Source: Methanobrevibacter millerae
GTDB taxonomy: Archaea > Methanobacteriota > Methanobacteria > Methanobacteriales > Methanobacteriaceae
Reading direction: 5' to 3'
DNA: 64,000 bases
NCBI RefSeq assembly: GCF_001477655.1
Contig: NZ_CP011266.1
Span: 1,658,001 to 1,722,000, forward strand
Shown piece by piece: positions 1 through 64,000 of this stretch. The position numbers were made by a program, and so were the translations under genes. Under the pieces are notes generated by a model. It was not told where the DNA came from and ran no database searches. It saw only the letters and a program-made list of their open reading frames with translations. Positions within the stretch are counted from its first letter, which is position 1. The number at the start of each line of letters is the position of its first letter.

Positions 1-1528
1 TATATCTGAGCAAGGCAGATTCCAGTGCTGCAACGTTTCCAAATGCCCAGCATGCACCCATGAATCCCTGATCTTTAACCGGAGTAATCCAGCCATATTT
101 TCTCAAATCGAAAAACTCAGGCATCTTATCATAGGTAATATTGCTGTTGAGTATGATTAACGGTTTTGCATTAGATTCCCAATTATAGAAATCATTTTTA
201 TTGTTGAAGGATTTGACATCAGAAGTGTAATTGTTATCCAAATCACGATTTACTTTTCCATATACTGTGTATACGCTTATTCCATCAGACGGATTGTTGA
301 AGTAATTTCCGATTAATGTTAATTCATTATCATATGCATAAACTGCAGATCCTTCAAAAGCACTATTATTTACAAAAGCATTTCCTTTAAGGAGTGCCTC
401 ATCACTATCAAAATAACATGCTCCTCCATAGGACTTGTCATCCCCAATGCTGTTTGAAATGAATTTGGAATTCTGAATATCGACATTAGCATGGCTAGTA
501 TAAATTGCACCGCCTTCATAATTTGCAGTATTGGAAGTGAAATTAGTATTGTTAATAATTAGATTTCCATCCAATTGAAGGATAGCTCCTCCAAAACCTG
601 AATAACAGTTATTGAACAGTGTATTACTAATAGTAGTCCAACTTCCAAAAACACTGTCCCCAGCAAAAACATCGACAAAAATGGCACCACCATCGTTTTC
701 ACTGGCCACATTGTCAAATTCACAGCCCGTGATTGTTAGATTTGAAATAATTCTTGCTCCAATTGCACCTGCTGTTTTATTAGCAAAGAGGTTTTTGAAT
801 TTGGAGTTGCTGATTATTAATTTTCCATCATTTCTAGAAAAGATTGCCGCAGCATATTTTGAGGTGGTATTTAAAAAATTGGAATTGTCAACAGTCAAAT
901 TTGACATATCCAGAAATATTTGGCCTTTAATAATGTTATCGCTGCTGCTAGTGAATGTGGAATTGACAACATTGACCTCTGATCTAAAAGAGGTGATTGA
1001 AGCACCATTATCTCCACTATTGTCAATGAATTTACAGTTATTAACGTTCAACACAGCATCAAGAGAATAAACGGCCCCACCATCATATGTTTCATTATCA
1101 CCCATACAATTTATGAATGTAACATTGTTTAATGTTAACTTTGAATCAGTTCCAATTGCTGAGCCATAGCCACAAAAAGCATTTTGAATGATTAAATTAT
1201 TTATTTCAACGTTTTTTCCAGTTATATAAAACGCCCTGGCCTGATTGGTACAGTCTATTATATGATTGTTTCCATTGATTACAAAATTATTCTTGGTTAT
1301 ATTGATTCCGCCAGAATAATCTTTGTCAATTTCCTGATTGAATTTATAATCACTGTTAAAATTAAAATTTGAATTTTCAACAGCAATTGCCTTATTAAGG
1401 TCATCGTATGACTTATCACCATCATTTAAAACATCTCCAGCATCGTTTAAATCGGCTGCAGATATTGTGGTGATTGAAATCATGAAGACCATCAACATAA
1501 AAAAGTATAATAATTTATTATATTTCAT
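1..1528 (-). CDS. Adhesin-like beta-helix protein with papain-type (C1) protease domain, partial
   Basis: Reading the minus strand from ATG at 1528 gives one open frame to the window edge. It starts with a signal peptide (MKYNKLLYFFMLMVFM.., cleavage near ISAADLN). About 400 residues of asparagine- and glycine-rich repeats follow (units like N..F.NN.A..GGAIY), typical of right-handed beta-helix adhesin-like proteins of Methanobrevibacter. Near the edge the frame enters a papain-like peptidase: WITPVKDQG then GACWAFGNVAALES, which carry the oxyanion-hole Gln and the catalytic Cys. The His and Asn of the triad would lie outside the window. The protein is presumably exported and acts at the cell surface; substrate unknown, possibly pseudomurein peptides or partner proteins (inference). 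The C-terminus is missing only because the window ends. A GGGGGT stretch 5 nt upstream may serve as ribosome binding site. Confidence 0.85.
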   Translation of the reverse strand, partial: MKYNKLLYFFMLMVFMISITTISAADLNDAGDVLNDGDKSYDDLNKAIAVENSNFNFNSDYKFNQEIDKDYSGGINITKNNFVINGNNHIIDCTNQARAFYITGKNVEINNLIIQNAFCGYGSAIGTDSKLTLNNVTFINCMGDNETYDGGAVYSLDAVLNVNNCKFIDNSGDNGASITSFRSEVNVVNSTFTSSSDNIIKGQIFLDMSNLTVDNSNFLNTTSKYAAAIFSRNDGKLIISNSKFKNLFANKTAGAIGARIISNLTITGCEFDNVASENDGGAIFVDVFAGDSVFGSWTTISNTLFNNCYSGFGGAILQLDGNLIINNTNFTSNTANYEGGAIYTSHANVDIQNSKFISNSIGDDKSYGGACYFDSDEALLKGNAFVNNSAFEGSAVYAYDNELTLIGNYFNNPSDGISVYTVYGKVNRDLDNNYTSDVKSFNNKNDFYNWESNAKPLIILNSNITYDKMPEFFDLRKYGWITPVKDQGFMGACWAFGNVAALESALLRY

Positions 1529-1559
1529 ATTTACCCCCGAAATATTATGCAAGGATATG

Positions 1560-1568
1560 TATATATAA
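1560..1568 (-). promoter_or_regulatory. TATA box of the adhesin-like gene
   Basis: On the minus strand this reads TTATATATA, centred about 36 nt before the ATG at 1528. That predicts a short leader that includes the GGGGG tract. This is a typical archaeal TATA position; it was read by eye, not mapped. Confidence 0.45.
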
Positions 1569-1711
1569 CAAAATATTTAAATTTATTTAGATAAGAATTA
1601 ACACCCAATTGGACATCGTATTCATCAAACATAGCCTTATTGTTTTTTAATCGGATATCAATAGCTTAAATGTACCATTTGAAAAAAATAGGGGATGCAA
1701 ATATATTATGA

Positions 1712-1987
1712 TTATATGAATAATAAATCGTCTTCACTTTGGCCGAATTTAGTGCCATTTGTTTTTCCATTTGGAAGAATTGATAAAATGACAACAGGAT
1801 ATGAATCACCAGGATTGATAATCATTGTATGTGTAACATCTTTCCGGGTTTTGATAGTTATATCATAACTATTGCTGTTTTTAGATAAATTACCTTTTAA
1901 AAAGACTTCATTGAATGGATTCTCGTATAAATACTCTGGCAATTCCACATCAATTTCAAAATAGTCCAATAATTCCCTTAAAATCAT
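1712..1987 (-). CDS. Hypothetical protein, 91 aa
   Basis: Not recognised. Acidic N-terminal segment (LLDYFEIDVELPEYLYENPF) followed by a predicted beta-rich region (SYDITIKTR, TMIINPGDSYPVVILSILPNG). No signal peptide or membrane segment. The frame could extend to a TTG at 1996, but the ATG at 1987 is preferred; neither has a visible ribosome binding site. It lies 30 nt after the secreted protein gene at 2018-2380 and may be the last gene of that transcript, although a T-rich run between them could terminate transcription. It could also be a chance frame. Confidence 0.45.
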   Translation of the reverse strand: MILRELLDYFEIDVELPEYLYENPFNEVFLKGNLSKNSNSYDITIKTRKDVTHTMIINPGDSYPVVILSILPNGKTNGTKFGQSEDDLLFI

Positions 1988-2017
1988 ACGAATCAAAAAA
2001 AGAAAAAAATAAATTAA

Positions 2018-2380
2018 CTATGCTTCGATAGTTAATTCTTTTGCTAAATTACATGTATTGTAGTCACTGGTACCATTGAAAGTACAGTTGAAAGTATATT
2101 TACCTGGGTTAACACCAGCAATACCGAAACCCAATTTACCATCATTACCTGTAGTAAAGTTAATATGATTTTTTTCACCACTTTCAGCAATTACAATAAT
2201 GTCAACTACCTGATTAGCAATAGGAGAACCGTCTTTTGCAGTTAAAGTCAAATTAAAAAAGTCTCCGTTTTTTAATTTGTCGGGGCTTGTAACTTCCATT
2301 TGACTATCTTGAGCTGCCGCATAAACAACAGATGTTGCAAGAACCAATACGAGCAATCCTAAAATTATTTTTTTATTCAT
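2018..2380 (-). CDS. Secreted protein with one Ig-like domain, 120 aa
   Basis: Signal peptide MNKKIILGLLVLVLATSVVYA followed by one domain of about 95 residues (KNGDFFNLTLTAKDGSPIAN, then GNDGKLGFGIAGVNPGKYTF). It looks like the single Ig-like or invasin-type beta-sandwich modules that occur repeated in large methanogen surface proteins. The start is set by GGTGA at 2386-2390, which lies 5 nt before the ATG at 2380; an in-frame ATG 12 nt further upstream would overlap that site. The gene directly follows the 67-aa gene, whose stop overlaps the upstream ATG, so the two are probably cotranscribed. Probably exported and cell-wall associated; partner unknown. Confidence 0.7.
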   Translation of the reverse strand: MNKKIILGLLVLVLATSVVYAAAQDSQMEVTSPDKLKNGDFFNLTLTAKDGSPIANQVVDIIVIAESGEKNHINFTTGNDGKLGFGIAGVNPGKYTFNCTFNGTSDYNTCNLAKELTIEA

Positions 2381-2385
2381 ATTTT

Positions 2386-2390
2386 TCACC
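2386..2390 (-). promoter_or_regulatory. GGTGA ribosome binding site deciding the start of the Ig-like protein
   Basis: GGTGA on the minus strand, complementary to the 3' end of archaeal 16S rRNA, 5 nt before ATG 2380. It selects the inner Met over the ATG at 2392. Confidence 0.6.
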
Positions 2391-2392
2391 AT

Positions 2393-2596
2393 TTATTCCA
2401 TTTTAGGTAGATTTTCTTGATCTGAAGCATAGGATGAACCTATTAGCTCTCCAGTTTCTTTATCAAATTGTCTAAATCCACCATCACTGTAGGTAACATG
2501 TCTATAATATCCGCTACCTTCCTGATAGTTAAATTTAATTTCTTCGGAAATTATTTCTTTATCATCATCTGTAATAAAAATCACCTCAAAAATCAA
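2393..2596 (-). CDS. Hypothetical small protein, 67 aa
   Basis: Not recognised. Acidic N-terminus (ITDDDKEIISEEIKF) and an aromatic, glycine-rich middle (GSGYYRHVTYSDGGFRQFDKETGELIG). No signal peptide. The start is uncertain: TTG at 2596 and GTG at 2584 are the in-frame candidates, and a GAGGTGA motif overlaps the GTG. A TATA box at 2631-2640 would place transcription start just upstream of the TTG, which favours 2596. First gene of a likely operon with the Ig-like protein. Confidence 0.55.
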   Translation of the reverse strand: MIFEVIFITDDDKEIISEEIKFNYQEGSGYYRHVTYSDGGFRQFDKETGELIGSSYASDQENLPKME

Positions 2597-2630
2597 TTTA
2601 TACTATAAAAATAGATATTAGCAACTTAAT

Positions 2631-2640
2631 TTATATATTT
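2631..2640 (-). promoter_or_regulatory. TATA box upstream of the 67-aa gene operon
   Basis: Minus strand reads AAATATATAA about 40 nt before the TTG at 2596, a suitable place for TBP binding. Read by eye. Confidence 0.4.
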
Positions 2641-2693
2641 TATGTCAGAATATTTAAAAAAAATAATAAAAAAAGTAAAGTAACTTTAAATTA

Positions 2694-4181
2694 CTAAACT
2701 CTTTCTTCAACTTCATCCCAGTCTTCGGTTTTGGCCGGAAGAAGTGTGAATACCAAAGTAGCCCCTAAAAGAAGAATTGCTGAGATGATAGTGAAATTAA
2801 TCTGTTCAATTGTTGCATTGGCCACAACATCAAACATTCCACCGATCCACACGATTGCAATGAAAATCGGAAGAACATATTTTACGATGATAAGCCACCA
2901 TTTGCCGAGTTTGATGGTTTTGGATCTTGAATTTAAAAAGTCAATAAGCTTTTCAGCCTTGAATATCCAGGCAAATACTATACATTCAACTATTACTCCA
3001 AAGAGCAATGCAATCTGGTTGATGAATGTATCGACAAATCCAAGAAGTTCTCCACCGAATGACGTTGCATAAACTAGGGAAATGACAGCACCCACAGCAA
3101 TCAGTATTGTCATAGTTTTAGACCTTGAAAATCCAAACTTGTTTTGGATTGAAAAGGACAATGGCTCGATTGTTGATAGAATACTTGTAAGACCTGCCAG
3201 ATAAACTGTCAGGAAGAAGAGAGGTCCTAAGATGTAGGCCCATTGACCCAATACATTAAATACGGTCGGATAAGCGATGAACACCAAACCTGTTCCTTGA
3301 ACTACCAAATCAGACACTGCAGTTCCTGACTGAAGGGACATGTATCCTAAAATTGAAAATACTCCCAAAGCCGCAAAATTCTCAAAAAGAGAATTGGCAA
3401 GTGCTATTGAAATGGTGTTTGTAATCAAATCAGCATCATCCTTGGTATAGCTTGCATATGTAAATGCAATTGACATTCCAAGGCTTAGTGAAAATACGAT
3501 TTGTCCGAATGCCGCCATCCAAATCTCAAAATTGCCTAAAAGTGACCAGTCCGGATGGAAAAGCTCTGAAAGCCCTATTGATGCGCCAGGCAAAGTCAGG
3601 GAAAATCCGACAATGACAACCATAATCACAAAAAGCAGGGGAACCAAAACCTTTGAAACTTTACCGAGACCTGATTCCAAGTCTCTGTGTGAAATTACCC
3701 AAATAATAACCCAACCGACAAGCATTGCAACAGCAATTAAAGGAATGAAATTAAACAGTCCGTCCATGGAACTTGAAGACTGCAATAGAGTGGTTGTGAA
3801 ATAAGTATTGGGATCTGCTCCCCAACCCTTAAACAGACTTAAAATCATGTAAATTCCATCCCAGCCCAGAATAGCTGAGTAATAAATCATAATCATAAAA
3901 ACAGCGACCGGCAAGAACCAGCCAATATACTCCCATTTGGAGTTGATCTTTCTTATGGCCTTAGCAAAAGAAGACTTATAGTTATATCCTACCCCATACT
4001 CCAATATTAAAAAAGGAATTCCCATTAAAAGGATAGCCACAATATATGGAATGTAAAAAGCTCCTCCCCCATTAGAATAAAGGACATAAGGATATCTCCA
4101 AATGTTTCCAAGTCCAACTGCAGAACCTATCATCGCTAGAATAAATGACAAGTTACTGCCCCATTCATTTTTATCTGCCAT
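2694..4181 (-). CDS. Sodium:neurotransmitter-symporter-family (SNF/NSS) transporter, 495 aa
   Basis: Integral membrane Na+-coupled symporter of the LeuT-type family, importing an amino acid or related small molecule. The family signature is plain: NEWGSNLSFILAMIGSAVGLGNIWRYPY at residues 5-32, where the unwound part of helix 1 (GSAVG) binds Na+ and substrate. About 11-12 hydrophobic helices follow, including FGQIVFSLSLGMSIAFTYASY (helix 6 region) and SILSTIEPLSFSIQ (helix 8). Length is normal for prokaryotic members. Substrate cannot be told from sequence; members transport Trp, Leu, Ala and others. It appears to be a single-gene unit. No visible defects. Confidence 0.92.
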   Translation of the reverse strand: MADKNEWGSNLSFILAMIGSAVGLGNIWRYPYVLYSNGGGAFYIPYIVAILLMGIPFLILEYGVGYNYKSSFAKAIRKINSKWEYIGWFLPVAVFMIMIYYSAILGWDGIYMILSLFKGWGADPNTYFTTTLLQSSSSMDGLFNFIPLIAVAMLVGWVIIWVISHRDLESGLGKVSKVLVPLLFVIMVVIVGFSLTLPGASIGLSELFHPDWSLLGNFEIWMAAFGQIVFSLSLGMSIAFTYASYTKDDADLITNTISIALANSLFENFAALGVFSILGYMSLQSGTAVSDLVVQGTGLVFIAYPTVFNVLGQWAYILGPLFFLTVYLAGLTSILSTIEPLSFSIQNKFGFSRSKTMTILIAVGAVISLVYATSFGGELLGFVDTFINQIALLFGVIVECIVFAWIFKAEKLIDFLNSRSKTIKLGKWWLIIVKYVLPIFIAIVWIGGMFDVVANATIEQINFTIISAILLLGATLVFTLLPAKTEDWDEVEERV

Positions 4182-4246
4182 ATATTAAAATTGTATTTTA
4201 ATATGTATAATGTTTATGATTAAAATTAAATATCCAATAAAGAATA

Positions 4247-4678
4247 ATGATTAATATGAATGCCTTTAACGATAACGGAAACATAAAACAGTTCCAGTTA
4301 ACAAGAATGATTAATGAAAAGTGTAGCGACGAACACACAATAACTAAAATATCAATTGTGCTTCGAAGGGACAAGATTGAAGCTCCATATTATATGGTTA
4401 CAAAAATCAAGGTTTCATCATGCATCGACAATGAATCCGGAGGACTTGTCCATGCAATGGATATGATGAGCCTCAACAGAATGCATAACCTGAGTGAAGA
4501 TGCATATCATGAAATCGAAAGCCTTATTGATGATGCCTGTGAATCTGACGCGGTTAAAGTAACTTCAGATGAAAAGGGAATGAAAATGGCCATAATGTCT
4601 AAAAGCAATTCTGAAAGCATAAGTCTTTTTGAAAATTACAGGAAACTCTTTGAAAGGATTGACAATCTGATTTGCTAA
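4247..4678 (+). CDS. Conserved hypothetical protein, 143 aa (has a decayed copy at 8289)
   Basis: Not recognised. Soluble, mixed alpha/beta, with an acidic helical C-terminal half (YHEIESLIDDACESDAVKV, ISLFENYRKLFERIDNLIC). ATG at 4247; an in-frame ATG at 4256 is an alternative, and neither has a clear GGTGA. It is divergent from the symporter and convergent with the SNF2 helicase. A degenerate copy of its last two thirds lies beyond the helicase gene at 8289-8568 in the same orientation. Conservation between the two copies supports this being a real gene. Confidence 0.65.
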   Translation: MINMNAFNDNGNIKQFQLTRMINEKCSDEHTITKISIVLRRDKIEAPYYMVTKIKVSSCIDNESGGLVHAMDMMSLNRMHNLSEDAYHEIESLIDDACESDAVKVTSDEKGMKMAIMSKSNSESISLFENYRKLFERIDNLIC

Positions 4679-4737
4679 TAATTTTACCCTCTTTTCGTTG
4701 CAGACTCCCAAAGATATCAAAGGCCATAAATTATTTC

Positions 4738-7700
4738 TCAATTCCATTTAATTTGCCTTAGTTTGAGCATTTCTTTTAAGTCGCTGTCTGTCATTTCTGT
4801 AATGAATGATTCGTTTGAATCAATAGCCAATTCAGCCAATTCAACTTTTTCACTGAGCACCTGATTGATTCGCTCTTCAAAGGTTCCTGTTGTGATGAAT
4901 CTGTAAACCATCACATTTTTTTCCTGTCCGATGCGGTATGCTCTGTCAGTTGCCTGATTTTCAACAGCGGGATTCCACCACAAATCATAATGAATGACAT
5001 TTGAAGCGGCAGTCAAGTTAAGACCTGTTCCACCGGCTTTAAGGGATAAAATCATTATGCTGTAATTTTCATTATTCTGGAACTTATCAACCATTTCATC
5101 TCTTTTTTTACGTGAAATCTGACCATGGAAAAACAGCACATCCTGATTAAAATGCTCTTCAATCAGTTTTTTGAGTATTTCACCCATCTCTACATACTGC
5201 GTAAATATTATAACTTTTTCCTGATTTTCTAGAATTGTCTCCAATATGTTAATAAGAACTTGCATCTTTCCTGATTCATCTACTGACATCTTATTTGATT
5301 TGGAATATTGTGCAGGATGGTTGCAAATCTGTTTAAGTGAGGTTATTAATTTTAAAATCATCCCTTTACGACTTATTCCCTCACTATCTTCCACATCACG
5401 AATCAGGACATTTAAAGTTTCTTCATAAAGTGCGGCCTGCTTTAATGTTAAATTGCAGTAAATGTCATTTACTATCTTATCCGGCAAATCCTTTATGATA
5501 TTTTTATCTGATTTATGGCGTCTTAAAATGAAAGGAGAAGTTATCTTTTTGAATGTAGATAAAACCTTTTCATCATGGTTGTTTTCAATGGGTTTTATGA
5601 ATTTTTCGTTGAATATTCTTAATGAATAGAGATAGCCTTTGTTTATAAAGTCAAATATTGACCAATACTCAGACAGTCGATTTTCTATTGGCGTACCTGA
5701 TAAAGCCATTTTATGGGCTACATCAAGGGATTTGATAGCCTGAGTCTGTTTTGATGAAGGATTTTTGATATTCTGGGCTTCATCGATTACGCATAAGAAT
5801 ATGTCAAGTTCATTTATTAGCTTAAAATCCTGTCTGACCATTCCATAGGAAGTCAGTATTATATCCACATCCTCACTCGGGAGTTTTCTGTTGATTCCAT
5901 GATATATGAATGAAGTCAATGTTGGTGTGAATTTTTCTATTTCCTTTTGCCAGTTGCTTAAAAGACTGGTCGGTGCTACAACCAGCACGTTTCCTTTTAT
6001 TGAATTGTTTTCTTTTAGGTAGAGTATTGTTGTCAGCACTTGAAGTGTTTTTCCAAGCCCCATATCATCTGCAAGTATGGATCCGAAACCTAATTTCATA
6101 TTCTGATACAGCCATGAAAAGCCCGTTTTCTGATAGGGTCTTAACTCACCGTTTAACTTTTCTGGAAGGCTTGCATCATCAATATCAAATAATCCGTTGA
6201 TTAACTGGGATAGCTTATCGTTTATTCCAATATTCAGTTTATCCACATCCCCGCTTAATATAAAATGCATCAAATCATTTTGTGTCGGATTAATTGGTAT
6301 CAAATCGGTCTGACGATTGATATTAGCCAAATCCTCAGTGTTAATTCTTAAATATTTATTGTTAATTTTGACTAAACCGTTATAGTTTTTAGACAAGTTT
6401 TCAAATTCGTTTAGTGAAAATGTTTCATCCCCAATAGCCACTTTCCAGTCAAATTTGTTCAAGTCATCCAGTGTCAGTGTTGTTTTGGATGAAAAATCAT
6501 CTTCACTTGTCAGTGATAATTTTGCGGATTTTTCAATCGTCAGTTCATCTGGAAGTATGACATCAATCCCGTTTTTTTCAAAGCGTTTAATTAAAGCATG
6601 ATTGAAAAACAGGAAGTCTTTTATATCAAGCATGATTGTCTGATTTAAATCCACATCAAATAGATATTTTGAAAATAAGTCGCCTATAATATTGGAATTT
6701 CGAATGATTTCTGGATATTTGCCTGAGGATAAAATATCAGTCAAGTCAACTGATTCATCATCCATTATGACCTTAGGAGTGATTTTAAACATTTCGTTTT
6801 CCTGACTGACCTCCAATATGAAATGAAAATCCAATTCCCTGAATAATGGAGATAACCAGCTACTGATGGTATTTTCAACTCCTTTGGGAATATTTTGACT
6901 TTCAAAGAAAAAAAGATTATAATAAATATTATTTTTCAGTGATTTCATTAATCCTGGTTTAATATTGTAATATATGTAGTATGCAAATCCTGTAAAAAAC
7001 ATGCTTACTGCACAAACAACCTGATCGTATTTGCCTAAAGGAGCTCCTTTAAATGATATTAAATCATCCGGGCATCTGCATGCCAAATTTTCAATGCGCA
7101 GGGATACATCCGAATCATATGATGGAATCCATCGAATTGCGTAGCATCCATTATCCAATCTGAAAAATTCAGGTATCAGAGCGTTTTTTAATATTAATTC
7201 GGATGTGGTTTGAAATATTTCATGAAAAAACATTAAATCAGAATTATATTCAGCAATGTCACTGTATTGAAACTCTGCAAATAATCCAAATAATGCATGC
7301 TTTAAATTCCTTATTTTAAAATTCAAGGCCAAACCTGTGTCAAAAGAAATGATATTATAGTTTTCATCAATGCTGAAATGGAATTTCTCCCATTTTTCAG
7401 GATGATACCATTTTTCCTTAAAAATATAATCAAAATTTTCGCTTTCAATTCTAAAAGAATCACCAAAATTAATGTAATGGAGATAATAATGTTTTTCATC
7501 ATAAATACTGTCGATTATATGGGAAAAATCCATTAAGGTATCAATTAAAATACTTTTAAATGATAATGTATTGCTTTTAAAAAAATCCGTTTTATCATCC
7601 AGTAAAAACTTAAAGTCATTAATAAGAAAAGGAATATCTCCAACATCATTATTTTTAACAATTTTCTTATCATTAAATAAATCATATATTCCTTTGACTT

Positions 7701-8190
7701 GATTTTCATCCTCAAAAAGAGTATCAACATGATAATCCCTAAGTGTTAATATTAAAAACGGATTTTTCAATAATTCCTTTGACAGGTAATGAAATACCGC
7801 TGCTTTATGTTTACAGAATAATCCTGTGTTATTACAATCACAAGACATTTTAAAATCAGTGATGGAATCAGGAATTATTTTAACATCATTAAAAAACAGT
7901 TCTTCAGGAATATTTCCATTTAAAATAAATCTTTGTAAATGTTGACTATTTTTTATCAATCTATTTAATTTTTCATTATCTGATGAGGATAATTTTTTAA
8001 ATTCAATCTTAACATTATAAAAATCTCCCGGTGCACCTTCAACATTAGCTGTGACTATATTATCACTGATTTCAAAATCCTGAACACTGCCATCACTGGC
8101 ATAGATTTTACCATGTTTAAGATGATTCTTATTATCTAATGTTTTAATATTATCCAACCAGGAATTAACCAAATCCTTTTCGAAATTCAT
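4738..8190 (-). CDS. SNF2-family helicase with SWIM zinc finger
   Basis: About 1,150 aa, ATP-dependent DNA translocase of the SNF2/RapA-like superfamily 2. A SWIM zinc finger (CDCNNTGLFCKHKAAVFHYL) lies near residue 120. The two RecA-like lobes occupy the C-terminal half: Walker A ILADDMGLGKT, motif Ia VVAPTSLLSNWQ, motif II VIDEAQNIKN, motif III ALSGTPIENR, then motifs V and VI (LSLKAGGTGLNL, ATDRAYRIGQ). Such SWIM-SNF2 proteins are common in bacteria and methanogens; roles in repair or transcription are proposed. The open frame extends to 8241, but the ATG at 8190 (MNFEKDLVNSW) is preferred because a TTTTTATATT box lies about 25-30 nt upstream, giving a leaderless transcript. All core motifs are intact. 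Confidence 0.88.
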   Translation of the reverse strand: MNFEKDLVNSWLDNIKTLDNKNHLKHGKIYASDGSVQDFEISDNIVTANVEGAPGDFYNVKIEFKKLSSSDNEKLNRLIKNSQHLQRFILNGNIPEELFFNDVKIIPDSITDFKMSCDCNNTGLFCKHKAAVFHYLSKELLKNPFLILTLRDYHVDTLFEDENQVKGIYDLFNDKKIVKNNDVGDIPFLINDFKFLLDDKTDFFKSNTLSFKSILIDTLMDFSHIIDSIYDEKHYYLHYINFGDSFRIESENFDYIFKEKWYHPEKWEKFHFSIDENYNIISFDTGLALNFKIRNLKHALFGLFAEFQYSDIAEYNSDLMFFHEIFQTTSELILKNALIPEFFRLDNGCYAIRWIPSYDSDVSLRIENLACRCPDDLISFKGAPLGKYDQVVCAVSMFFTGFAYYIYYNIKPGLMKSLKNNIYYNLFFFESQNIPKGVENTISSWLSPLFRELDFHFILEVSQENEMFKITPKVIMDDESVDLTDILSSGKYPEIIRNSNIIGDLFSKYLFDVDLNQTIMLDIKDFLFFNHALIKRFEKNGIDVILPDELTIEKSAKLSLTSEDDFSSKTTLTLDDLNKFDWKVAIGDETFSLNEFENLSKNYNGLVKINNKYLRINTEDLANINRQTDLIPINPTQNDLMHFILSGDVDKLNIGINDKLSQLINGLFDIDDASLPEKLNGELRPYQKTGFSWLYQNMKLGFGSILADDMGLGKTLQVLTTILYLKENNSIKGNVLVVAPTSLLSNWQKEIEKFTPTLTSFIYHGINRKLPSEDVDIILTSYGMVRQDFKLINELDIFLCVIDEAQNIKNPSSKQTQAIKSLDVAHKMALSGTPIENRLSEYWSIFDFINKGYLYSLRIFNEKFIKPIENNHDEKVLSTFKKITSPFILRRHKSDKNIIKDLPDKIVNDIYCNLTLKQAALYEETLNVLIRDVEDSEGISRKGMILKLITSLKQICNHPAQYSKSNKMSVDESGKMQVLINILETILENQEKVIIFTQYVEMGEILKKLIEEHFNQDVLFFHGQISRKKRDEMVDKFQNNENYSIMILSLKAGGTGLNLTAASNVIHYDLWWNPAVENQATDRAYRIGQEKNVMVYRFITTGTFEERINQVLSEKVELAELAIDSNESFITEMTDSDLKEMLKLRQIKWN

Positions 8191-8288
8191 TAAATATAAT
8201 TTAAAATTAAGAATATAAAAAGCTATCACAGTAATATTCATTTAACTATACATACTGAAAAAATATCTATCATATTTAGAAACTCATC

Positions 8289-8568
8289 ATGGTTAAAATC
8301 TAGGTTTCATCATGTATCTATAATAAAACGAGAGGACTTTTGCATGCAATGGATTTGCTGAGCTCATCAGGACACATAATTTGACTGAAAAAGCATATAA
8401 TAAAATCGAAAGCCATATTGAGATATCGGTGAATCCGAGAAGTTAAAGTAACTTCAGATGAAAAAGGAATGAATATGGCAATAATATCCAGAAGCAATGT
8501 TGAGACTATAATTCTTTTTAAAAAAGCATCAGGGACTTTTTGAAAGCTTAGACAGTTTGATTTACCAA
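8289..8568 (+). pseudogene. Decayed duplicate of the 143-aa gene at 4247
   Basis: Aligning by eye to 4397-4678 shows the same order of words: GTTTCATCATG, GAGGACTT, CATGCAATGGAT, ATCGAAAGCC, GTTAAAGTAACTTCAGATGAAAA, GGAATGAA, AGCAAT. It has several indels and stop codons, so it cannot encode the full protein. Only the C-terminal two thirds is present. It sits directly past the SNF2 gene and before the IS at 8691. Confidence 0.85.
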
Positions 8569-8690
8569 GAAATCATATAATTGAAATTTCTTGAAATTGA
8601 CAAGTTATTTTAAAAATGACCTTAATTTTAATGATTATCAGCAAGTTCCTTAAAAAAGTATAATCAGTCAAACATTAAATTATGAAAGAT

Positions 8691-10450
8691 CATTCCTAGA
8701 AACTTAAGGATTTAACTTATTTTTAACTATGTTTTCAATATTGAAAACATCTAATTTTTATTTATTTTAATTAAATCAATCATTATTTATTTTAATACTT
8801 GTTTAATTACTTTTAATTTACTTATATCTTATTTTAATAATTATTAATAGTTTATTTTAAATATTATTAGTCATATATAATTATATATGTAATTAAAGTT
8901 TTTTGATTATGAATTTAGTAGATTGGAGGATTATTTTATGTATTCTTTTGATAGGTTTATCAAAAATTTTTTTCGATTTTTTGAGTGTTTTATATTAAAA
9001 AGATATATTACTGAAGATAATCGATTTATTAGGGATAGAAAAATGACTCAAAAAGAATATACTGCATTTATTCTTTCCCAAAGGAGCTGTACTAGTTATA
9101 TTGAAACTATTAGATTTTTTACTAGGTGGTTGAAGAAAGATTTTGAAACGATTTCTAGCCAGGGAATTGGAAAACAGAGAATGTTTATTGACCCTAAAGT
9201 TTTTATTGACATGTATGAATGTTTTATTGATGAATTATATAATAAATTTCTGGGATTTTCAAAATTTAAAGGATATATTGTTAGTGCTTGTGATGGAAGT
9301 ATTGTTGATCTTCCAAATGTTACTTTAACGCGTGAAGAATTTCCTGTTGGTGATGAAAACTTGTTAAAAGAAAAAAGAATTCGTGCAAGAGTTTCATGTG
9401 TATTAGATGTGCATTCCAAACATATTTTAACTGTAAAAATAGTTGAAACAATAGTAAATGAAATTGATTTAGCAATAGAACATTTAAATAACTTAAAACA
9501 AAGATTTGACATCACAAAATTAATTACAATTTATGACCGAGGTTATCCATCAATCGAATTAATGACTAAAAACATTGATTTGAACTCAAAATTTTTAATA
9601 AGACTACCAAAAAACGTATTTGCACATCAAATTAAACAAATGAAAACCAATGATGAAATAATACAAATCAACATGACAAACAATAGATTAAACAATTTTA
9701 ACGATGAAAATTTAAAAGAAAAAGCAAGAAAAATGGGACGACTAGAAATAAGAATAGCAATAATAGATATTGGAAATAAAGAACTAGAAATACTAGCAAC
9801 AAATTTAACACCCGAAGAATTCTCAACAGAAGATTTAAAAGAATTATATGCAAAAAGATGGACAGTAGAAACAGGATTCGATAGACTAAAAAATTTAATA
9901 GAAATCGAAGATTTCAGCGGAATACGAAGACCAATAATCGAACAAGATTTTTACGCACACATATTCATTTAGAACCTAGCAATAACCATAAAAAACCATG
10001 CAGAAAACAATATAACAAGAACACCAAGAAATAAAGATAAAAAAATAATTTATCAGTCGAATTTCGCAAAAATAACAGGAAATATCTATTTATTCTTCTT
10101 TGACATACTATTTGAATCGAGAACAAAAAGAGAAGAAATAATCGATTTTATAATAAAAGAAGCATCTAAAGAACTAACACAATACGAAGAACATCAATAT
10201 GATGAAAAAGAGCGAAAAACCCCCGGATGTTAATAATAAACATCCAGGAAACAAGAAAAAAACACACTAATCCAAAATTAAACACACACAAAATTAGTGA
10301 GTTTTCACATCTTGTTTAATTTTTTGTTCTCAAATAATATAAAAAACTTACGAAAAATCAATTATCTATACAAAAATAATATAACAATGTTATTAAAAAC
10401 CAATTATGATGAAAAATTTCATCCAAAAATATATTAAGTTTCTAGGAATG
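8691..10450 (+). mobile_element. IS4-family insertion sequence, copy 1 (decayed transposase)
   Basis: About 1,760 bp bounded by inverted repeats CATTCCTAGAAACTTA (start at 8691) and its complement ending at 10450. A nearly identical element lies at 52642-54399, and a 3' fragment at about 61508-61825. No matching target duplication is seen in the flanks (AAAGAT / GTATGT), so the flanks may have been rearranged. Confidence 0.88.
8938..10270 (+). pseudogene. IS4-family transposase, stopped by a nonsense codon
   Basis: Starts at ATG 8938 after a GGAGG site. It carries the DDE elements ACDGSIVDLP and TIYDRGYPS, and the IS4 signature Y-x2-R-x3-E-x6-K (YAKRWTVETGFDRLK). Compared with the intact copy at 52889, a TAT codon has become TAG at 9970-9972, ending the protein after the YREK motif. 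A further frame change near 10220 (run of C) would corrupt the tail. Probably inactive, but it could be mobilised in trans by the intact copy because both ends are present. Confidence 0.85.
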
Positions 10451-10555
10451 GTATGTTATGACAAGGGTTATATACTATAATTAAAATATTAATTAATATA
10501 CACAAATATTTTTTAAAAATATTAGAAGCACATATTTTTTAAAGGAGGTAATTAA

Positions 10556-10699
10556 ATGGCAAAAGAGATTTTAGCAACACCTACATTGCATGGAAATGCC
10601 ACTAAAGCATTTTTAGATGATATGATGCGTCCAGATAATGAAAAAGAGATTGAAATTAAAGAAAGAATTAAAAATGGAAATCATATTAAATTTCTTTAA
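10556..10699 (+). CDS. Small protein, 47 aa, convergent with the GNAT gene (possible antitoxin)
   Basis: Strong ribosome binding site AAAGGAGGT 7 nt before the ATG. The product begins MAKEILATPTLHGNATKAFL and ends ERIKNGNHIKFL; it is highly charged, with a predicted amphipathic helix. Its style (ATPTL.G..AK.FL) resembles short methanogen proteins found beside toxin-like genes; this is recollection, not a search. Its stop is 7 nt from the stop of the TacT-like GNAT gene on the opposite strand. TATA-like TTATATAC lies near 10470. Too short to classify, but the strong RBS argues it is translated. Confidence 0.6.
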   Translation: MAKEILATPTLHGNATKAFLDDMMRPDNEKEIEIKERIKNGNHIKFL

Positions 10700-10706
10700 A
10701 TTATTT

Positions 10707-11243
10707 TTATATTCTTTTTAAATCTTTATATAATGTGATAGTAGTTTTTTGATTTCTTTCTGCAGTTCTTTTTAATTTTTCTGGTCGTTCTATTTTTATA
10801 TGTTGAAATGCATTATCATAATAAAATTTTCTTACTTTACAATATGCATCAACTGTAATAAATTTAACTCCAATTTTTAAAGATATATTTTTTATTTCAG
10901 AACATATGTTGTCTAATATTTTAGTTCCTATACCTTTTTTTTGATAATCTTCATGTATGGCTAATCTTCCAATTTTTATAGCAGGAAAACTTTTATATGA
11001 GCATTCATATTCTTTTGGAATATCTTTTATGTTTATACTATCTGCAAGTAAACTAAAAAATCCAATTATTTTATTCTCATGTATTAAAAGATAAGTTGTA
11101 TTTATATTGTCTTCCTGCTGGTTTAATGCATCATCTTTTAAAAAATTATCCATATCATTTAGGCCACAGTGAAAACTAGATAATTCATGTTCTTTAGTTA
11201 ATTTAATAATATTATAATCGATTTGCTCAATATCATTAGTCAT
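10707..11243 (-). CDS. GNAT acetyltransferase, TacT-like
   Basis: 178 aa. The N-terminal pattern FHCGLNDMDNFLKDDALNQQ, then TTYLLIHENKIIGFFSLLADSI, is characteristic of the toxin-type GNATs (TacT/AtaT relatives) that acetylate aminoacyl-tRNA. The acetyl-CoA binding loop is KIGRLAIHEDYQKKGIGTKIL (Q/R-x-x-G-x-G/A type), and a Tyr-containing strand (KFYYDNAFQ) follows. Full family length, no defects. Unlike standard TacAT operons there is no DUF1778 antitoxin upstream on the same strand; the only neighbour is the 47-aa gene, tail to tail. It could instead be an ordinary GNAT acetylating a small molecule. Confidence 0.72.
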   Translation of the reverse strand: MTNDIEQIDYNIIKLTKEHELSSFHCGLNDMDNFLKDDALNQQEDNINTTYLLIHENKIIGFFSLLADSINIKDIPKEYECSYKSFPAIKIGRLAIHEDYQKKGIGTKILDNICSEIKNISLKIGVKFITVDAYCKVRKFYYDNAFQHIKIERPEKLKRTAERNQKTTITLYKDLKRI

Positions 11244-11825
11244 ATATCAATGTATGTATTTAGTGGTTAATATGATTTAGGGGTAATTTGTTGTTATAAA
11301 TATTGATTTTCATATTATGTTATTTTTCAATTAATATATGCTAACTCCTCCAACTTCACATATTGGATCTTTAATTAATTTTAATAATGGATTATTTTCA
11401 TTTGATATATTTATCAATTTTGATTTTATTTACAATTTTATTTGGACTTATTATCAAGATTTCTCATCAACTGTCAATTTCTAAAATATTTTTTTACATT
11501 ACCTTACTCAATTCATTTAAAATCACAATCTGTTTTTACCAGTTTAACTTTTCAGTTAATTTTCCTTTAAGTTTTTATCCATAATACTTATTTAATTGAG
11601 ACTATCTTCAAGTATTCTCATATAAAGTTGTGTTGGACATTTTAATTTCATATTACTAGCAATCCATGTTGTATCTTAATGAAATGGTTATTTTGCTTCT
11701 ACTACACTTTGAATAGTTTTTTGTGATGATTTTAGGTTATGATTTTTTGCTGTTTGACAAAGGTATTGTTTACATGTTTATTCGGATTTATTATTAGATT
11801 TGGTAGTAAACAAAGAAAATTGTCT
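11244..11825. other. No intact gene; decayed coding remnants
   Basis: No convincing gene. On the minus strand a short open stretch ending near 11331 reads NPLLKLIKDPICEVGGVSIY and looks like the tail of a lost protein. A second (KLKCPTQLYMRILEDSLN) lies near 11600-11650. The plus-strand frame at 11387-11584 is hydrophobic and T-rich by composition, without a ribosome binding site. Confidence 0.4.
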
Positions 11826-12656
11826 CTAGATGTAACTTTTCATGTAACTGACCAAATCATCCCCGGACTCATCGCCATCCAGTGCAAACTCGATTGAAGT
11901 CTTAAGCCATTCAAGCCTGTTACTAATGTCATAGATCCTGCCTTCAAATGCAACCCCGTAAATCGAATCAAGCTTTTGAAGCGCATCGGTCAGTTGAATC
12001 TCACCGCCCACTCCCGCTTCGGTCTCATCGATCTTATCAAAAATATCCAAGGTTAGAACATATCTTCCCATTATTGCAAGGTTTGACGGGGCCTTGTCCC
12101 TTGGAGGCTTTTCCACTAATTCATTAATCTTGTAGACATTCTCGTCAGTTTTCTCTAATTGTGATTTCGTACCTCTCCACTTTATCGATGGGAACCTCCT
12201 CTAGTGAAAATCGATTAAGCATTGCGGGTGCTGTAAATATCAATAAGCTGCTTGGTGCAAGGTGTCGGCACTAGCAATTGAATCGCCTAAAAGGACTGCG
12301 AACGACTCATCACCGATGTGTCTTCTGTCTCATCTTATTGCATCGCCCAGGCCGTTCTGCTCCTTTTGTCGGACATAGCAGATGTCTGCAAGGTCTGTGA
12401 TTTTCCTGATCTGTTTAAGTTCACTGTCCTTTCGGTCTTTTAAAGGTTGTATTCAAGTTCGTAGTGCTTGTCGAAATGATTCTCAAGTGATTTTTTATAC
12501 CTGCCGGTGACGATGATTATGTCCTCGATTCCAGAAGCCACCGCCTCCTCAACTACATACTGGATGAGGGGTTTGTCATAAGTCGGTAACATTTCCTTAG
12601 GTTATGCTTTTGTGGCAGGTAGGATTATTGTTCCGAAACCTGTTGCTGGATTAATG
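11826..12656 (-). pseudogene. galU: UTP-glucose-1-phosphate uridylyltransferase, decayed (copy 1)
   Basis: Minus-strand fragments in different frames cover the whole GalU protein. N-terminal nucleotide-binding loop (NPATGFGTIILPATKA, stop, [20 protein letters not shown]), middle ([40 protein letters not shown]) and C-terminus (EKPPRDKAPSNLAIMGRYVL, GVGGEIQLTDALQKLDSIYG). Only the last 96 codons (11826-12116) are continuous. Stop codons and frameshifts make it non-functional. The family makes UDP-glucose for surface polysaccharide. A second, more decayed copy is at 22780-23450. Base composition is richer in GC than the neighbours. Confidence 0.88.
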
Positions 12657-12659
12657 GAG

Positions 12660-12836
12660 GGAGAGAGTTTTGTCATTGCATATGGTGATTGTGGATGACT
12701 GTCTACTGGAAATATTGAAAATCTTTTAAATCCAAATCATGAAAACCTGGAATTATCAAAAAAGACATTTGCGAAGTTAACCTGGAGAGGATTGGTGGCG
12801 TTGACTATATCCTTCACCTCGCTATAATGCCATGGG
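12660..12836 (+). pseudogene. Remnant of NAD-dependent sugar epimerase/dehydratase, N-terminal part
   Basis: Plus-strand fragments in two frames read VDD.LSTGNIENLLNPNHENL and KKDICEVNLERIGGVDYILHLA. This is the D-x-LSTG...N and GVDYIxHLA pattern of the NAD-binding half of UDP-glucose epimerase or dTDP-glucose dehydratase-like proteins. Frameshifts near 12710 and 12750. It is divergent from the galU remnant. 12837-13096 beyond it holds nothing I recognise; a plus-strand open frame there has no family features. Confidence 0.6.
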
Positions 12837-13096
12837 CATATTTTGTATATTATCAATGGAGTAGGTATTATCATTTGATAATTTCTGGCAGGATATATGT
12901 ACGTTCCAATGTTGGTATTGTGATTGATACTGTTCACCGTAGATGTTGCAACTTTTTTAAGCAAATAATTTACGGTATTGTTAACATTATGGGAAGTAAT
13001 GTATCATTTGCAGGCTTTATTTTACTGCAAATGATTATTACTTTAGTGTTATCAGTTTATAATCGCACTTTATGCCAGTCCCTGAAAAGGTTTATA

Positions 13097-14056
13097 TTAA
13101 TGGGTGTTGTTGGGGTTTTTAATATTTTTAAATAAGTCGTTTACTTCTGTTTCCCATCCATCTTTATGAATTATTCTTTTCATGTGTAAATCTGCATCCA
13201 ATATTTCTTTTTTAGTGAGTTTACTGAATTCCATCCAGTTTTTATCAAAAACATATATTGCATTACCATAAATCAAAGACTCCAGTATAGTAAATTCCTT
13301 AAACTCAAATCCAACATATCCAGTAAAACCGGCGGTTCCAATAAATGTCATTGTTGGATTATGCGAATTTATGTATTTTATTCTGGCTTCATCAGCCACT
13401 CTTTTAGTTTTCTTTGTCTGTTCTAATACTGGCTTCAGGTGTTCTTTTAACTTTCCCCAGGGCATTTTACCTTTCGGCAGTAGTTCCCAGTTTAATCTTT
13501 TAAGATTTATTAAATCTGTTAATTCGCTTAAGTCTTCTTTTAAGATTTCACATTCTTTAAAAAGCTCTAAAAATAAATTTATAGTATGTTTCAATAGTTC
13601 ATCATCTTTTTTATAAATGAATTTTTTATCAGCGATTATGATTTTTTGACCTTCTTTTTCAACAATTCTTAATTCAATACTTGGAGGGGCTATTGGTTCT
13701 CTGTATACTCGTTCGTAGGGTATTGTACAAATTTCTGTTACTTCTTTAGTTTCGCCTCTACCGCACCATTGTTTCCATGTTAATGATCTTTGATAGTATT
13801 TTGTTTCTTTGCCTAATTCTGGTCGTTTAATGTATGATCCTTCTGAATTAAACCGGGTGATAGTTGAATGTTTACCTGCTCCTGAGCCAATAGTGGGTAA
13901 AACTTGTTCGCCTATCTCTAAATCTTGTGTAAATCCAATTTTATTCAAATTATTGAACCTATCTATGTTTGAAACGCTGATTATTATAGCGGTTCCTTCT
14001 TCTTGATTTTTAAATTGTGTTTCTAAATTATTAATTCTAGTTTTACTTATTATCAT
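13097..14056 (-). CDS. Hypothetical protein, 319 aa
   Basis: Not recognised. Soluble and intact, with start ATG 14056 preceded by AAGGAG at good spacing. N-terminal half: AIIISVSNIDRFNNLNKIGF and GAGKHSTITRFNSEGSYIKRPELG, a sequence suggesting a surface-exposed loop region. Middle: long charged helix (ELFKECEILKEDLSELTDLINLKR). C-terminal half: PTMTFIGTAGFTGYVGFEFKEFTI and DKNWMEFSKLTKKEILDADL, with the look of a short alpha/beta domain. It follows the small zinc-ribbon gene, with a hairpin between them. The context (IS, decayed sugar genes, defence genes) suggests accessory DNA. Confidence 0.6.
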   Translation of the reverse strand: MIISKTRINNLETQFKNQEEGTAIIISVSNIDRFNNLNKIGFTQDLEIGEQVLPTIGSGAGKHSTITRFNSEGSYIKRPELGKETKYYQRSLTWKQWCGRGETKEVTEICTIPYERVYREPIAPPSIELRIVEKEGQKIIIADKKFIYKKDDELLKHTINLFLELFKECEILKEDLSELTDLINLKRLNWELLPKGKMPWGKLKEHLKPVLEQTKKTKRVADEARIKYINSHNPTMTFIGTAGFTGYVGFEFKEFTILESLIYGNAIYVFDKNWMEFSKLTKKEILDADLHMKRIIHKDGWETEVNDLFKNIKNPNNTH

Positions 14057-14087
14057 ATTCGGTCTCCTTAATCATTAATTAATTTAG

Positions 14088-14110
14088 GAGTGGTTATTTT
14101 TTAACCACTC
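14088..14110 (-). terminator. Perfect 9-bp hairpin at the end of the zinc-ribbon gene
   Basis: GAGTGGTTA, 5-nt A/T loop, TAACCACTC. It abuts the TAG stop of the zinc-ribbon gene and precedes the 319-aa gene by about 30 nt. It may terminate, attenuate or stabilise the transcript; archaeal factor-dependent termination does not require a hairpin. Confidence 0.45.
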
Positions 14111-14250
14111 TATTCTTTTTCATAAGTGCATTTTCCACATCTGCTACATGGTGGTAAGGGTTTACTTGACTTGTCAAGATGTAAATCTTCTCCACAGTTG
14201 GTGCAGACATATCTTCCAATGCCCGGTTTTTCCCCACATTTGTAGGTCAT
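14110..14250 (-). CDS. Small zinc-ribbon protein, 46 aa
   Basis: MTYKCGEKPGIGRYVCTNCG..., then LPPCSRCGKCTYEKE. The pairs CTNCG and CSRCG, with the GxYxCxNCG opening and LPPCxxC, match the small zinc-ribbon family (sometimes annotated zinc ribbon-containing or rubredoxin-like). It probably binds one Zn or Fe; function unknown. The start is set by GGTGA about 5 nt before the ATG at 14250. Probably cotranscribed with the 319-aa gene downstream. Confidence 0.75.
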   Translation of the reverse strand: MTYKCGEKPGIGRYVCTNCGEDLHLDKSSKPLPPCSRCGKCTYEKE

Positions 14251-14842
14251 GAATATCACCTTTTTTTAGGTATATCTAATGGGAGTCGCAAGTAGTATTG
14301 TTTAAATATGATAAACAAGAAAAATAGAAAGTGAAGTTACTGTTTTACTTAAGGTTATTCATGCTTGTAATTAACTTTGTATTCTTGTAATTTCTTTCGT
14401 CTTTTTCTAGTAATAGGCCACTACAATGTCCTACTAAAGTAATGGCCTATTTTTAAGACATATTTTTTTAACTAATGTTATCACCATTGATATTTTGTCA
14501 TTCTACAGTCATAGTCATAGGCACTTTTTAAAGCACCATCATTGACACAATATTAAGATTACACAAAGTGTGTAAAATCTTTTAGCCAATAGTTCAAGAA
14601 TTGGCCATATTAACATTTAGTATTTTAGATAATACTGGTATATAAACATTTTTATTAACTTTTTTAGGATATATTTTTGGTATTTTCTTCTAATTTTTAG
14701 TATTTCTCATTATTTTTAATAGAAAATAGGTTCTAAAAAAAGGTATTTTTTAAAATTTATAGTTAAATTCAATACTTATTTTCAGTACTTTTGATGTAAT
14801 TTTTAGAAAAGTATTATATTGACTTTATCCAAATGTATATTC
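14251..14842. promoter_or_regulatory. Intergenic region with several hairpins and promoter of the defence operon
   Basis: No gene. It contains a 9-bp stem AATAGGCCA / TGGCCTATT followed by T residues (14412-14454), a second dyad AGATTACACA / TGTGTAAAATCT (about 14561-14583), and a third GCCAAT / ATTGGC (about 14584-14605). AT-rich repeats of the word TTTTTAGTATTT follow. A TATTATATT box at 14810-14818 lies about 25-30 nt before the ATG at 14843, giving a leaderless transcript. Confidence 0.5.
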
Positions 14843-16003
14843 ATGGTAGAAATTATATCTCTTGAAGATGTTTACACTGCAATGTGTTCTAGTAAGCCAA
14901 CATTATATAAAGCAGTTGCAGGTTTAATATTCTCATCAACTATGACTCCATCAACAATAGCAGAATTAACGCTAAATGACTTTCTAGTTGCATGCGATGA
15001 ATATTTTGATGAAGATGAAGAAAAGTCACTAGTAAACCTCCTTAAGAAAAATCCTTGGAAAATTGTTCCCAACTGGAAATTAAAATCAAAAAACATCTTT
15101 ACATTCAACACACCTGAAACTACATTTTATTTGTTTTTATATATAAAAGAAAAAAGAATGAAAGATTTAAATAATTTGGGGAATCCTTTATTTAAAAGTG
15201 GTAAAAATAATTTTTTAACATCAAGTAAAATCTCATCCTATGTGACAGAGTTCAATGCAGTTCTTAATTTATTCAATGAGGGTTATGGCAATAAATTCAA
15301 GTCAAAAAATCTAATTGCAACATTTGAAGAAATATATGATAAACAGATGTATATTGGAATAAAAAACAAAAATAATTTGATTAAGCTATTTGAAGGAAGA
15401 CTGGCGAATAATAGTAAGTTTTACCGATATGCAGTTAAAAACCCTCATAAAATTAAAGAATATTATAATATGTTAGTGCCATATTTAACTTCAAGATCAT
15501 ATAATCTTGATAGATTCCATAGAAGCGGTATGGATGATAAAAAAAAGATTTCTTTAATTGTTAAAGATTTTTATAATGCTGAATTAAAAGATGATTTGAA
15601 TTTGGATTATACTCAAGGACAGTTGTTGTGTAAGTTTGCAGTAGGTTTGTCAAAATATGTGCCTTTTTCTAATGATGAATTATATTTAAATAAATTATTT
15701 AAAAAGGCAATTATTAAGTTAAAAGTCTATAATTATGATTTTATGGATGGGGGAGGAATTTTAATGTATTATGTTAATAAAAATTCTAATCCTGAAGTTT
15801 ATGCTAATAAATTGGAGGAAGATAGTTATAAATTAGGAGCTTATGATATAATTAATGTTAGTAGGGATGAGTTGAATAAACTTTTTATTAATTATGTTAT
15901 TGAAAATAATTATTATAATAAATTTATGAGGGATTTTGAAGCAGAAATGATAATAAAAAAAGTTTGTTATAATTTAATTGATTATGAAGATAGAATTATA
16001 TGA
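14843..16003 (+). CDS. Tyrosine-recombinase-like protein of unknown function, 386 aa
   Basis: Residues about 15-110 follow the plan of methanogen phage-integrase catalytic domains: LYKAVAGLIFSSTMTPSTIAELTLNDFL, a DEDEEKSLVNLLKKNPWKIVPNW segment, then FNTPETTFYLFLYIKE. The usual catalytic Arg before SE(L) is replaced (TPSTIAEL), and I see no clear H-x-x-R or catalytic Tyr, so it is probably not an active recombinase. The C-terminal 230 residues are unknown. The open frame begins at a TTG 24 nt upstream, but the ATG at 14843 fits the TATA spacing. It lies 22 nt ahead of the STAND NTPase gene and is probably cotranscribed, so it may be a regulator or accessory part of that system. Confidence 0.5.
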   Translation: MVEIISLEDVYTAMCSSKPTLYKAVAGLIFSSTMTPSTIAELTLNDFLVACDEYFDEDEEKSLVNLLKKNPWKIVPNWKLKSKNIFTFNTPETTFYLFLYIKEKRMKDLNNLGNPLFKSGKNNFLTSSKISSYVTEFNAVLNLFNEGYGNKFKSKNLIATFEEIYDKQMYIGIKNKNNLIKLFEGRLANNSKFYRYAVKNPHKIKEYYNMLVPYLTSRSYNLDRFHRSGMDDKKKISLIVKDFYNAELKDDLNLDYTQGQLLCKFAVGLSKYVPFSNDELYLNKLFKKAIIKLKVYNYDFMDGGGILMYYVNKNSNPEVYANKLEEDSYKLGAYDIINVSRDELNKLFINYVIENNYYNKFMRDFEAEMIIKKVCYNLIDYEDRII

Positions 16004-16025
16004 AAATTTTATCAAAGGTGAAAAA

Positions 16026-18113
16026 ATGGTTGATTGGACTCATTTCAATAAAAATAATGGAGGTAGTGATTCTGACGCGTTTGAAGAAATGATTTATCTT
16101 TTATTTTGCACAAAATATGATAAAAAAGAAGGAATTTTTGGTTATTTTAATCAAAGAGGCATTGAAAAAGAACCGATTAAAGTAAATGATAAATGCATAG
16201 GGTTTCAAGCAAAGTTTTATACAACAAAATTATCAGATAACACCCCAGATTTAATAAAATCAATTAAATTTGCAAAAAGGGATTATCCCAATATTTCTAA
16301 AATTGAATTTTACATAAATAAAGAATATGGTCAAGGTCGTAAAAAAGGCACTAATAAACCTCAAGGACAAATCAAAGTAGAAGAATTTGCTGAGAAAAAT
16401 GATATTGAAATTGCATGGTATTTAAAGAGCAAGTTGGATGTGATTTTATTCCAACCGGAATATCAAAGAATTCATGAAAAATTTTTTGGCAAAGAAAAAT
16501 CGTTTTTGGATTATATTGAAGAGCTAAATATTTATTCAAATTCTTTATTTGAAAATATTAAGGATGATTTAACACTTAAGGATAATCCCATTAAACTTAA
16601 TAGAGATTCATATATAAATGAAATTGATGAAAAAGTATCTGAAAATGATTGTTTCTTGATTAATGGAAATCCCGGATGTGGTAAATCTGCTTTGGCTAAA
16701 GAGTTCTTAAAACAAAAAGATTGTCCTATTTTAATGTTTAAGCCTGATGATTTTGATGTAGAAAATATTCAATTCTTTTTTGATAGATTTAATTTGTCTT
16801 TAAATGAATTTAGGGAGTTTTTTAAGGATTTTGATGAAAAATTTATTTTAATAGATTCTGCTGAGTTAATCGGCACTTTAAAAAACCAAAGGGTTATTGA
16901 TGAATTTTTCAAATTGATGATTCAGGATTCCTGGAAAATTATTTTCACTTCAAGATTAAATTATTCCAATAGTCTAAAATTAAATCTGAAAGTAAACCTT
17001 AACTTTAAAGTTGATGAGATAACTGTAAAAGAATTATCCTTAAATGAGTTAGTGTCCTTATTTGAAGAAAATAAATTAAAACTGCCACAAAATATTAAAT
17101 TTAAAAAATCACTTCAAAACTTATTTTATTTAAACGCATATTTATCCAATATCGATAATATTGATTTGGAGGATGAATCCGAAATTAAAGATGTATTATG
17201 GGATTTGATAATTAAAAAATCACATTATCAATATGGCAATAATCCTGATAAAAGAGAGGAATGTTTTCTAAGATTTATTGAGATGAAATCTAGCAATCCC
17301 TACTTTAAATTTGAGAGTGACTATTTTTGTCAGGAAATATTAAATGATTTTCAAAGAGATGGAATTATTAGCAATATTTCTGACAAATATTATTTCTGCC
17401 ATGACATATATGAAGATTGGGGTCTTGAAAAGATAATTAATAAAAATTTCAATGAATCTAGCGATTATGAAATATTTTTTAAAAAGATTAATGATTCTGT
17501 TAAATTTAAAGTGGCTTATAGAAAATGGTTGCATTATCAATTAAATAATAATTATGGAAATGTTGATGAATTTTTAGACTTTGTTATTGTTGATGATCAA
17601 TGTAGGGAATCATGGGTTGATGAAACTCTCTTTGCTGTTGTCGTTTCAAACAAATTTGAATTATTTTTGAAAAAATTTAAATTTCAAATAATGAGTGATG
17701 AGTTTATTCTAAAAAGGATATTGTATTGGCTGCAAACAATTTTTAGAAAGGAAAGTGATTCTCAATTTTCCAAGTTGGTAAAAGAACATGCAAATAAAAT
17801 TATTTACAAGCCTTTTGGAGTTTATTGGGAAAAATTTATTTCATTTTTATATGACAATTTGGAAAAATGGAACAAATCTCAAATGGAAATAATTGTGCCT
17901 TACTTGTTAGAATGGAATCGGCATTATTCTGAAGGAGATGCGACTAGAAACTCTTCATTAATTGGATTAAAGTTTTATGAAAATCTGGAAGCCAATGATT
18001 ATTATGGTGTTGATAAACTTAAAGATTCTTGTGTTTCCATTATCCTTTTAGGTTCAAAGGAAATAAAAAATGAACTTGAAGAAATTTTAAATAAGACATT
18101 GTTAAATCAGTGA
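16026..18113 (+). CDS. Avs-like STAND NTPase, N-terminal part: PD-(D/E)XK nuclease plus NTPase
   Basis: 695 aa to an in-frame TGA. Start ATG 16026 follows GGTGA by 4 nt; the open frame begins earlier. Residues 1-160 resemble the restriction-type nuclease domain of antiviral STAND proteins: SDSDAFEEMIYLLFC, and IGFQAKFYTT, where QAK is the Q-x-K variant of the E-x-K metal site. A P-loop NTPase follows near residue 220: Walker A NGNPGCGKSALAKEF, Walker B EKFILIDSAEL, and the STAND-type sensor IIFTSRL. A winged-helix-like and helical region completes it. Such proteins sense a viral protein with the C-terminal solenoid, oligomerise and cut DNA (family knowledge). The continuing frame at 18138-20696 is probably the sensor part of the same protein. 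Confidence 0.75.
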   Translation: MVDWTHFNKNNGGSDSDAFEEMIYLLFCTKYDKKEGIFGYFNQRGIEKEPIKVNDKCIGFQAKFYTTKLSDNTPDLIKSIKFAKRDYPNISKIEFYINKEYGQGRKKGTNKPQGQIKVEEFAEKNDIEIAWYLKSKLDVILFQPEYQRIHEKFFGKEKSFLDYIEELNIYSNSLFENIKDDLTLKDNPIKLNRDSYINEIDEKVSENDCFLINGNPGCGKSALAKEFLKQKDCPILMFKPDDFDVENIQFFFDRFNLSLNEFREFFKDFDEKFILIDSAELIGTLKNQRVIDEFFKLMIQDSWKIIFTSRLNYSNSLKLNLKVNLNFKVDEITVKELSLNELVSLFEENKLKLPQNIKFKKSLQNLFYLNAYLSNIDNIDLEDESEIKDVLWDLIIKKSHYQYGNNPDKREECFLRFIEMKSSNPYFKFESDYFCQEILNDFQRDGIISNISDKYYFCHDIYEDWGLEKIINKNFNESSDYEIFFKKINDSVKFKVAYRKWLHYQLNNNYGNVDEFLDFVIVDDQCRESWVDETLFAVVVSNKFELFLKKFKFQIMSDEFILKRILYWLQTIFRKESDSQFSKLVKEHANKIIYKPFGVYWEKFISFLYDNLEKWNKSQMEIIVPYLLEWNRHYSEGDATRNSSLIGLKFYENLEANDYYGVDKLKDSCVSIILLGSKEIKNELEEILNKTLLNQ

Positions 18114-18137
18114 AAAAAAAGTCAAGATCCTTATTAT

Positions 18138-20696
18138 ATGCTATCTATTCGGATATTGGGTATGAACAATTATGGGAACATATGTGAAATTTTTCCTGAT
18201 CAGATATTAAAGTTAGCGGATTTATTTTGGATTGATGATAATAAATCAGACTATGATTTTGATAGATATGAAAGAAGTTTTTTAATAGATAATAATATTA
18301 CTTGGAAATATTCTTATGAAAGTCCTTTAGAAACTCCTATTCTATACTTATTAACATGTCATCCTGAAAAAACTGTAGATTTCATAATAAATTTTGTAAA
18401 TAAATCTATTGAATATCATGTTGAAAACTATCCAACTGATAATGATGATTTCTATCGCATTGATGAAATTGTGCTGGAAATTGATGGAATAAAAAATAAA
18501 CAGTATATTTCAAACTCACTGTGGCAATGTTATAGGGGATCCGGTTCTCCGGTAATTCCTACGTTGCTAAAAATTATGCATATGGCATTGGAGAAGTTTT
18601 TACTTGATGAATGTGAAAATGATAATTTTGATGATGTTGAAAAAATATTGAGGAAAATTTTATGTAAATCAAAGTCCGCTTCATTAACGGCGGTTGTAAC
18701 TAGTTTAGTGTTGGCGTATCCTGATAATTTTTTTGAGATTGCATTAATCTTATTTAAAACTCTTGATTTATTTAAGTATGATTATGCTCGGTGGATTAAT
18801 GAATCCGAAGCTAAATTATTATATGAAATTGCACCTATGAATAAACAATTTTTGGTTCAAGAAAGATTGGATACCTGTGACCAAAAATTTAGAAAAATGA
18901 ATTTGGAAAGTTTGATAATTAATTATCAATTTTTTAGAAATGAAAACATTTCCGAAGAAATTTCAAAATATAGGGTGGAATCTATACAGGAATTAATTGA
19001 TAATCATTTAGAAGAGTTAGATTCTAAAAATTTGGCTAAAGAAAAACTTTCAAATTACCGAATGTTATTATCTAAAATCGATAGAAGAAATCTCAAACCA
19101 AATGTGAAAGAGACTGATGGTGAAATTCAGATATCTTTTGAAAACGTTAACATAGACGATGATTTAAAAGAAGACTCAGAAAATTTTTCCAAGGAATTTA
19201 ATGATATTTTTAAGTATGTTGATTTAAGTAACTGGGCAGATGCAAAAATAAATGACAAACCTATTCCTGACAATCTTTTAAAATATGAAAATGATGTTAG
19301 TATTATTTTGGATGAGTTAAATCAATTTCTTACGGATTTAAATGAAGATAAATTAAAATTGAACATTTATGTGGATAATCTTCCATTAAGTGTTTCATTT
19401 TGCTTGTTAAAATTTTATTCCGATTCATTAAAAGATGAGGATAAAGAATTATGCAAAGATATAATCTTGGAACTTATTTATTTTTCATTGCTTGATGAAT
19501 ATTATTTTTACCAAATTTCTCATAGATTGGATATTGGGACCCTTGCTATAGTTTACTTGTTTGATTTGTTTCCGAATGATAGGTTAGTGTTCATGGTAAC
19601 TTTATTGTTGATCTTATTCAATGATGAAAAAATCGATGCGACTAATTATTTCTCATCGTTTTCAATTATCGCATTGAGAAAATTATATGTTCAACATCCA
19701 AATTGTGTTAACAATATTTTATGCTGCTATTCCAAGTTTAAACCGGACTTCGATGATATTTATATTAAAATTATAAATGAAAACAGGAATTCAAATATTC
19801 CTAATCTTTTTGCATTTGCAGTAAAAAACTTTTTAGAAAAATATGAGGATGAATTGGGAAATATTGTAGACTATAATGATTTTGAATTTGAAAATTTAAA
19901 TTTAATTTCAGCTAATGTGATTTTTCAAACTATTCCTGAAAATTCAAGTGATAAATTACACGTGGATTTCTTCAAGTTTGTTTTCCAACTTTTTGCAAAT
20001 GATTTATTTGATAGGGAATCTCAGCTAAAGGGTTCCAAATATTATTCTGTTAGATATACTTTTTTAATGCGATTTTGCAACATAGCTCTAATGAATAAAT
20101 CAAATTTGAAAGAATATATTTCGTCCTTTTTAGATCACTTTAGAATAAATGATGGTGCTTATGAATTAATCAATTCATTTGTCAATGTTGTTAATAATGA
20201 AGTTCTTGTAGAATTTTGGGAGATTTGGTGGTTGTTTTTAGAAAAAATATTGGAAAATCATGAAACTGTTGGGAAACATTATTTGGAGAAAATATTGGAG
20301 AAATTTGTCATAAATTATCAACTAGAAAATGATTTTGATATGAGTGAGGATATTGTTGAGATGGAAAAACAATTTTACAGAAGAGTTTGCAAAGAACTTG
20401 GAGAGTATGAATTCATCTTGAATTCGGTTTCTAAAATAGTAATTAAAAACAAATTCCTTTCATCTGGTTTAACTTGGATAAAAATCATATTGAATGAGGG
20501 CGATTTTAGTAATGTGGAAAAAGGAACTATTTATAATGTGGAGTATTTTGTTAAAAAATATGTTAGTGTGAATTCCCAAAAGATAATGGAGGATATTAAA
20601 ATTCAGAAGGATCTTCTGTTAATTTTAGATTTTTTAATTAAAAACGGTTCCAATGATGCATTTAGAATTAATGAATGGTTAGTATCATTAAAATAG
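18138..20696 (+). CDS. Avs-like STAND NTPase, C-terminal helical sensor part, in frame after a TGA
   Basis: 852 aa, almost entirely helical with a solenoid look (repeated hydrophobic-charged helices). It is in the same frame as the preceding ORF; only TGA at 18111-18113 separates them, and the eight codons between TGA and this ATG are open. The ATG lacks a GGTGA or GGAGG site, unlike its upstream neighbour, which argues that this was one protein of about 1,550 residues, the usual size of this class. Conserved-looking words: PLETPILYLLTCHPEKTVDF, SLWQCYRGSGSPVIPTLLK. It could be translated separately, making a two-subunit system, by readthrough, or not at all. Confidence 0.65.
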   Translation: MLSIRILGMNNYGNICEIFPDQILKLADLFWIDDNKSDYDFDRYERSFLIDNNITWKYSYESPLETPILYLLTCHPEKTVDFIINFVNKSIEYHVENYPTDNDDFYRIDEIVLEIDGIKNKQYISNSLWQCYRGSGSPVIPTLLKIMHMALEKFLLDECENDNFDDVEKILRKILCKSKSASLTAVVTSLVLAYPDNFFEIALILFKTLDLFKYDYARWINESEAKLLYEIAPMNKQFLVQERLDTCDQKFRKMNLESLIINYQFFRNENISEEISKYRVESIQELIDNHLEELDSKNLAKEKLSNYRMLLSKIDRRNLKPNVKETDGEIQISFENVNIDDDLKEDSENFSKEFNDIFKYVDLSNWADAKINDKPIPDNLLKYENDVSIILDELNQFLTDLNEDKLKLNIYVDNLPLSVSFCLLKFYSDSLKDEDKELCKDIILELIYFSLLDEYYFYQISHRLDIGTLAIVYLFDLFPNDRLVFMVTLLLILFNDEKIDATNYFSSFSIIALRKLYVQHPNCVNNILCCYSKFKPDFDDIYIKIINENRNSNIPNLFAFAVKNFLEKYEDELGNIVDYNDFEFENLNLISANVIFQTIPENSSDKLHVDFFKFVFQLFANDLFDRESQLKGSKYYSVRYTFLMRFCNIALMNKSNLKEYISSFLDHFRINDGAYELINSFVNVVNNEVLVEFWEIWWLFLEKILENHETVGKHYLEKILEKFVINYQLENDFDMSEDIVEMEKQFYRRVCKELGEYEFILNSVSKIVIKNKFLSSGLTWIKIILNEGDFSNVEKGTIYNVEYFVKKYVSVNSQKIMEDIKIQKDLLLILDFLIKNGSNDAFRINEWLVSLK

Positions 20697-21137
20697 TAAC
20701 AAATTTTGATTTATTATTCTATTCATAATATTTTTAAATCCAAGTATTTTTTGTGGAATTGAAAATTTATGGAATTTCATCTACTCGAATCTTTTCTTTT
20801 GAGTATGGAAATGATTTCATTAAATTCGAAATTCAACTTGATTTAAGTGAACTTTTCATGTTAACTATTAGTTTAGCTGACTCTACCTTCAAGCATTATG
20901 GCGTCGGATTTATTTCACTTTTTCAGTTTTTGTGGGGCACTCCATATCTCATGAGGTGAAAATTATAATGGTATTTCATATATGAATCTTAACAAATTTA
21001 ATGTGTTTGACTTTTAAATGTTTTAAACTTGTAATTAATCAATTCACAAAATTTAAGGGGCAAAACCCTAAATTATTTCTTAATATCCTCACAGTTGTCT
21101 TTTTTATCTGAACTCATACGATCGACTGTTACGCGTG
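20697..21137. other. Intergenic; no gene supported
   Basis: A 68-codon plus-strand frame (20753-20959, starting GTG) has no ribosome binding site and no recognisable motif. A weak dyad (ATTTAAGGG, loop, CCCTAAAT) lies near 21050-21073. Nothing else seen. Confidence 0.4.
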
Positions 21138-22002
21138 ACTAATCTTTTGCAAGGTTAAACAGGTACTCGCCATAATCTGTTTTTTTAAGATCCTCGGCAG
21201 TTTTCAGTAACTGCTCGGTTGTGATGTACCCCTTAAGATAAGCGATTTCCTCAAGACAAGCAATGTATAATCTCTGCCTTTTCTGAATGGTTTCAATAAA
21301 GTTTGAAGCTTCCAAAAGCCCAGCATGTGTGCACTATCAAGCCACGCCATTCCGCGTCCAATAAGCTCGACCTTTAATTTCCCACGCATCAGGTACTCTT
21401 CATTAACGGAGGTGATTTCCTTTTCACCCCTCTCGGATGGTTTCACGTTTTTGGCAATCTCGATGACATCATTGTCGCAGAAGTATAATCCTGGAACAAT
21501 ATAGTTTGACTTTGGATTCTCAGGCTTTTCCTCAATGGAGAGCACCTTCCACTCCTTGTCAAACTCAGCCACGCCGAAGGCTTCAGGCCTCTTGGTGCAA
21601 TGGCCGAAAATGATTGCACCCTCTTTTAGAGTGGTTGCCCTTTCAAGGATTTCTGTGAACCTGTGCCCGTTGAAAATGGTCTTTGAGGATTAATGCAACA
21701 TTGCCGTCACCAATGAAATCCTCTACAATTATGAATGCTTCGCCAAGACCATTCTGATTTTCCTGGATTTCGTATTCGAATTTGATTCCCAGGGATGAGC
21801 CGTCCCCCAGGAGATCTTTATACATTGGAAGGTCTCTTGGAGTTGAAATGATTAGGATTTCCCTGATTCCTGCAAGCATCAAAAACTGAAATCGGATAAT
21901 AAATCATTGGCTTGTCGTATAAAGGCAGAAGCTGTTTTGAGACTGCTTTTGTTATTGGGTAATGCGGGTTCCGGAACCTCCTGCAAGCACTATTCCTTTC
22001 AT
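21138..22002 (-). pseudogene. rmlA: Glucose-1-phosphate thymidylyltransferase, decayed
   Basis: Fragments in successive frames cover RmlA from end to end. N-terminus KGIVLAGG, (frameshift) SGTRI, then [12 protein letters not shown]; middle [33 protein letters not shown] and [22 protein letters not shown]; later [20 protein letters not shown] and [11 protein letters not shown]; tail [19 protein letters not shown]... up to GEYLFNLAKD and a stop. At least three frameshifts. The family makes dTDP-glucose, the first step to dTDP-rhamnose. It lies next to flippase and galU remnants, so a former surface-polysaccharide cluster. Confidence 0.88.
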
Positions 22003-22008
22003 GGTAAT

Positions 22009-22130
22009 CACTTTTACCTAAAATCTCTTTTATAACATGCTTGTCATCATTGTCAAAGACTCTTAACAGGTAGATTGCTGCAAAATAGATTATTATTCCA
22101 ACTGGAAGCGCTACTGCATGTTCGGGTTCA
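22009..22130 (-). pseudogene. C-terminal remnant of a polysaccharide flippase
   Basis: [20 protein letters not shown] then [16 protein letters not shown]. The last transmembrane helix followed by a charged ..kkeDlellkeil tail is typical of Wzx/MATE-type polysaccharide export proteins; compare the partial flippase at 63397. It overlaps the rmlA start by a few bases. The rest of the gene is gone. Confidence 0.55.
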
Positions 22131-22139
22131 ATAAGTGGG

Positions 22140-22330
22140 GTGCTATTTCTAAAATTACTGATTCCGCCATAATCTTAAATGGGTCATGATATAATTTCCA
22201 CATGTGCCTTATATGATAACGTTTTTTGCCTTCGCCTGAATCTTTTGTTTTGAAATCATATTTAAACATTCAGGAAAGTATTTGAGGATGTTGGATACCT
22301 GTCATTTTATTCGACTTATTAACAAAATTT
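22140..22330 (-). pseudogene. Remnant of an unidentified protein, possibly a glycosyltransferase tail
   Basis: An open minus-strand stretch reads FKYDFKTKDSGEGKKRYHIR, then [20 protein letters not shown]. The GEGKKRY..RHMWKLY pattern recalls C-terminal regions of glycosyltransferases in surface glycan clusters, but I cannot name the family. Stops precede it. Same orientation as the rmlA and flippase remnants. Confidence 0.35.
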
Positions 22331-22779
22331 GTTTTAGTTTTGTAATTTAATACATTAACTCGCTCTGTTTTCTAGATCTTTCGTGATGATTTAAAATTTT
22401 TCACTACTTGTTTTATTAAAATATATTTTCACCGCCAATATCTTATTTGATAAAGCCTGCTTTCAAGCATTCGATGCTTTGATTTCAAGGCTCATGTTTG
22501 GAAAGAAATTTTAATAATCGCAACATGTGCATGCACACACTTTAAAAAACTGATGCTTTTTCAAAATACCTCATTTAAAACTTTAAGATTGGGAAGTTTA
22601 TTTTCCCAATCATCATTGGCTTGTTTTTAGTGGGTTTAATATTCGATGGGAAGTCTTTTTAAGCATGAAAAACTAAATGCCACATAAATGGTGTGTTAGC
22701 TTGTAATCTGCACACGAATTATTGTGTGCGGGACTATAAGTTACTTATAATTATAGTCTTGTTTTCCTTAAATTTTAGT
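22331..22779. other. Hairpin-rich intergenic stretch
   Basis: No gene. Dyads seen: AAGCATTCGATGCTT (about 22466-22481), TGTGCATGCACA (about 22526-22538), GATTGGGAA / TTCCCAATC (about 22589-22613), GCACAC / GTGTGC (about 22711-22730), and ACTATAA / TTATAGT (about 22732-22757). Their density is unusual for this AT-rich window. They may be terminators or regulatory structures of the lost sugar genes. Confidence 0.45.
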
Positions 22780-23450
22780 TTAATGTAATTTTTCATATAC
22801 TCTACCAATCATCCCTGATTCATTGTCATCAAGGGCAAATTCAATGGATGTCTTAAGCCACACCGGCTGTTTGCAATATCATATGTTTTACCTTTGAATG
22901 TGACTCCGTATATTGAATCCAGTTTTTGAAGGCATCTGTAAGAGGGATTTCACCACCCACTCCAGATTCTGTTTCGTTGATCTTATCAATAGATATCTGG
23001 TGTTAGGACATACCGGGCTATTATTGCAAGGTTTGACGGAGTCTTTTCCCTTGGTGGTTTTTCCACCAGTTCATTGATTTTTTAGATGTCCTTTTCAACT
23101 TCACTCCTTTAATGATTCCATATCTTTCAACTTTTTCTATGCGAACCTCCTCAGGGGAAATCGCTGAAGCATTGTACTTATTGTAAATATCAATCAGCTG
23201 CCGGGTGCAGGAGTTTAGTGATGGTGTCTTCAAGAAAAACGGCAAAAGGCTCTCTGGACACATGTTTTTCAGCACAGCGAATCGCATCGTCCCAATCATT
23301 CTCTCTTTTTGTCTGATATGAAGATATCTGCTAGGTCTTTATTTTTTCTGTTGTGTTACATAAATTCCTAAATCGTATAATTTTCAAGGGAGGAGGTTGG
23401 TTTGTCATTAATGGTAACATTTCAGGTGATTGTGTTAAAATAATTTTGTT
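22780..23450 (-). pseudogene. galU: UTP-glucose-1-phosphate uridylyltransferase, decayed (copy 2)
   Basis: A second GalU-like remnant, with the same landmarks as the copy at 11826 in the same order: SPEMLPLMTNQP near 23430, MIGTMRFAVLKNMCPESLLP, IEKVERYGIIKG, VEKPPREK.PSNLAIIARY, GVGGEIPLTDAF, and a tail with SIEFALDDNESGMIG. Many frameshifts and small deletions. More decayed than copy 1 and divergent from it, so the two are paralogues rather than a recent duplication. Confidence 0.8.
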
Positions 23451-23467
23451 CCAAAACATGCTAAAGA

Positions 23468-25177
23468 TTAGTCATAATTAAAATCCATTAAATAAAACTC
23501 AAATTCAGATTTTTTTAATAGATTGAATGTGTTATTTGTAATTATTTTAGTTGGTACCGTTGGATTTTCTTTAAAATCCTTAATAAAACCTGCAATATAA
23601 ACGATGTTGCGTTCATGGAGAATGTGTCTGAATTCATTTTTTGTTATTGGTATTTTATTTTTATTTTTATTTTTTAAACTGTCATAATATGAATTTATTT
23701 TTTCGTCAGTGGTTAATAATTTGTTTTTCAAATAATAATATGACCCTTCGATTTGTCCATACACATCTCTACATCCTCCATAATCAAATTTATTTTTAAG
23801 ACAAATCAGAAATAGTTTATTCTCAGTTTCATCATAAATCATTAAATCAGTTATTTCAAGATAATCCGGCTTTAATGTATGTCCCACAATGATGTCATCA
23901 TCCTTTTCAAAGGAATTATTGTAATTATTTTCGTTTTTCTTTGTAATTTTATCCCAATTTGTTAATAATTGAGGATATTTCTTTTGTAAAAATTCTGAAA
24001 TGCGTCTGGAATTATTGTAAATCTCTTGAAATTTATTGGTAATTAGTTCGTTAAATGTATAACTTAGATAAAACCATTTTCCATCTAGTAAAAAGTAATC
24101 TTTTCGTGTTTTTGAATCATATAATCTGCAATCTAGGCAATTCAATAGGGCACTGTTTAATGTTTCTTCTCCATTTTGAGAGGTGTTGATTATTGTATTT
24201 TTAAATAATGCATTTAAGGATTCTTTATTAAATAATTCATTTTCATTTAAATAATTTTCAATAGTTTTCCACTGAATGGGGTCATCATCTTCTAAATTTA
24301 AATTAAGTTCATCACATCTAATCAAATAGAAGTCATTATTTAAATAGTTAACAATTTGTTCTCCAACAATTTCGATATCATAATTGCTGTTGGTGTCATC
24401 TAAAATAGAAGAGATTAATAGTTCCAACAATTCACTTGGTTTGTGATTTTCAGCACCAGACACCTCTATAAATGAATTCAACTCAAAATTTGGACGATTT
24501 TCATTAACAGAATCCAACCAATCAAAAACATACTCCAAATTTTCAAAGGTCAATGATTTTTCAACAAAAACAAAATCCTTATTTGTAAATCTGATGTGTT
24601 CCAAATCATCATTGAAATGTTCATTGTCAATCAAACCCAATTCTGTTAAAATTTTAGCATCCAAAACCAATCCTAATTCTTTATAAAGGTTTGTAAAATC
24701 AGATTCAACATTCAAGCTAGTTGCCCTTCTGTTGACTCGGTGATTGTATATCTGATTGTCATATAAACGGTTTTCGATGATGTTTCTCACAACACTATCG
24801 GTATTGTTGATTAATTTTGGGATTAGATTCAGACCATAATTTTTTTCATAATATCCTTTAAGGTGATGGTATCCCTGTCCTCCGGATATTGCATAGACTG
24901 TCTTATTTGAAGATTCCTTTAAAAGTACGTAGGACATATTATTGTTTTTTTGATATTTCTTTTTAAGAGATTCAGTCATTAGTTCATGGATGCATTTAAT
25001 CCATGATGGGTCGCTTTCATTGCTGTAGATGATTCCTTTGTAACTATTTTTATTAATAGTGTCAAAATTGATTTCTTTTTCTCTCAATTTATTTTTTATA
25101 TCATCTATTATGCCATCAATACTATACTCTTCTTTTATCATGTAGATTTTAAATTTATTTGTTGGTTTTTTTGACAT
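23468..25177 (-). CDS. TIGR04141/DUF6119-like protein, third gene of the Kiwa-like operon
   Basis: 569 aa. Family marks of the sporadically distributed TIGR04141 (DUF6119) proteins: AISGGQGYHHLKGYYEKNYG (the AIS.G.G.....YE..FGL motif) at about residue 95-115, RRATSLNVESDFTNLYKELG near residue 150, and the C-terminal LEITDLMIYDETENKLFLI...K...GGCRDVYGQIEGSYYYLKN, which matches the family's EicDll...lihvK...s.l..Q...S pattern. The biochemical role is unknown; members occur in defence islands and the C-terminal part may be nuclease-like (inference). It starts 33 nt after the kwaB-like gene on the same strand, so probably cotranscribed. Intact. Confidence 0.68.
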   Translation of the reverse strand: MSKKPTNKFKIYMIKEEYSIDGIIDDIKNKLREKEINFDTINKNSYKGIIYSNESDPSWIKCIHELMTESLKKKYQKNNNMSYVLLKESSNKTVYAISGGQGYHHLKGYYEKNYGLNLIPKLINNTDSVVRNIIENRLYDNQIYNHRVNRRATSLNVESDFTNLYKELGLVLDAKILTELGLIDNEHFNDDLEHIRFTNKDFVFVEKSLTFENLEYVFDWLDSVNENRPNFELNSFIEVSGAENHKPSELLELLISSILDDTNSNYDIEIVGEQIVNYLNNDFYLIRCDELNLNLEDDDPIQWKTIENYLNENELFNKESLNALFKNTIINTSQNGEETLNSALLNCLDCRLYDSKTRKDYFLLDGKWFYLSYTFNELITNKFQEIYNNSRRISEFLQKKYPQLLTNWDKITKKNENNYNNSFEKDDDIIVGHTLKPDYLEITDLMIYDETENKLFLICLKNKFDYGGCRDVYGQIEGSYYYLKNKLLTTDEKINSYYDSLKNKNKNKIPITKNEFRHILHERNIVYIAGFIKDFKENPTVPTKIITNNTFNLLKKSEFEFYLMDFNYD

Positions 25178-25210
25178 TTTATCATAATTTCTTTTAATTA
25201 TAAACTCTTT

Positions 25211-26149
25211 TTATAAATCTATTTTATTTGAAGTTTTAAATGGTTTTTGAGAGAGTATTCCTTCAAGATAATCATCATTTAATAAATTCAGAATCTTTTT
25301 GACATCTTCAAATTCATCTAAATGAAGTTCTCCATTTGATCTGTTAAACTTGATATTTTCACTTTTTTCTTCAATTTTTCGTATATTCTCTTCAGTTAAA
25401 TAGTTGAAATTCTCATTATTCAGTATCATATATAATTTTTTCAAGCTTCTCTGATTGTTTTCAATTTTTGAAAATAACTTTTTAACATCTAATTTTACTG
25501 ATTTGTCCTGCCTACTTTCAAATTTATCTAATTTATCTTTGATCTCTCTTCTAAATTTTTCTTCAAAACCGAATATTTGCTCAAAATAATAATTATGAAA
25601 TATGTACATTATGGGATTATCATCATCTAATGAACAAATACAATCAATTTTATTTTCTAAAGGTAATAATGGTTTATCAAATTTTTTAATGTTTTCTTCA
25701 AGTATCAAATTCATTTTTTCATTTTCCAAAAATGTTTTATTACGTATTTTTTGGAATGATAATATTCTATTTTCACCATTGTCCATTAAAATAGCAATAA
25801 TCCATAAGCTATGTCGTTTATCTAATTTTGTTTCAGAGTATATAATTGGATCTCTTTCGATATCATCTATAAATTTAGATAATCTGCTTAATTCACCACA
25901 TTCAATTTTTTGAACAATATATTTATCATTAATAAGCGGATTATAATCAATTGGATCTTCTGTTTCTTCATTAGTAATATAATCGTGAATTTGACTATGT
26001 ATTGCAGTTTTAAACTCTGAAAGCATTTCTAGATCAGTAATTTTTGTTGAAAATATTTCATATTCAATCTTACCTTTTGCTTTTGAAAAAAGATATAAAT
26101 TCACATGTTTTGGTTTTATATTATATACTTTTTCTAAAATATTATTCAT
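25211..26149 (-). CDS. kwaB: KwaB-like protein (DUF4868), Kiwa defence
   Basis: About 312 aa. The DUF4868 core is visible: LWIIAILMDNGENRILSFQK, KIDCICSLDDDNPIMYIFHN, YYFEQIFGFEEKFRREIKD (the ..FE.iF.feE.f motif), then a helical C-terminal third. In Kiwa, KwaB is the DNA-binding effector that assembles with the membrane protein KwaA at phage entry sites (published system; not shown in archaea here). The open frame begins with GTG at 26158; ATG 26149 is preferred since GTGATG precedes it, leaving an 8-nt overlap with the kwaA-like gene and implying coupled translation. Intact. Confidence 0.74.
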   Translation of the reverse strand: MNNILEKVYNIKPKHVNLYLFSKAKGKIEYEIFSTKITDLEMLSEFKTAIHSQIHDYITNEETEDPIDYNPLINDKYIVQKIECGELSRLSKFIDDIERDPIIYSETKLDKRHSLWIIAILMDNGENRILSFQKIRNKTFLENEKMNLILEENIKKFDKPLLPLENKIDCICSLDDDNPIMYIFHNYYFEQIFGFEEKFRREIKDKLDKFESRQDKSVKLDVKKLFSKIENNQRSLKKLYMILNNENFNYLTEENIRKIEEKSENIKFNRSNGELHLDEFEDVKKILNLLNDDYLEGILSQKPFKTSNKIDL

Positions 26150-26729
26150 TATCATCACTTACCATATATACCTTTGAACTAAGTTGCATGACTCCAATTT
26201 TTTTACCAAGTCTTCTGTTAACATCAATTTTTGATATTAATAATAAATTAGTATTTTTTGAGTAAATTTTATAAAAATTATATCCTAAAAATATAAATAA
26301 CGGATTTATATATAAAATCTCTGAATTAATATAAATCATGAAAATAATTATAAATATTACAATGCAGCATAAAAATTCTTCAGTACTACTAATTGAAACG
26401 AATGAAAAAAAGTAGGGTACTAAATAAGTTAATATTATGTCATTTTTCTCATCAATTCTATTCACAACAAAAAACTTTTCAGTTTCTGATTTTGAATTGT
26501 TGATAATCTTTTTGAAATTATAGATTAATAGGATTATAACTATTAAAATTATAATTGGAATAATTGGAAGTGGAATGGTTAACTTTAAATAAGGCATATT
26601 AATATTATAAATAAATTTTAAAAAATATTTAATGCCCATAATTATAAATAACGGAATATATGCACTTAAAAACAATATAAACTTTGCTAAATCAATTTTT
26701 TTTAATATTGTTATGCGATTTAAAGCCAT
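26142..26729 (-). CDS. kwaA: KwaA-like membrane protein, Kiwa defence
   Basis: 195 aa with four hydrophobic segments: IDLAKFILFLSAYIPLFIIM, LTIPLPIIPIIILIVIILLI, a paired segment around DIILTYLVPYFFSFVSI, and EEFLCCIVIFIIIFMIYIN. KwaA proteins share the order SYxPLF... / DiltYl.pY..Sf / ..YxNPl...lGYnfYki, all seen here (INPLFIFLGYNFYKIYSKN). Predicted inner partner of KwaB in the cytoplasmic membrane, detecting phage or virus entry. First gene of the operon; an AAAAATATAA box about 15-20 nt upstream suggests a leaderless transcript. Divergence from bacterial KwaA cannot be measured here. Confidence 0.7.
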   Translation of the reverse strand: MALNRITILKKIDLAKFILFLSAYIPLFIIMGIKYFLKFIYNINMPYLKLTIPLPIIPIIILIVIILLIYNFKKIINNSKSETEKFFVVNRIDEKNDIILTYLVPYFFSFVSISSTEEFLCCIVIFIIIFMIYINSEILYINPLFIFLGYNFYKIYSKNTNLLLISKIDVNRRLGKKIGVMQLSSKVYMVSDDNE

Positions 26730-26777
26730 ATACTTTAAATTATATTTTTAATTTAATATAAAATATTGTATTTATTG

Positions 26778-28553
26778 TCAACCCTGTTAATTTAAGAAAT
26801 TTTTGTGAAATTAATTTTTTTATTCACCTCTTCTTTGAGTTGGAGGGAATTTGTTATTTGGATCTTTGGCTGTTCTGTCAGGATTCCTATCATTTACTCT
26901 ATTTTTTTCAACTAAGTTCGATTGTGCGGTATTCAATATTCGTTTTACAGCATTTTCTCTTTCCTTAGGGTCATCCGATAATAAGTCTGGCATGTCTAAT
27001 TTGATTAATCCGAATAAGACATTGAGATTTGTTTTATATTCGTGTTTTAGGTTTTTATTTTTTTGTTTTTCTTGTACTTTTTGGTCTGCATCGAGTTTCA
27101 TTGCCATGAGGTAATTAAACATGAATATGTTGGCGTAGAAGTCTTGTTGTATGATTTTTTCGTTATATCCGCTGAAGTTTTCTATGTGTATTATGTTTTT
27201 TAATCTGTCGAAATTGGTTTCTATTTTCCATCTTTTGTTATATAATTCTTTTAAATCGGAGGTAGTGAATTTATCGAAGGGTAAATTGCTTGCTAGTATT
27301 TCTGTGTATTTTTTTCCTGTTTTTGTTGTTAGTTCTATTTCTGTTATTCTTATTTCTGTATTTCTTTTTTCTTGTGCTTGTTTCTTTAATTCTTTATTAT
27401 GAAAGTTTTGTGTTCTTGTTGTATTTATGGTGATGTTTATAGTTTCATCATTTGTTTTCATGTATTTTCGTTCTTTTTTGAAGTCATCTGCTTTTAATCG
27501 TATTAGGAAATATGAATTGATGCTTTTATGTTTGAGCATTAGTTCAAGGGCGTCGTATCCTCTGTCGTAGGTTGTGATGGTGTTGGTCATGTCGATTCTT
27601 TGGTTTAAGTTGTCTAAATGTTGCATTGCGAGTTCTACTTCGCCTATTTTTTTGCTGTTAGTTATTGTGGCCGTTAATATGAAATCTGTTTGTGTATCTG
27701 CAATGCAGGATGCTCTAAATCTTATTAATTCCTTTCGCAATCTATTGAAATGTGGATTATTTAATTCTTTTAGTTGTTTTTCTGTGTATCCAATATTTGG
27801 TGCATCACAGATGCTAGTATCGCCTGCAAGTATTGAATATCCCCTATAAAGGCCAGGTCGTTCTGAATCGTTGTAAATTCCATCAATAAAGTCTTCATTC
27901 ATATCCACATAACAAACATGGTCGAGTAATTTTCTTCTTTGAGAAATGTTAGATTTGCTTAATGTCATATTTTTATCCTTTTTTTCTTTTATAATAAAAT
28001 TTATAGCTTCAATTGCAGTTGTTCGGCCACAATCATAGAAAGGATACTTGATTATACTTTCCAGATTAGTTTTTCGATTTCGAACAAAATGATTTTTTCC
28101 ATCATCAATTATATATTTTCGATCAACATATTTATTTAAGTTTACCCAAGTTTCATCACAATATTCCATGAAATTAATCATCAAAAACAACCCCTAAATC
28201 CAGAAATTCAAAACAAAAAATATTGAATAACTCTATATAAAAATATAATTTAATAATATTTAATATTAACTATTAAAAATACTTAAAATTAGATATAAAA
28301 TACTTAAAATAATTATATAAAGTATTAAAATAATCATAGTTAATTTTAAGTAAAATAAAGGATTTTACTTGAAAAATATCTAAAAAAACTGAAAAATAAG
28401 AAAAAATTAATAACAAAAAAGAGAACCCAAATATAAAAAATAAAGGCGATAATACCATATAATATCAAATAAAAAATTATAAATTGAAAAATAAAGAAAT
28501 AAATCAATATAATTAAAAATTCATTAACTAGTTTCTTAAATTAACAGGGTTGA
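26778..28553 (-). mobile_element. IS4-family insertion sequence with 22-bp inverted repeats
   Basis: Ends TCAACCCTGTTAATTTAAG.. at 26778 and the complement ending at 28553 (22 bp match). About 1,776 bp with a complete transposase. Immediate flanks (TTTATTG / GTTAGTA) show no clear target duplication. A related, decayed element with end sequence TCAACCCTATAAAGTTAAGG is at 59300-61081. It inserted just upstream of the kwaA-like gene. Confidence 0.85.
26820..28169 (-). CDS. IS4-family transposase, intact
   Basis: About 449 aa. DDE parts: LAGDTSICDAPN (first Asp), TTYDRGYDALELM (second Asp) and YNKRWKIETNFDRLK, which fits the IS4 Y-x2-R-x3-E-x6-K signature with the catalytic Glu. Start ATG 28169 (MEYCDETW) is chosen by homology to the related transposase starting MEFFEDYCLETW at 59697. 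The C-terminus is charged (NPDRTAKDPNNKFPPTQRRG). Apparently competent for transposition. Confidence 0.88.
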   Translation of the reverse strand: MEYCDETWVNLNKYVDRKYIIDDGKNHFVRNRKTNLESIIKYPFYDCGRTTAIEAINFIIKEKKDKNMTLSKSNISQRRKLLDHVCYVDMNEDFIDGIYNDSERPGLYRGYSILAGDTSICDAPNIGYTEKQLKELNNPHFNRLRKELIRFRASCIADTQTDFILTATITNSKKIGEVELAMQHLDNLNQRIDMTNTITTYDRGYDALELMLKHKSINSYFLIRLKADDFKKERKYMKTNDETINITINTTRTQNFHNKELKKQAQEKRNTEIRITEIELTTKTGKKYTEILASNLPFDKFTTSDLKELYNKRWKIETNFDRLKNIIHIENFSGYNEKIIQQDFYANIFMFNYLMAMKLDADQKVQEKQKNKNLKHEYKTNLNVLFGLIKLDMPDLLSDDPKERENAVKRILNTAQSNLVEKNRVNDRNPDRTAKDPNNKFPPTQRRGE

Positions 28554-28862
28554 GTTAGTACTCCAATATTTATTATAATAATATGTATATCAATATTAAA
28601 ATCATGAAAACTCAGTTGGATCTTAATTTTTTTGGTTGTAGTGAAGGTTAATGAACTAAAAAGTGGTTTTTTCCAGACAAATTAATTATTATTTCAAATG
28701 CTCTTGAAAATCATAAACAATATTCTTTATTTTTTAGTTTTAATAATCATTATTTAATAATTAAATTAAATAAGGATTAATTATGGTTGTTATAATTTTT
28801 TGAGAAAAATTTGAATTGAACAAATTAATTACTAGATTATAAAGTTTTTCTTTAAAAAATTT
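28554..28862. other. Intergenic; nothing recognised
   Basis: AT-rich, no open frame of note and no dyads beyond chance. Confidence 0.4.
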
Positions 28863-29759
28863 TTAATCTTTATATGCATGAATTAATCCTGCATCTTCAA
28901 ATTTATCATATGATGTAGGCTTAAGTATTATATTAAATCCTTGCTTTTTTAACTTTTCAATGAGTAATTTATGATCTATTCCAGTATGTATGGAATGATG
29001 TTCAAAAATTATATCTTTAAAATTTGATAAGTCGGTATTTAATATTATATTAAATTCACATCCTTCACAATCCATTTTTAAAATATCTGGTTTAATCTGA
29101 TTTTTAGTTAAGATATCTTCAAGAGTAATAACTTCTACTTCATAATGATCTTTTTCAGTTCTAAATTGTGAAGTAGAGTTCATATCATCAATTGAGATGG
29201 TACCAATCTTATCAGAAACTCCATAATTAAAGAAATGTAATTTCTCATTTAAATCGGGATTTATTTTTTTTAATTCAAGTGAGTATTCATAATTTTTTTT
29301 CACAGGTTCGAATCCATAAACACTAGCCCCTTGATTTGCAAAGAAAAGTGCTGTGTCTCCAACATAAGAACCTATATCAATTACAACTCTATTTTTATAA
29401 TTAATATTGAATGAACTATAGGATTCGCCCATATAGTATTCATAGAATGGTGTTTCATCAATTAATTGTTTTTCTTTTCTAAAATTAAAAATGTTCACTC
29501 CTGCCCAAGGAATAATATCTTTTGAGGAGCATAAATCTGTAATAAATAATGCAAATTCATCTACTTTATTTTTATTTATTTTAGGTATTAAACTCATAAT
29601 TTTATCTAATGTAGATGTATCATTAATTAAATGTTCCTGAGTTGAATTTTTAAATTTAACATTAACTTCTTTTTTTAAATTAAATTTAAATAATAAACAT
29701 TGTATTGGATTTTCTAAATAATTAAAATAATCTAATAAATAATCTATTTTTTTTACCAT
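28863..29759 (-). CDS. FkbM-family methyltransferase, 298 aa
   Basis: SAM-dependent methyltransferase that typically O-methylates sugars or polyketides. Rossmann-type motif I is VVIDIGSYVGDTALFFANQG, followed by VYGFEPVKKNYEYSLEL (FEP motif). The FkbM hallmark DILKMDCEGCEF lies near residue 230, then IIFEHH. An N-terminal 110-residue extension is specific to this protein. Start ATG 29759 follows GGTGA by 4 nt. It lies at the left end of the surface-glycan region, so it probably methylates a cell-surface sugar. A second, truncated member is at 61826-62563. Confidence 0.85.
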   Translation of the reverse strand: MVKKIDYLLDYFNYLENPIQCLLFKFNLKKEVNVKFKNSTQEHLINDTSTLDKIMSLIPKINKNKVDEFALFITDLCSSKDIIPWAGVNIFNFRKEKQLIDETPFYEYYMGESYSSFNINYKNRVVIDIGSYVGDTALFFANQGASVYGFEPVKKNYEYSLELKKINPDLNEKLHFFNYGVSDKIGTISIDDMNSTSQFRTEKDHYEVEVITLEDILTKNQIKPDILKMDCEGCEFNIILNTDLSNFKDIIFEHHSIHTGIDHKLLIEKLKKQGFNIILKPTSYDKFEDAGLIHAYKD

Positions 29760-29891
29760 ATTTTCACCATATTAATGTATGTGTGGGGTTCATTAAATTT
29801 TTTATAATATAATATATATGTTTATTTCATTTAAATTTTAATATTTTTAAAACTTGGAACTGTTATTTTCTTATGTCTTGATTTCTTTTTT

Positions 29892-31277
29892 TATAGTAAG
29901 TTACGAAACTTTTTTAAATAATAAATTATAAATATTTATTCATGGTAGGAAGAAAACAAATTCACTTAAAAAAGCATTTGAGTAAAAATGAAATAGAAAA
30001 ATTACTTAAAGAATACAAATATTATCATAAAATTTATTTAAGACTTTTATTTATTCGTATGCTTGATAAAGGAGAAGACATGAATACTGTTTGTGAATTT
30101 TTCAATATAACAGTTCCAACAGGTTATAATTGGTTAAATGCATATAATGAAGAAGGATTTGAAGGTTTAAAACCAAAATTTGCTGGAGGAAGACCCTCTA
30201 AATTAACTTCTCAACAATTTTTAAAATTAAAAAATATGCTTGATATTAAAATCGATGCAGGTGAGAAATTATCTAGAAAAGATGTTCATATGTTAATTAT
30301 TGAAGAATTTGGAGTACATTATAGTTTAAAAAGAGTAGGTGAGATAATTAGAGAACTTGGATTCAATTATAATAAAGCATATCCCTTTCTTTACAAAACA
30401 ACCTGAAAATGCTGAAGAAATTTTAAAAGATAGATTAGAAGTTATTAATTAAACTAAAAATGAAAAAATTATATTTTTTGATGGATCTGCTATTCAAAAT
30501 GAGCCAAATTCATCAAAATCAGTATCTAAAAAAGGAAATAAGAATTTAGCTAAGAAAAATCCATATAAATTTAAAGTTAATGCATTGGGTTCTATTGCTT
30601 TAATAGGTAATTCTAGTTTGACTATTTCTGAAACATCAAAAGCCCATGATATAGCAAGAGCTTTTATTGATATTAAGATAGCAAATAGTGAAATACCTAT
30701 TTTAAAATCATTATTAAATAAAGTTTTGTTGGATTCTGATTTGTCTCCAGATCAAATTCAACAAAAGATTTCAGAAAAAAATTCAACAAAAGAAGATTTT
30801 ATAAATAAAATAATGAAAAATATTAATGATGATGAATTAACAACTGTTGAATTAGCTTTAAAATTAGAAAAACAAAGCAAAAAAGAAAATTTGGATAATC
30901 AAAGAAGAATAGATTCAACTAAACGACAAGTTATCTTAGAAAATATTAATAAAGAAGAAATTAAGAAATATTCTTATTTAGAACCAAAAATTAACATTAT
31001 TTTAGACAATTATAGTGTTCATAAAGCCCAATTAGTTAAAAAAATATGTGAAATTTTGAACATGAATTTAATTTATTTGCCTCCATATTCTCCGCAATTT
31101 AATCCTATAGAACAAGTATGGAGAACCTGTAAAATAGAAATAAAAAGAAAATATTATTATTCAAAGGAAAAATTAGAAAAATTTTTTGTCAAAACATATT
31201 TTAAAGTAGTTAATGAAGGTAATTTCTTTAATTGGTGGGAAAAAACATTTTTAAAAAAAGTTTTGTAATTTACTATA
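29892..31277 (+). mobile_element. IS630-family element, copy a
   Basis: Ends TATAGTAAGTTACGAAACTT and the complement of TATAGTAAATTACAAAACTT; the terminal TA at both ends fits the TA target of IS630/Tc1-mariner elements. Close relative of the element starting at 54831. Confidence 0.82.
29942..31268 (+). pseudogene. IS630-family transposase, split frames, copy a
   Basis: The first frame (29942-30406, 154 aa) is the helix-turn-helix part (NITVPTGYNWLNAYNEEGFE). The catalytic part is in the +1 frame: IPFFTKQPENAEE, broken by a TAA near 30450, then FFDGSAIQNEP (Asp 1), INIILDNYSVHKA (Asp 2) and PPYSPQFNPIEQVWRTCK (Glu) up to 31268. Some IS630 elements join two frames by programmed frameshifting, but the extra TAA makes this copy non-functional. 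Confidence 0.8.
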
Positions 31278-31371
31278 ATCTAATTATTCTTTATGCATTA
31301 ATGCACTTTAAAGTATTTATATTGGTATATAAGTCATTTTTAATATCTTAACTATTGTATTACTCTTATTA

Positions 31372-33148
31372 GGGAGTGTAAAAAATTTAACTGATAGATT
31401 TTCAGTTTTCTCCCAAAACATTTCTTTTTGTCCAATTTAAGTTGTTTAATCAAATTTGTCTTGTGCTCCTTTGTATGTTCTGAAGATTCTTTTTATTTTT
31501 CCAGGGAAAGTTACTCTGAATAATAATTCTGCTAAATTGTTTGTACTTGGAATTTTTCTGTTTTTTGTGTGATTCAAGGTTATTTCAAGTTTTTTAGAAA
31601 GTTTTCTCATGAAATCTTGGATTATTTCAGGCATTTCATCGAATTTTTCATTTAATTTGTTGAATCTATTCATAGCAGTCTTAATAGTTTTGGATTTAAA
31701 TATTTTTGATATTTTTTCCTTGTATTCTAGGTATTCTTTGACTTCATTCTTGATTTGTTTTAATTTGAATTTATTTCTGTCATTTTCCATTTTAAGCTTT
31801 TTTCGTTGGTTTTGATTTTTTATTAATTTTTTCTCTGTTTTCTTTGGTCTTCCTATTTTTGGTGGCATTTTGCTTTTTAATTGTTCTATTTTTTCTGTAG
31901 TTTTTTCTATTTGCTCTTTGAGTGATTTTATGATTCTGTTTCGTTTATTTATGTGTTTTTGTAAAGGTAGCATTAATCCTTGCATTATGTGGAATGTGCA
32001 GGTGTGGTGTTTTGCTCCAATTTCTTCAATTATTTCTGGATAAGCACCATAGCCATCGGTAATTATTGTGTTTAGTTTTAATCCTTTAAATGATTCTTTA
32101 AAGTATTTTTTAATGGTTTCTTTGGTGAATTCTTCTCTCCTTATGATTTGATCATTGATTATTAATCGAGTATGAGAATCAATAATTGTCATTCACACGT
32201 AAATTTCTTTATTAATCTTTATAAACTCTCCATCATAATTATAAAAACCACTTGGTTTAATATTTAACTTTTTAATTAATTTATTGACTCTTTTTTCTTC
32301 TTTATCTAAGTATTGGTCTATTAAATCAGATTGAGAAATGTATGATGTTTGTCTACTCATTTTGACATCATAAATTAAATTTATATAATTTGCTTTGTTT
32401 TCATAAGATGAATATGTTATTGTGCTGAAATCTAAGCTTAATTTCTTTATTTCTAGTGTGTAATTGCAGTATTTACTGATAAATGTTTCTAATGAGGTTG
32501 TTTTGTAATATTTATGGTGTTTGCAGGAGTATTTTTGTTTATATATTGTTTTGTTCTTGTTTAAAATAAACTTCTGCAATCCATTTTTATTTAATGGTTG
32601 TTCACAAATTGGGCAAATTGGATTTAACTCATAATAAATTATTTTATATGATTTTTGAAGTATTTCCTCTGCAATGGAAATGAAATTCGGAGAAACAGCA
32701 GTGTTCAAATACAAATTCTCACCTTCACAAAAAAGGAAAGAATTAAATAAATTGTCATCCATAAAATTAATTACGGGTTTGTTTTTTTGTTGCATATATA
32801 ATAATAAGCCCGTATTCCTATTTAAACCTATCTAAACTATTATTTTTAGGATTAAAAACTTATTAGATTATATTAAAGTACTAAATTTGATATTCATCAG
32901 ATGATACAAATTTAACAAGGGATTATGTCCTTTTTATTAAATTAACAATATCTCCTTTAAAATTGAGATCAAGTTTCAAAACCTTCTTTTAAAATTAATG
33001 CAAAACTAAGCAAATGCTATGAAAATTATTATTTGTTTTTTATTTTGAAAAATTAGTTCAATTAGTTTTAAATAAATGAAATAAATATAGTAACAATTTA
33101 TATACGATGGATAAGAGTTACACTATCAGTTAAATTTTTTACACTCCC
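31372..33148 (-). mobile_element. Zinc-ribbon DDE insertion sequence with 7-bp target duplication
   Basis: Inverted repeats GGGAGTGTAAAAAATTTAAC.. at 31372 and the complement ending at 33148 (about 26 bp). Flanking direct repeats CTTATTA at 31365-31371 and 33149-33155. Related to the element at 48553-50350. Family not named with certainty (unclassified/ISNCY-like). Confidence 0.85.
31446..32795 (-). pseudogene. Zinc-ribbon DDE transposase interrupted by one in-frame TGA
   Basis: The N-terminal 200 codons carry a zinc ribbon (NPICPICEQPL, CKHHKYYKTT) and a helix-turn-helix. TGA at 32193-32195 stops the frame; the next codon starts the 248-aa remainder with no frameshift: DDE parts TIIDSHTRLI, TIITDGYGAYPEI, HTCTFHIMQ, and a lysine-rich coiled coil. 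The homologous position in the copy at 48910 is Arg (IYVRLALID), so CGA or AGA became TGA. Both ends of the element are intact. Confidence 0.8.
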
Positions 33149-33155
33149 CTTATTA

Positions 33156-33500
33156 TTTTTAAATTTATTATTCATGGTTTTTAAATTATTTTTATTATAT
33201 TTCAAGAAATTTAAGATATTTTTTATATTCGGAAAAAAGTATTTACTTAAGTAGTCAGAAAAATGGTATAGAATCATGTTTCATTTCTTTTTTTTAAATG
33301 ATTTTGTTGTTTATTGTTTCATCAATAGATTGTTTAAACTAATTGTATGGATTTTTTATTATATTCTTAAAATTCTTCTTTAACTCATTTTTTAACTTAT
33401 TTTGAATAATATTTTCTTTTTTTAAAAGCACAAAACAATCTCTCAAGAGCTAACAAATTGAAAGTCTCAAAATCGCATGTTTTTTAATCATCAAGGATTT
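33156..33500. other. Intergenic; no gene supported
   Basis: T-rich, with short minus-strand fragments (FETFNLLALERLFCAFKK near 33430) that look like transposase-tail debris, but too broken to assign. Confidence 0.35.
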
Positions 33501-34532
33501 TTAAAAGATTTTCCGGTATATTTTTCTTAATGTTTTTGAATGATATATAATTCTTAATAAATGTAAATATAAATATGCTAATTCATATTTTTCTTTTAAT
33601 ATGAAAATATTTAAAATATTAATTGAAGGTGTATTTACATGGTTAAAATTCACATAAATTTCAAATTCCCTCATTTTTTTTAAAAAATTTATAACATCTT
33701 TCTTTGGAGATTTCACCAAATTTAATGCATATAATCTGATTAAAGAACAAATAATATGGCCTTTGAAGATATATGCTAAATCTAAATCATATTTTTTAAT
33801 TTTTTCTAAAATTTTTAAGTAAACGTTATGGATTTCATTTAAATTACTTAAAGTAATATTGCTAGTAATTGAGTCGGTATATGCATGATGAATATATCCA
33901 TAGAAATTTTTCAAATAAACTGCTTTTTTGGAATAAAGTCTAAATATTGCTTTGAAATAAATATCTTCTGCATAATACGTTTCTAAAAAATAAATTTTAT
34001 TTTGATTAATAATATCTTTTCTAAATAAACAATGGGTGGAAAGATGATCATTTAAGTAAAAAATATTTTCATTTATAAAACTTATTTTATTTTCAAAATT
34101 TTCATGAGATTTTGAATCATCATATTCTAAATCTATTTTTGAAGTATTAATATTATCAATGCGTAAAACTCCACAAGATACTAAATCTGCATTTTCAATT
34201 ATTGCATTTGAATAAAGTTTTTCACACATTTCTTGATCATATTCATCATCAGAGTCTAAAAATAATACATATTCTCCAGATGCATTTTCAAGGCATTTGT
34301 TTTTTCCAAATCCTGGCCCTTTATTTTCAGTTCCAAAGAAGGATATAATATTTTTGTATTTTTCTGAGTATTTTTTTAGTATTTTTTTAGTATTGTCTGT
34401 GGATGCATCATCATATAATAATAATTCAATATTATTAAATCCCATATTTTGATTGATGATAGAGTTTATTGCTCTTTGAATAGTGTCTTCGGCATTATAA
34501 CATGGAATTATTATACTTACTTTATAATTCAA
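33501..34532 (-). CDS. Family 2 glycosyltransferase, 343 aa, TTG start
   Basis: GT-A fold transferase: KVSIIIPCYNAEDTIQRAIN at the N-terminus, ELLLYDDASTDNT (nucleotide-sugar binding), and the metal-binding DXD in GEYVLFLDSDDEYD. The C-terminal 200 residues are helical and acceptor-specific. The start is TTG at 34532, supported by GGTGA at 34537-34541 with 4-nt spacing; no ATG is suitable. Probably cytoplasmic and membrane-associated, adding a sugar to a surface glycan. Donor and acceptor unknown. Intact. Confidence 0.87.
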   Translation of the reverse strand: MNYKVSIIIPCYNAEDTIQRAINSIINQNMGFNNIELLLYDDASTDNTKKILKKYSEKYKNIISFFGTENKGPGFGKNKCLENASGEYVLFLDSDDEYDQEMCEKLYSNAIIENADLVSCGVLRIDNINTSKIDLEYDDSKSHENFENKISFINENIFYLNDHLSTHCLFRKDIINQNKIYFLETYYAEDIYFKAIFRLYSKKAVYLKNFYGYIHHAYTDSITSNITLSNLNEIHNVYLKILEKIKKYDLDLAYIFKGHIICSLIRLYALNLVKSPKKDVINFLKKMREFEIYVNFNHVNTPSINILNIFILKEKYELAYLYLHLLRIIYHSKTLRKIYRKIF

Positions 34533-34536
34533 TTTA

Positions 34537-34541
34537 TCACC
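34537..34541 (-). promoter_or_regulatory. GGTGA ribosome binding site supporting a TTG start
   Basis: GGTGA on the minus strand, 4 nt before TTG 34532. Confidence 0.6.
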
Positions 34542-34781
34542 TAAATTTTTATTAAAGATTTTTTTATAACTTTTTTTTATTTTAATAGATTTTGTAAGAT
34601 TTTATATTTTTGTAATGGGTCACTTAATTTTTCTAAAAATTCTTATTTCTTTTTTTAATAAGTTATTTATTTATTAAGAATAATATTAGTTTCTATTAAC
34701 TATTTTGGAAATGAAAAAATTTACTTATAAAATAATTTTTATTTATTATTATGGTTGTTATTATTTGGTTATAATATCATT

Positions 34782-36036
34782 TAGGGGCCTGAATTTTTTA
34801 GTTTTCAGATAGTTGTTGTATGGCTGTTTTCGAGTAAAACCCTTGTGATACAATTAGGACTCCTAAAAATACATTTAAATATACTGTTTTTGTTACAGAT
34901 TTCGGTGTATATTTGTGTATTTCTCTCATGTTGAGTCCTTGTTTGAGTAATTTAAAAAAGTCTTCTATTTTTCCTCGAATTGGTTTGAATTTCTTCCAAT
35001 CATCTAATTTTTTAAATAACTCTATTTTAAGGTTGTTATAAAATTGTTTTTGTGCTAATATTTTCTTTGTTTTGTTAAATACTTGTAATGGGTAAGATAA
35101 TTGGTCGTTAAGCTTTGTTTTATTGAAATTGTCTTTTGGAAAAATAAAAGGAACTATTTTATATTTGCTAATTCCTAATTGATAGTTTTTATAACTGTAA
35201 TAACCTTTATCTAAAATTATGGTGTCTCCTTTTCGTATGATTCGTCTTTTTTGTAGGTTTTCCATTATTTCATCGAAAAGTTTTGCATCATTTGGTGCTC
35301 CAGAATGAATTAAAATAGAAACAGGATTCATACTATCGTAATCAATGATTACTGTGGCTTTAAATCCAATATAAAATCCTTTAGAAGATGAATAACTCCA
35401 TTTTAAATTTAATGTTTTGAGATGTTCTTTTGTCTTTTTATTTCTGTTAAAATTAAAATCCAAGTCAACTGGCGTTGCATCAACAATAAATGTCTTTTTT
35501 CCTCTTCTTTTAACCTTATTTTGATGATTTAATACTCTATTTAATGCTTTTAAAAGGTTTTCAGGATTTTGTTGTGAAAAAATTTTGTAAACTTGATTTG
35601 CAGTTAAAATTTCAGAAATTTTAAAGTAATCACGTAGTTCTTTTTTAGATTCAAGTTCATTTAAAATAAATGAAATATCTAATCCAAAGAACATGCTTAT
35701 AAATATGATTTTAAATGCAAATATTTGTTTATTTAAGTTTTTAAATCCATATGATGCTAAAATTTCCAAAGATTTTCTAGAATCAATAATTTTAAATATT
35801 TTCTTTAACAAAGTATAATTTGGGTCTTTAATATCTAAATTTAATCTGTGTTTCATGTTTATCTCCAAATAAATATATGTAACACATAATACTTAAATTT
35901 AACGATATTATAGTACCCTTTTTAAAAATTAAGAATTATTCAAATGTATTTTTAGAAACCAAAACTAATCATTATAAAATATTAAAAAAATAAGAAAAAT
36001 TAAGCGGAATTTATATCAGAAAAATTCAGACCCCTA
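34782..36036 (-). mobile_element. IS5/ISNCY-like insertion sequence, about 1,255 bp
   Basis: Imperfect inverted repeats TAGGGGCCTGAATTTTT at 34782 and the complement of TAGGGGTCTGAATTTTT ending at 36036. No target duplication: the left flank is plain intergenic DNA, while the right flank is RT-coding sequence of intron C. This suggests a deletion beside the element. Confidence 0.8.
34798..35856 (-). CDS. DDE transposase of the 1.25-kb element, intact
   Basis: 352 aa from ATG 35856 (GGAGAT site 4 nt upstream); the open frame starts 12 nt earlier. DDE parts: KTFIVDATPVDLDF, TIILDKGYYSYKNY, and PIRGKIEDFFKLLKQ carrying the Glu with an R..K..E spacing. N-terminal 120 residues are helical (LTANQVYKIFSQQNPENLL). 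The ends at 34782 and 36036 lie close to the gene. Resembles the one-gene elements common in Methanobrevibacter (IS5/ISM1-like); exact family uncertain. Confidence 0.82.
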   Translation of the reverse strand: MKHRLNLDIKDPNYTLLKKIFKIIDSRKSLEILASYGFKNLNKQIFAFKIIFISMFFGLDISFILNELESKKELRDYFKISEILTANQVYKIFSQQNPENLLKALNRVLNHQNKVKRRGKKTFIVDATPVDLDFNFNRNKKTKEHLKTLNLKWSYSSSKGFYIGFKATVIIDYDSMNPVSILIHSGAPNDAKLFDEIMENLQKRRIIRKGDTIILDKGYYSYKNYQLGISKYKIVPFIFPKDNFNKTKLNDQLSYPLQVFNKTKKILAQKQFYNNLKIELFKKLDDWKKFKPIRGKIEDFFKLLKQGLNMREIHKYTPKSVTKTVYLNVFLGVLIVSQGFYSKTAIQQLSEN

Positions 36037-36296
36037 TTTATATTTGATGTTTAATGCTTCTTCCATTCCATGAAGTGCTATATTTGCCAATAATGGAGAA
36101 ATGATGCCTCCTTGCGGAGTTCCAGTTCTAGTTTCATAGAATATATTATTTTCTAAATATCCTGCTTCTAACCATTTCTTAATCAACTTTTTAAGCGGAA
36201 AATTACCTAATTTGTTCAAGATATGTTGATGATTTAAAGTATCAAAACATGACTTGTCGGATAAGTCGGGAGGATTACTCCCCTCTTCTCTCCTAA

Positions 36297-36330
36297 GAAC
36301 CTATCGTGTACCTTTCGATACAATAGGCTC
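36297..36330 (-). ncRNA. Domain V of intron B
   Basis: 34 nt: GAGCCTATTGTATCGAAAGG.., closing with CGATAGGTTC. It differs from the domain V of intron A in both stem and loop, confirming two lineages. Lies 10 nt after the RT stop at 36341. Confidence 0.9.
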
Positions 36331-37150
36331 AAGTATGCATTTATCCAGTAAAATAAGAGTATCTTCTATCGCGCATATCAAAATAATCGGTTTTATCCTT
36401 ATCGTAAGGACTATAATCATGTTTTATCATAATATGTCGCCTAATAGGAGTCCATTTCATTTTAATTAGATAATCACCAGTCAATGGATCAGTCAAAATC
36501 CAATTGCCAGTATATCTACCGTTATTGAAATAAGGGAAATATCTTTGTTTAATCCACTTTTTACCTTTGTTTCCATGTAGTCTTCGCAAGAACTTATATA
36601 TTTTATTCCAAATATAATCATCCATAGCACAGAATACTTTCTTTGAAACAACATGTCTCCAATAATTAGCAGTACCTCGAATGACTGGATTCAGTCGCCT
36701 TATTAAAACTCCCACATTATTTCCATAACAAGATTTACATATATCATCAATTTTCATTTAAACTTATTTATACTATCCTTAGAAGGTTTATTTAAGCATA
36801 ATAAACCGTCTTTGGTTTTATATTGTCTAAAATTGAAACCTAAGAAATTGAATCCTTCGGAAATATGTTTAATGAATGTTTTATCCTCAGCTAAAACCAA
36901 ACCTCTTTCGTCAAGATAAGGTTGTAAGATGCTTTCGACTTTCAGTATATCTTCTTTAGATTGTGCAAAAATCAAAAAATCATCGGCATACCTTACCATA
37001 CGGTATTTGCCCCTAGAAGCATATGTTATTCCTCTTTTATTTTCATATCTAGCGTATGATATATCTAATATTTCTTCCATACCATGTAGTGCAATATTTG
37101 CAAGTAATGGTCTGATAAGGACAAGGAATTTCTTTCTTGACCTCTCATCA

Positions 37151-37184
37151 GAACCGTACAAGTGCCATTAAGCACATACGGCTC
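37151..37184 (-). ncRNA. Domain V of intron A
   Basis: 34 nt: GAGCCGTATG, loop, GTACGGTTC on the minus strand, the canonical catalytic hairpin of group II introns, just after the RT stop. Confidence 0.9.
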
Positions 37185-37194
37185 AAGCACACAT

Positions 37195-38715
37195 TTATCT
37201 TCGGCTAAATTGATTTTTACTATGGGTTTCAAAATATTCAGTTTTACTAACATCATAAGGACTATAATTGAATTTAATCAAATTCCACCTCCTAATTGGT
37301 ATACTGGACATTTTAAATAATTGGTTTTTATCATTAGGACCCACAAGAGCCCATTTACCAATAAAATTTCCTTCATCATCATATTGTGGAAAATATTTCT
37401 TAATTATCCATTTGATACCTTTATTAGGATGCAGTCTTTTGAGAAATTTGAATAATTTTATCCAAATATAATGGTCAATTTTGCTATATGTTTCTTTGGC
37501 TACTGAAGTTCTCCAAAAATAACCAATACCCTTAATTACAGGGTTTAACTTTTCGATAAGATAATCAACATTGTGCCCATGACACTTTTTGAATATATCC
37601 TTAATACGCTCTTTTGCTTTCTTAATACTTTCTTTTGAAGGTTTAATTAAGCATTTATAACGATTTTGTTTCTTATATAATCTACAATTGAAACCTAGAA
37701 AGTTAAATCCCTTATGGGTGTGTGTTATTCTGGTTTTGTCTTCTGCCAATTCCAGACCTCTTTCGTCTAGATATGGTTCCAATAGGTTTCTTACCTCTTC
37801 TATTTCTTCTTTTGTTTTAGAGAATATGACAAAATCATCAGCATACTTAACAACACGATAATTACCATTTGTTCGATAAGTTATACGCTTTTCACCGTTT
37901 TGATTATAATTCTCCTCTTTATAAGATATATTGAGGCATTCTTCAAGTCCCGTTAGTGCAATATTTGCTAATAAAGGCGACAGCAATCCACCTTGAGGAG
38001 TACCCTTCTCTGTTTCATTAAAAACATTGTTATCTAAATAACCTGCCTTTAATATTCTTTCTGCTACTCCTTTTAAGGGGAAACCTCTTAATTGTTTTAA
38101 GATAAAATCATGAGATAAATTATCAAAACAACCTTTAAAGTCACTTTCAAATACCCAACACCATTTATTGTGACTTATATTTTTGTGTATGCGTTCAATT
38201 GCATCGAATACACCTCTTTTTGGTCTGAAACCGTATGATATTGGTTCAAATCTTGCTTCCATTTGTGGCTCGAGAGTAATTCTAATTACTTCCTGATAAA
38301 TTCTATCAACAATATTAGGAATACTTAATGGTCTTTCTTTACCATTTTTCTTCGGGATATAAATTCTACGAGTAGGACTTGGATTATACTTATAAATATC
38401 CTTTTTAATTAGTCTGTCAACTAATTCTCCTTTTTCTTTGCTAGTTTTAGCAATGAACCCGTCAGGACCAGGAGTATTTCTTCCTTTATTAATTTCAGTA
38501 ACTCTACGAACAGCCAATAACAAAACTGCCTTACTATTTGCTAATAATCTTTGAATATTTCTCACTTTTCGTTTATCATTTTTAACCTCAGCTCCATATA
38601 TCCGCTTTTGCTGTTTATCTACATACCTTTCAATTCTATTCCAATTAATAGAATCCCAGTCGGTAGTGTCTGATGATACGGACACACAAATATTATTATT
38701 TGCGGAATTTCTCAA
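37195..38715 (-). CDS. ltrA: Group II intron reverse transcriptase/maturase of intron A, intact
   Basis: 506 aa from TTG 38715, chosen because AGGAGGGTGA at 38721-38730 lies 5 nt upstream and no ATG fits. RT core: GPDGFIAK, YIPKKNGKERPLSIPN, SYGFRPKRGVFDA, ESDFKGCFDNLSHD (metal site), GTPQGGLLSPLLANIAL, and KYADDFVIFS (catalytic YADD). The maturase domain X/GIIM follows (IKPSKESIKKAKERIKDIFK to IRRWNLIKFNYSPYD). No HNH endonuclease is present. It is the only intact RT in the stack and probably serves splicing and mobility of intron A and perhaps of the related intron C. Ends 10 nt before domain V. Confidence 0.92.
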   Translation of the reverse strand: MRNSANNNICVSVSSDTTDWDSINWNRIERYVDKQQKRIYGAEVKNDKRKVRNIQRLLANSKAVLLLAVRRVTEINKGRNTPGPDGFIAKTSKEKGELVDRLIKKDIYKYNPSPTRRIYIPKKNGKERPLSIPNIVDRIYQEVIRITLEPQMEARFEPISYGFRPKRGVFDAIERIHKNISHNKWCWVFESDFKGCFDNLSHDFILKQLRGFPLKGVAERILKAGYLDNNVFNETEKGTPQGGLLSPLLANIALTGLEECLNISYKEENYNQNGEKRITYRTNGNYRVVKYADDFVIFSKTKEEIEEVRNLLEPYLDERGLELAEDKTRITHTHKGFNFLGFNCRLYKKQNRYKCLIKPSKESIKKAKERIKDIFKKCHGHNVDYLIEKLNPVIKGIGYFWRTSVAKETYSKIDHYIWIKLFKFLKRLHPNKGIKWIIKKYFPQYDDEGNFIGKWALVGPNDKNQLFKMSSIPIRRWNLIKFNYSPYDVSKTEYFETHSKNQFSRR

Positions 38716-41700
38716 GTTAATCACCCTCCTTTTGATAATAATGCAAAAGAACATTAAAATTTTCGTCTACATTGAAGTTGTCTACCTTCCGAAAGTGGGC
38801 AGTGTTTCCACTCCATACCTAAAAGTTATTTTTTTTTAGGCTTTTACTGGTATCCGTCATGGTTTATATGCTCATTATTATTCCCATTGTCTTTCGACTA
38901 TTGACGGCATTATGCTTTCTTCGGAATCCTTTACCTGCTACACATATGTATATCATTCACAATCAACCTACCCCAGATTTTTTTTAGGGAGTGTATCAGG
39001 CTTACCATGTTGATCTGTTATCAGAAACGCCAAGAGGACGCTCCAACCTCTACACCGGCAAATATTATGGGTTGTGACTAGATAAATATTTTCCCAGTAT
39101 TTATCTCCTAATTTGCGATACAGTAATAGTTACAATAATATTGTAAACCTTGTACTCCACTTACTGTTGGACTTAACGATGCTTACAGTTGTTCACACGA
39201 TGTTGAGCGTTTCAAGGCTTCCCCTAGCCTGTAAATTTCAGAGTACTTGAAATTTACTTGGACATTCTATCATGCAACCTCGTAACCAATCACTTAGTTA
39301 AGAGTTTCAAGGGGGGAAATTCCATCACAACTAGAATTGAAATCTAAATATTATTAGTTTCACTATTAGAATGAGCAACAGACCCATCATGTCGCACGAG
39401 AAAGTAATCCTCCTTGAGGAGTTCCTTCAAGAGTATTATGAAATACACCATTATCAACATATCCAGCTTCCAAAAATCTTTTAACAAGATTATAATTAGG
39501 AAATCCTTTGATTTGTTTAAGTATGAAATCATGATTAAGTGTATCAAAGCAAGAGCGAAAATCTCCTTCGTACACCCAACACCATTTATTCCATTTGATA
39601 TTATAGTGTATTCTTCTCGCAGCATCGTGTGTACTTCTTTTGGGACGAAATCCATAACTTGTAGGTTCAAATTTCGCTTCCCATTCGGGTTCTAATGCCA
39701 TACGAATTATCTCCTGATAAATACGGTCTTTAATAGTGGGAATACCCAAAGACCTTAATTTACCGTTCTTTTTAGGAATGTATTTTCGATACGCAGGTTT
39801 AGGTTTATGTAATTTCATTTTCTCCTTTTTGAGCATGTCAAATAGTTTACCACGAGCACGGTCACTTGTAGCTTTAAAACCATCAATGCCAGGAGTTGAT
39901 TTTCCTTTATTTTCTTTAGTAACTCTATTAATTGCTTTTAACAAAGCGGAATTACTTCTCATCAATTGTCTTTGTAAATCACGGACTTTTTTCTTATCAT
40001 TATCTTTACTAGCACGATATATTCGTTTTTGTAAACTATCTACATGCCGATTGACTTTGTACCATTTAATACTTTTCCAATCGGTTGCATCTGGTTTCGC
40101 GGGCTCACAAATGTTATCATTTGGAGTTAATCTCATTATTGGTCACCATCCTTTAATAGTTTTATACAAATACGCATTATATACACGTTGCATACCATTC
40201 AAAAGTCAGCCAGGTTATCCCTGCCACCCACAATGGAGTGATATCCATTCACAGTTACATATCTTCATTTCTTCCTGCTACCTTTCGGTTAATAACGGCA
40301 TTTGCTTTCTTTGAAATCCTCTACCCCCTAAGGAATTAAACATCATTCACAATCCGTTTACCCGACCTTAATCGGGACCTCGTGGGGTTTACCAAGTTTA
40401 TCTCCAATCAGATACGAATAAGGGACGATTCGGACTATACACCGACAGACATATGAGTTGTGCAATATAAATATGACTTCAATATTTATTTCCAGTCTGC
40501 AAGACAATAGTAGTCATCCTAACTAATAGGAAAACATCGTATTCCACCTATTGTTCGAAGTTACGACGCTTACATCCGTTCACCATAAAGTTTAATCGTT
40601 CTTATCCTTCCCCTAGCCTTCAGAATTCGAATACTAAATTCTGATTAGACATACAATCATGCAACCTCCTAATCAATTACTCAATTAAGAGTTTCAAGGG
40701 GGGGAAATCCCAACACAACAGGGATTGAAAATCCATTTTAATGAATTTTCACTGCTTAAAATGAAGAAAGAGATACTTCTTGTCGCACAAAATCTCCTTC
40801 AAAGACCCAACACCATTTATTGCCTTTTATATTAAGGAAAATGCGTTCTATAGCATCATATACTCCTCTTTTGGCCTAAAGCCATAAGATGTAGGTTCAA
40901 ACCGTGCTTCCATTTGTGGTTCAAGGATAATTCTAATTATCTCTTGATAAATTCTGTCAGTAATTGAAGGAATACTTAACGGTCTCTTTTTGCCGTTTTT
41001 CTTCGGTATATAAATCCTACGTGTAGGACTAGGAATATAATTATAAATATTCTTCTTAGACAATCTATCTACTAATTCACCCTTTTCCTTGCTGGTTTTA
41101 GCAAGAAATCCATCAGGACCAGGTGTATTTCGCCCTTTATTAATTTCAGTAACTCTACGAACCGCTAATAACAAAACGGCCCTACTGTTTGTTAACATTC
41201 TTTGAATATTTCTTACTTTTCGTTTATCTTTATTAACCTCAGCTTCATATATCCGCTTTTGCTGTTTATCTACATACTTTTCGACACTATACCAATTAAT
41301 AGTGTCCCAGTCAGTAATGTCAGATGATACGGACACACAAATATTATTTGTGGTATTTCTCAAGTTAATCACCTTCCTTTGGATAATAATGCAAAAGAAC
41401 ATTTTCTTTCGTCTACATTGAAGTTGTTCACCTTTCGAAAGTAGGCAGTGTTTCCACTCCATACCTAACTTGCATTTATTAGGTTTTACAGGTATCCGTC
41501 ATGGTTTATATGCTCATTATTATTCCCATTGTCTTTCGACATCGACGGCATTTGCTTTCTTCGAAATCCTCTACCTGCTACACATATGTATCTCATTCAC
41601 AATCAACCTACCCCCTATTGGGGGGGGAGTGTATCAGGCTTACCATGTTGATCTGTCATCAGATACGCCAAGAGGACGCTCCAACCTTTACACCGGCAAA

Positions 41701-42039
41701 TATTATGGGTTGTGATTAGATAAATATAAAGACAGTATTTATCTCCTGAATTTGCAATACAGTAATAGTTAAAATGTAGATTTTAACAGTGTACTCCACT
41801 TACTGCTGCGAGTGACGATGCTTACAGTTGTTCACATAATGTTGAGCGTTTCAAGGCTTCCTCTAGCCCGTGGTTTTCAGAGTACTTGAATTCCACTTAG
41901 ACATTCTATCATGCAACCTCGTAACCAATCACTCGGTTAAGAGTTTCAAGGGAGGAAATCCCATCACAACTAGGATTGAAAACTATAAATTAATAGTATT
42001 TCACTGATTTAAATGAGCAACAGACCCATCATGTCGCAC

Positions 42040-42241
42040 GTCTTTCTCTCGCCCTCTGTTATTTGGAAGTTAATAACAAGATTAGGCTTTACCTATCATG
42101 CAATCCACCCCACTGTTGCCAGTGACGCAGTTTCAATGGAGAATAACACGCACAACAGTGTTATCAGTCAATAAAGACTGCACTAACATATATCTTAAGA
42201 ACTAAGACATATAACAAATTATTGATTCTATCTCGTCGCAC
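42040..42241 (-). mobile_element. Group II intron D, 5' fragment of domain I
   Basis: Begins GTGCGACGAGATAG (first base 42241). Contains CATTGAAACTG and GGATTGCATGATAGGTAAAG, matching the CTTGAAACTC and GGTTGCATGATAGAATG words at like positions in introns A-C. About 200 nt remain before intron C interrupts it; the rest is not found. It lies in the transposase remnant below. Confidence 0.75.
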
Positions 42242-42573
42242 TTTCTAAACGTGCTTTCACAAGGTTCGATGCCTCTTGTGAAAATTCTTAAAAATAAATT
42301 GGACTTGCATGCCATAACAATATCGGCATATTTATAGTCTTTTTGTTTAAAACAATACAATACTATGCCTAATAGTAATAATCTTGGATAATGTCTGTTT
42401 CCATTATCTTTGAAGTCTTATTCTAGTTCTTTTACAATATCCATTACTCCTGGTGAGAATATCAAATCCAGAATAATGTAAATTAATCGAACATCATTTC
42501 GATTTTCCTTTCATAAATCTTGATAAATTGTATTTTTATCAAATCCATCAATCTCTTTGGCTTTACTAACCAT
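42242..42573 (-). pseudogene. Transposase N-terminal fragment (DUF772-like), interrupted by intron D
   Basis: ATG 42573 after GGTG. Reads MVSKAKEIDGFDKNTIYQDL, stop, KENRNDVRLIYIILDLIFSP, GVMDIVKELE, stop, DFKDNGNRHYPRLLLLGIVL then YADIVMACKSNLFLRIFTRG and ESTFRK. The pattern YPRLLLL..LY....Y.DI..AC..NLFLR.FTRG...STF is that of IS4/IS1182-type transposase N-termini. Two stop codons (TGA at 42521-42523; TAA near 42425) show decay independent of the intron. Confidence 0.7.
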
Positions 42574-43189
42574 AAATTTACACCTAATTATTTTATTTAA
42601 GGATATTGCTTAAAATTAACTAATAATAACTAAAATAACCTTAAATAAACTTTTACTAACTAAAAGTTATTAAAAGATTTTTTAAAGAAATCTCCACTAA
42701 TAATCTAAATCAATCATGGAAAACTTATTGATAGTAAAATAACGATTAAAGTATATTAAAGTTATTAAAAGTTAATTTAACAATATTATAATTAATAATA
42801 TGTAAATTGAAGTATAAAAATATATGTATTTGTGGAATTCAATATTTTATTGAGTGTCAAATTGAGATTTCCCTGGTTTTTATGCAAATAAAATTGACTC
42901 ATCAAATAGGAGGTGGTGAGTTGAGAAAAAGTTAATCTCTAAAAAAGTTTTTGATTAAACTAAGACTTAAATTTGTCATTGATTTTCATTATTATTTGTC
43001 TTAATTATCTTTGTTCTAAAAATTGGAGTCTATATAGTTTTAGATTATGTTGGGAATGGTTGTTATTGAGTATTTTTTCTGATTTTTTGGTGATTTTTGT
43101 ATAAAAAAATAATGCTTTAACAGTTTAAATTTCAATAAAACTTAATCAATATGCTTAGAATAAAAAATTAAGATCAATCATTCAGATTA
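42574..43189. other. Intergenic; no gene
   Basis: AT-rich. Contains a conspicuous AGGAGGTGGTGAGTTG site near 42910 that resembles a ribosome binding site plus TTG start but leads to a 12-codon frame only (LRKKLISKKVFD). Otherwise nothing. Confidence 0.4.
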
Positions 43190-43250
43190 AGCAATATTGA
43201 TTTTCCTCTCACTGATTTAAATAGAGTAAAGAGACAGTTAACTGTCGCAC
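43190..43250 (-). mobile_element. Group II intron E, 5' end fragment
   Basis: GTGCGACAGTTAACTG starting at 43250, then ACTCTATTTAAATCAGTGAG, comparable with the ..TCATTTTAAGCAGTGAAA.. of intron B and ..AATAGTGAAAC.. of A. Similarity fades by about 43190; the rest is missing. It interrupts the small membrane-protein gene at 43251-43385. Confidence 0.65.
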
Positions 43251-43385
43251 AACCCCTAGCTCGTCGCATGTAACCGAAATAGTTATGTCCACTTTCAGTG
43301 CAAATGGATTTAAAATCACAATCCCTGCTGCAAGGATTGCAATAATGATTATAAGTAAAATCATGATTATTTTATTGTGATTCAT
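43251..43385 (-). pseudogene. N-terminal 45 codons of a membrane-anchored or secreted protein, cut by intron E
   Basis: ATG 43385 begins MNHNKIIMILLIIIIAILAA, GIVILNPFALKVDITISVTC, DELGV, then intron E. One N-terminal transmembrane or signal helix followed by a beta-type segment. No continuation is seen downstream, so the gene is probably dead unless the rest lies elsewhere. Confidence 0.6.
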
Positions 43386-43391
43386 AATTTA

Positions 43392-44444
43392 TTAACTATT
43401 TTTATTATTATTGAATTTACGATAAATATTCTTTATTAAGATGTTATTATAAAATAAAGAATATAAATTACTGATAAATATAGCTTTTTTGAAATCTTTC
43501 TTTAAAATTAAATTATTTAAAATAGATATTTCTTTTCTTGGAATTTGAATATCCAAATCTTTTTCAAAATCATAAATCTTTAAAATCGCTTCTTTTTTCT
43601 CTTTTTTATCTAAATTAGAAAAAATTAAAAGTAAACTACCAATATTTTCCGCTAAAAAAACATTAATTGATAAATTTACATTATCTAATAATTCATATGT
43701 ATATTCCATACCTTTTAAAAAATTATTAAATTTTTCCAAATCATGACCATGAATGGCTGTTTTTTTATCTTCAAAAGTATTGTAAATATATAAATAATTT
43801 TTAGGTAAAATAGAAACTTTTTTAGAATTAATTAAACATTTAAAATAAAAATATGTATCTTCACACAAAGAATCATCAGGAAATGAAATATTATTATTTA
43901 TAATTAAATTTTTTTTGAAAATTTTGCCCCATGGTGCTACTAAATGATTATATGATAGTTTATCGAATTTTTCTTGACTTTCCAAAGGATTGAATGAAAT
44001 TAACTGTTCATTGGTTGGAAATAAATTTGCTTTAACCATATCCCCATCAAGGTTAATGTAATGGCTAGATATTACAAAATCTGAATTTTCTTCTTTTATT
44101 GTGTCATATAATATTTCAAATGCGTTTTTTTGATAAGTATCATCAGAATCAAGGAATATAATATAATCCGAAGTTGCATAATCAATACCCAATGATCTAG
44201 GTTTACCCGGAAGGCCAGAATTTTGCTTTAATTCTATTAATTTAATATTATCATATTTTTCCACATATTGATTAATAATCTCTTTTGATAAATCTGTTGA
44301 CGCATCATCGACCAATATCAGTTCAATATAATCAAAACCAAAAGTTTGATTAATTATCGAATCAATTGCAAATGAAATATCATTTTCAGCATTATAAACA
44401 GGAATTATTACAGAAATTTTATAGTTAATGATTATACACCACAC
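43392..44444 (-). CDS. Family 2 glycosyltransferase, about 345-350 aa
   Basis: KISVIIPVYNAENDISFAID, ELILVDDASTDLSKEI and SDYIIFLDSDDTYQ (DXD) define the GT-A catalytic domain; APWGKIFKKNLI and DDSLCEDTYFYFKCL are typical of this GT2 subgroup. The start is odd: GTG at 44444 is the only standard in-frame start, but the only GGTG lies after it and points to a non-standard ATC/ATT codon. An ATG may have been lost. Same orientation as the GT2 at 33501; likely surface glycan synthesis. Confidence 0.82.
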   Translation of the reverse strand: MWCIIINYKISVIIPVYNAENDISFAIDSIINQTFGFDYIELILVDDASTDLSKEIINQYVEKYDNIKLIELKQNSGLPGKPRSLGIDYATSDYIIFLDSDDTYQKNAFEILYDTIKEENSDFVISSHYINLDGDMVKANLFPTNEQLISFNPLESQEKFDKLSYNHLVAPWGKIFKKNLIINNNISFPDDSLCEDTYFYFKCLINSKKVSILPKNYLYIYNTFEDKKTAIHGHDLEKFNNFLKGMEYTYELLDNVNLSINVFLAENIGSLLLIFSNLDKKEKKEAILKIYDFEKDLDIQIPRKEISILNNLILKKDFKKAIFISNLYSLFYNNILIKNIYRKFNNNKNS

Positions 44445-44660
44445 TAATAACTTTAATTATAATTAATATTTGACAAATAATAAATTAGTTTGTCTGTTAA
44501 TGAATAAATTTGTTTCGATGCAATACGGCAAGAAAAAAATAATTTGAAAATTCTCGCAAAACATCAACTCTGCACAGTTCATTAAATACAAAACTTGATG
44601 ATAAAAAATCTTTAAATTTTTTATTATTTTATGTTGATTAATGGTTTTTTATATTGGTAT

Positions 44661-46036
44661 TATAGTTCACGACACTAAAAATTATAAAAATTCATAGGAA
44701 CTTCCAGAGCCAATTTTTCCAATAACTTTCATTATTAATTACTTGTTTAAATTCATTTTCAAAGATAAATTTTAGTTGTTCCATGCAGGTTATAAATTTT
44801 CTTGAAATTTTAGCTTTTATTGTTCTCCAAACTTGTTCTATTGGATTATATTTTGGAGAATATGGTGGTAAATGGATTAAATCCATGTTTAAAATGTTGC
44901 ATAATTCTCTGAAAACAGTAGCATGATGGACACTATAATTATCTAAGATTACTGCTATTAGTATTTCCATTATTAACTGGTGTTGTAAGTTTTTATCCAT
45001 AAAATATGATAATAACATTGCTTTTTGAAGATTTTCGAGTACCTGGTCGGATTTAGTTTTGAAATTTAAAGGATTTTTTACAAGTCTTTCGAAAAATTTC
45101 TTGAAAGTATTACTTTTCTCAGATAATATTTCTAACGCTAATAATAGTTTTTCATAGTTTTTTTTCATCATTAACCGTATTTAAAATATTTTTTTAACTC
45201 TAAATTTTTATTATTCATTATTTTTCCTAATTTAGATTTTAATTCTTCATTTTCAATATTTTGAATAGTGATGGTTATCATAAATTTCATCATTTCAAAG
45301 GTTTTTGTATTATCTAAGAATGATACGAAAGATTTTCCATTTATTGCTTGTACACCTAGTGCATTTAAGGATAATCTTGTTGTTGGTTGTATTTTAATGT
45401 TTTTAGTGCCTTTTTTATTATAACATCTTTGACTGTTATCTTGATTTTGACAATATGTTTGATCTAAAAACACGACAGTGAAATTTTCTAAATCTAAATG
45501 TCGGGTGTTTTTTTTAACTGTTCTTCAGCATCTTTTGGCATTTTAGCATATATTTTATAAGGTTTAGTGTAAGTATAGTCCAATTTCTTCATTATGCGCT
45601 CAATACTTCTTAAACTATATTTAACGCCAAATAATGTTTCAATTATATGTTTTACTTCTTTTGCAGTTTTTAAATTATTTTCTTGAATCGCTTTGTCTAA
45701 AATTAAAAATTGTTCTTCTGTTAGTTTAGATTGACCTTTAGAACCTTTTTTTCTTTTTAATGCTTCCATACCACCATTATTCCATTGTTTAATCCAATTA
45801 TATGCAGTTCCTTGACTAATCCCATGTTTATTAATAATGTCATTTATTGGTTCATCATGCAAAACATCCAAAATTACATATAATTTATTTAAAACTCGTG
45901 TATCATTCTCTAACTTTTTAATTTCCGTTTGAATCTCGGAAATAATCCCAGGATATTCTTCAATTAATGTTTGATTAGACATGATTATAATATTTATAAC
46001 CAATAGTATTTATAATTTTCAGTGTCGACTACTATA
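44661..46036 (-). mobile_element. IS630-family element, copy c
   Basis: Ends TATAGTTCACGACACTAAAA and the complement of TATAGTAGTCGACACTGAAA, with TA at both tips. 1,376 bp, decayed transposase. A third sequence type among the four IS630 elements here. Confidence 0.82.
44692..45982 (-). pseudogene. IS630-family transposase, copy c, broken
   Basis: First frame from ATG 45982 (MSNQTLIEEYPG) to 45494, with HTH (HGISQGTAYNWIKQWNNGGM) and ending EEQLKK over an 8-A run. The catalytic frame is -1: HLDLENFTVVFLDQTYCQNQ (Asp 1) to 45171. A second break there precedes VILDNYSVHHA (Asp 2) and PPYSPKYNPIEQVWR (Glu). The A_AAA_AAA run fits programmed -1 frameshifting for the first join; the second break is a mutation. 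Confidence 0.8.
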
Positions 46037-46160
46037 CTTTTTGATAGAAATTTGAATTTTTCAAAACACACATGACAAAACCCTAAAAAAGTAAATTTTA
46101 TTTTAAATAAAATATAATATTAAAATATAGAATTTTATAAAAATAATGAAGGAAAAAACA

Positions 46161-47186
46161 ATGGAGTATAAAATAACAATTATCATACCAATTTATAATT
46201 CTGAAAAATACTTAAAATATACTATTGATAGTGTCATTAAACAGAGCATAGGATTTGAAAATATTGAATTAATATTAGTTGATGATAATTCCAATGATAA
46301 ATCTAAAGAAATTATTTTAAATTATTCAAAAAAATATGATAACATTAAACCTATTTTACTAGAAAATAATTCTGGTGCTGCAAGCATTCCCAGAAATATT
46401 GGAATTAAGCAATCAACTGCACCATACATAATATTCTTAGATAGTGATGATAGTCTTTATAATGATTATTGTGAAGTATTATACGCTGCAATAACAAAAA
46501 ACAATGCAGATATTGTAAAATGCAAACACACAAGTAAAATTAATAATGAACTGTTAATTTCAAAAGACATTCATTCAATAAATAATGAGGAAAAAAAGTT
46601 AACATCAATTGAGAAAATGTTTTTGTACCATACTGTATGGGCTAATATATATAGCAGCTCTTTTCTTAAAAAAAACAATATAAAATTTTTAGAAATGTTA
46701 TTTGAAGATGTTGTTTTTTCTGTTTATTGTTTAATAAAAACAAAAAAAGAGGTTATTGAATTACCCAATTATCCGGGATATATTTATCATATAGAAAACG
46801 AAGACTCAATCACCCATAATGTTTCGATTAATACTTTGAATCAATTTTTAAAATGTGTATCTTTAATTTATGACTTATTAGATAAAAATTGCAGTTATAA
46901 TACCAAACAAGAATTAATGAATGAACTAATTAATATGGTCTTTTTCATATTAGCAAAGTTAGAAAATCCGAAAGAAGGATTGGAAATACTTCATGACTTT
47001 GAAAAAAATTTAACTATTCAGTTAACTCCAATTTCAAAACCCTTAAATATTTTAAATAAAAAAATTATTAATAAACAATTTAATCAAGCATTAATATTAT
47101 TAAAAATAATTGGAATATTATATAACAATAAAAAAATTAGAACATTATTCCTTATAAAATATAGTAATTTAAAAAGAATTGATTAA
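46161..47186 (+). CDS. Family 2 glycosyltransferase, about 341 aa
   Basis: KITIIIPIYNSEKYLKYTID, ELILVDDNSNDKSKEI and APYIIFLDSDDSLYND (DXD), then a helical acceptor part (HTVWANIYSSSFLKKNNIKF). ATG 46161 is preferred because AAGGA lies 8 nt upstream; ATG 46146 is in frame too. Separated from its nearest GT2 paralogue (43392) by the IS630 element, on the opposite strand. Probably surface-glycan synthesis; donor unknown. Confidence 0.86.
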   Translation: MEYKITIIIPIYNSEKYLKYTIDSVIKQSIGFENIELILVDDNSNDKSKEIILNYSKKYDNIKPILLENNSGAASIPRNIGIKQSTAPYIIFLDSDDSLYNDYCEVLYAAITKNNADIVKCKHTSKINNELLISKDIHSINNEEKKLTSIEKMFLYHTVWANIYSSSFLKKNNIKFLEMLFEDVVFSVYCLIKTKKEVIELPNYPGYIYHIENEDSITHNVSINTLNQFLKCVSLIYDLLDKNCSYNTKQELMNELINMVFFILAKLENPKEGLEILHDFEKNLTIQLTPISKPLNILNKKIINKQFNQALILLKIIGILYNNKKIRTLFLIKYSNLKRID

Positions 47187-47228
47187 TAGAGAGATAACTT
47201 ATTAAATATTATCAACCAATAACTAAAT

Positions 47229-48266
47229 TTATAATTCATGTTGTTTTGCTTTTTCAAATTCTAATTCTAATTCTTTAACCGCAGATTTATTAACAACTTT
47301 TTTAACTAAGAAATAAGGTGTTAGATATAAAATAAAATTACCAAATTTATTTTTAGATAACAATTGGAATAATTTTAATTTATTATTAAATTTTGTTGAA
47401 TAAACAATTGCAGATTCAGAATTTGATAATTTTGCATAATATTGATATAATTCCGCATAAGGATGATCAGGATTCTTCCATGGGCGAAAAACATCAGCGG
47501 CACAAAAATGAAGAAATATTGGATTTTTTCGGGCATCATCCATAATTTCCTTAGAATAATATTCATGTTCTATGCAACAAAACTTTCTTGACACAAAATA
47601 AGGCATATATTGAAAATATCTTTGAAGATTATACTTTGGTGAGATTATTTTAATTTTATCTTTAAAAATTACATTAATTACACCCTGATCATGTTGATAA
47701 AACCTATTCTGATTATCTTTAATAAATTCTATGAATTTTTCTTCAACATTATTTTCACGCCATTTTTTCAAATTAATCAGTAGAACACCAGCATTAACAT
47801 ATTTATCCTCTTTAGAATAACCCAACATTTCCTGAATTGTAGTATTGCAACAATCTAATACTCCAGCACAATAATAATCAGAAATATCTTCATCCCATAA
47901 TTGTTTTAATGAATCAACGATAAGACTATCACAATCCAAATATAAAATTTTATCTATATCTTTAGGTAGTAAACTTGAAATAAATAATCTTGAATAAGTA
48001 GTAAACGAAATAATGTTATCTCTATCAAGAGAAGCAATATGAAAATTTAAATCTTCAATATTTTTTGTTTTAATGAAATGTAAAGAACACTCATATTCAT
48101 TTACAACATCTTTTATTTTATTTATATTTTTATTAGTAATTCCATCACTTAAAATAAACACATTAATATCATTAAAATCATTTTTATTATTTTCTAATAA
48201 TGATATTAAAGTTATGCATAAAAATGAAGAGTATTCATTATTAGATGCTAATACAACATTAAACAT
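47229..48266 (-). CDS. Family 8 glycosyltransferase, 345 aa
   Basis: Retaining GT8 (LgtC/glycogenin-like): NVVLASNNEYSSFLCITLIS at the N-terminus, DKILYLDCDSLIVDSLKQLW with the DXD, YVNAGVLLINLKKWR, HDQGVINVIF, and the C-terminal FLHFCAADVFRPWKN motif (normally H-x-x-G-x-x-KPW, here with C-A-A and RPW). Probably adds galactose or glucose to a surface oligosaccharide. GAGGT lies 6 nt before ATG 48266. Convergent with the GT2 upstream. Intact. Confidence 0.87.
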   Translation of the reverse strand: MFNVVLASNNEYSSFLCITLISLLENNKNDFNDINVFILSDGITNKNINKIKDVVNEYECSLHFIKTKNIEDLNFHIASLDRDNIISFTTYSRLFISSLLPKDIDKILYLDCDSLIVDSLKQLWDEDISDYYCAGVLDCCNTTIQEMLGYSKEDKYVNAGVLLINLKKWRENNVEEKFIEFIKDNQNRFYQHDQGVINVIFKDKIKIISPKYNLQRYFQYMPYFVSRKFCCIEHEYYSKEIMDDARKNPIFLHFCAADVFRPWKNPDHPYAELYQYYAKLSNSESAIVYSTKFNNKLKLFQLLSKNKFGNFILYLTPYFLVKKVVNKSAVKELELEFEKAKQHEL

Positions 48267-48552
48267 TTTTAACCTCAGTTATATACTATTAATAAAAATA
48301 TGATAATCATTTAAAAAAAATGACAGACATAGATACTTATATATTATATTATGTTTCATTTAATATAAATTAATATTAAAGAATTGGGACTGTCAACAGG
48401 AATGTTGGTATTTTTTAATAATTGCTCAAACATTTTTTTTAATTCTAAATAAATACTTAAAAAAATTTAAACACTCATACATGCTATTAACATTAGATAA
48501 TAAAAAAATAAATAGATTTTCATATGTTAAAATCCATAAACTTAAATTATTT

Positions 48553-50350
48553 GTTAGTGTAAAAAATTTAACTGATGAATTTATTTTTATTTCATCTACA
48601 TTCTATTTATTAAAACTAAATATGTTATTAAGTTAATATTAAATTGTTAAATAAAAAATAAGGACAAAATGATTTGATTTTACTTCAATTAAATGATATT
48701 AATGCTTTGATAAAATACCATTCTTTTCCAATTATCTTTTAAAATATGATCCATTATCATCATAATAACTCATATTCCACTTAAATTAATTAAATTAGTA
48801 TATATATTATGAATATCAACTTATTTATATATTAACAACTATTTAAGTTTTATTTTTAAATTTAAAGTTTATAAAAATGTTTAAATTAAATGTAGGCTAA
48901 TTATTATATATGAAACCAAAAAATAAAAAGCCTACAGAGATATATTGTGTCGAAGATTAATTAAATATTACCTATTTGGACAGGGAAATTTACTCTACAT
49001 TTGTAACACTATTTCTCCCAAAATCGTTGATTTATTCTCAGAAATTATAAATACTAAATTATTTGTGATTTATTTTGATTATAGAGAATCTGATCCTGAT
49101 TTTGCTCAAACACATGTCAAAAATGGATTAGTTGAATTTAAATTAAACAAAAAATACATAATTTATAAACAAACTTATAAATATCAATCTAAAAATAAAG
49201 AAAAATACATGACAACAATGTTACCCGATTATATTGATAAATACTGCAATTATACAAGAGAAATCAAAAAACAGGGATTAATGTGCACAAAAATTACATT
49301 TTCATCATATGGACCAAAAACTGAAATTGTAAACGAACAATTTAACCTCAATATATCAAGACAAAGCATATACTTACATGAAAAGGAATTATCACCACAA
49401 TACACCTATAATAAAGAACAAGAGATATTAAAAGAAATTGAAAAATTAAATATAAAACCTAGCGGTTATTATAGTTATGATGAAGAATATATAAAGATTA
49501 ATAAGAAAATCTACGTAAGATTAGCCTTAATTGATGTGCATACAAAGATGATTATCAATGATGAATTAATTCCCAAAAACCAATTCAATAAGGAATACAT
49601 TGAAATGTTCTTAAAAGTGTCTACAGCAGATATAAAATTAGATACTATCATTACTGATGGATATCGTTCATATTCAGAAATAATAGAACGATTGGGTGCA
49701 AAACACCAACTTTGCACATTTCACATAATGCAAAACCTAATGACAAAACTAAATCCATACATAAACACTAAAAATAGACTCATAGAATCCCCAATAAAAT
49801 CCAATGAGAAAAAAGAAGCAAAAATAGAAGAATTAAAAAAACGAAATGCCCTTAAAAAGAGGAAGACCTAAAAAATCCGATAAAAAAGCAAACAAAAACC
49901 TAGAAAAAAGAAAAAAGCTAAAACAACAAATAGATGAAAATAAAGAAAAAATAAGAAAATACAAAGCTAAAATCAAAGAACACTTAGAATATAAAGAAAC
50001 AATCAAGAAAATATTCCGTGCCAAATCTTTAAAAACCGCAATGAAATATTTCAATCAATTAAATGACAAATTAGAAGAATTACCTCCAATAATAAAAGAC
50101 TTCATCAAAAAACTATCAAAAAAGAGAAATAATGCATTAAACTACTTAAATGATAAAAATATACCAAAAACAAATAATTTAGTTGAATTACTGTTTAAAG
50201 TAACATTTCCTGGAAAAATAAAAAGAATTTATCGAACATATGCAGGTGCAATAACTCAAATCAAAATTGATGACCTCAAATGGATTGAACAAAATGTCCT
50301 CAAAAAACCCAGTAAAAAATAAAATTATCAGTTAAATTTTTTACACTAAC
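48553..50350 (+). mobile_element. Zinc-ribbon DDE insertion sequence, second type, decayed
   Basis: 24-bp inverted repeats GTTAGTGTAAAAAATTTAAC.. at 48553 and the complement ending at 50350; the inner 18 bp equal those of the element at 31372. No target duplication seen. Confidence 0.82.
48910..50322 (+). pseudogene. Zinc-ribbon-type DDE transposase, frameshifted, zinc ribbon lost
   Basis: Begins MKPKNKKPTEIYCVED, shifts near 48958, runs from about 48960 to 49871 and shifts again at GRPKKS to 50322. Catalytic parts: LALIDVHTKMII, TIITDGYRSYSEI, HQLCTFHIMQ. Where the 32795 copy has CPxC...CKHH, this one has DYRESDPDFAQ and YKYQSKNKEKY: all four metal ligands are gone. It keeps the Arg that became TGA in the other copy. 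Confidence 0.75.
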
Positions 50351-50546
50351 GATAAAACATAAATATAATCCTTATTATACCATTAAATCAGATTATTTTA
50401 TGTTGATTGATTTTAAATACAAAAAATATATTAATTCTAATAAAAATTTACTCAAGCAGTATGTTTGGAAATGAACACCCACAGTTCCAAGAAGAATATG
50501 GATGAGAATCATCATAACTTATCCAACCATGGGATTTATTAAAATG

Positions 50547-51353
50547 TTATTTTTTAATAAAACTTTCGAAAATCTTTTCAAATTGGGTTAATATAGGATA
50601 TTTAGAAATTAAAATATGAACAATTGGAAATTTTCTTGTATTTAATAATATATTGTACTCTTTAACCTTCAAATCATTTGCTATAATATAAGTTGTTAAT
50701 AATCTTTCAGCCATAAATCCAAATATTCTTGTATCTCTGAATTTATATTTATCAAAATCAATTTCTTCACTAATTTTATCAAAAACTTTAAATAACCAAT
50801 CAAAATAATCATTTGCTAATTCTCTATTGCAAATAAACATATTGTTTAACCAGAGATATCGGTCATTCATGACCTCATTATAAGTTTTTGCATATTTTGG
50901 AAAAAATCGCTTTAATATATCTTCAATTAATACATAATCTTCAAATAGAACATCATAATCCGGACGTTCTACGTTTAATGATTTATGGAAATCATATAAT
51001 GGCTTAATAAATTTCATAGGTTTTGGTAAAATGATATCATATTCATTTAAATCATTGATAATATCGGACTTAGTGAGTTTATCCCATCTTAAACTTCTTA
51101 CAAACCATCTACGATAATGGCAAAATCCTATTATGTCCTGATTAGTATTTTTCCAAGCCCAATACTCACCAGTTAACTCAGAATAATATTTATTTAAATT
51201 AGAAATATTATCTCCTTCATCATCATAAAAATAATTAGGTTTATTCTCCGTTATTCCTCTGCCACAGACTAAAGGTTTATATAACTCAGAGTCATATTCA
51301 TCAGAAATTTCCTGATTAAATGTTAAAATAAATACATCAACTGTTTTATCCAA
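50547..51353 (-). CDS. DUF4422 glycosyltransferase, 268 aa, TTG start
   Basis: PLVCGRGITENKPNYFYDDE, then GDNISNLNKYYSELTGEYWA, WKNTNQDIIGFCHYRRWF: this is the DUF4422 signature (dNIS..N..ySELT..YWaWKN...iiG.cHYRR). Members are capsule or exopolysaccharide transferases. The open frame reaches 51404, but the start is TTG 51353, since GGTGA at 51358-51362 lies 4 nt before it. TTTATATA near 51390 could be the promoter. The IS at 51415 inserted just upstream without breaking the gene. Confidence 0.85.
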   Translation of the reverse strand: MDKTVDVFILTFNQEISDEYDSELYKPLVCGRGITENKPNYFYDDEGDNISNLNKYYSELTGEYWAWKNTNQDIIGFCHYRRWFVRSLRWDKLTKSDIINDLNEYDIILPKPMKFIKPLYDFHKSLNVERPDYDVLFEDYVLIEDILKRFFPKYAKTYNEVMNDRYLWLNNMFICNRELANDYFDWLFKVFDKISEEIDFDKYKFRDTRIFGFMAERLLTTYIIANDLKVKEYNILLNTRKFPIVHILISKYPILTQFEKIFESFIKK

Positions 51354-51357
51354 GTTA

Positions 51358-51362
51358 TCACC
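51358..51362 (-). promoter_or_regulatory. GGTGA ribosome binding site supporting a TTG start
   Basis: GGTGA 4 nt before TTG 51353 of the DUF4422 gene; same arrangement as at 34537. Confidence 0.6.
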
Positions 51363-51490
51363 AATAAATAGTATAGAAAAAAAACTATATAAACATATCA
51401 TCAATACAATCTAAGGGGACTGTCAATTTGTTAGGACTTTTTTTGATTTTCTATCCAGCCATTTTTTCTAGCCATAATGTAGTCAAATAT

Positions 51491-52425
51491 TCATTCAGGA
51501 GTTCTATAGATTCTTTTTGTCTGTTTGTCTAATGTATTTCCAAAGTAATTCTCTAGTTTGTTGTTAGTACTTTCTAATTTTCCAATGAATGATTTTTCAA
51601 GGAAAATTAAGTATTTTCTATAAACTGGGAAGAAATTTTTGTTTAAGTAGTCTTGCATCATCATTGGAAAATTAGTTAATTCTTGTTTTAAAAGGTATAT
51701 ATATCTTATTGCCTTATCAAATGATTGTTGGTGGAATAATTCATAAAATAATCCTACGTATATTTTTATTTCATTAGACATTTCTTCTTTTTTATTTTTG
51801 CGCATTTTTTTGATTTTGTATTCGGAGATTTTTGGTTGGGTTTTTCGTAATTCTGCTTCGTATTTGTCTAGTTCTTCTGTTATTTTTGGTTTTAAATTGG
51901 TGGTCATGTTTTTAATTAAATGAAATGTGCAGTGTTGATGTACAAAGCCTAATTTTCTCATTACTTGTTCATAATCTTCTTTTAAATCTGTTATTATTGC
52001 TTTACGGTGTTTTAAGGGAATTGATATATCTATGAAATCTTCAACTATTTTTGAAGTTTCCTTTTCAGATATTAAGCATGCTACGGGCATGTTATTGATT
52101 ATATCAAATAATTCTAATCTAAACATATCGCTTAACTTTAATTCTAATTGGAGTTCCATCACCCAAATATAATAATCTCTAATTATATCTTTTTCTAGAA
52201 TATTTTTTAGAACAACAATGTTTACAATATGGTTAACGTTCTTCTAAAATTCCCTGACTATTAACAAAGTAATTATCATCAAGAATAGACTCAATAGGCA
52301 AAATTAATTGAGGATAAATTTTTTCATCAAAATCCTTTTCGAACAGGATCCTTAAATTCACCGATAAATATATAAGTCTCACCAACCAATCTAAGATATG
52401 AAAGGCATTTAATTTCTGATTCCAT
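51491..52425 (-). pseudogene. Transposase of the outer IS, decayed
   Basis: N-terminal part from 52425 (MESEIKCLSYLRLVGETYIF) is frameshifted near 52340, with stops near 52227 and 52180 around a zinc-ribbon-like YCKHCCSKKYS. The C-terminal 223 codons (51491-52162) are open: AIITDLKEDYEQVMRKLGF, VHQHCTFHLIKNMTT, a long helical region and KLENYFGNTLDKQTKRIYRT. Same broad family as the zinc-ribbon DDE transposases. Confidence 0.7.
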
Positions 52426-52641
52426 ATATAATTATTTGTCTTCCACCATATAAATAGTTAATTAAACTCAAAATTAAAAATATAAAATATTAAATAATAT
52501 ACAGTTAATTTACAAAATTATAACAAATTTATATTAAAATTAAAGCACAATAAATCGGAAAAAATCTTGAAAAAATTTAAAAAAAAATAAAAAATTAAAA
52601 TACCAAACCATAACTTGCATATAAATTTAACGAAAAATAAA

Positions 52642-54399
52642 CATTCCTAGAAACTTAAGGATTTAACTTATTTTTAACTATGTTTTCAATATTGAAAACA
52701 TCTAATTTTTATTTATTTTAATTGAATCAAACATTATTTATTTTAATACTTGTTTAATTATTTTTAATTTATTTATATCTTATTTTAATAATTATTAATA
52801 GTTTATTTTAAATATTATGAGTTATATATAATTATATATGTAATTGAAGTTTTTTGATTACGAATTTAGTTAATTGGAGGAGTATTTTATGTATTCTTTT
52901 GATAGGTTTATCAAAAATTTTTTTCGATTATTTGAGTGTTTTATATCAAAAAGATATATTACTGATGATAATCGATTTATTAGGGATAGAAAAATGACTC
53001 AAAAAGAATATACTGCATTTATTCTTTCCCAAAGGAGCTGTACTAGTTATATTGAAACGATTAGATTTTTTACTATGTGGATGAAGAAAGATTTTGAAAC
53101 GATTTCGAGTCAGGGAATTGGAAAACAGAGAATGTTTATTGACCCTAAAGTGTTTATTGACATGTATGAATGTTTTATTGATGAATTATATAACAAATTT
53201 CCAGGATTTTCAAAATTTAAAGGATATATTGTCAGTGCGTGTGATGGGAGTATTGTTGATCTTCCAAATGTTACTTTAACACGTGAAGAATTTCCTGTTG
53301 GTGATGAAAACTTGTTAAAAGAAAAAAGAATTCGTGCAAGAGTTTCATGCGTATTGGATGTGCATTCCAAACATATTTTAACTGTAAAAATTGTTGAAAC
53401 AGTAGTAAATGAAATTGATTTAGCAATAGAACATCTAAATAACTTAAAACAACGATTAGACATCACAAAAGTAATTACCATTTATGACAGGGGTTATCCA
53501 TCAATCGAATTAATGGCAAAAACTATTGATTTGAACTCAAAATTTTTAATAAGACTACCAAAAAACGTATTTGCACATCAAATTAAACAAATGAAAACCA
53601 ATGATGAAATAATACAAATCAACATGACAAACAACAGATTAAAGAAATTTGATGATGAAAATTTAAAAGAAAAAGCAAGAAAAATGGGACGATTAGAAAT
53701 AAGAATAGCATTAATAGATATTGGAAATGAAGAACCAGAAATACTAGCAACAAATTTAACACCAGAAGAATTCTCAACAGAAGATTTAAAAGAATTATAT
53801 GCAAAAAGATGGACAGTAGAAACAGGATTCGATAGATTAAAAAATCTCATCGAAATCGAAGATTTCAGCGGAATACGAAGACAAATAATCGAACAAGATT
53901 TTTACGCACATATATTCGTTTATAACCTAGCAATAACCATAAAAAACCACGCAGAAAACAATATAACAAGAACACCCAGAAATAAAGATAAAAAAATAAT
54001 TTATCAGTCGAATTTCGCAAAAATAATAGGAAATATCTATTTATTCTTCTTTGACATACTATTTGGATCGAGAACAAAAAGAGAAGAAATAATCGATTTT
54101 ATAACAAAAGAAGCATCCAAAGAACTAACACAATACGAAGAACATCAATATGATGAAAAAGAGCGAAAAAACCCAGATGTTAATAACAAACATCCGGGAA
54201 ACAAGAAAAAAACACACTAATCAACAATTCAACACACAAAAATTAGTGAGTTTTTAAATCTTGTTTAATTTTTTGTTCACAAATAATATAAAAAACTTAC
54301 GAAAAATCAATTATCCATACCAAAATAATATAACAATGTTATTAAAAACCAATTATGATGAAAAATTTCATCCAAAAATATATTAAGTTTCTAGGAATG
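52642..54399 (+). mobile_element. IS4-family insertion sequence, copy 2, intact, with 9-bp target duplication
   Basis: Ends CATTCCTAGAAACTTA (52642) and its complement ending at 54399. Flanked by AAAAATAAA at 52633-52641 and 54400-54408. Nested inside the outer IS. Nearly identical to copy 1 (8691-10450). Confidence 0.92.
52889..54220 (+). CDS. IS4-family transposase, intact
   Basis: 443 aa from ATG 52889, with GGAGG 8 nt upstream. SACDGSIVDLP, TIYDRGYPSIELM and YAKRWTVETGFDRLK supply the DDE residues and the IS4 YREK signature. The C-terminal 90 residues continue past the point where copy 1 is stopped. Together with clean ends and target duplication, this is likely the active source copy. 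Confidence 0.92.
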   Translation: MYSFDRFIKNFFRLFECFISKRYITDDNRFIRDRKMTQKEYTAFILSQRSCTSYIETIRFFTMWMKKDFETISSQGIGKQRMFIDPKVFIDMYECFIDELYNKFPGFSKFKGYIVSACDGSIVDLPNVTLTREEFPVGDENLLKEKRIRARVSCVLDVHSKHILTVKIVETVVNEIDLAIEHLNNLKQRLDITKVITIYDRGYPSIELMAKTIDLNSKFLIRLPKNVFAHQIKQMKTNDEIIQINMTNNRLKKFDDENLKEKARKMGRLEIRIALIDIGNEEPEILATNLTPEEFSTEDLKELYAKRWTVETGFDRLKNLIEIEDFSGIRRQIIEQDFYAHIFVYNLAITIKNHAENNITRTPRNKDKKIIYQSNFAKIIGNIYLFFFDILFGSRTKREEIIDFITKEASKELTQYEEHQYDEKERKNPDVNNKHPGNKKKTH

Positions 54400-54498
54400 A
54401 AAAATAAAAAACTAAAAAATCAAAAGAAGGCTGGAAAAAGAACTTTGAAAAAATAAACACTAAATATCAACAAAAGTCCTAACAAATTGACAGTCCCC

Positions 54499-54830
54499 AA
54501 TCAATGTTGTCAACTTGAGTACTATTCACATATTTTTTATCTCCTTCAAGTCTTTTTTGTTATTCTTTCAAACTTTAGCATATGAAATTGGAAATCTTAG
54601 ATTGCAATTCGTCTTTCTTGACGTAGTTTCATGTTTCTGTACTTTGATTAGCAATCTGATATACAATTTGAAAAATAATTCATGTTGTTTTTCCTTATTT
54701 CTTCGAAGAGCGATAATATTATAAAAAGCAGATAATCATTTATATTCCGAATAATTTAGCATAATCAACACAATATTCTTCATAAATACCTTGAAGATAT
54801 TTATTAACCATTATGCTTATTATAGTAAGT
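54499..54830. other. Debris between elements
   Basis: No gene. A minus-strand stretch near 54753-54812 reads MVNKYLQGIYEEYCVDYAKL FGI and then stops; it may be a fragment of a small helical protein. The plus-strand 69-codon frame has no support. Confidence 0.35.
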
Positions 54831-56230
54831 TACGAAACTTTTTTTAATAATAACTTATAAATATTTATTCATGGTAGGAAGAAAACAAATTCATTTAAAA
54901 GAACATTTGAGCAAAAACGAAATAGAAAAATTACTTAAAGAATACAAATATTATCATAAAATTTATTTAAGACTTTTATTTATTCGTATGCTTGATAAAG
55001 GAGAAGAATTGGATAATGTTTGTGAATTTTTCAATATAAGTGTTCCAACAGGATATAATTGGTTAAATGCATATAATGAAAAAGGATTTGAAGGTTTAAA
55101 ACCAAAATTTGCTGGAGGAAGACCATCTAAATTAACTTCTCAACAATTTTTGGAATTAAAAAGTATGATTGATCTTAAAATTGATGCTGGTGAGAAATTA
55201 TCTAGAAAAGATGTTCATATGCTAATTATTGAAGAATTTGGAGTACATTATAGTTTAAAAAGGGTAGGTGAAATAATAAGAGAACTTGGATTCAATTATA
55301 ATAAAGCATATCCCTTTCTTTACAAAACAACCTGAAAATGCTGAAAAATTTTTAAAGAAAAATTAGAAGTTATTGATTTAAATAAAAACGAAAAAATAGT
55401 ATTTTTTGATGGATCAGCTATTCAAAATGAACCAAATTCATCAAAATCAGTATCTAAAAAAGGAAATAAAAATTTAGCAAAGAAAAATCCATATAAATTT
55501 AAAGTTAATGCATTAGGTTCTATTGCTTTAATGGGTAATTTTAGTTTGATTATTTCTGAAACATCAAAAGCCCATGATATAGCAAGAGCTTTTATTGATA
55601 TTAAGATAGCAAATACTGATATAACTATTTTAAAATTATTATTAAATAAAGTTTTGTTGGATTCTGATTTATCTCCAGATCAAATTCAACAAAAGATTTC
55701 AGAAAAAAATTCAACAAAAGAAGATTTTATAAATAAAATAATGAAAAATATTAATAATAATGAATTAACGACTGTCGAATTAGCTTCAAAATTAGAAAAA
55801 CAGAGCAAAAAAGAAAATTTGGATAATCAAAGAAGAATAGATTCAACTAAGCGTCAGGTCATCTTAGAAAATATTAGTAAAGAAGAAATTAAGAGATATT
55901 CTTATTTAGAACCAAAAATTAACATTATTTTAGATAATTATAGCGTTCATAAATCCCAATTGGTTAAAGAAATATGTGAAATTTTGAACATGAATTTAAT
56001 ATATTTGCCACCATATTCCCCTCAATTTAATCCTATAGAACAAGTATGGAGAACATGTAAAATAGAAATAAAAAGAAAATATTATGAATCAAAGGAAAAA
56101 TTAGAAAAATTTTTTGTCAAAACTTATTTTAAAGTAGTTAATGGAGGTAATTTCTTTAATTGGTGGGAAAAACTAAATTCATTTATTTTAATCAAACGAC
56201 TATTTTTAACCAAAGTTTCTAATACTTAAA
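54831..56230 (+). mobile_element. IS630-family element, copy b
   Basis: Left end TATAGTAAGTTACGAAACTT as in copy a. The right end is degenerate (AGAAACTTTGG-like near 56205-56230), and the last 40 bases of the transposase differ from copy a, so the right end is rearranged. Confidence 0.7.
54871..56229 (+). pseudogene. IS630-family transposase, copy b, split frames
   Basis: First frame 54871-55335 (154 aa, HTH part, nearly equal to copy a). The catalytic part continues in the +1 frame through a small deletion near 55350: VFFDGSAIQNEP, INIILDNYSVHKS, PPYSPQFNPIEQVWRTCK. The C-terminus is replaced (WWEKLNSFILIKRLFL instead of WWEKTFLKKVL). Not functional as read. Confidence 0.78.
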
Positions 56231-56416
56231 CCAATTTAATTCGTCTTCTTTTTAATTATTCTAAGGGTGCTTAAATTAATTAGTTCTAATCTTATATTTG
56301 GTGAAGATTTTAAAAGGCGAACTTAGAGTGTAAACGGTTTTATAAAGAGTTATAATAAAATAAAAAACAATAACTGACTAAAAAGAAAAAACCCTAAAAA
56401 AATAAAATAAGAGACC

Positions 56417-57790
56417 TATAGTTAATTACCAAACTTTTGTTATAAATGCTTCGAGCCATTTGTCATAAACTTTTGTTTCTGAAATCGATTCAAAGTACGT
56501 TTTAATTGTCAATTCTTGTAAAAATTCTTTTGATTTAAGGTAATAATGTTTTATTTCTCTTTTAATTTGTCTCCAAATTTGTTCTATTGGATTTAAGTGA
56601 GGAGAATATGGTGGAAGATATATCAGAGCAATATTAAGATGCAGTGCTATTTTTTTGATGAATGCAGATTTATGAACGCTGTAATTATCAAGAATTAAAC
56701 ATATCCTTTGTTCGGTTTGCATTTTTGTAATTATATCTTCTTTTTCTAATTGATATAATGTTATTTTTCTCCTTATTTCCATTCTTTTTTTCACATTATT
56801 TAGTGATTCTCTATTACAGTGTTTTCCAATGATTCTAGCAATTGTGGAGGTTGTATTGTCTTTATATTTTTCAATTGTTTTTAAAATTTTTTCTGTGAAA
56901 ACTACATTATCTTCATTATTTTGCATCAATAATTCATCTATTTCATCATCAGTTAAATTAACTTCTTTAATTATTTTATTTAATAATTTTACAGTATTTT
57001 TATTATTTGTATTTGCAATTCTTAATTCTAGTAATGCTATTGCAATTTCTGGTGCTGTTGAAGAATTTGTTATTGTGATGGTTGAATTTCCATTAATTGC
57101 TAATGATCCTGTGGCGTTGATTTTAAATTTGTATGGATTTATAATTTGCGTGTGTTTTGTTCCTTGTTTATATAATGATTTTTGAGTATATAGCTCATTT
57201 TGAAATGAAGCTTCATCAAATAAGACTATAACATCGTTTGATGTTACATTGTATTCTTCTAAGTTTTTTTAACTGTTCTTCGGCATCTTCAGGAGATTTT
57301 GAAAATTTTGGATATGCTTTACTATAGTTATAACCTAATTTTCTCACAATTTTTCCTATTTGCTTTAAACTATAATCTACATTGAATTTTTCATTAACAA
57401 GAAAATGTACATCTTTAATAGACATATTAGGTGTTTCTTCTATGATTTTGTCCAATTCTATTAATTGATCATAAGTTAATTTTGAGGGTCTTCCTCCACC
57501 AAAAGAAGGTTTTAAACCTTCCAAACCTTCTTTTTCGCATGTTTTAATCCACCTATGAACTGTTTGATATGATTTTCCCAAGATTTTTGCAGCATCGGCA
57601 ATTGTATTTCCTTCAGTAACAATTTTAACTGCAATTAATCTTTGATAATACCTATGATACGCCACATAATTACTAATTTCTTCATCCAAAGCAGTTTTTG
57701 TCATTTTGTTAAAAACATTAATTTTAGATTTTCCAGACATAATTCATTATTTGTCAGTCATCTATAATAAAAGTTTGGTTAGTAACTATA
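56417..57790 (-). mobile_element. IS630-family element, copy d
   Basis: Ends TATAGTTAATTACCAAACTT and the complement of TATAGTTACTAACCAAACTT, TA at both tips. 1,374 bp. It interrupts debris of another transposase (57791-58202). Confidence 0.85.
56426..57740 (-). CDS. IS630-family transposase, two frames, possibly joined by frameshifting (copy d)
   Basis: First frame 57740 to 57216 with HTH (ADAAKILGKSYQTVHRWIKT), ending EDAEEQLKK over a run of seven A. The catalytic frame follows at LEEYNVTSNDVIVLFDEASF (Asp 1), open through LILDNYSVHKS (Asp 2) and PPYSPHLNPIEQIWRQIK (Glu) to 56426. Joining needs +1 (or -2) here, whereas copy c, with eight A, needs -1. Either the run has lost one A, or slippage restores it. 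Otherwise intact. Confidence 0.75.
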
Positions 57791-58202
57791 AATCAAAAAA
57801 ACAAGCAACTACGAAAAGAAAAAAAGAGATGAGAAAAAAGAACTAAAATAATTATTAAAAACTAATGAACAAGTAGAAAACATATATGATGCCGACACTA
57901 AAAAAGGCTCACACATAAGATTCAATACTCTTAACAACCGTGGAAAATTCTTTGACAGAAACAGTTGCAGTTTTCTAGAAAGCTTAGATAAAAAATTTGA
58001 CAAAACAGTAACATACTATGATAACCCATTAATTCCCAGAACAAACAATAATATCGAACGATATTTCGGAATAACATTGCCCAGCTTCATTAAACGTAAA
58101 TACAGAACAATCGAAGGTTTAACAAGATATTTAAAATTACAAAAAATCAGATGGATACATCGAAATGTTCTGCATGACTACCCACTTGAAAACCTTCCCT
58201 GA
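57791..58202 (+). pseudogene. C-terminal transposase fragment
   Basis: Open stretch reading GSHIRFNTLNNRGKFFDRNS, TVTYYDNPLIPRTNNNIERY, FGITLPSFIKRKYRTIEGLT, then RYLKLQKIRWIHRNVLHDYP and a TGA at about 58202. The NNxIERYFG.......RK.R...G motif is the catalytic-Glu end of a DDE transposase. The rest was lost or displaced by the IS630 copy d at 57790. 58203-58451 beyond it is empty. Confidence 0.7.
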
Positions 58203-58451
58203 CCCAGTACTTACAGGAAAAAGAGTGCATTATATCATGACAATTTTAAACAATGCCCTTATAACATTTTTTAATGAAATAATGAGAATTACAATACTTG
58301 CAATATGGATTACACTCCCCAATAACTCCATCGTCATTAACAAGGACTATCATCAAGAACTGAAGCAATAGGCAAAATCACTTGCACATAATTTTAAGTA
58401 TCACTTTCGTTTTCATTCAAGAAATCAGTGCTAAATCGGACACATCCACCA

Positions 58452-59299
58452 TTATTTTATTTTTAAAAAATGCCCATAATAAGTAATATTACCATTTTTA
58501 TCAAATTTATTATAATTTTTCTTATAAGACAACTTAAAAAATTTATATTTATAACACAAATTTAAAAATTCATCATACTCACAACTTTTGGAAAAATTTT
58601 CATCTAAATAAAAAATTTTTGAATTTTTTAAAGTTGCATTGTCAATATATTCTTTACAAACCCCAAATGAATTATATGCTATTTCAGTCACATAATCTAT
58701 TAAAAAATAATCTATAAGATAATTATAATCCAAATTATATTGAATCAACATATCATACAAAAATGAAAACAACATGTTTGATTTTCCACCCATGAAAAAT
58801 CCGCACCATCGTCCTTTTGTAAAAAAATCCATCCACATCCCTTCTTCAAAAAAAAACAGTATTGTAATCCATATCATCAAACTCGTTGAAAATATAATCC
58901 AATATAAAAACAGTTGCATCAACCCATATCCCACCATATAAACTTAAAAGTTTTGCTCGAAGAATATCAGAAAAAAGAGTAATGGTAATATTTTGATTTT
59001 TAAATTTATTAATTATCTCAATTGGGATGTCAACATAATCCGAATAATTATATTTAGTTAAAATGACTAATTCATAATCACCAGAATATTTTTCAATATT
59101 TTTCACACATATTTTTACTAATTCTGGTGCATTTTCAATACCCTGCCACCAAAAACACCAAATTTTTTATTATTATTTCCTACAATTATATTTTCATGTT
59201 TATAATAATTTATTATCACTGAATATTTATTAACTAAAAATTCATATATATAATCATGTTGCATATCAGAAATTTTTAAATAAAACCCATTCAGTAAAA
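58452..59299 (-). pseudogene. Capsular polysaccharide synthesis-type transferase (PF05704-like), truncated and frameshifted
   Basis: Three frames in order. N-terminal FYLKISDMQHDYIYEFLVNK (cut by the IS at 59300), middle YELVILTKYNYSDYVDIPIE then LFSDILRAKLLSLYGGIWVD ATVFI, and C-terminal DFFTKGRWCGFFMGGKSNML to 58452. FSD.LR..LL..YGGIW.DAT is the signature of this GT32-like family, with the DXD-type metal site. Two frameshifts (near 59110 and 58860) plus the IS make it dead. Confidence 0.8.
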
Positions 59300-61081
59300 T
59301 CAACCCTATAAAGTTAAGGATTGTTGATTAAATTATTTTTTTAATTTTGTTTATTTTTTCTTATTTTTAGTTAAATCAATTCTATATTTGTTTTTTAATT
59401 ATTTTTATTGATTTAATGAAGTTTTATTTTATTTGGGGTTCAGTTTTAATTTTTATTATTTTTTTGAATGTTGATTTTTTTCACTTATTTTTAAATCGTG
59501 TGTCTTTTAATTTACTTGTATTTTGCTATAATTATTTTAATTCTTGTTTAATTAGTTTTAATTTATTTATATATAATTTTAATTATTTATTATAGTTTAA
59601 TTTAAATATTAGTTAATATATAATTATTATATATGATTTATGTTAATTTGAATTATTTTTTAATGATTTAAATGGTATTTTTGAGGAGTTTTTGTTATGG
59701 AATTTTTTGAAGATTATTGTTTGGAAACTTGGAGAGGTTTTAATAATTATGTTAATCAAAAATATGTAATAGGTGAAAATCATTTCGTTAGAAGGCGAAA
59801 AACAACTCAGGAGAGTATTATGAAATATCCTTTAATGAATCATGGGCGTACGAATGCTATTGAATCATTATATTTTATTTCGGAAGTAACAGGGGATGAA
59901 GAAATGACTATATCTAAATCAGCGATTGGACAACAAAGATCATTTATAGATCCACAAGCATATGTGGACATGGAATGAGGACTTTATTAATGGAATCTAC
60001 AACGATTATGAGGAAAAAGATAAATTTAAAGGATATATTGTATTGGCCGGAGATAGTTCTATTTGTGATTCACCCAATACCAAATTAACATACCAAGAAT
60101 ATAATCAACCACATTTTAACTTGATTAAAAAAGAACTACTAAGATTCAGAGCATCATGCATTGCAGATGTGAATTTAGATTTCATACTAACCTCAGAATT
60201 CACCAGCACAAAAATAGACGAAATAATATTAGCAAAAAAACATTTTTTTCAACATAAAAAATATAGATTTCCCAACCATAAATTCCTCACAACATACGAC
60301 TGAGGATATAACTCAATGGAATTAATGTTAATCCACCATTTAAACGACTCCAAATTCTTAATTCGCTTACCAACAGACAATTATGAAAATGAAAGAAAAT
60401 GGATGACCACCAATGACGAAACAATAACAATAAAATTAAACCACAACAGAAAACAAAATTTTAAAGACGAAAAACTAAAAGAAATCGCATCCAAACTCCA
60501 ACAAATTGATTTCAGAATAAAAGAAATAGAACTAACAGATAAAAAAAGGAAACCCTTACACAGAAATACTAATCAGCAATTTAGAAAAAGAAACATTCAC
60601 AACAGAAGATATAAAAGAATTATACAGAAAAAGATGGAAAATAGAAACTAATTTCAACAGACTCAAAAACATAATAATGCTTGAAAATTTCACAGGACAT
60701 AGAAAAATAATTCTGGAACAAGATTTTTACGCAAACATATGCATATTCAACTTCTTAATAGCAATGAAACACGATGCCAACAACAAAATACAAGAAAAAC
60801 ACAAAAATAAAAACAACAAATATGAATATCAAACAAATCTCAACGTATTATTTGGAAAAATAAAAATGGAAATACCAAATCTCTTATCGCCAAGCAAAAA
60901 ACAACAAAACAAAGCAATTAATCGCATAATGAAAATAGCAACCACAAATCTAGTTAAAAAAATATGATAAAAATGATAGAAATCCCGATAGGAAATCTCA
61001 AGACCCAACTAACAAATATCCTTACACACAACGGAGATCATCATGAAAAAATTTTAAAACTCCTTAACTTTATAGGGTTGA
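59300..61081 (+). mobile_element. IS4-family insertion sequence, decayed, in a glycosyltransferase gene
   Basis: 21-bp inverted repeats TCAACCCTATAAAGTTAAGG.. at 59300 and the complement ending at 61081. Related to, but distinct from, the element at 26778. No target duplication is evident and no continuation of the interrupted gene is seen on the right side. Confidence 0.85.
59697..60967 (+). pseudogene. IS4-family transposase, decayed
   Basis: Four pieces of one protein: MEFFEDYCLETWRGFNNYVN.. (to 59978), LAGDSSICDSPN (59962-60303), then TTYD-stop-GYNSMELM, 60316-60651, and a tail 60677-60967. The TGA at 60301-60303 replaces the Arg of the YDRGY motif seen in all other copies here. Frameshifts near 59970 and 60560. 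IS4 signature words (YRKRWKIETNFNRLK) straddle two frames. Confidence 0.82.
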
Positions 61082-61507
61082 CAAAAAATAGAAAAATTAA
61101 TTAATGATTTCTCCCAAACTATCATTGAGGGCTTTTGTTTTGTGTTCATATTTATACATTTGTCCTCACTATTTATATAATAGTTTCTACTGACTCTGTT
61201 TTTCATATAAAAACTAAATAAATAACCATACTTTATATCTATTCCATATATTAGATTATTTGAAAATACTTGATTTAAATATTTCTTTAATTAAAACAAT
61301 GAATTCAACGCATTAAATTAATATTGTAGTAAATAAGTTTAAATATAATAAAAGCAAAATATTAATTTAATTGATGAATAACAAATAATAATAAACTGTT
61401 TTTTGAAAAAAGAAATTATAAACACATATTATACCTAATAAAGATATAATATATTAACAATAATAAAATAAAGTAAAATAATCAATTTCTTAAGTTGACA
61501 GCATTGG
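61082..61507. other. Intergenic; nothing recognised
   Basis: AT-rich. Near 61490 the words TTTCTTAAGTTGACAG resemble the terminal repeat of the IS at 26778-28553 (TTTCTTAAATTAACAG), possibly a relic end. Confidence 0.4.
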
Positions 61508-61825
61508 AGAAAAAATAGTCGATTTTATAATAAAAGAAGCATCCAAAGAACTAACACAATACAAAGAAAATCAATATGATGAAAAAGAGCGAAAAACCCC
61601 AGATGTTAATAATAAACATCCGGGGAAACAAGAAAAAAACACACTAATCAACTTTAAACACACACAAAATTAGTGAGTTTTTAAATCTTGTTTAATTTTT
61701 TGTTCTCAAATAATATAAAAAACTTACGAAAAATCAATAATCCATACCAAAATAATATAACACGTTATTAAAAACCAATTATGATGAAAAATTTCATCCA
61801 AAAATATATTAAGTTTCTAGGAATG
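61508..61825 (+). mobile_element. 3' fragment of the IS4 element (copies at 8691 and 52642)
   Basis: Matches the last 320 bp of the intact copy: ATCGATTTTATAA-like start, GAAGCATCCAAAGAACTAAC, GATGAAAAAGAGCG and the right end AAGTTTCTAGGAATG ending at 61825. It lacks the left part and has frameshifts. Its right end abuts the truncated FkbM gene. Confidence 0.88.
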
Positions 61826-62563
61826 ATTCACCATCAAAAATTTTATTAAGAAAATATATCTATATAATATATAATAAATGATATAAACAACAATCAAGAA
61901 ATCACTGAAATAGACAATATCAAATATATAAATATTTATAATAATAATTTCGTTAAAACTCATCCTAAAGAATATATTGTATGTACTGAAGAATATTTTA
62001 GTGATGATCAATGGGATATGTTAAACCTTGAAAATAGATATATTATTGATATTGGTGCCAATAATGCTGATACTGCATTATATTTTGCTAAAAATGGTTC
62101 TTGCGTTATTGCTTTTGAACCCGTGAAGCATATTTATGAATTAGGACTTGAAAATATCAAACTTAATCCTTCATTAAAAGATAAAATCCAATATATAAAT
62201 AAAGCTGTTGGTGCTAAAAAAGGAATGTTAAATATTAATGCAGAATCTCTAAAAGACTATGCGGATGGAAATGATTCATATGACATAGAAATAATAACAA
62301 TAGATGATATAATTAATGATTATAATTTCCCATATGATGTTCTAAAAATGGATTGTGGAGGCTGTGAATTTGAAATAATAAAAAATAATGATTTGAGAAA
62401 ATTCAATGAAATAATCTTTGAACATCATGCAGATATGGTTAAACAGGATTCTAATCAGTTAATTGATAAATTAAAATCACAAGATTTTAAAATTAAAACA
62501 TTTCCATGTAATGCCAGTGATAAACCCTTTGAAGAAATTGGAATAATATATGCTTATAAATAA
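61826..62563 (+). pseudogene. FkbM-family methyltransferase, 5' end removed by an IS fragment
   Basis: The frame is open from about 61870 without a start (..KYINIYNNNFVKTHPKEYIV, CTEEYFSDDQWDM) into YIIDIGANNADTALYFAKNG (motif I), VIAFEPVKHIYELG and DVLKMDCGGCEFEII, IIFEHHADM, ending at 62563. Coding sequence clearly precedes the first ATG at 62018, which has no ribosome binding site, so the N-terminus is lost. The catalytic domain is complete; expression is doubtful. Paralogue of 28863-29759. Confidence 0.75.
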
Positions 62564-62575
62564 TATAGGGATTTT

Positions 62576-63280
62576 ATGAAAATATCAATTATTTGTGTTT
62601 ATAATAATAAAACAGTTTTAGATGATTGCTTATTAAAAACACTACATGAACAAAATAATGATTTTGAATTAATTTTAGTAGACAATACTGAAAATAAATT
62701 TAACTGTGCTGCTGACGCTTTAAATTATGGTGGAAATAAAGCTACTGGAGAGTTATTATTATTTATACACCAAGATGTGAAATTATTTGAAAATAACTTA
62801 AACGATATTATAGAATACTGTGAAAAATTAGAAAACTTTGGTATTGCAGGTATTGCAGGAACTGATTTGAATGAAGGCTATATGAAAAGTTGTGGAATCC
62901 ATAACATCCCCCCAAAACCCATGTGTGATAATCAAATAACTAAAATTGAAAGAGTGCAAACATTAGATGAAGTATTACTAATAATACCTCAAGATATTTT
63001 TAAATCATATAAATTTAATAATAAACTTTGTAATGACTGGCACTTATATGGGGGAGAATATTGTCTGAATTTGATAAAAAATGGATACTCAGTATATGTA
63101 CTTCCAATAAAATTATATCATTATTCAAATGCGAATTCAATGTCAGTAGAATATTTCATTACTTTAAAAAGAATATTTAATTATTATAAGAATGATTTTG
63201 ATATTATTCATACAAATTGCTGGGGAAGTCATAACCCAAAAAAAACAAATTATACTAAATTTAATAATTATTTACAATAA
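62576..63280 (+). CDS. Glycosyltransferase, GT2-like, 234 aa
   Basis: KISIICVYNNKTVLDDCLLK, FELILVDNTENKFNCAADAL, NYGGNKATGELLLFIHQDVK: a GT-A fold, with HQDV in the place of the usual DXD, as in the short GT2-like transferases of polysaccharide clusters (PF13712-type). Later ICNDWHLYGGEYCL-like segment (NKLCNDWHLYGGEYCLNLIK) carries the likely base. Thirteen nt after the FkbM stop, so formerly cotranscribed with it. Intact; donor unknown. Confidence 0.75.
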   Translation: MKISIICVYNNKTVLDDCLLKTLHEQNNDFELILVDNTENKFNCAADALNYGGNKATGELLLFIHQDVKLFENNLNDIIEYCEKLENFGIAGIAGTDLNEGYMKSCGIHNIPPKPMCDNQITKIERVQTLDEVLLIIPQDIFKSYKFNNKLCNDWHLYGGEYCLNLIKNGYSVYVLPIKLYHYSNANSMSVEYFITLKRIFNYYKNDFDIIHTNCWGSHNPKKTNYTKFNNYLQ

Positions 63281-63396
63281 ATCACATCTAAAAGAAATTA
63301 TGCAAAAAATTAGTAAAAAAATAAAAAATTAATTTTTTATATAAATAAATACATAATTATATTAATTTTACAAAATGAATTTATAAAGTGAATTCC

Positions 63397-64000
63397 ATGA
63401 GCAAAATACAAACAATCTTCAAAAATATGAGCTGGCTACTAATATCACAAATAATAGCCAGTGTTTTTGGATTTGTTTGGACTATTTTATTAGCTAGATA
63501 CCTTGGCGTTGATAATTATGGAATTTTAGGATTTGCAGTTTCTATAACTGGAATTTTAGGAGTTATTGATGATTTAGGAATAAGTACATATATTGTTCGC
63601 CATATTTCAACGAATTATGAATCTGCTCCAAAGTATTTGGGCAATACAATACCTTTAAAAGCCATATTTGCGGCTATTAATCTAATTGTCACATTCATCA
63701 TATTAGTTTTACTTAATGTGAATCAATTTACAATATTTATAACATTACTTTTCTCTATTGAATCGATTTTTATATCTTATGTAAATACACTTTATGGGAC
63801 ATTTCAAGCATTTGAAAAGGGTAAATATCAAGGAATTTGTAATATATTAATGAATACAATAACATTAATATTCATTTTAATTTCAATTTTTGCTGATTTA
63901 GGTCTTGAAGGAGTTACATTCGCATACATTTTAGCTAATTTAATCAATCTCATTTATGCATATTACATTTTAAACAAACATATTGTAAAACCAAAATACG
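63397..64000 (+). CDS. Polysaccharide flippase (Wzx/MATE-type), partial
   Basis: ATG 63397, open to the window edge (201 codons). MSKIQTIFKNMSWLLISQII begins the family pattern of oligosaccharide-lipid flippases, followed by VFGFVWTILLARYLGVDNYG, ILGFAVSITGILGVIDDLGI and four to five further hydrophobic segments. Moves lipid-linked glycan units across the membrane. It is the export step for the glycosyltransferases in this region. The remainder lies outside the window. Confidence 0.87.
   Translation, partial: MSKIQTIFKNMSWLLISQIIASVFGFVWTILLARYLGVDNYGILGFAVSITGILGVIDDLGISTYIVRHISTNYESAPKYLGNTIPLKAIFAAINLIVTFIILVLLNVNQFTIFITLLFSIESIFISYVNTLYGTFQAFEKGKYQGICNILMNTITLIFILISIFADLGLEGVTFAYILANLINLIYAYYILNKHIVKPKY

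What the first reader, a model, noticed from the sequence alone, without database searches (positions are those of the whole stretch)
16026..20696. Avs-like nuclease-STAND protein split by a single in-frame TGA
The 695-codon and 852-codon frames are in register, separated only by TGA and eight open codons, and the second lacks a ribosome binding site. Intact homologues are expected as one protein of about 1,550 aa with nuclease, NTPase and helical sensor. Options: recent nonsense mutation, readthrough, or evolution to a two-subunit effector/sensor system.
Basis: partly seen in the sequence, partly recalled or inferred. Interest (0 to 1): 0.75.

Follow-up and report, generated by a model that had tools for sequence, protein, structure and literature searches.

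The report
Archaeal Avs4 defence gene, recently broken
A rumen methane-producing archaeon carries a gene for a known type of virus-sensing defence protein (Avs4) that has almost certainly just been broken by one stop codon, so this is an ordinary freshly dead gene rather than a new two-part system.

Summary
At 16026-20696 (+) two in-register frames of 695 and 852 codons are separated by one TGA (18111-18113) and eight sense codons. Together they are one Avs4 (AVAST type 4). Read through, they pass NCBI's Avs4 equivalog cut-off (1517.8 against 1500 bits); each half alone scores about 740. The nearest orthologue (77% identity, same genus) is an uninterrupted 1,556-aa protein with TGG (Trp) at the TGA codon. 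All 61 full-length Avs4 found in the genome collection are single frames, 47 with Trp there; no relative is split at this place. The half behind the stop is as constrained as the half before it and carries no other lesion, so the stop is very young. The ATG of the second frame is CTG in the orthologue. No stop-decoding tRNA or unusual downstream RNA fold was found. Best reading: a recent nonsense mutation that truncates Avs4 inside its helical sensor and probably inactivates it. Readthrough or a two-piece protein is unlikely but needs protein-level data to exclude.

The parts
16014..16025 (+). Ribosome binding site of avs4 (AGGTGA region just before the ATG)
   Evidence: Sequence; duplex with the 16S tail -8.5 kcal/mol
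16026..18113 (+). avs4, 5' part: 695 codons plus TGA; nuclease domain (invariant E47, Q61, K63), STAND NTPase (Walker A about 214-222, Walker B about 274-280), first part of the helical sensor
   Evidence: PADLOC Avs4 4-696; NF041815 1-705; nSTAND3; invariant residues kept
18111..18113 (+). In-frame TGA at codon 696; TGG (Trp) in the nearest orthologue and Trp in 47 of 61 full-length homologues
18114..18137 (+). Eight sense codons KKSQDPYY, part of the conserved motif N-x-W-K-x-x-x-D-P-Y-Y
18138..20696 (+). avs4, 3' part: 852 codons of helical sensor, still open and still constrained; its ATG is CTG in the orthologue
   Evidence: PADLOC Avs4 712-1567; NF041815 721-1578; dN/dS and codon table
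16007..20722 (+). Extent of DNA shared with the orthologue in G101 (83%): the gene and its own ribosome binding site only, flanks unrelated
   Evidence: blastn of window 8001-30000 against L025

Best explanation
This is a single avs4 gene, an AVAST type 4 antiviral STAND nuclease-NTPase-sensor, in M. millerae SM9, in which one substitution turned a conserved Trp codon (TGG, codon 696) into TGA. Translation should end there and give a 695-aa product with nuclease, NTPase and only the first part of the helical sensor. By analogy with characterised Avs proteins (inference) the intact protein binds a virus protein through its C-terminal solenoid, assembles and cuts DNA. The truncated product lacks more than half of the protein, all of it sensor, and is probably inactive. 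The break is so recent that no second lesion has accumulated. Shown here: family, register, codon state in relatives, constraint, absence of split relatives. Inferred: that translation stops, and that the product is inactive.
For: Joined frame passes the Avs4 equivalog cut-off (1517.8 vs 1500), halves do not (740, 746); end-to-end match to 8DGF, E = 1.3e-194. Orthologue L025:10001-14671 is 77% identical, uninterrupted, TGG at the site. Five of five other full-length Avs4 in the phylum are uninterrupted with Trp there. 61 of 61 full-length Avs4 from the genome collection are single frames, 47 with Trp. dN/dS against the orthologue is 0.22 before and 0.19 after the stop. Lineage-specific amino-acid changes, window against orthologue: 45 vs 29 before, 54 vs 50 after the stop. 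No second stop in 860 codons, where neutral decay predicts about 13 per 0.1 substitutions per site; on that assumption the stop is younger than about 2% neutral divergence. Window-lineage N:S 42:42 in the last 365 codons against a neutral 3.2:1. Other Avs4 are broken at unrelated places (L047, L078, L088, L090, L091, L105), as are some plasmid copies and the remnants in G016 and G119: loss is common in this family.
Against: A very young stop and a stop that is read through or bypassed leave the same constraint pattern, so the sequence cannot separate them. Trp is also what near-cognate misreading of UGA would insert. Only one strain is available, and no reads were seen.
Confidence: 0.82

Rival explanations
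1. Sequencing or assembly error: the gene in the living strain is intact and encodes a normal Avs4.
For: 454-only assembly (PMC4987999); the site is next to a run of A; the rest of the gene shows no decay.
Against: 454 errors are mostly homopolymer length errors that shift the frame; keeping the frame would need an undercalled G and an overcalled A together, at 213x coverage. A plain substitution explains the difference from the orthologue.
Confidence: 0.08
2. Readthrough of the UGA (for example by tRNA-Trp) makes some full-length Avs4, perhaps keeping a dangerous nuclease at low dose.
For: The stop sits at a Trp codon, so near-cognate reading would restore the ancestral residue; downstream constraint is intact.
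Against: No relative has the stop. No UCA-anticodon tRNA among the tRNAs typed and no tRNA-Sec over cut-off; tRNA-Trp itself was not recovered. The RNA around the stop folds no better than shuffles (z = +1.12). In archaea readthrough is firmly shown only for selenocysteine and pyrrolysine (PMC8037382).
Confidence: 0.06
3. The gene has become a two-subunit system: an effector-NTPase protein and a separately started sensor protein that reassociate.
For: The break falls in a loop between two helices of the solenoid (residue 217 of the model, between H202-214 and H225-233), where a split could be tolerated; some pairing of the region before ATG 18138 with the 16S tail.
Against: ATG 18138 is CTG in the nearest orthologue; no relative is arranged as two genes here; the break lies inside a continuous solenoid and not at the sensor boundary.
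Confidence: 0.04

Closest known systems
Avs4, AVAST type 4 anti-phage nuclease (NCBIfam NF041815, PADLOC PDLC02169, PDB 8DGF)
   Same: Whole length, domain order, nuclease and Walker residues, conserved Trp position, single gene with its own start
   Different: One TGA inside the sensor; about 30-35% identical to the bacterial examples
Avs4 of Methanobrevibacter G101 (L025:10001-14671)
   Same: 77% identical, same length, same ribosome binding site
   Different: No stop; unrelated flanking genes
Other interrupted avs4 copies (L047, L078, L088, L090, L091, L105; some E. coli plasmids)
   Same: Lesions in an otherwise recognisable gene
   Different: Frameshifts or stops at other positions, some with deletions

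Membership tests
Avs4 (AVAST type 4) | Passes the curated whole-protein cut-off of NF041815 (1500 bits) | tested here: met
   1517.8 bits when the TGA is read as Trp; 740.2 and 745.6 for the halves alone
Avs4 (AVAST type 4) | N-terminal nuclease with conserved acidic and Q-x-K residues | tested here: met
   E20, E47, Q61, K63 invariant in A1 and present in the window; catalytic assignment from general knowledge of Mrr/Cap4-like nucleases
Avs4 (AVAST type 4) | STAND NTPase with Walker A and B | tested here: met
   GNPGCGKSA and FILIDSAE present and aligned to largely invariant columns; nSTAND3 E = 1e-4, below Pfam's gathering score
Avs4 (AVAST type 4) | C-terminal helical sensor in the same polypeptide | tested here: not met
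   Sensor coding sequence present and constrained but most of it behind an in-frame TGA; so a broken member of the family by descent, not a demonstrated functional Avs4
Avs4 (AVAST type 4) | Recognises a phage structural protein (portal) and then degrades DNA | not testable with these tools
   Needs an assay; for Avs1-Avs4 nuclease effectors and terminase/portal recognition see PMC12931631
Programmed stop-codon readthrough gene | Stop codon conserved in relatives and a decoding tRNA or stimulatory element | tested here: not met
   Stop in one sequence only; no decoder found; no unusual fold

The most novel reading that the evidence does not exclude
The TGA is tolerated because Avs4 is still made, either by low-level UGA readthrough as Trp that tunes the dose of a suicidal nuclease, or as two reassociating pieces; this would be natural stop-codon control of an archaeal immune receptor.
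Probability: 0.06. Interest if true: 0.6.

Novelty: new member of a known kind. Interest (0 to 1): 0.15.

Why it matters
It shows Avs4, known mainly from bacteria, spread as a single-gene cassette among rumen methanogens and being lost by recent mutation, as expected for a suicidal defence gene with a cost. It also means that the cultured strain SM9 should not be assumed to have working Avs4 immunity.

Tried and rejected
Single-protein scan of genome contigs: no relatives, solved by using an alignment. Phage records and viral contigs: no Avs4 relative and no match to the junction, so no second strain with or without the stop was found. Genetic-code change rejected: 10 of 40 ORFs of 150 aa or more in the window end in TGA, and in-frame stops in decayed transposases are of all three kinds. 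Two further in-frame TGAs in the window lie in transposases; relatives have Arg at 60301 (YDRGY) and Arg or other residues at 32193, no recurrent TGA. Faster evolution behind the stop was looked for and not found (window vs orthologue N:S in the last 365 codons, Fisher p = 0.15). The first alignment used two loci on the wrong strand and was replaced by A1.

Full report
What is there. The window lies at 1,658,001-1,722,000 of a one-contig genome of 2,543,538 bp, the exact size published for Methanobrevibacter millerae SM9 (CP011266; PMC4987999). The two frames are exactly as described: 16026-18113 (695 codons, TGA), eight sense codons, 18138-20696 (852 codons, TAG), one register.

Identity. Both halves match consecutive parts of one family, Avs4: PADLOC 4-696 and 712-1567 of 1570, NCBIfam NF041815 1-705 and 721-1578 of 1579, and solved Avs4 8DGF over residues 3-1545. 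Only the joined frame passes the curated equivalog cut-off. Nuclease and NTPase residues that are invariant in six archaeal Avs4 are kept.

State of the codon in relatives. The nearest relative, in another species of the genus (G101), is 77% identical, uninterrupted, and reads AAT TGG AAA AAA AGT where the window reads CAG TGA AAA AAA AGT. All five other full-length Avs4 of the phylum have Trp and no stop. Among 77 loci from the genome collection (one genome for each of 84,980 species), 61 are full-length single frames, 47 of them with Trp and the rest with L, A, Q, S, H, R, F or D; Trp is therefore conserved but not indispensable. The 16 other loci are cut by contig ends or broken elsewhere by frameshifts or stops. 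One of them, from a Gracilibacterium, holds three in-frame TGAs, which fits that group's known use of TGA for glycine (general knowledge) and is not a break. None is a two-gene arrangement at codon 696. The pattern search behind one search reports at most 80 loci, so this is a sample and not a census.

Age of the stop. dN/dS against G101 is 0.22 before and 0.19 after the stop. Amino-acid changes on the window lineage, polarised with G011, are 45 before and 54 after, against 29 and 50 on the G101 lineage: no acceleration behind the stop. The last 365 codons of the window lineage have 42 nonsynonymous and 42 synonymous changed codons where neutrality predicts 3.2:1. The 860 codons behind the stop contain no other stop, although neutral drift would give about 13 per 0.1 substitutions per site. 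If the 3' part is no longer translated, the stop is thus younger than roughly 0.02 neutral substitutions per site, against dS of about 0.5-0.7 to G101.

Could it still be made? The second ATG is a CTG in G101 and so is not an old start. Pairing of the preceding bases with the 16S tail is measurable (-7.8 kcal/mol) but misplaced, and it stems from the conserved Asp-Pro codons. None of the tRNAs typed has a UCA anticodon, and no tRNA-Sec reaches its cut-off; tRNA-Trp itself was not recovered. The RNA around the stop is no more stable than shuffles. TGA serves as an ordinary stop for other genes of the window, and in-frame stops in decaying transposases are of all kinds. A model of the region from the G101 protein (mean pLDDT 88) places the site in a loop between two helices of a continuous solenoid: not a domain boundary, but a place where a split would not be absurd.

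Conclusion. The most economical account is one recent nonsense mutation in a normal, horizontally moving avs4 gene. The shared DNA with G101 covers just the gene and its ribosome binding site (16007-20722). The expected product keeps the nuclease and NTPase but lacks most of the sensor and is probably inactive. Readthrough, a two-piece protein and a sequencing error remain possible and need bench data.

Noticed in passing
window 25211-26729 (-): KwaA (26142-26729) and KwaB (25211-26158) of a Kiwa defence system about 5 kb downstream of avs4 (PADLOC E = 3e-20 and 7e-20), followed by a TIGR04141/DUF6119 protein (23468-25177): a defence island.
   Followed up: partly
L026:3553-8773 (+): In a related Methanobrevibacter (G016) a KwaA-like gene without an adjacent KwaB directly precedes a full Avs2 (1,559 aa), with a C-terminal Avs4 remnant (9965-11098) next to it.
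   Followed up: no
window 31446-32795 (-) and 59950-60648 (+): Two transposase genes each interrupted by one in-frame TGA; other copies in the genome have Arg at 60301, and Arg or other residues at 32193. The region is rich in decaying IS elements.
   Followed up: partly
window 37195-41462 (-): One complete and two truncated group II intron type reverse transcriptases.
   Followed up: no
window 14819-16003 (+): 394-codon frame directly upstream of avs4 with no match in Pfam, PADLOC, PHROGs, NCBIfam or PDB; resembles an archaeal tyrosine recombinase by eye only; the DNA is not shared with the G101 locus.
   Followed up: partly
L049:6983-11746 (+): Gracilibacteria Avs4 with three in-frame TGAs in one frame, consistent with genetic code 25: Avs4 also occurs in a recoded lineage.
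   Followed up: partly
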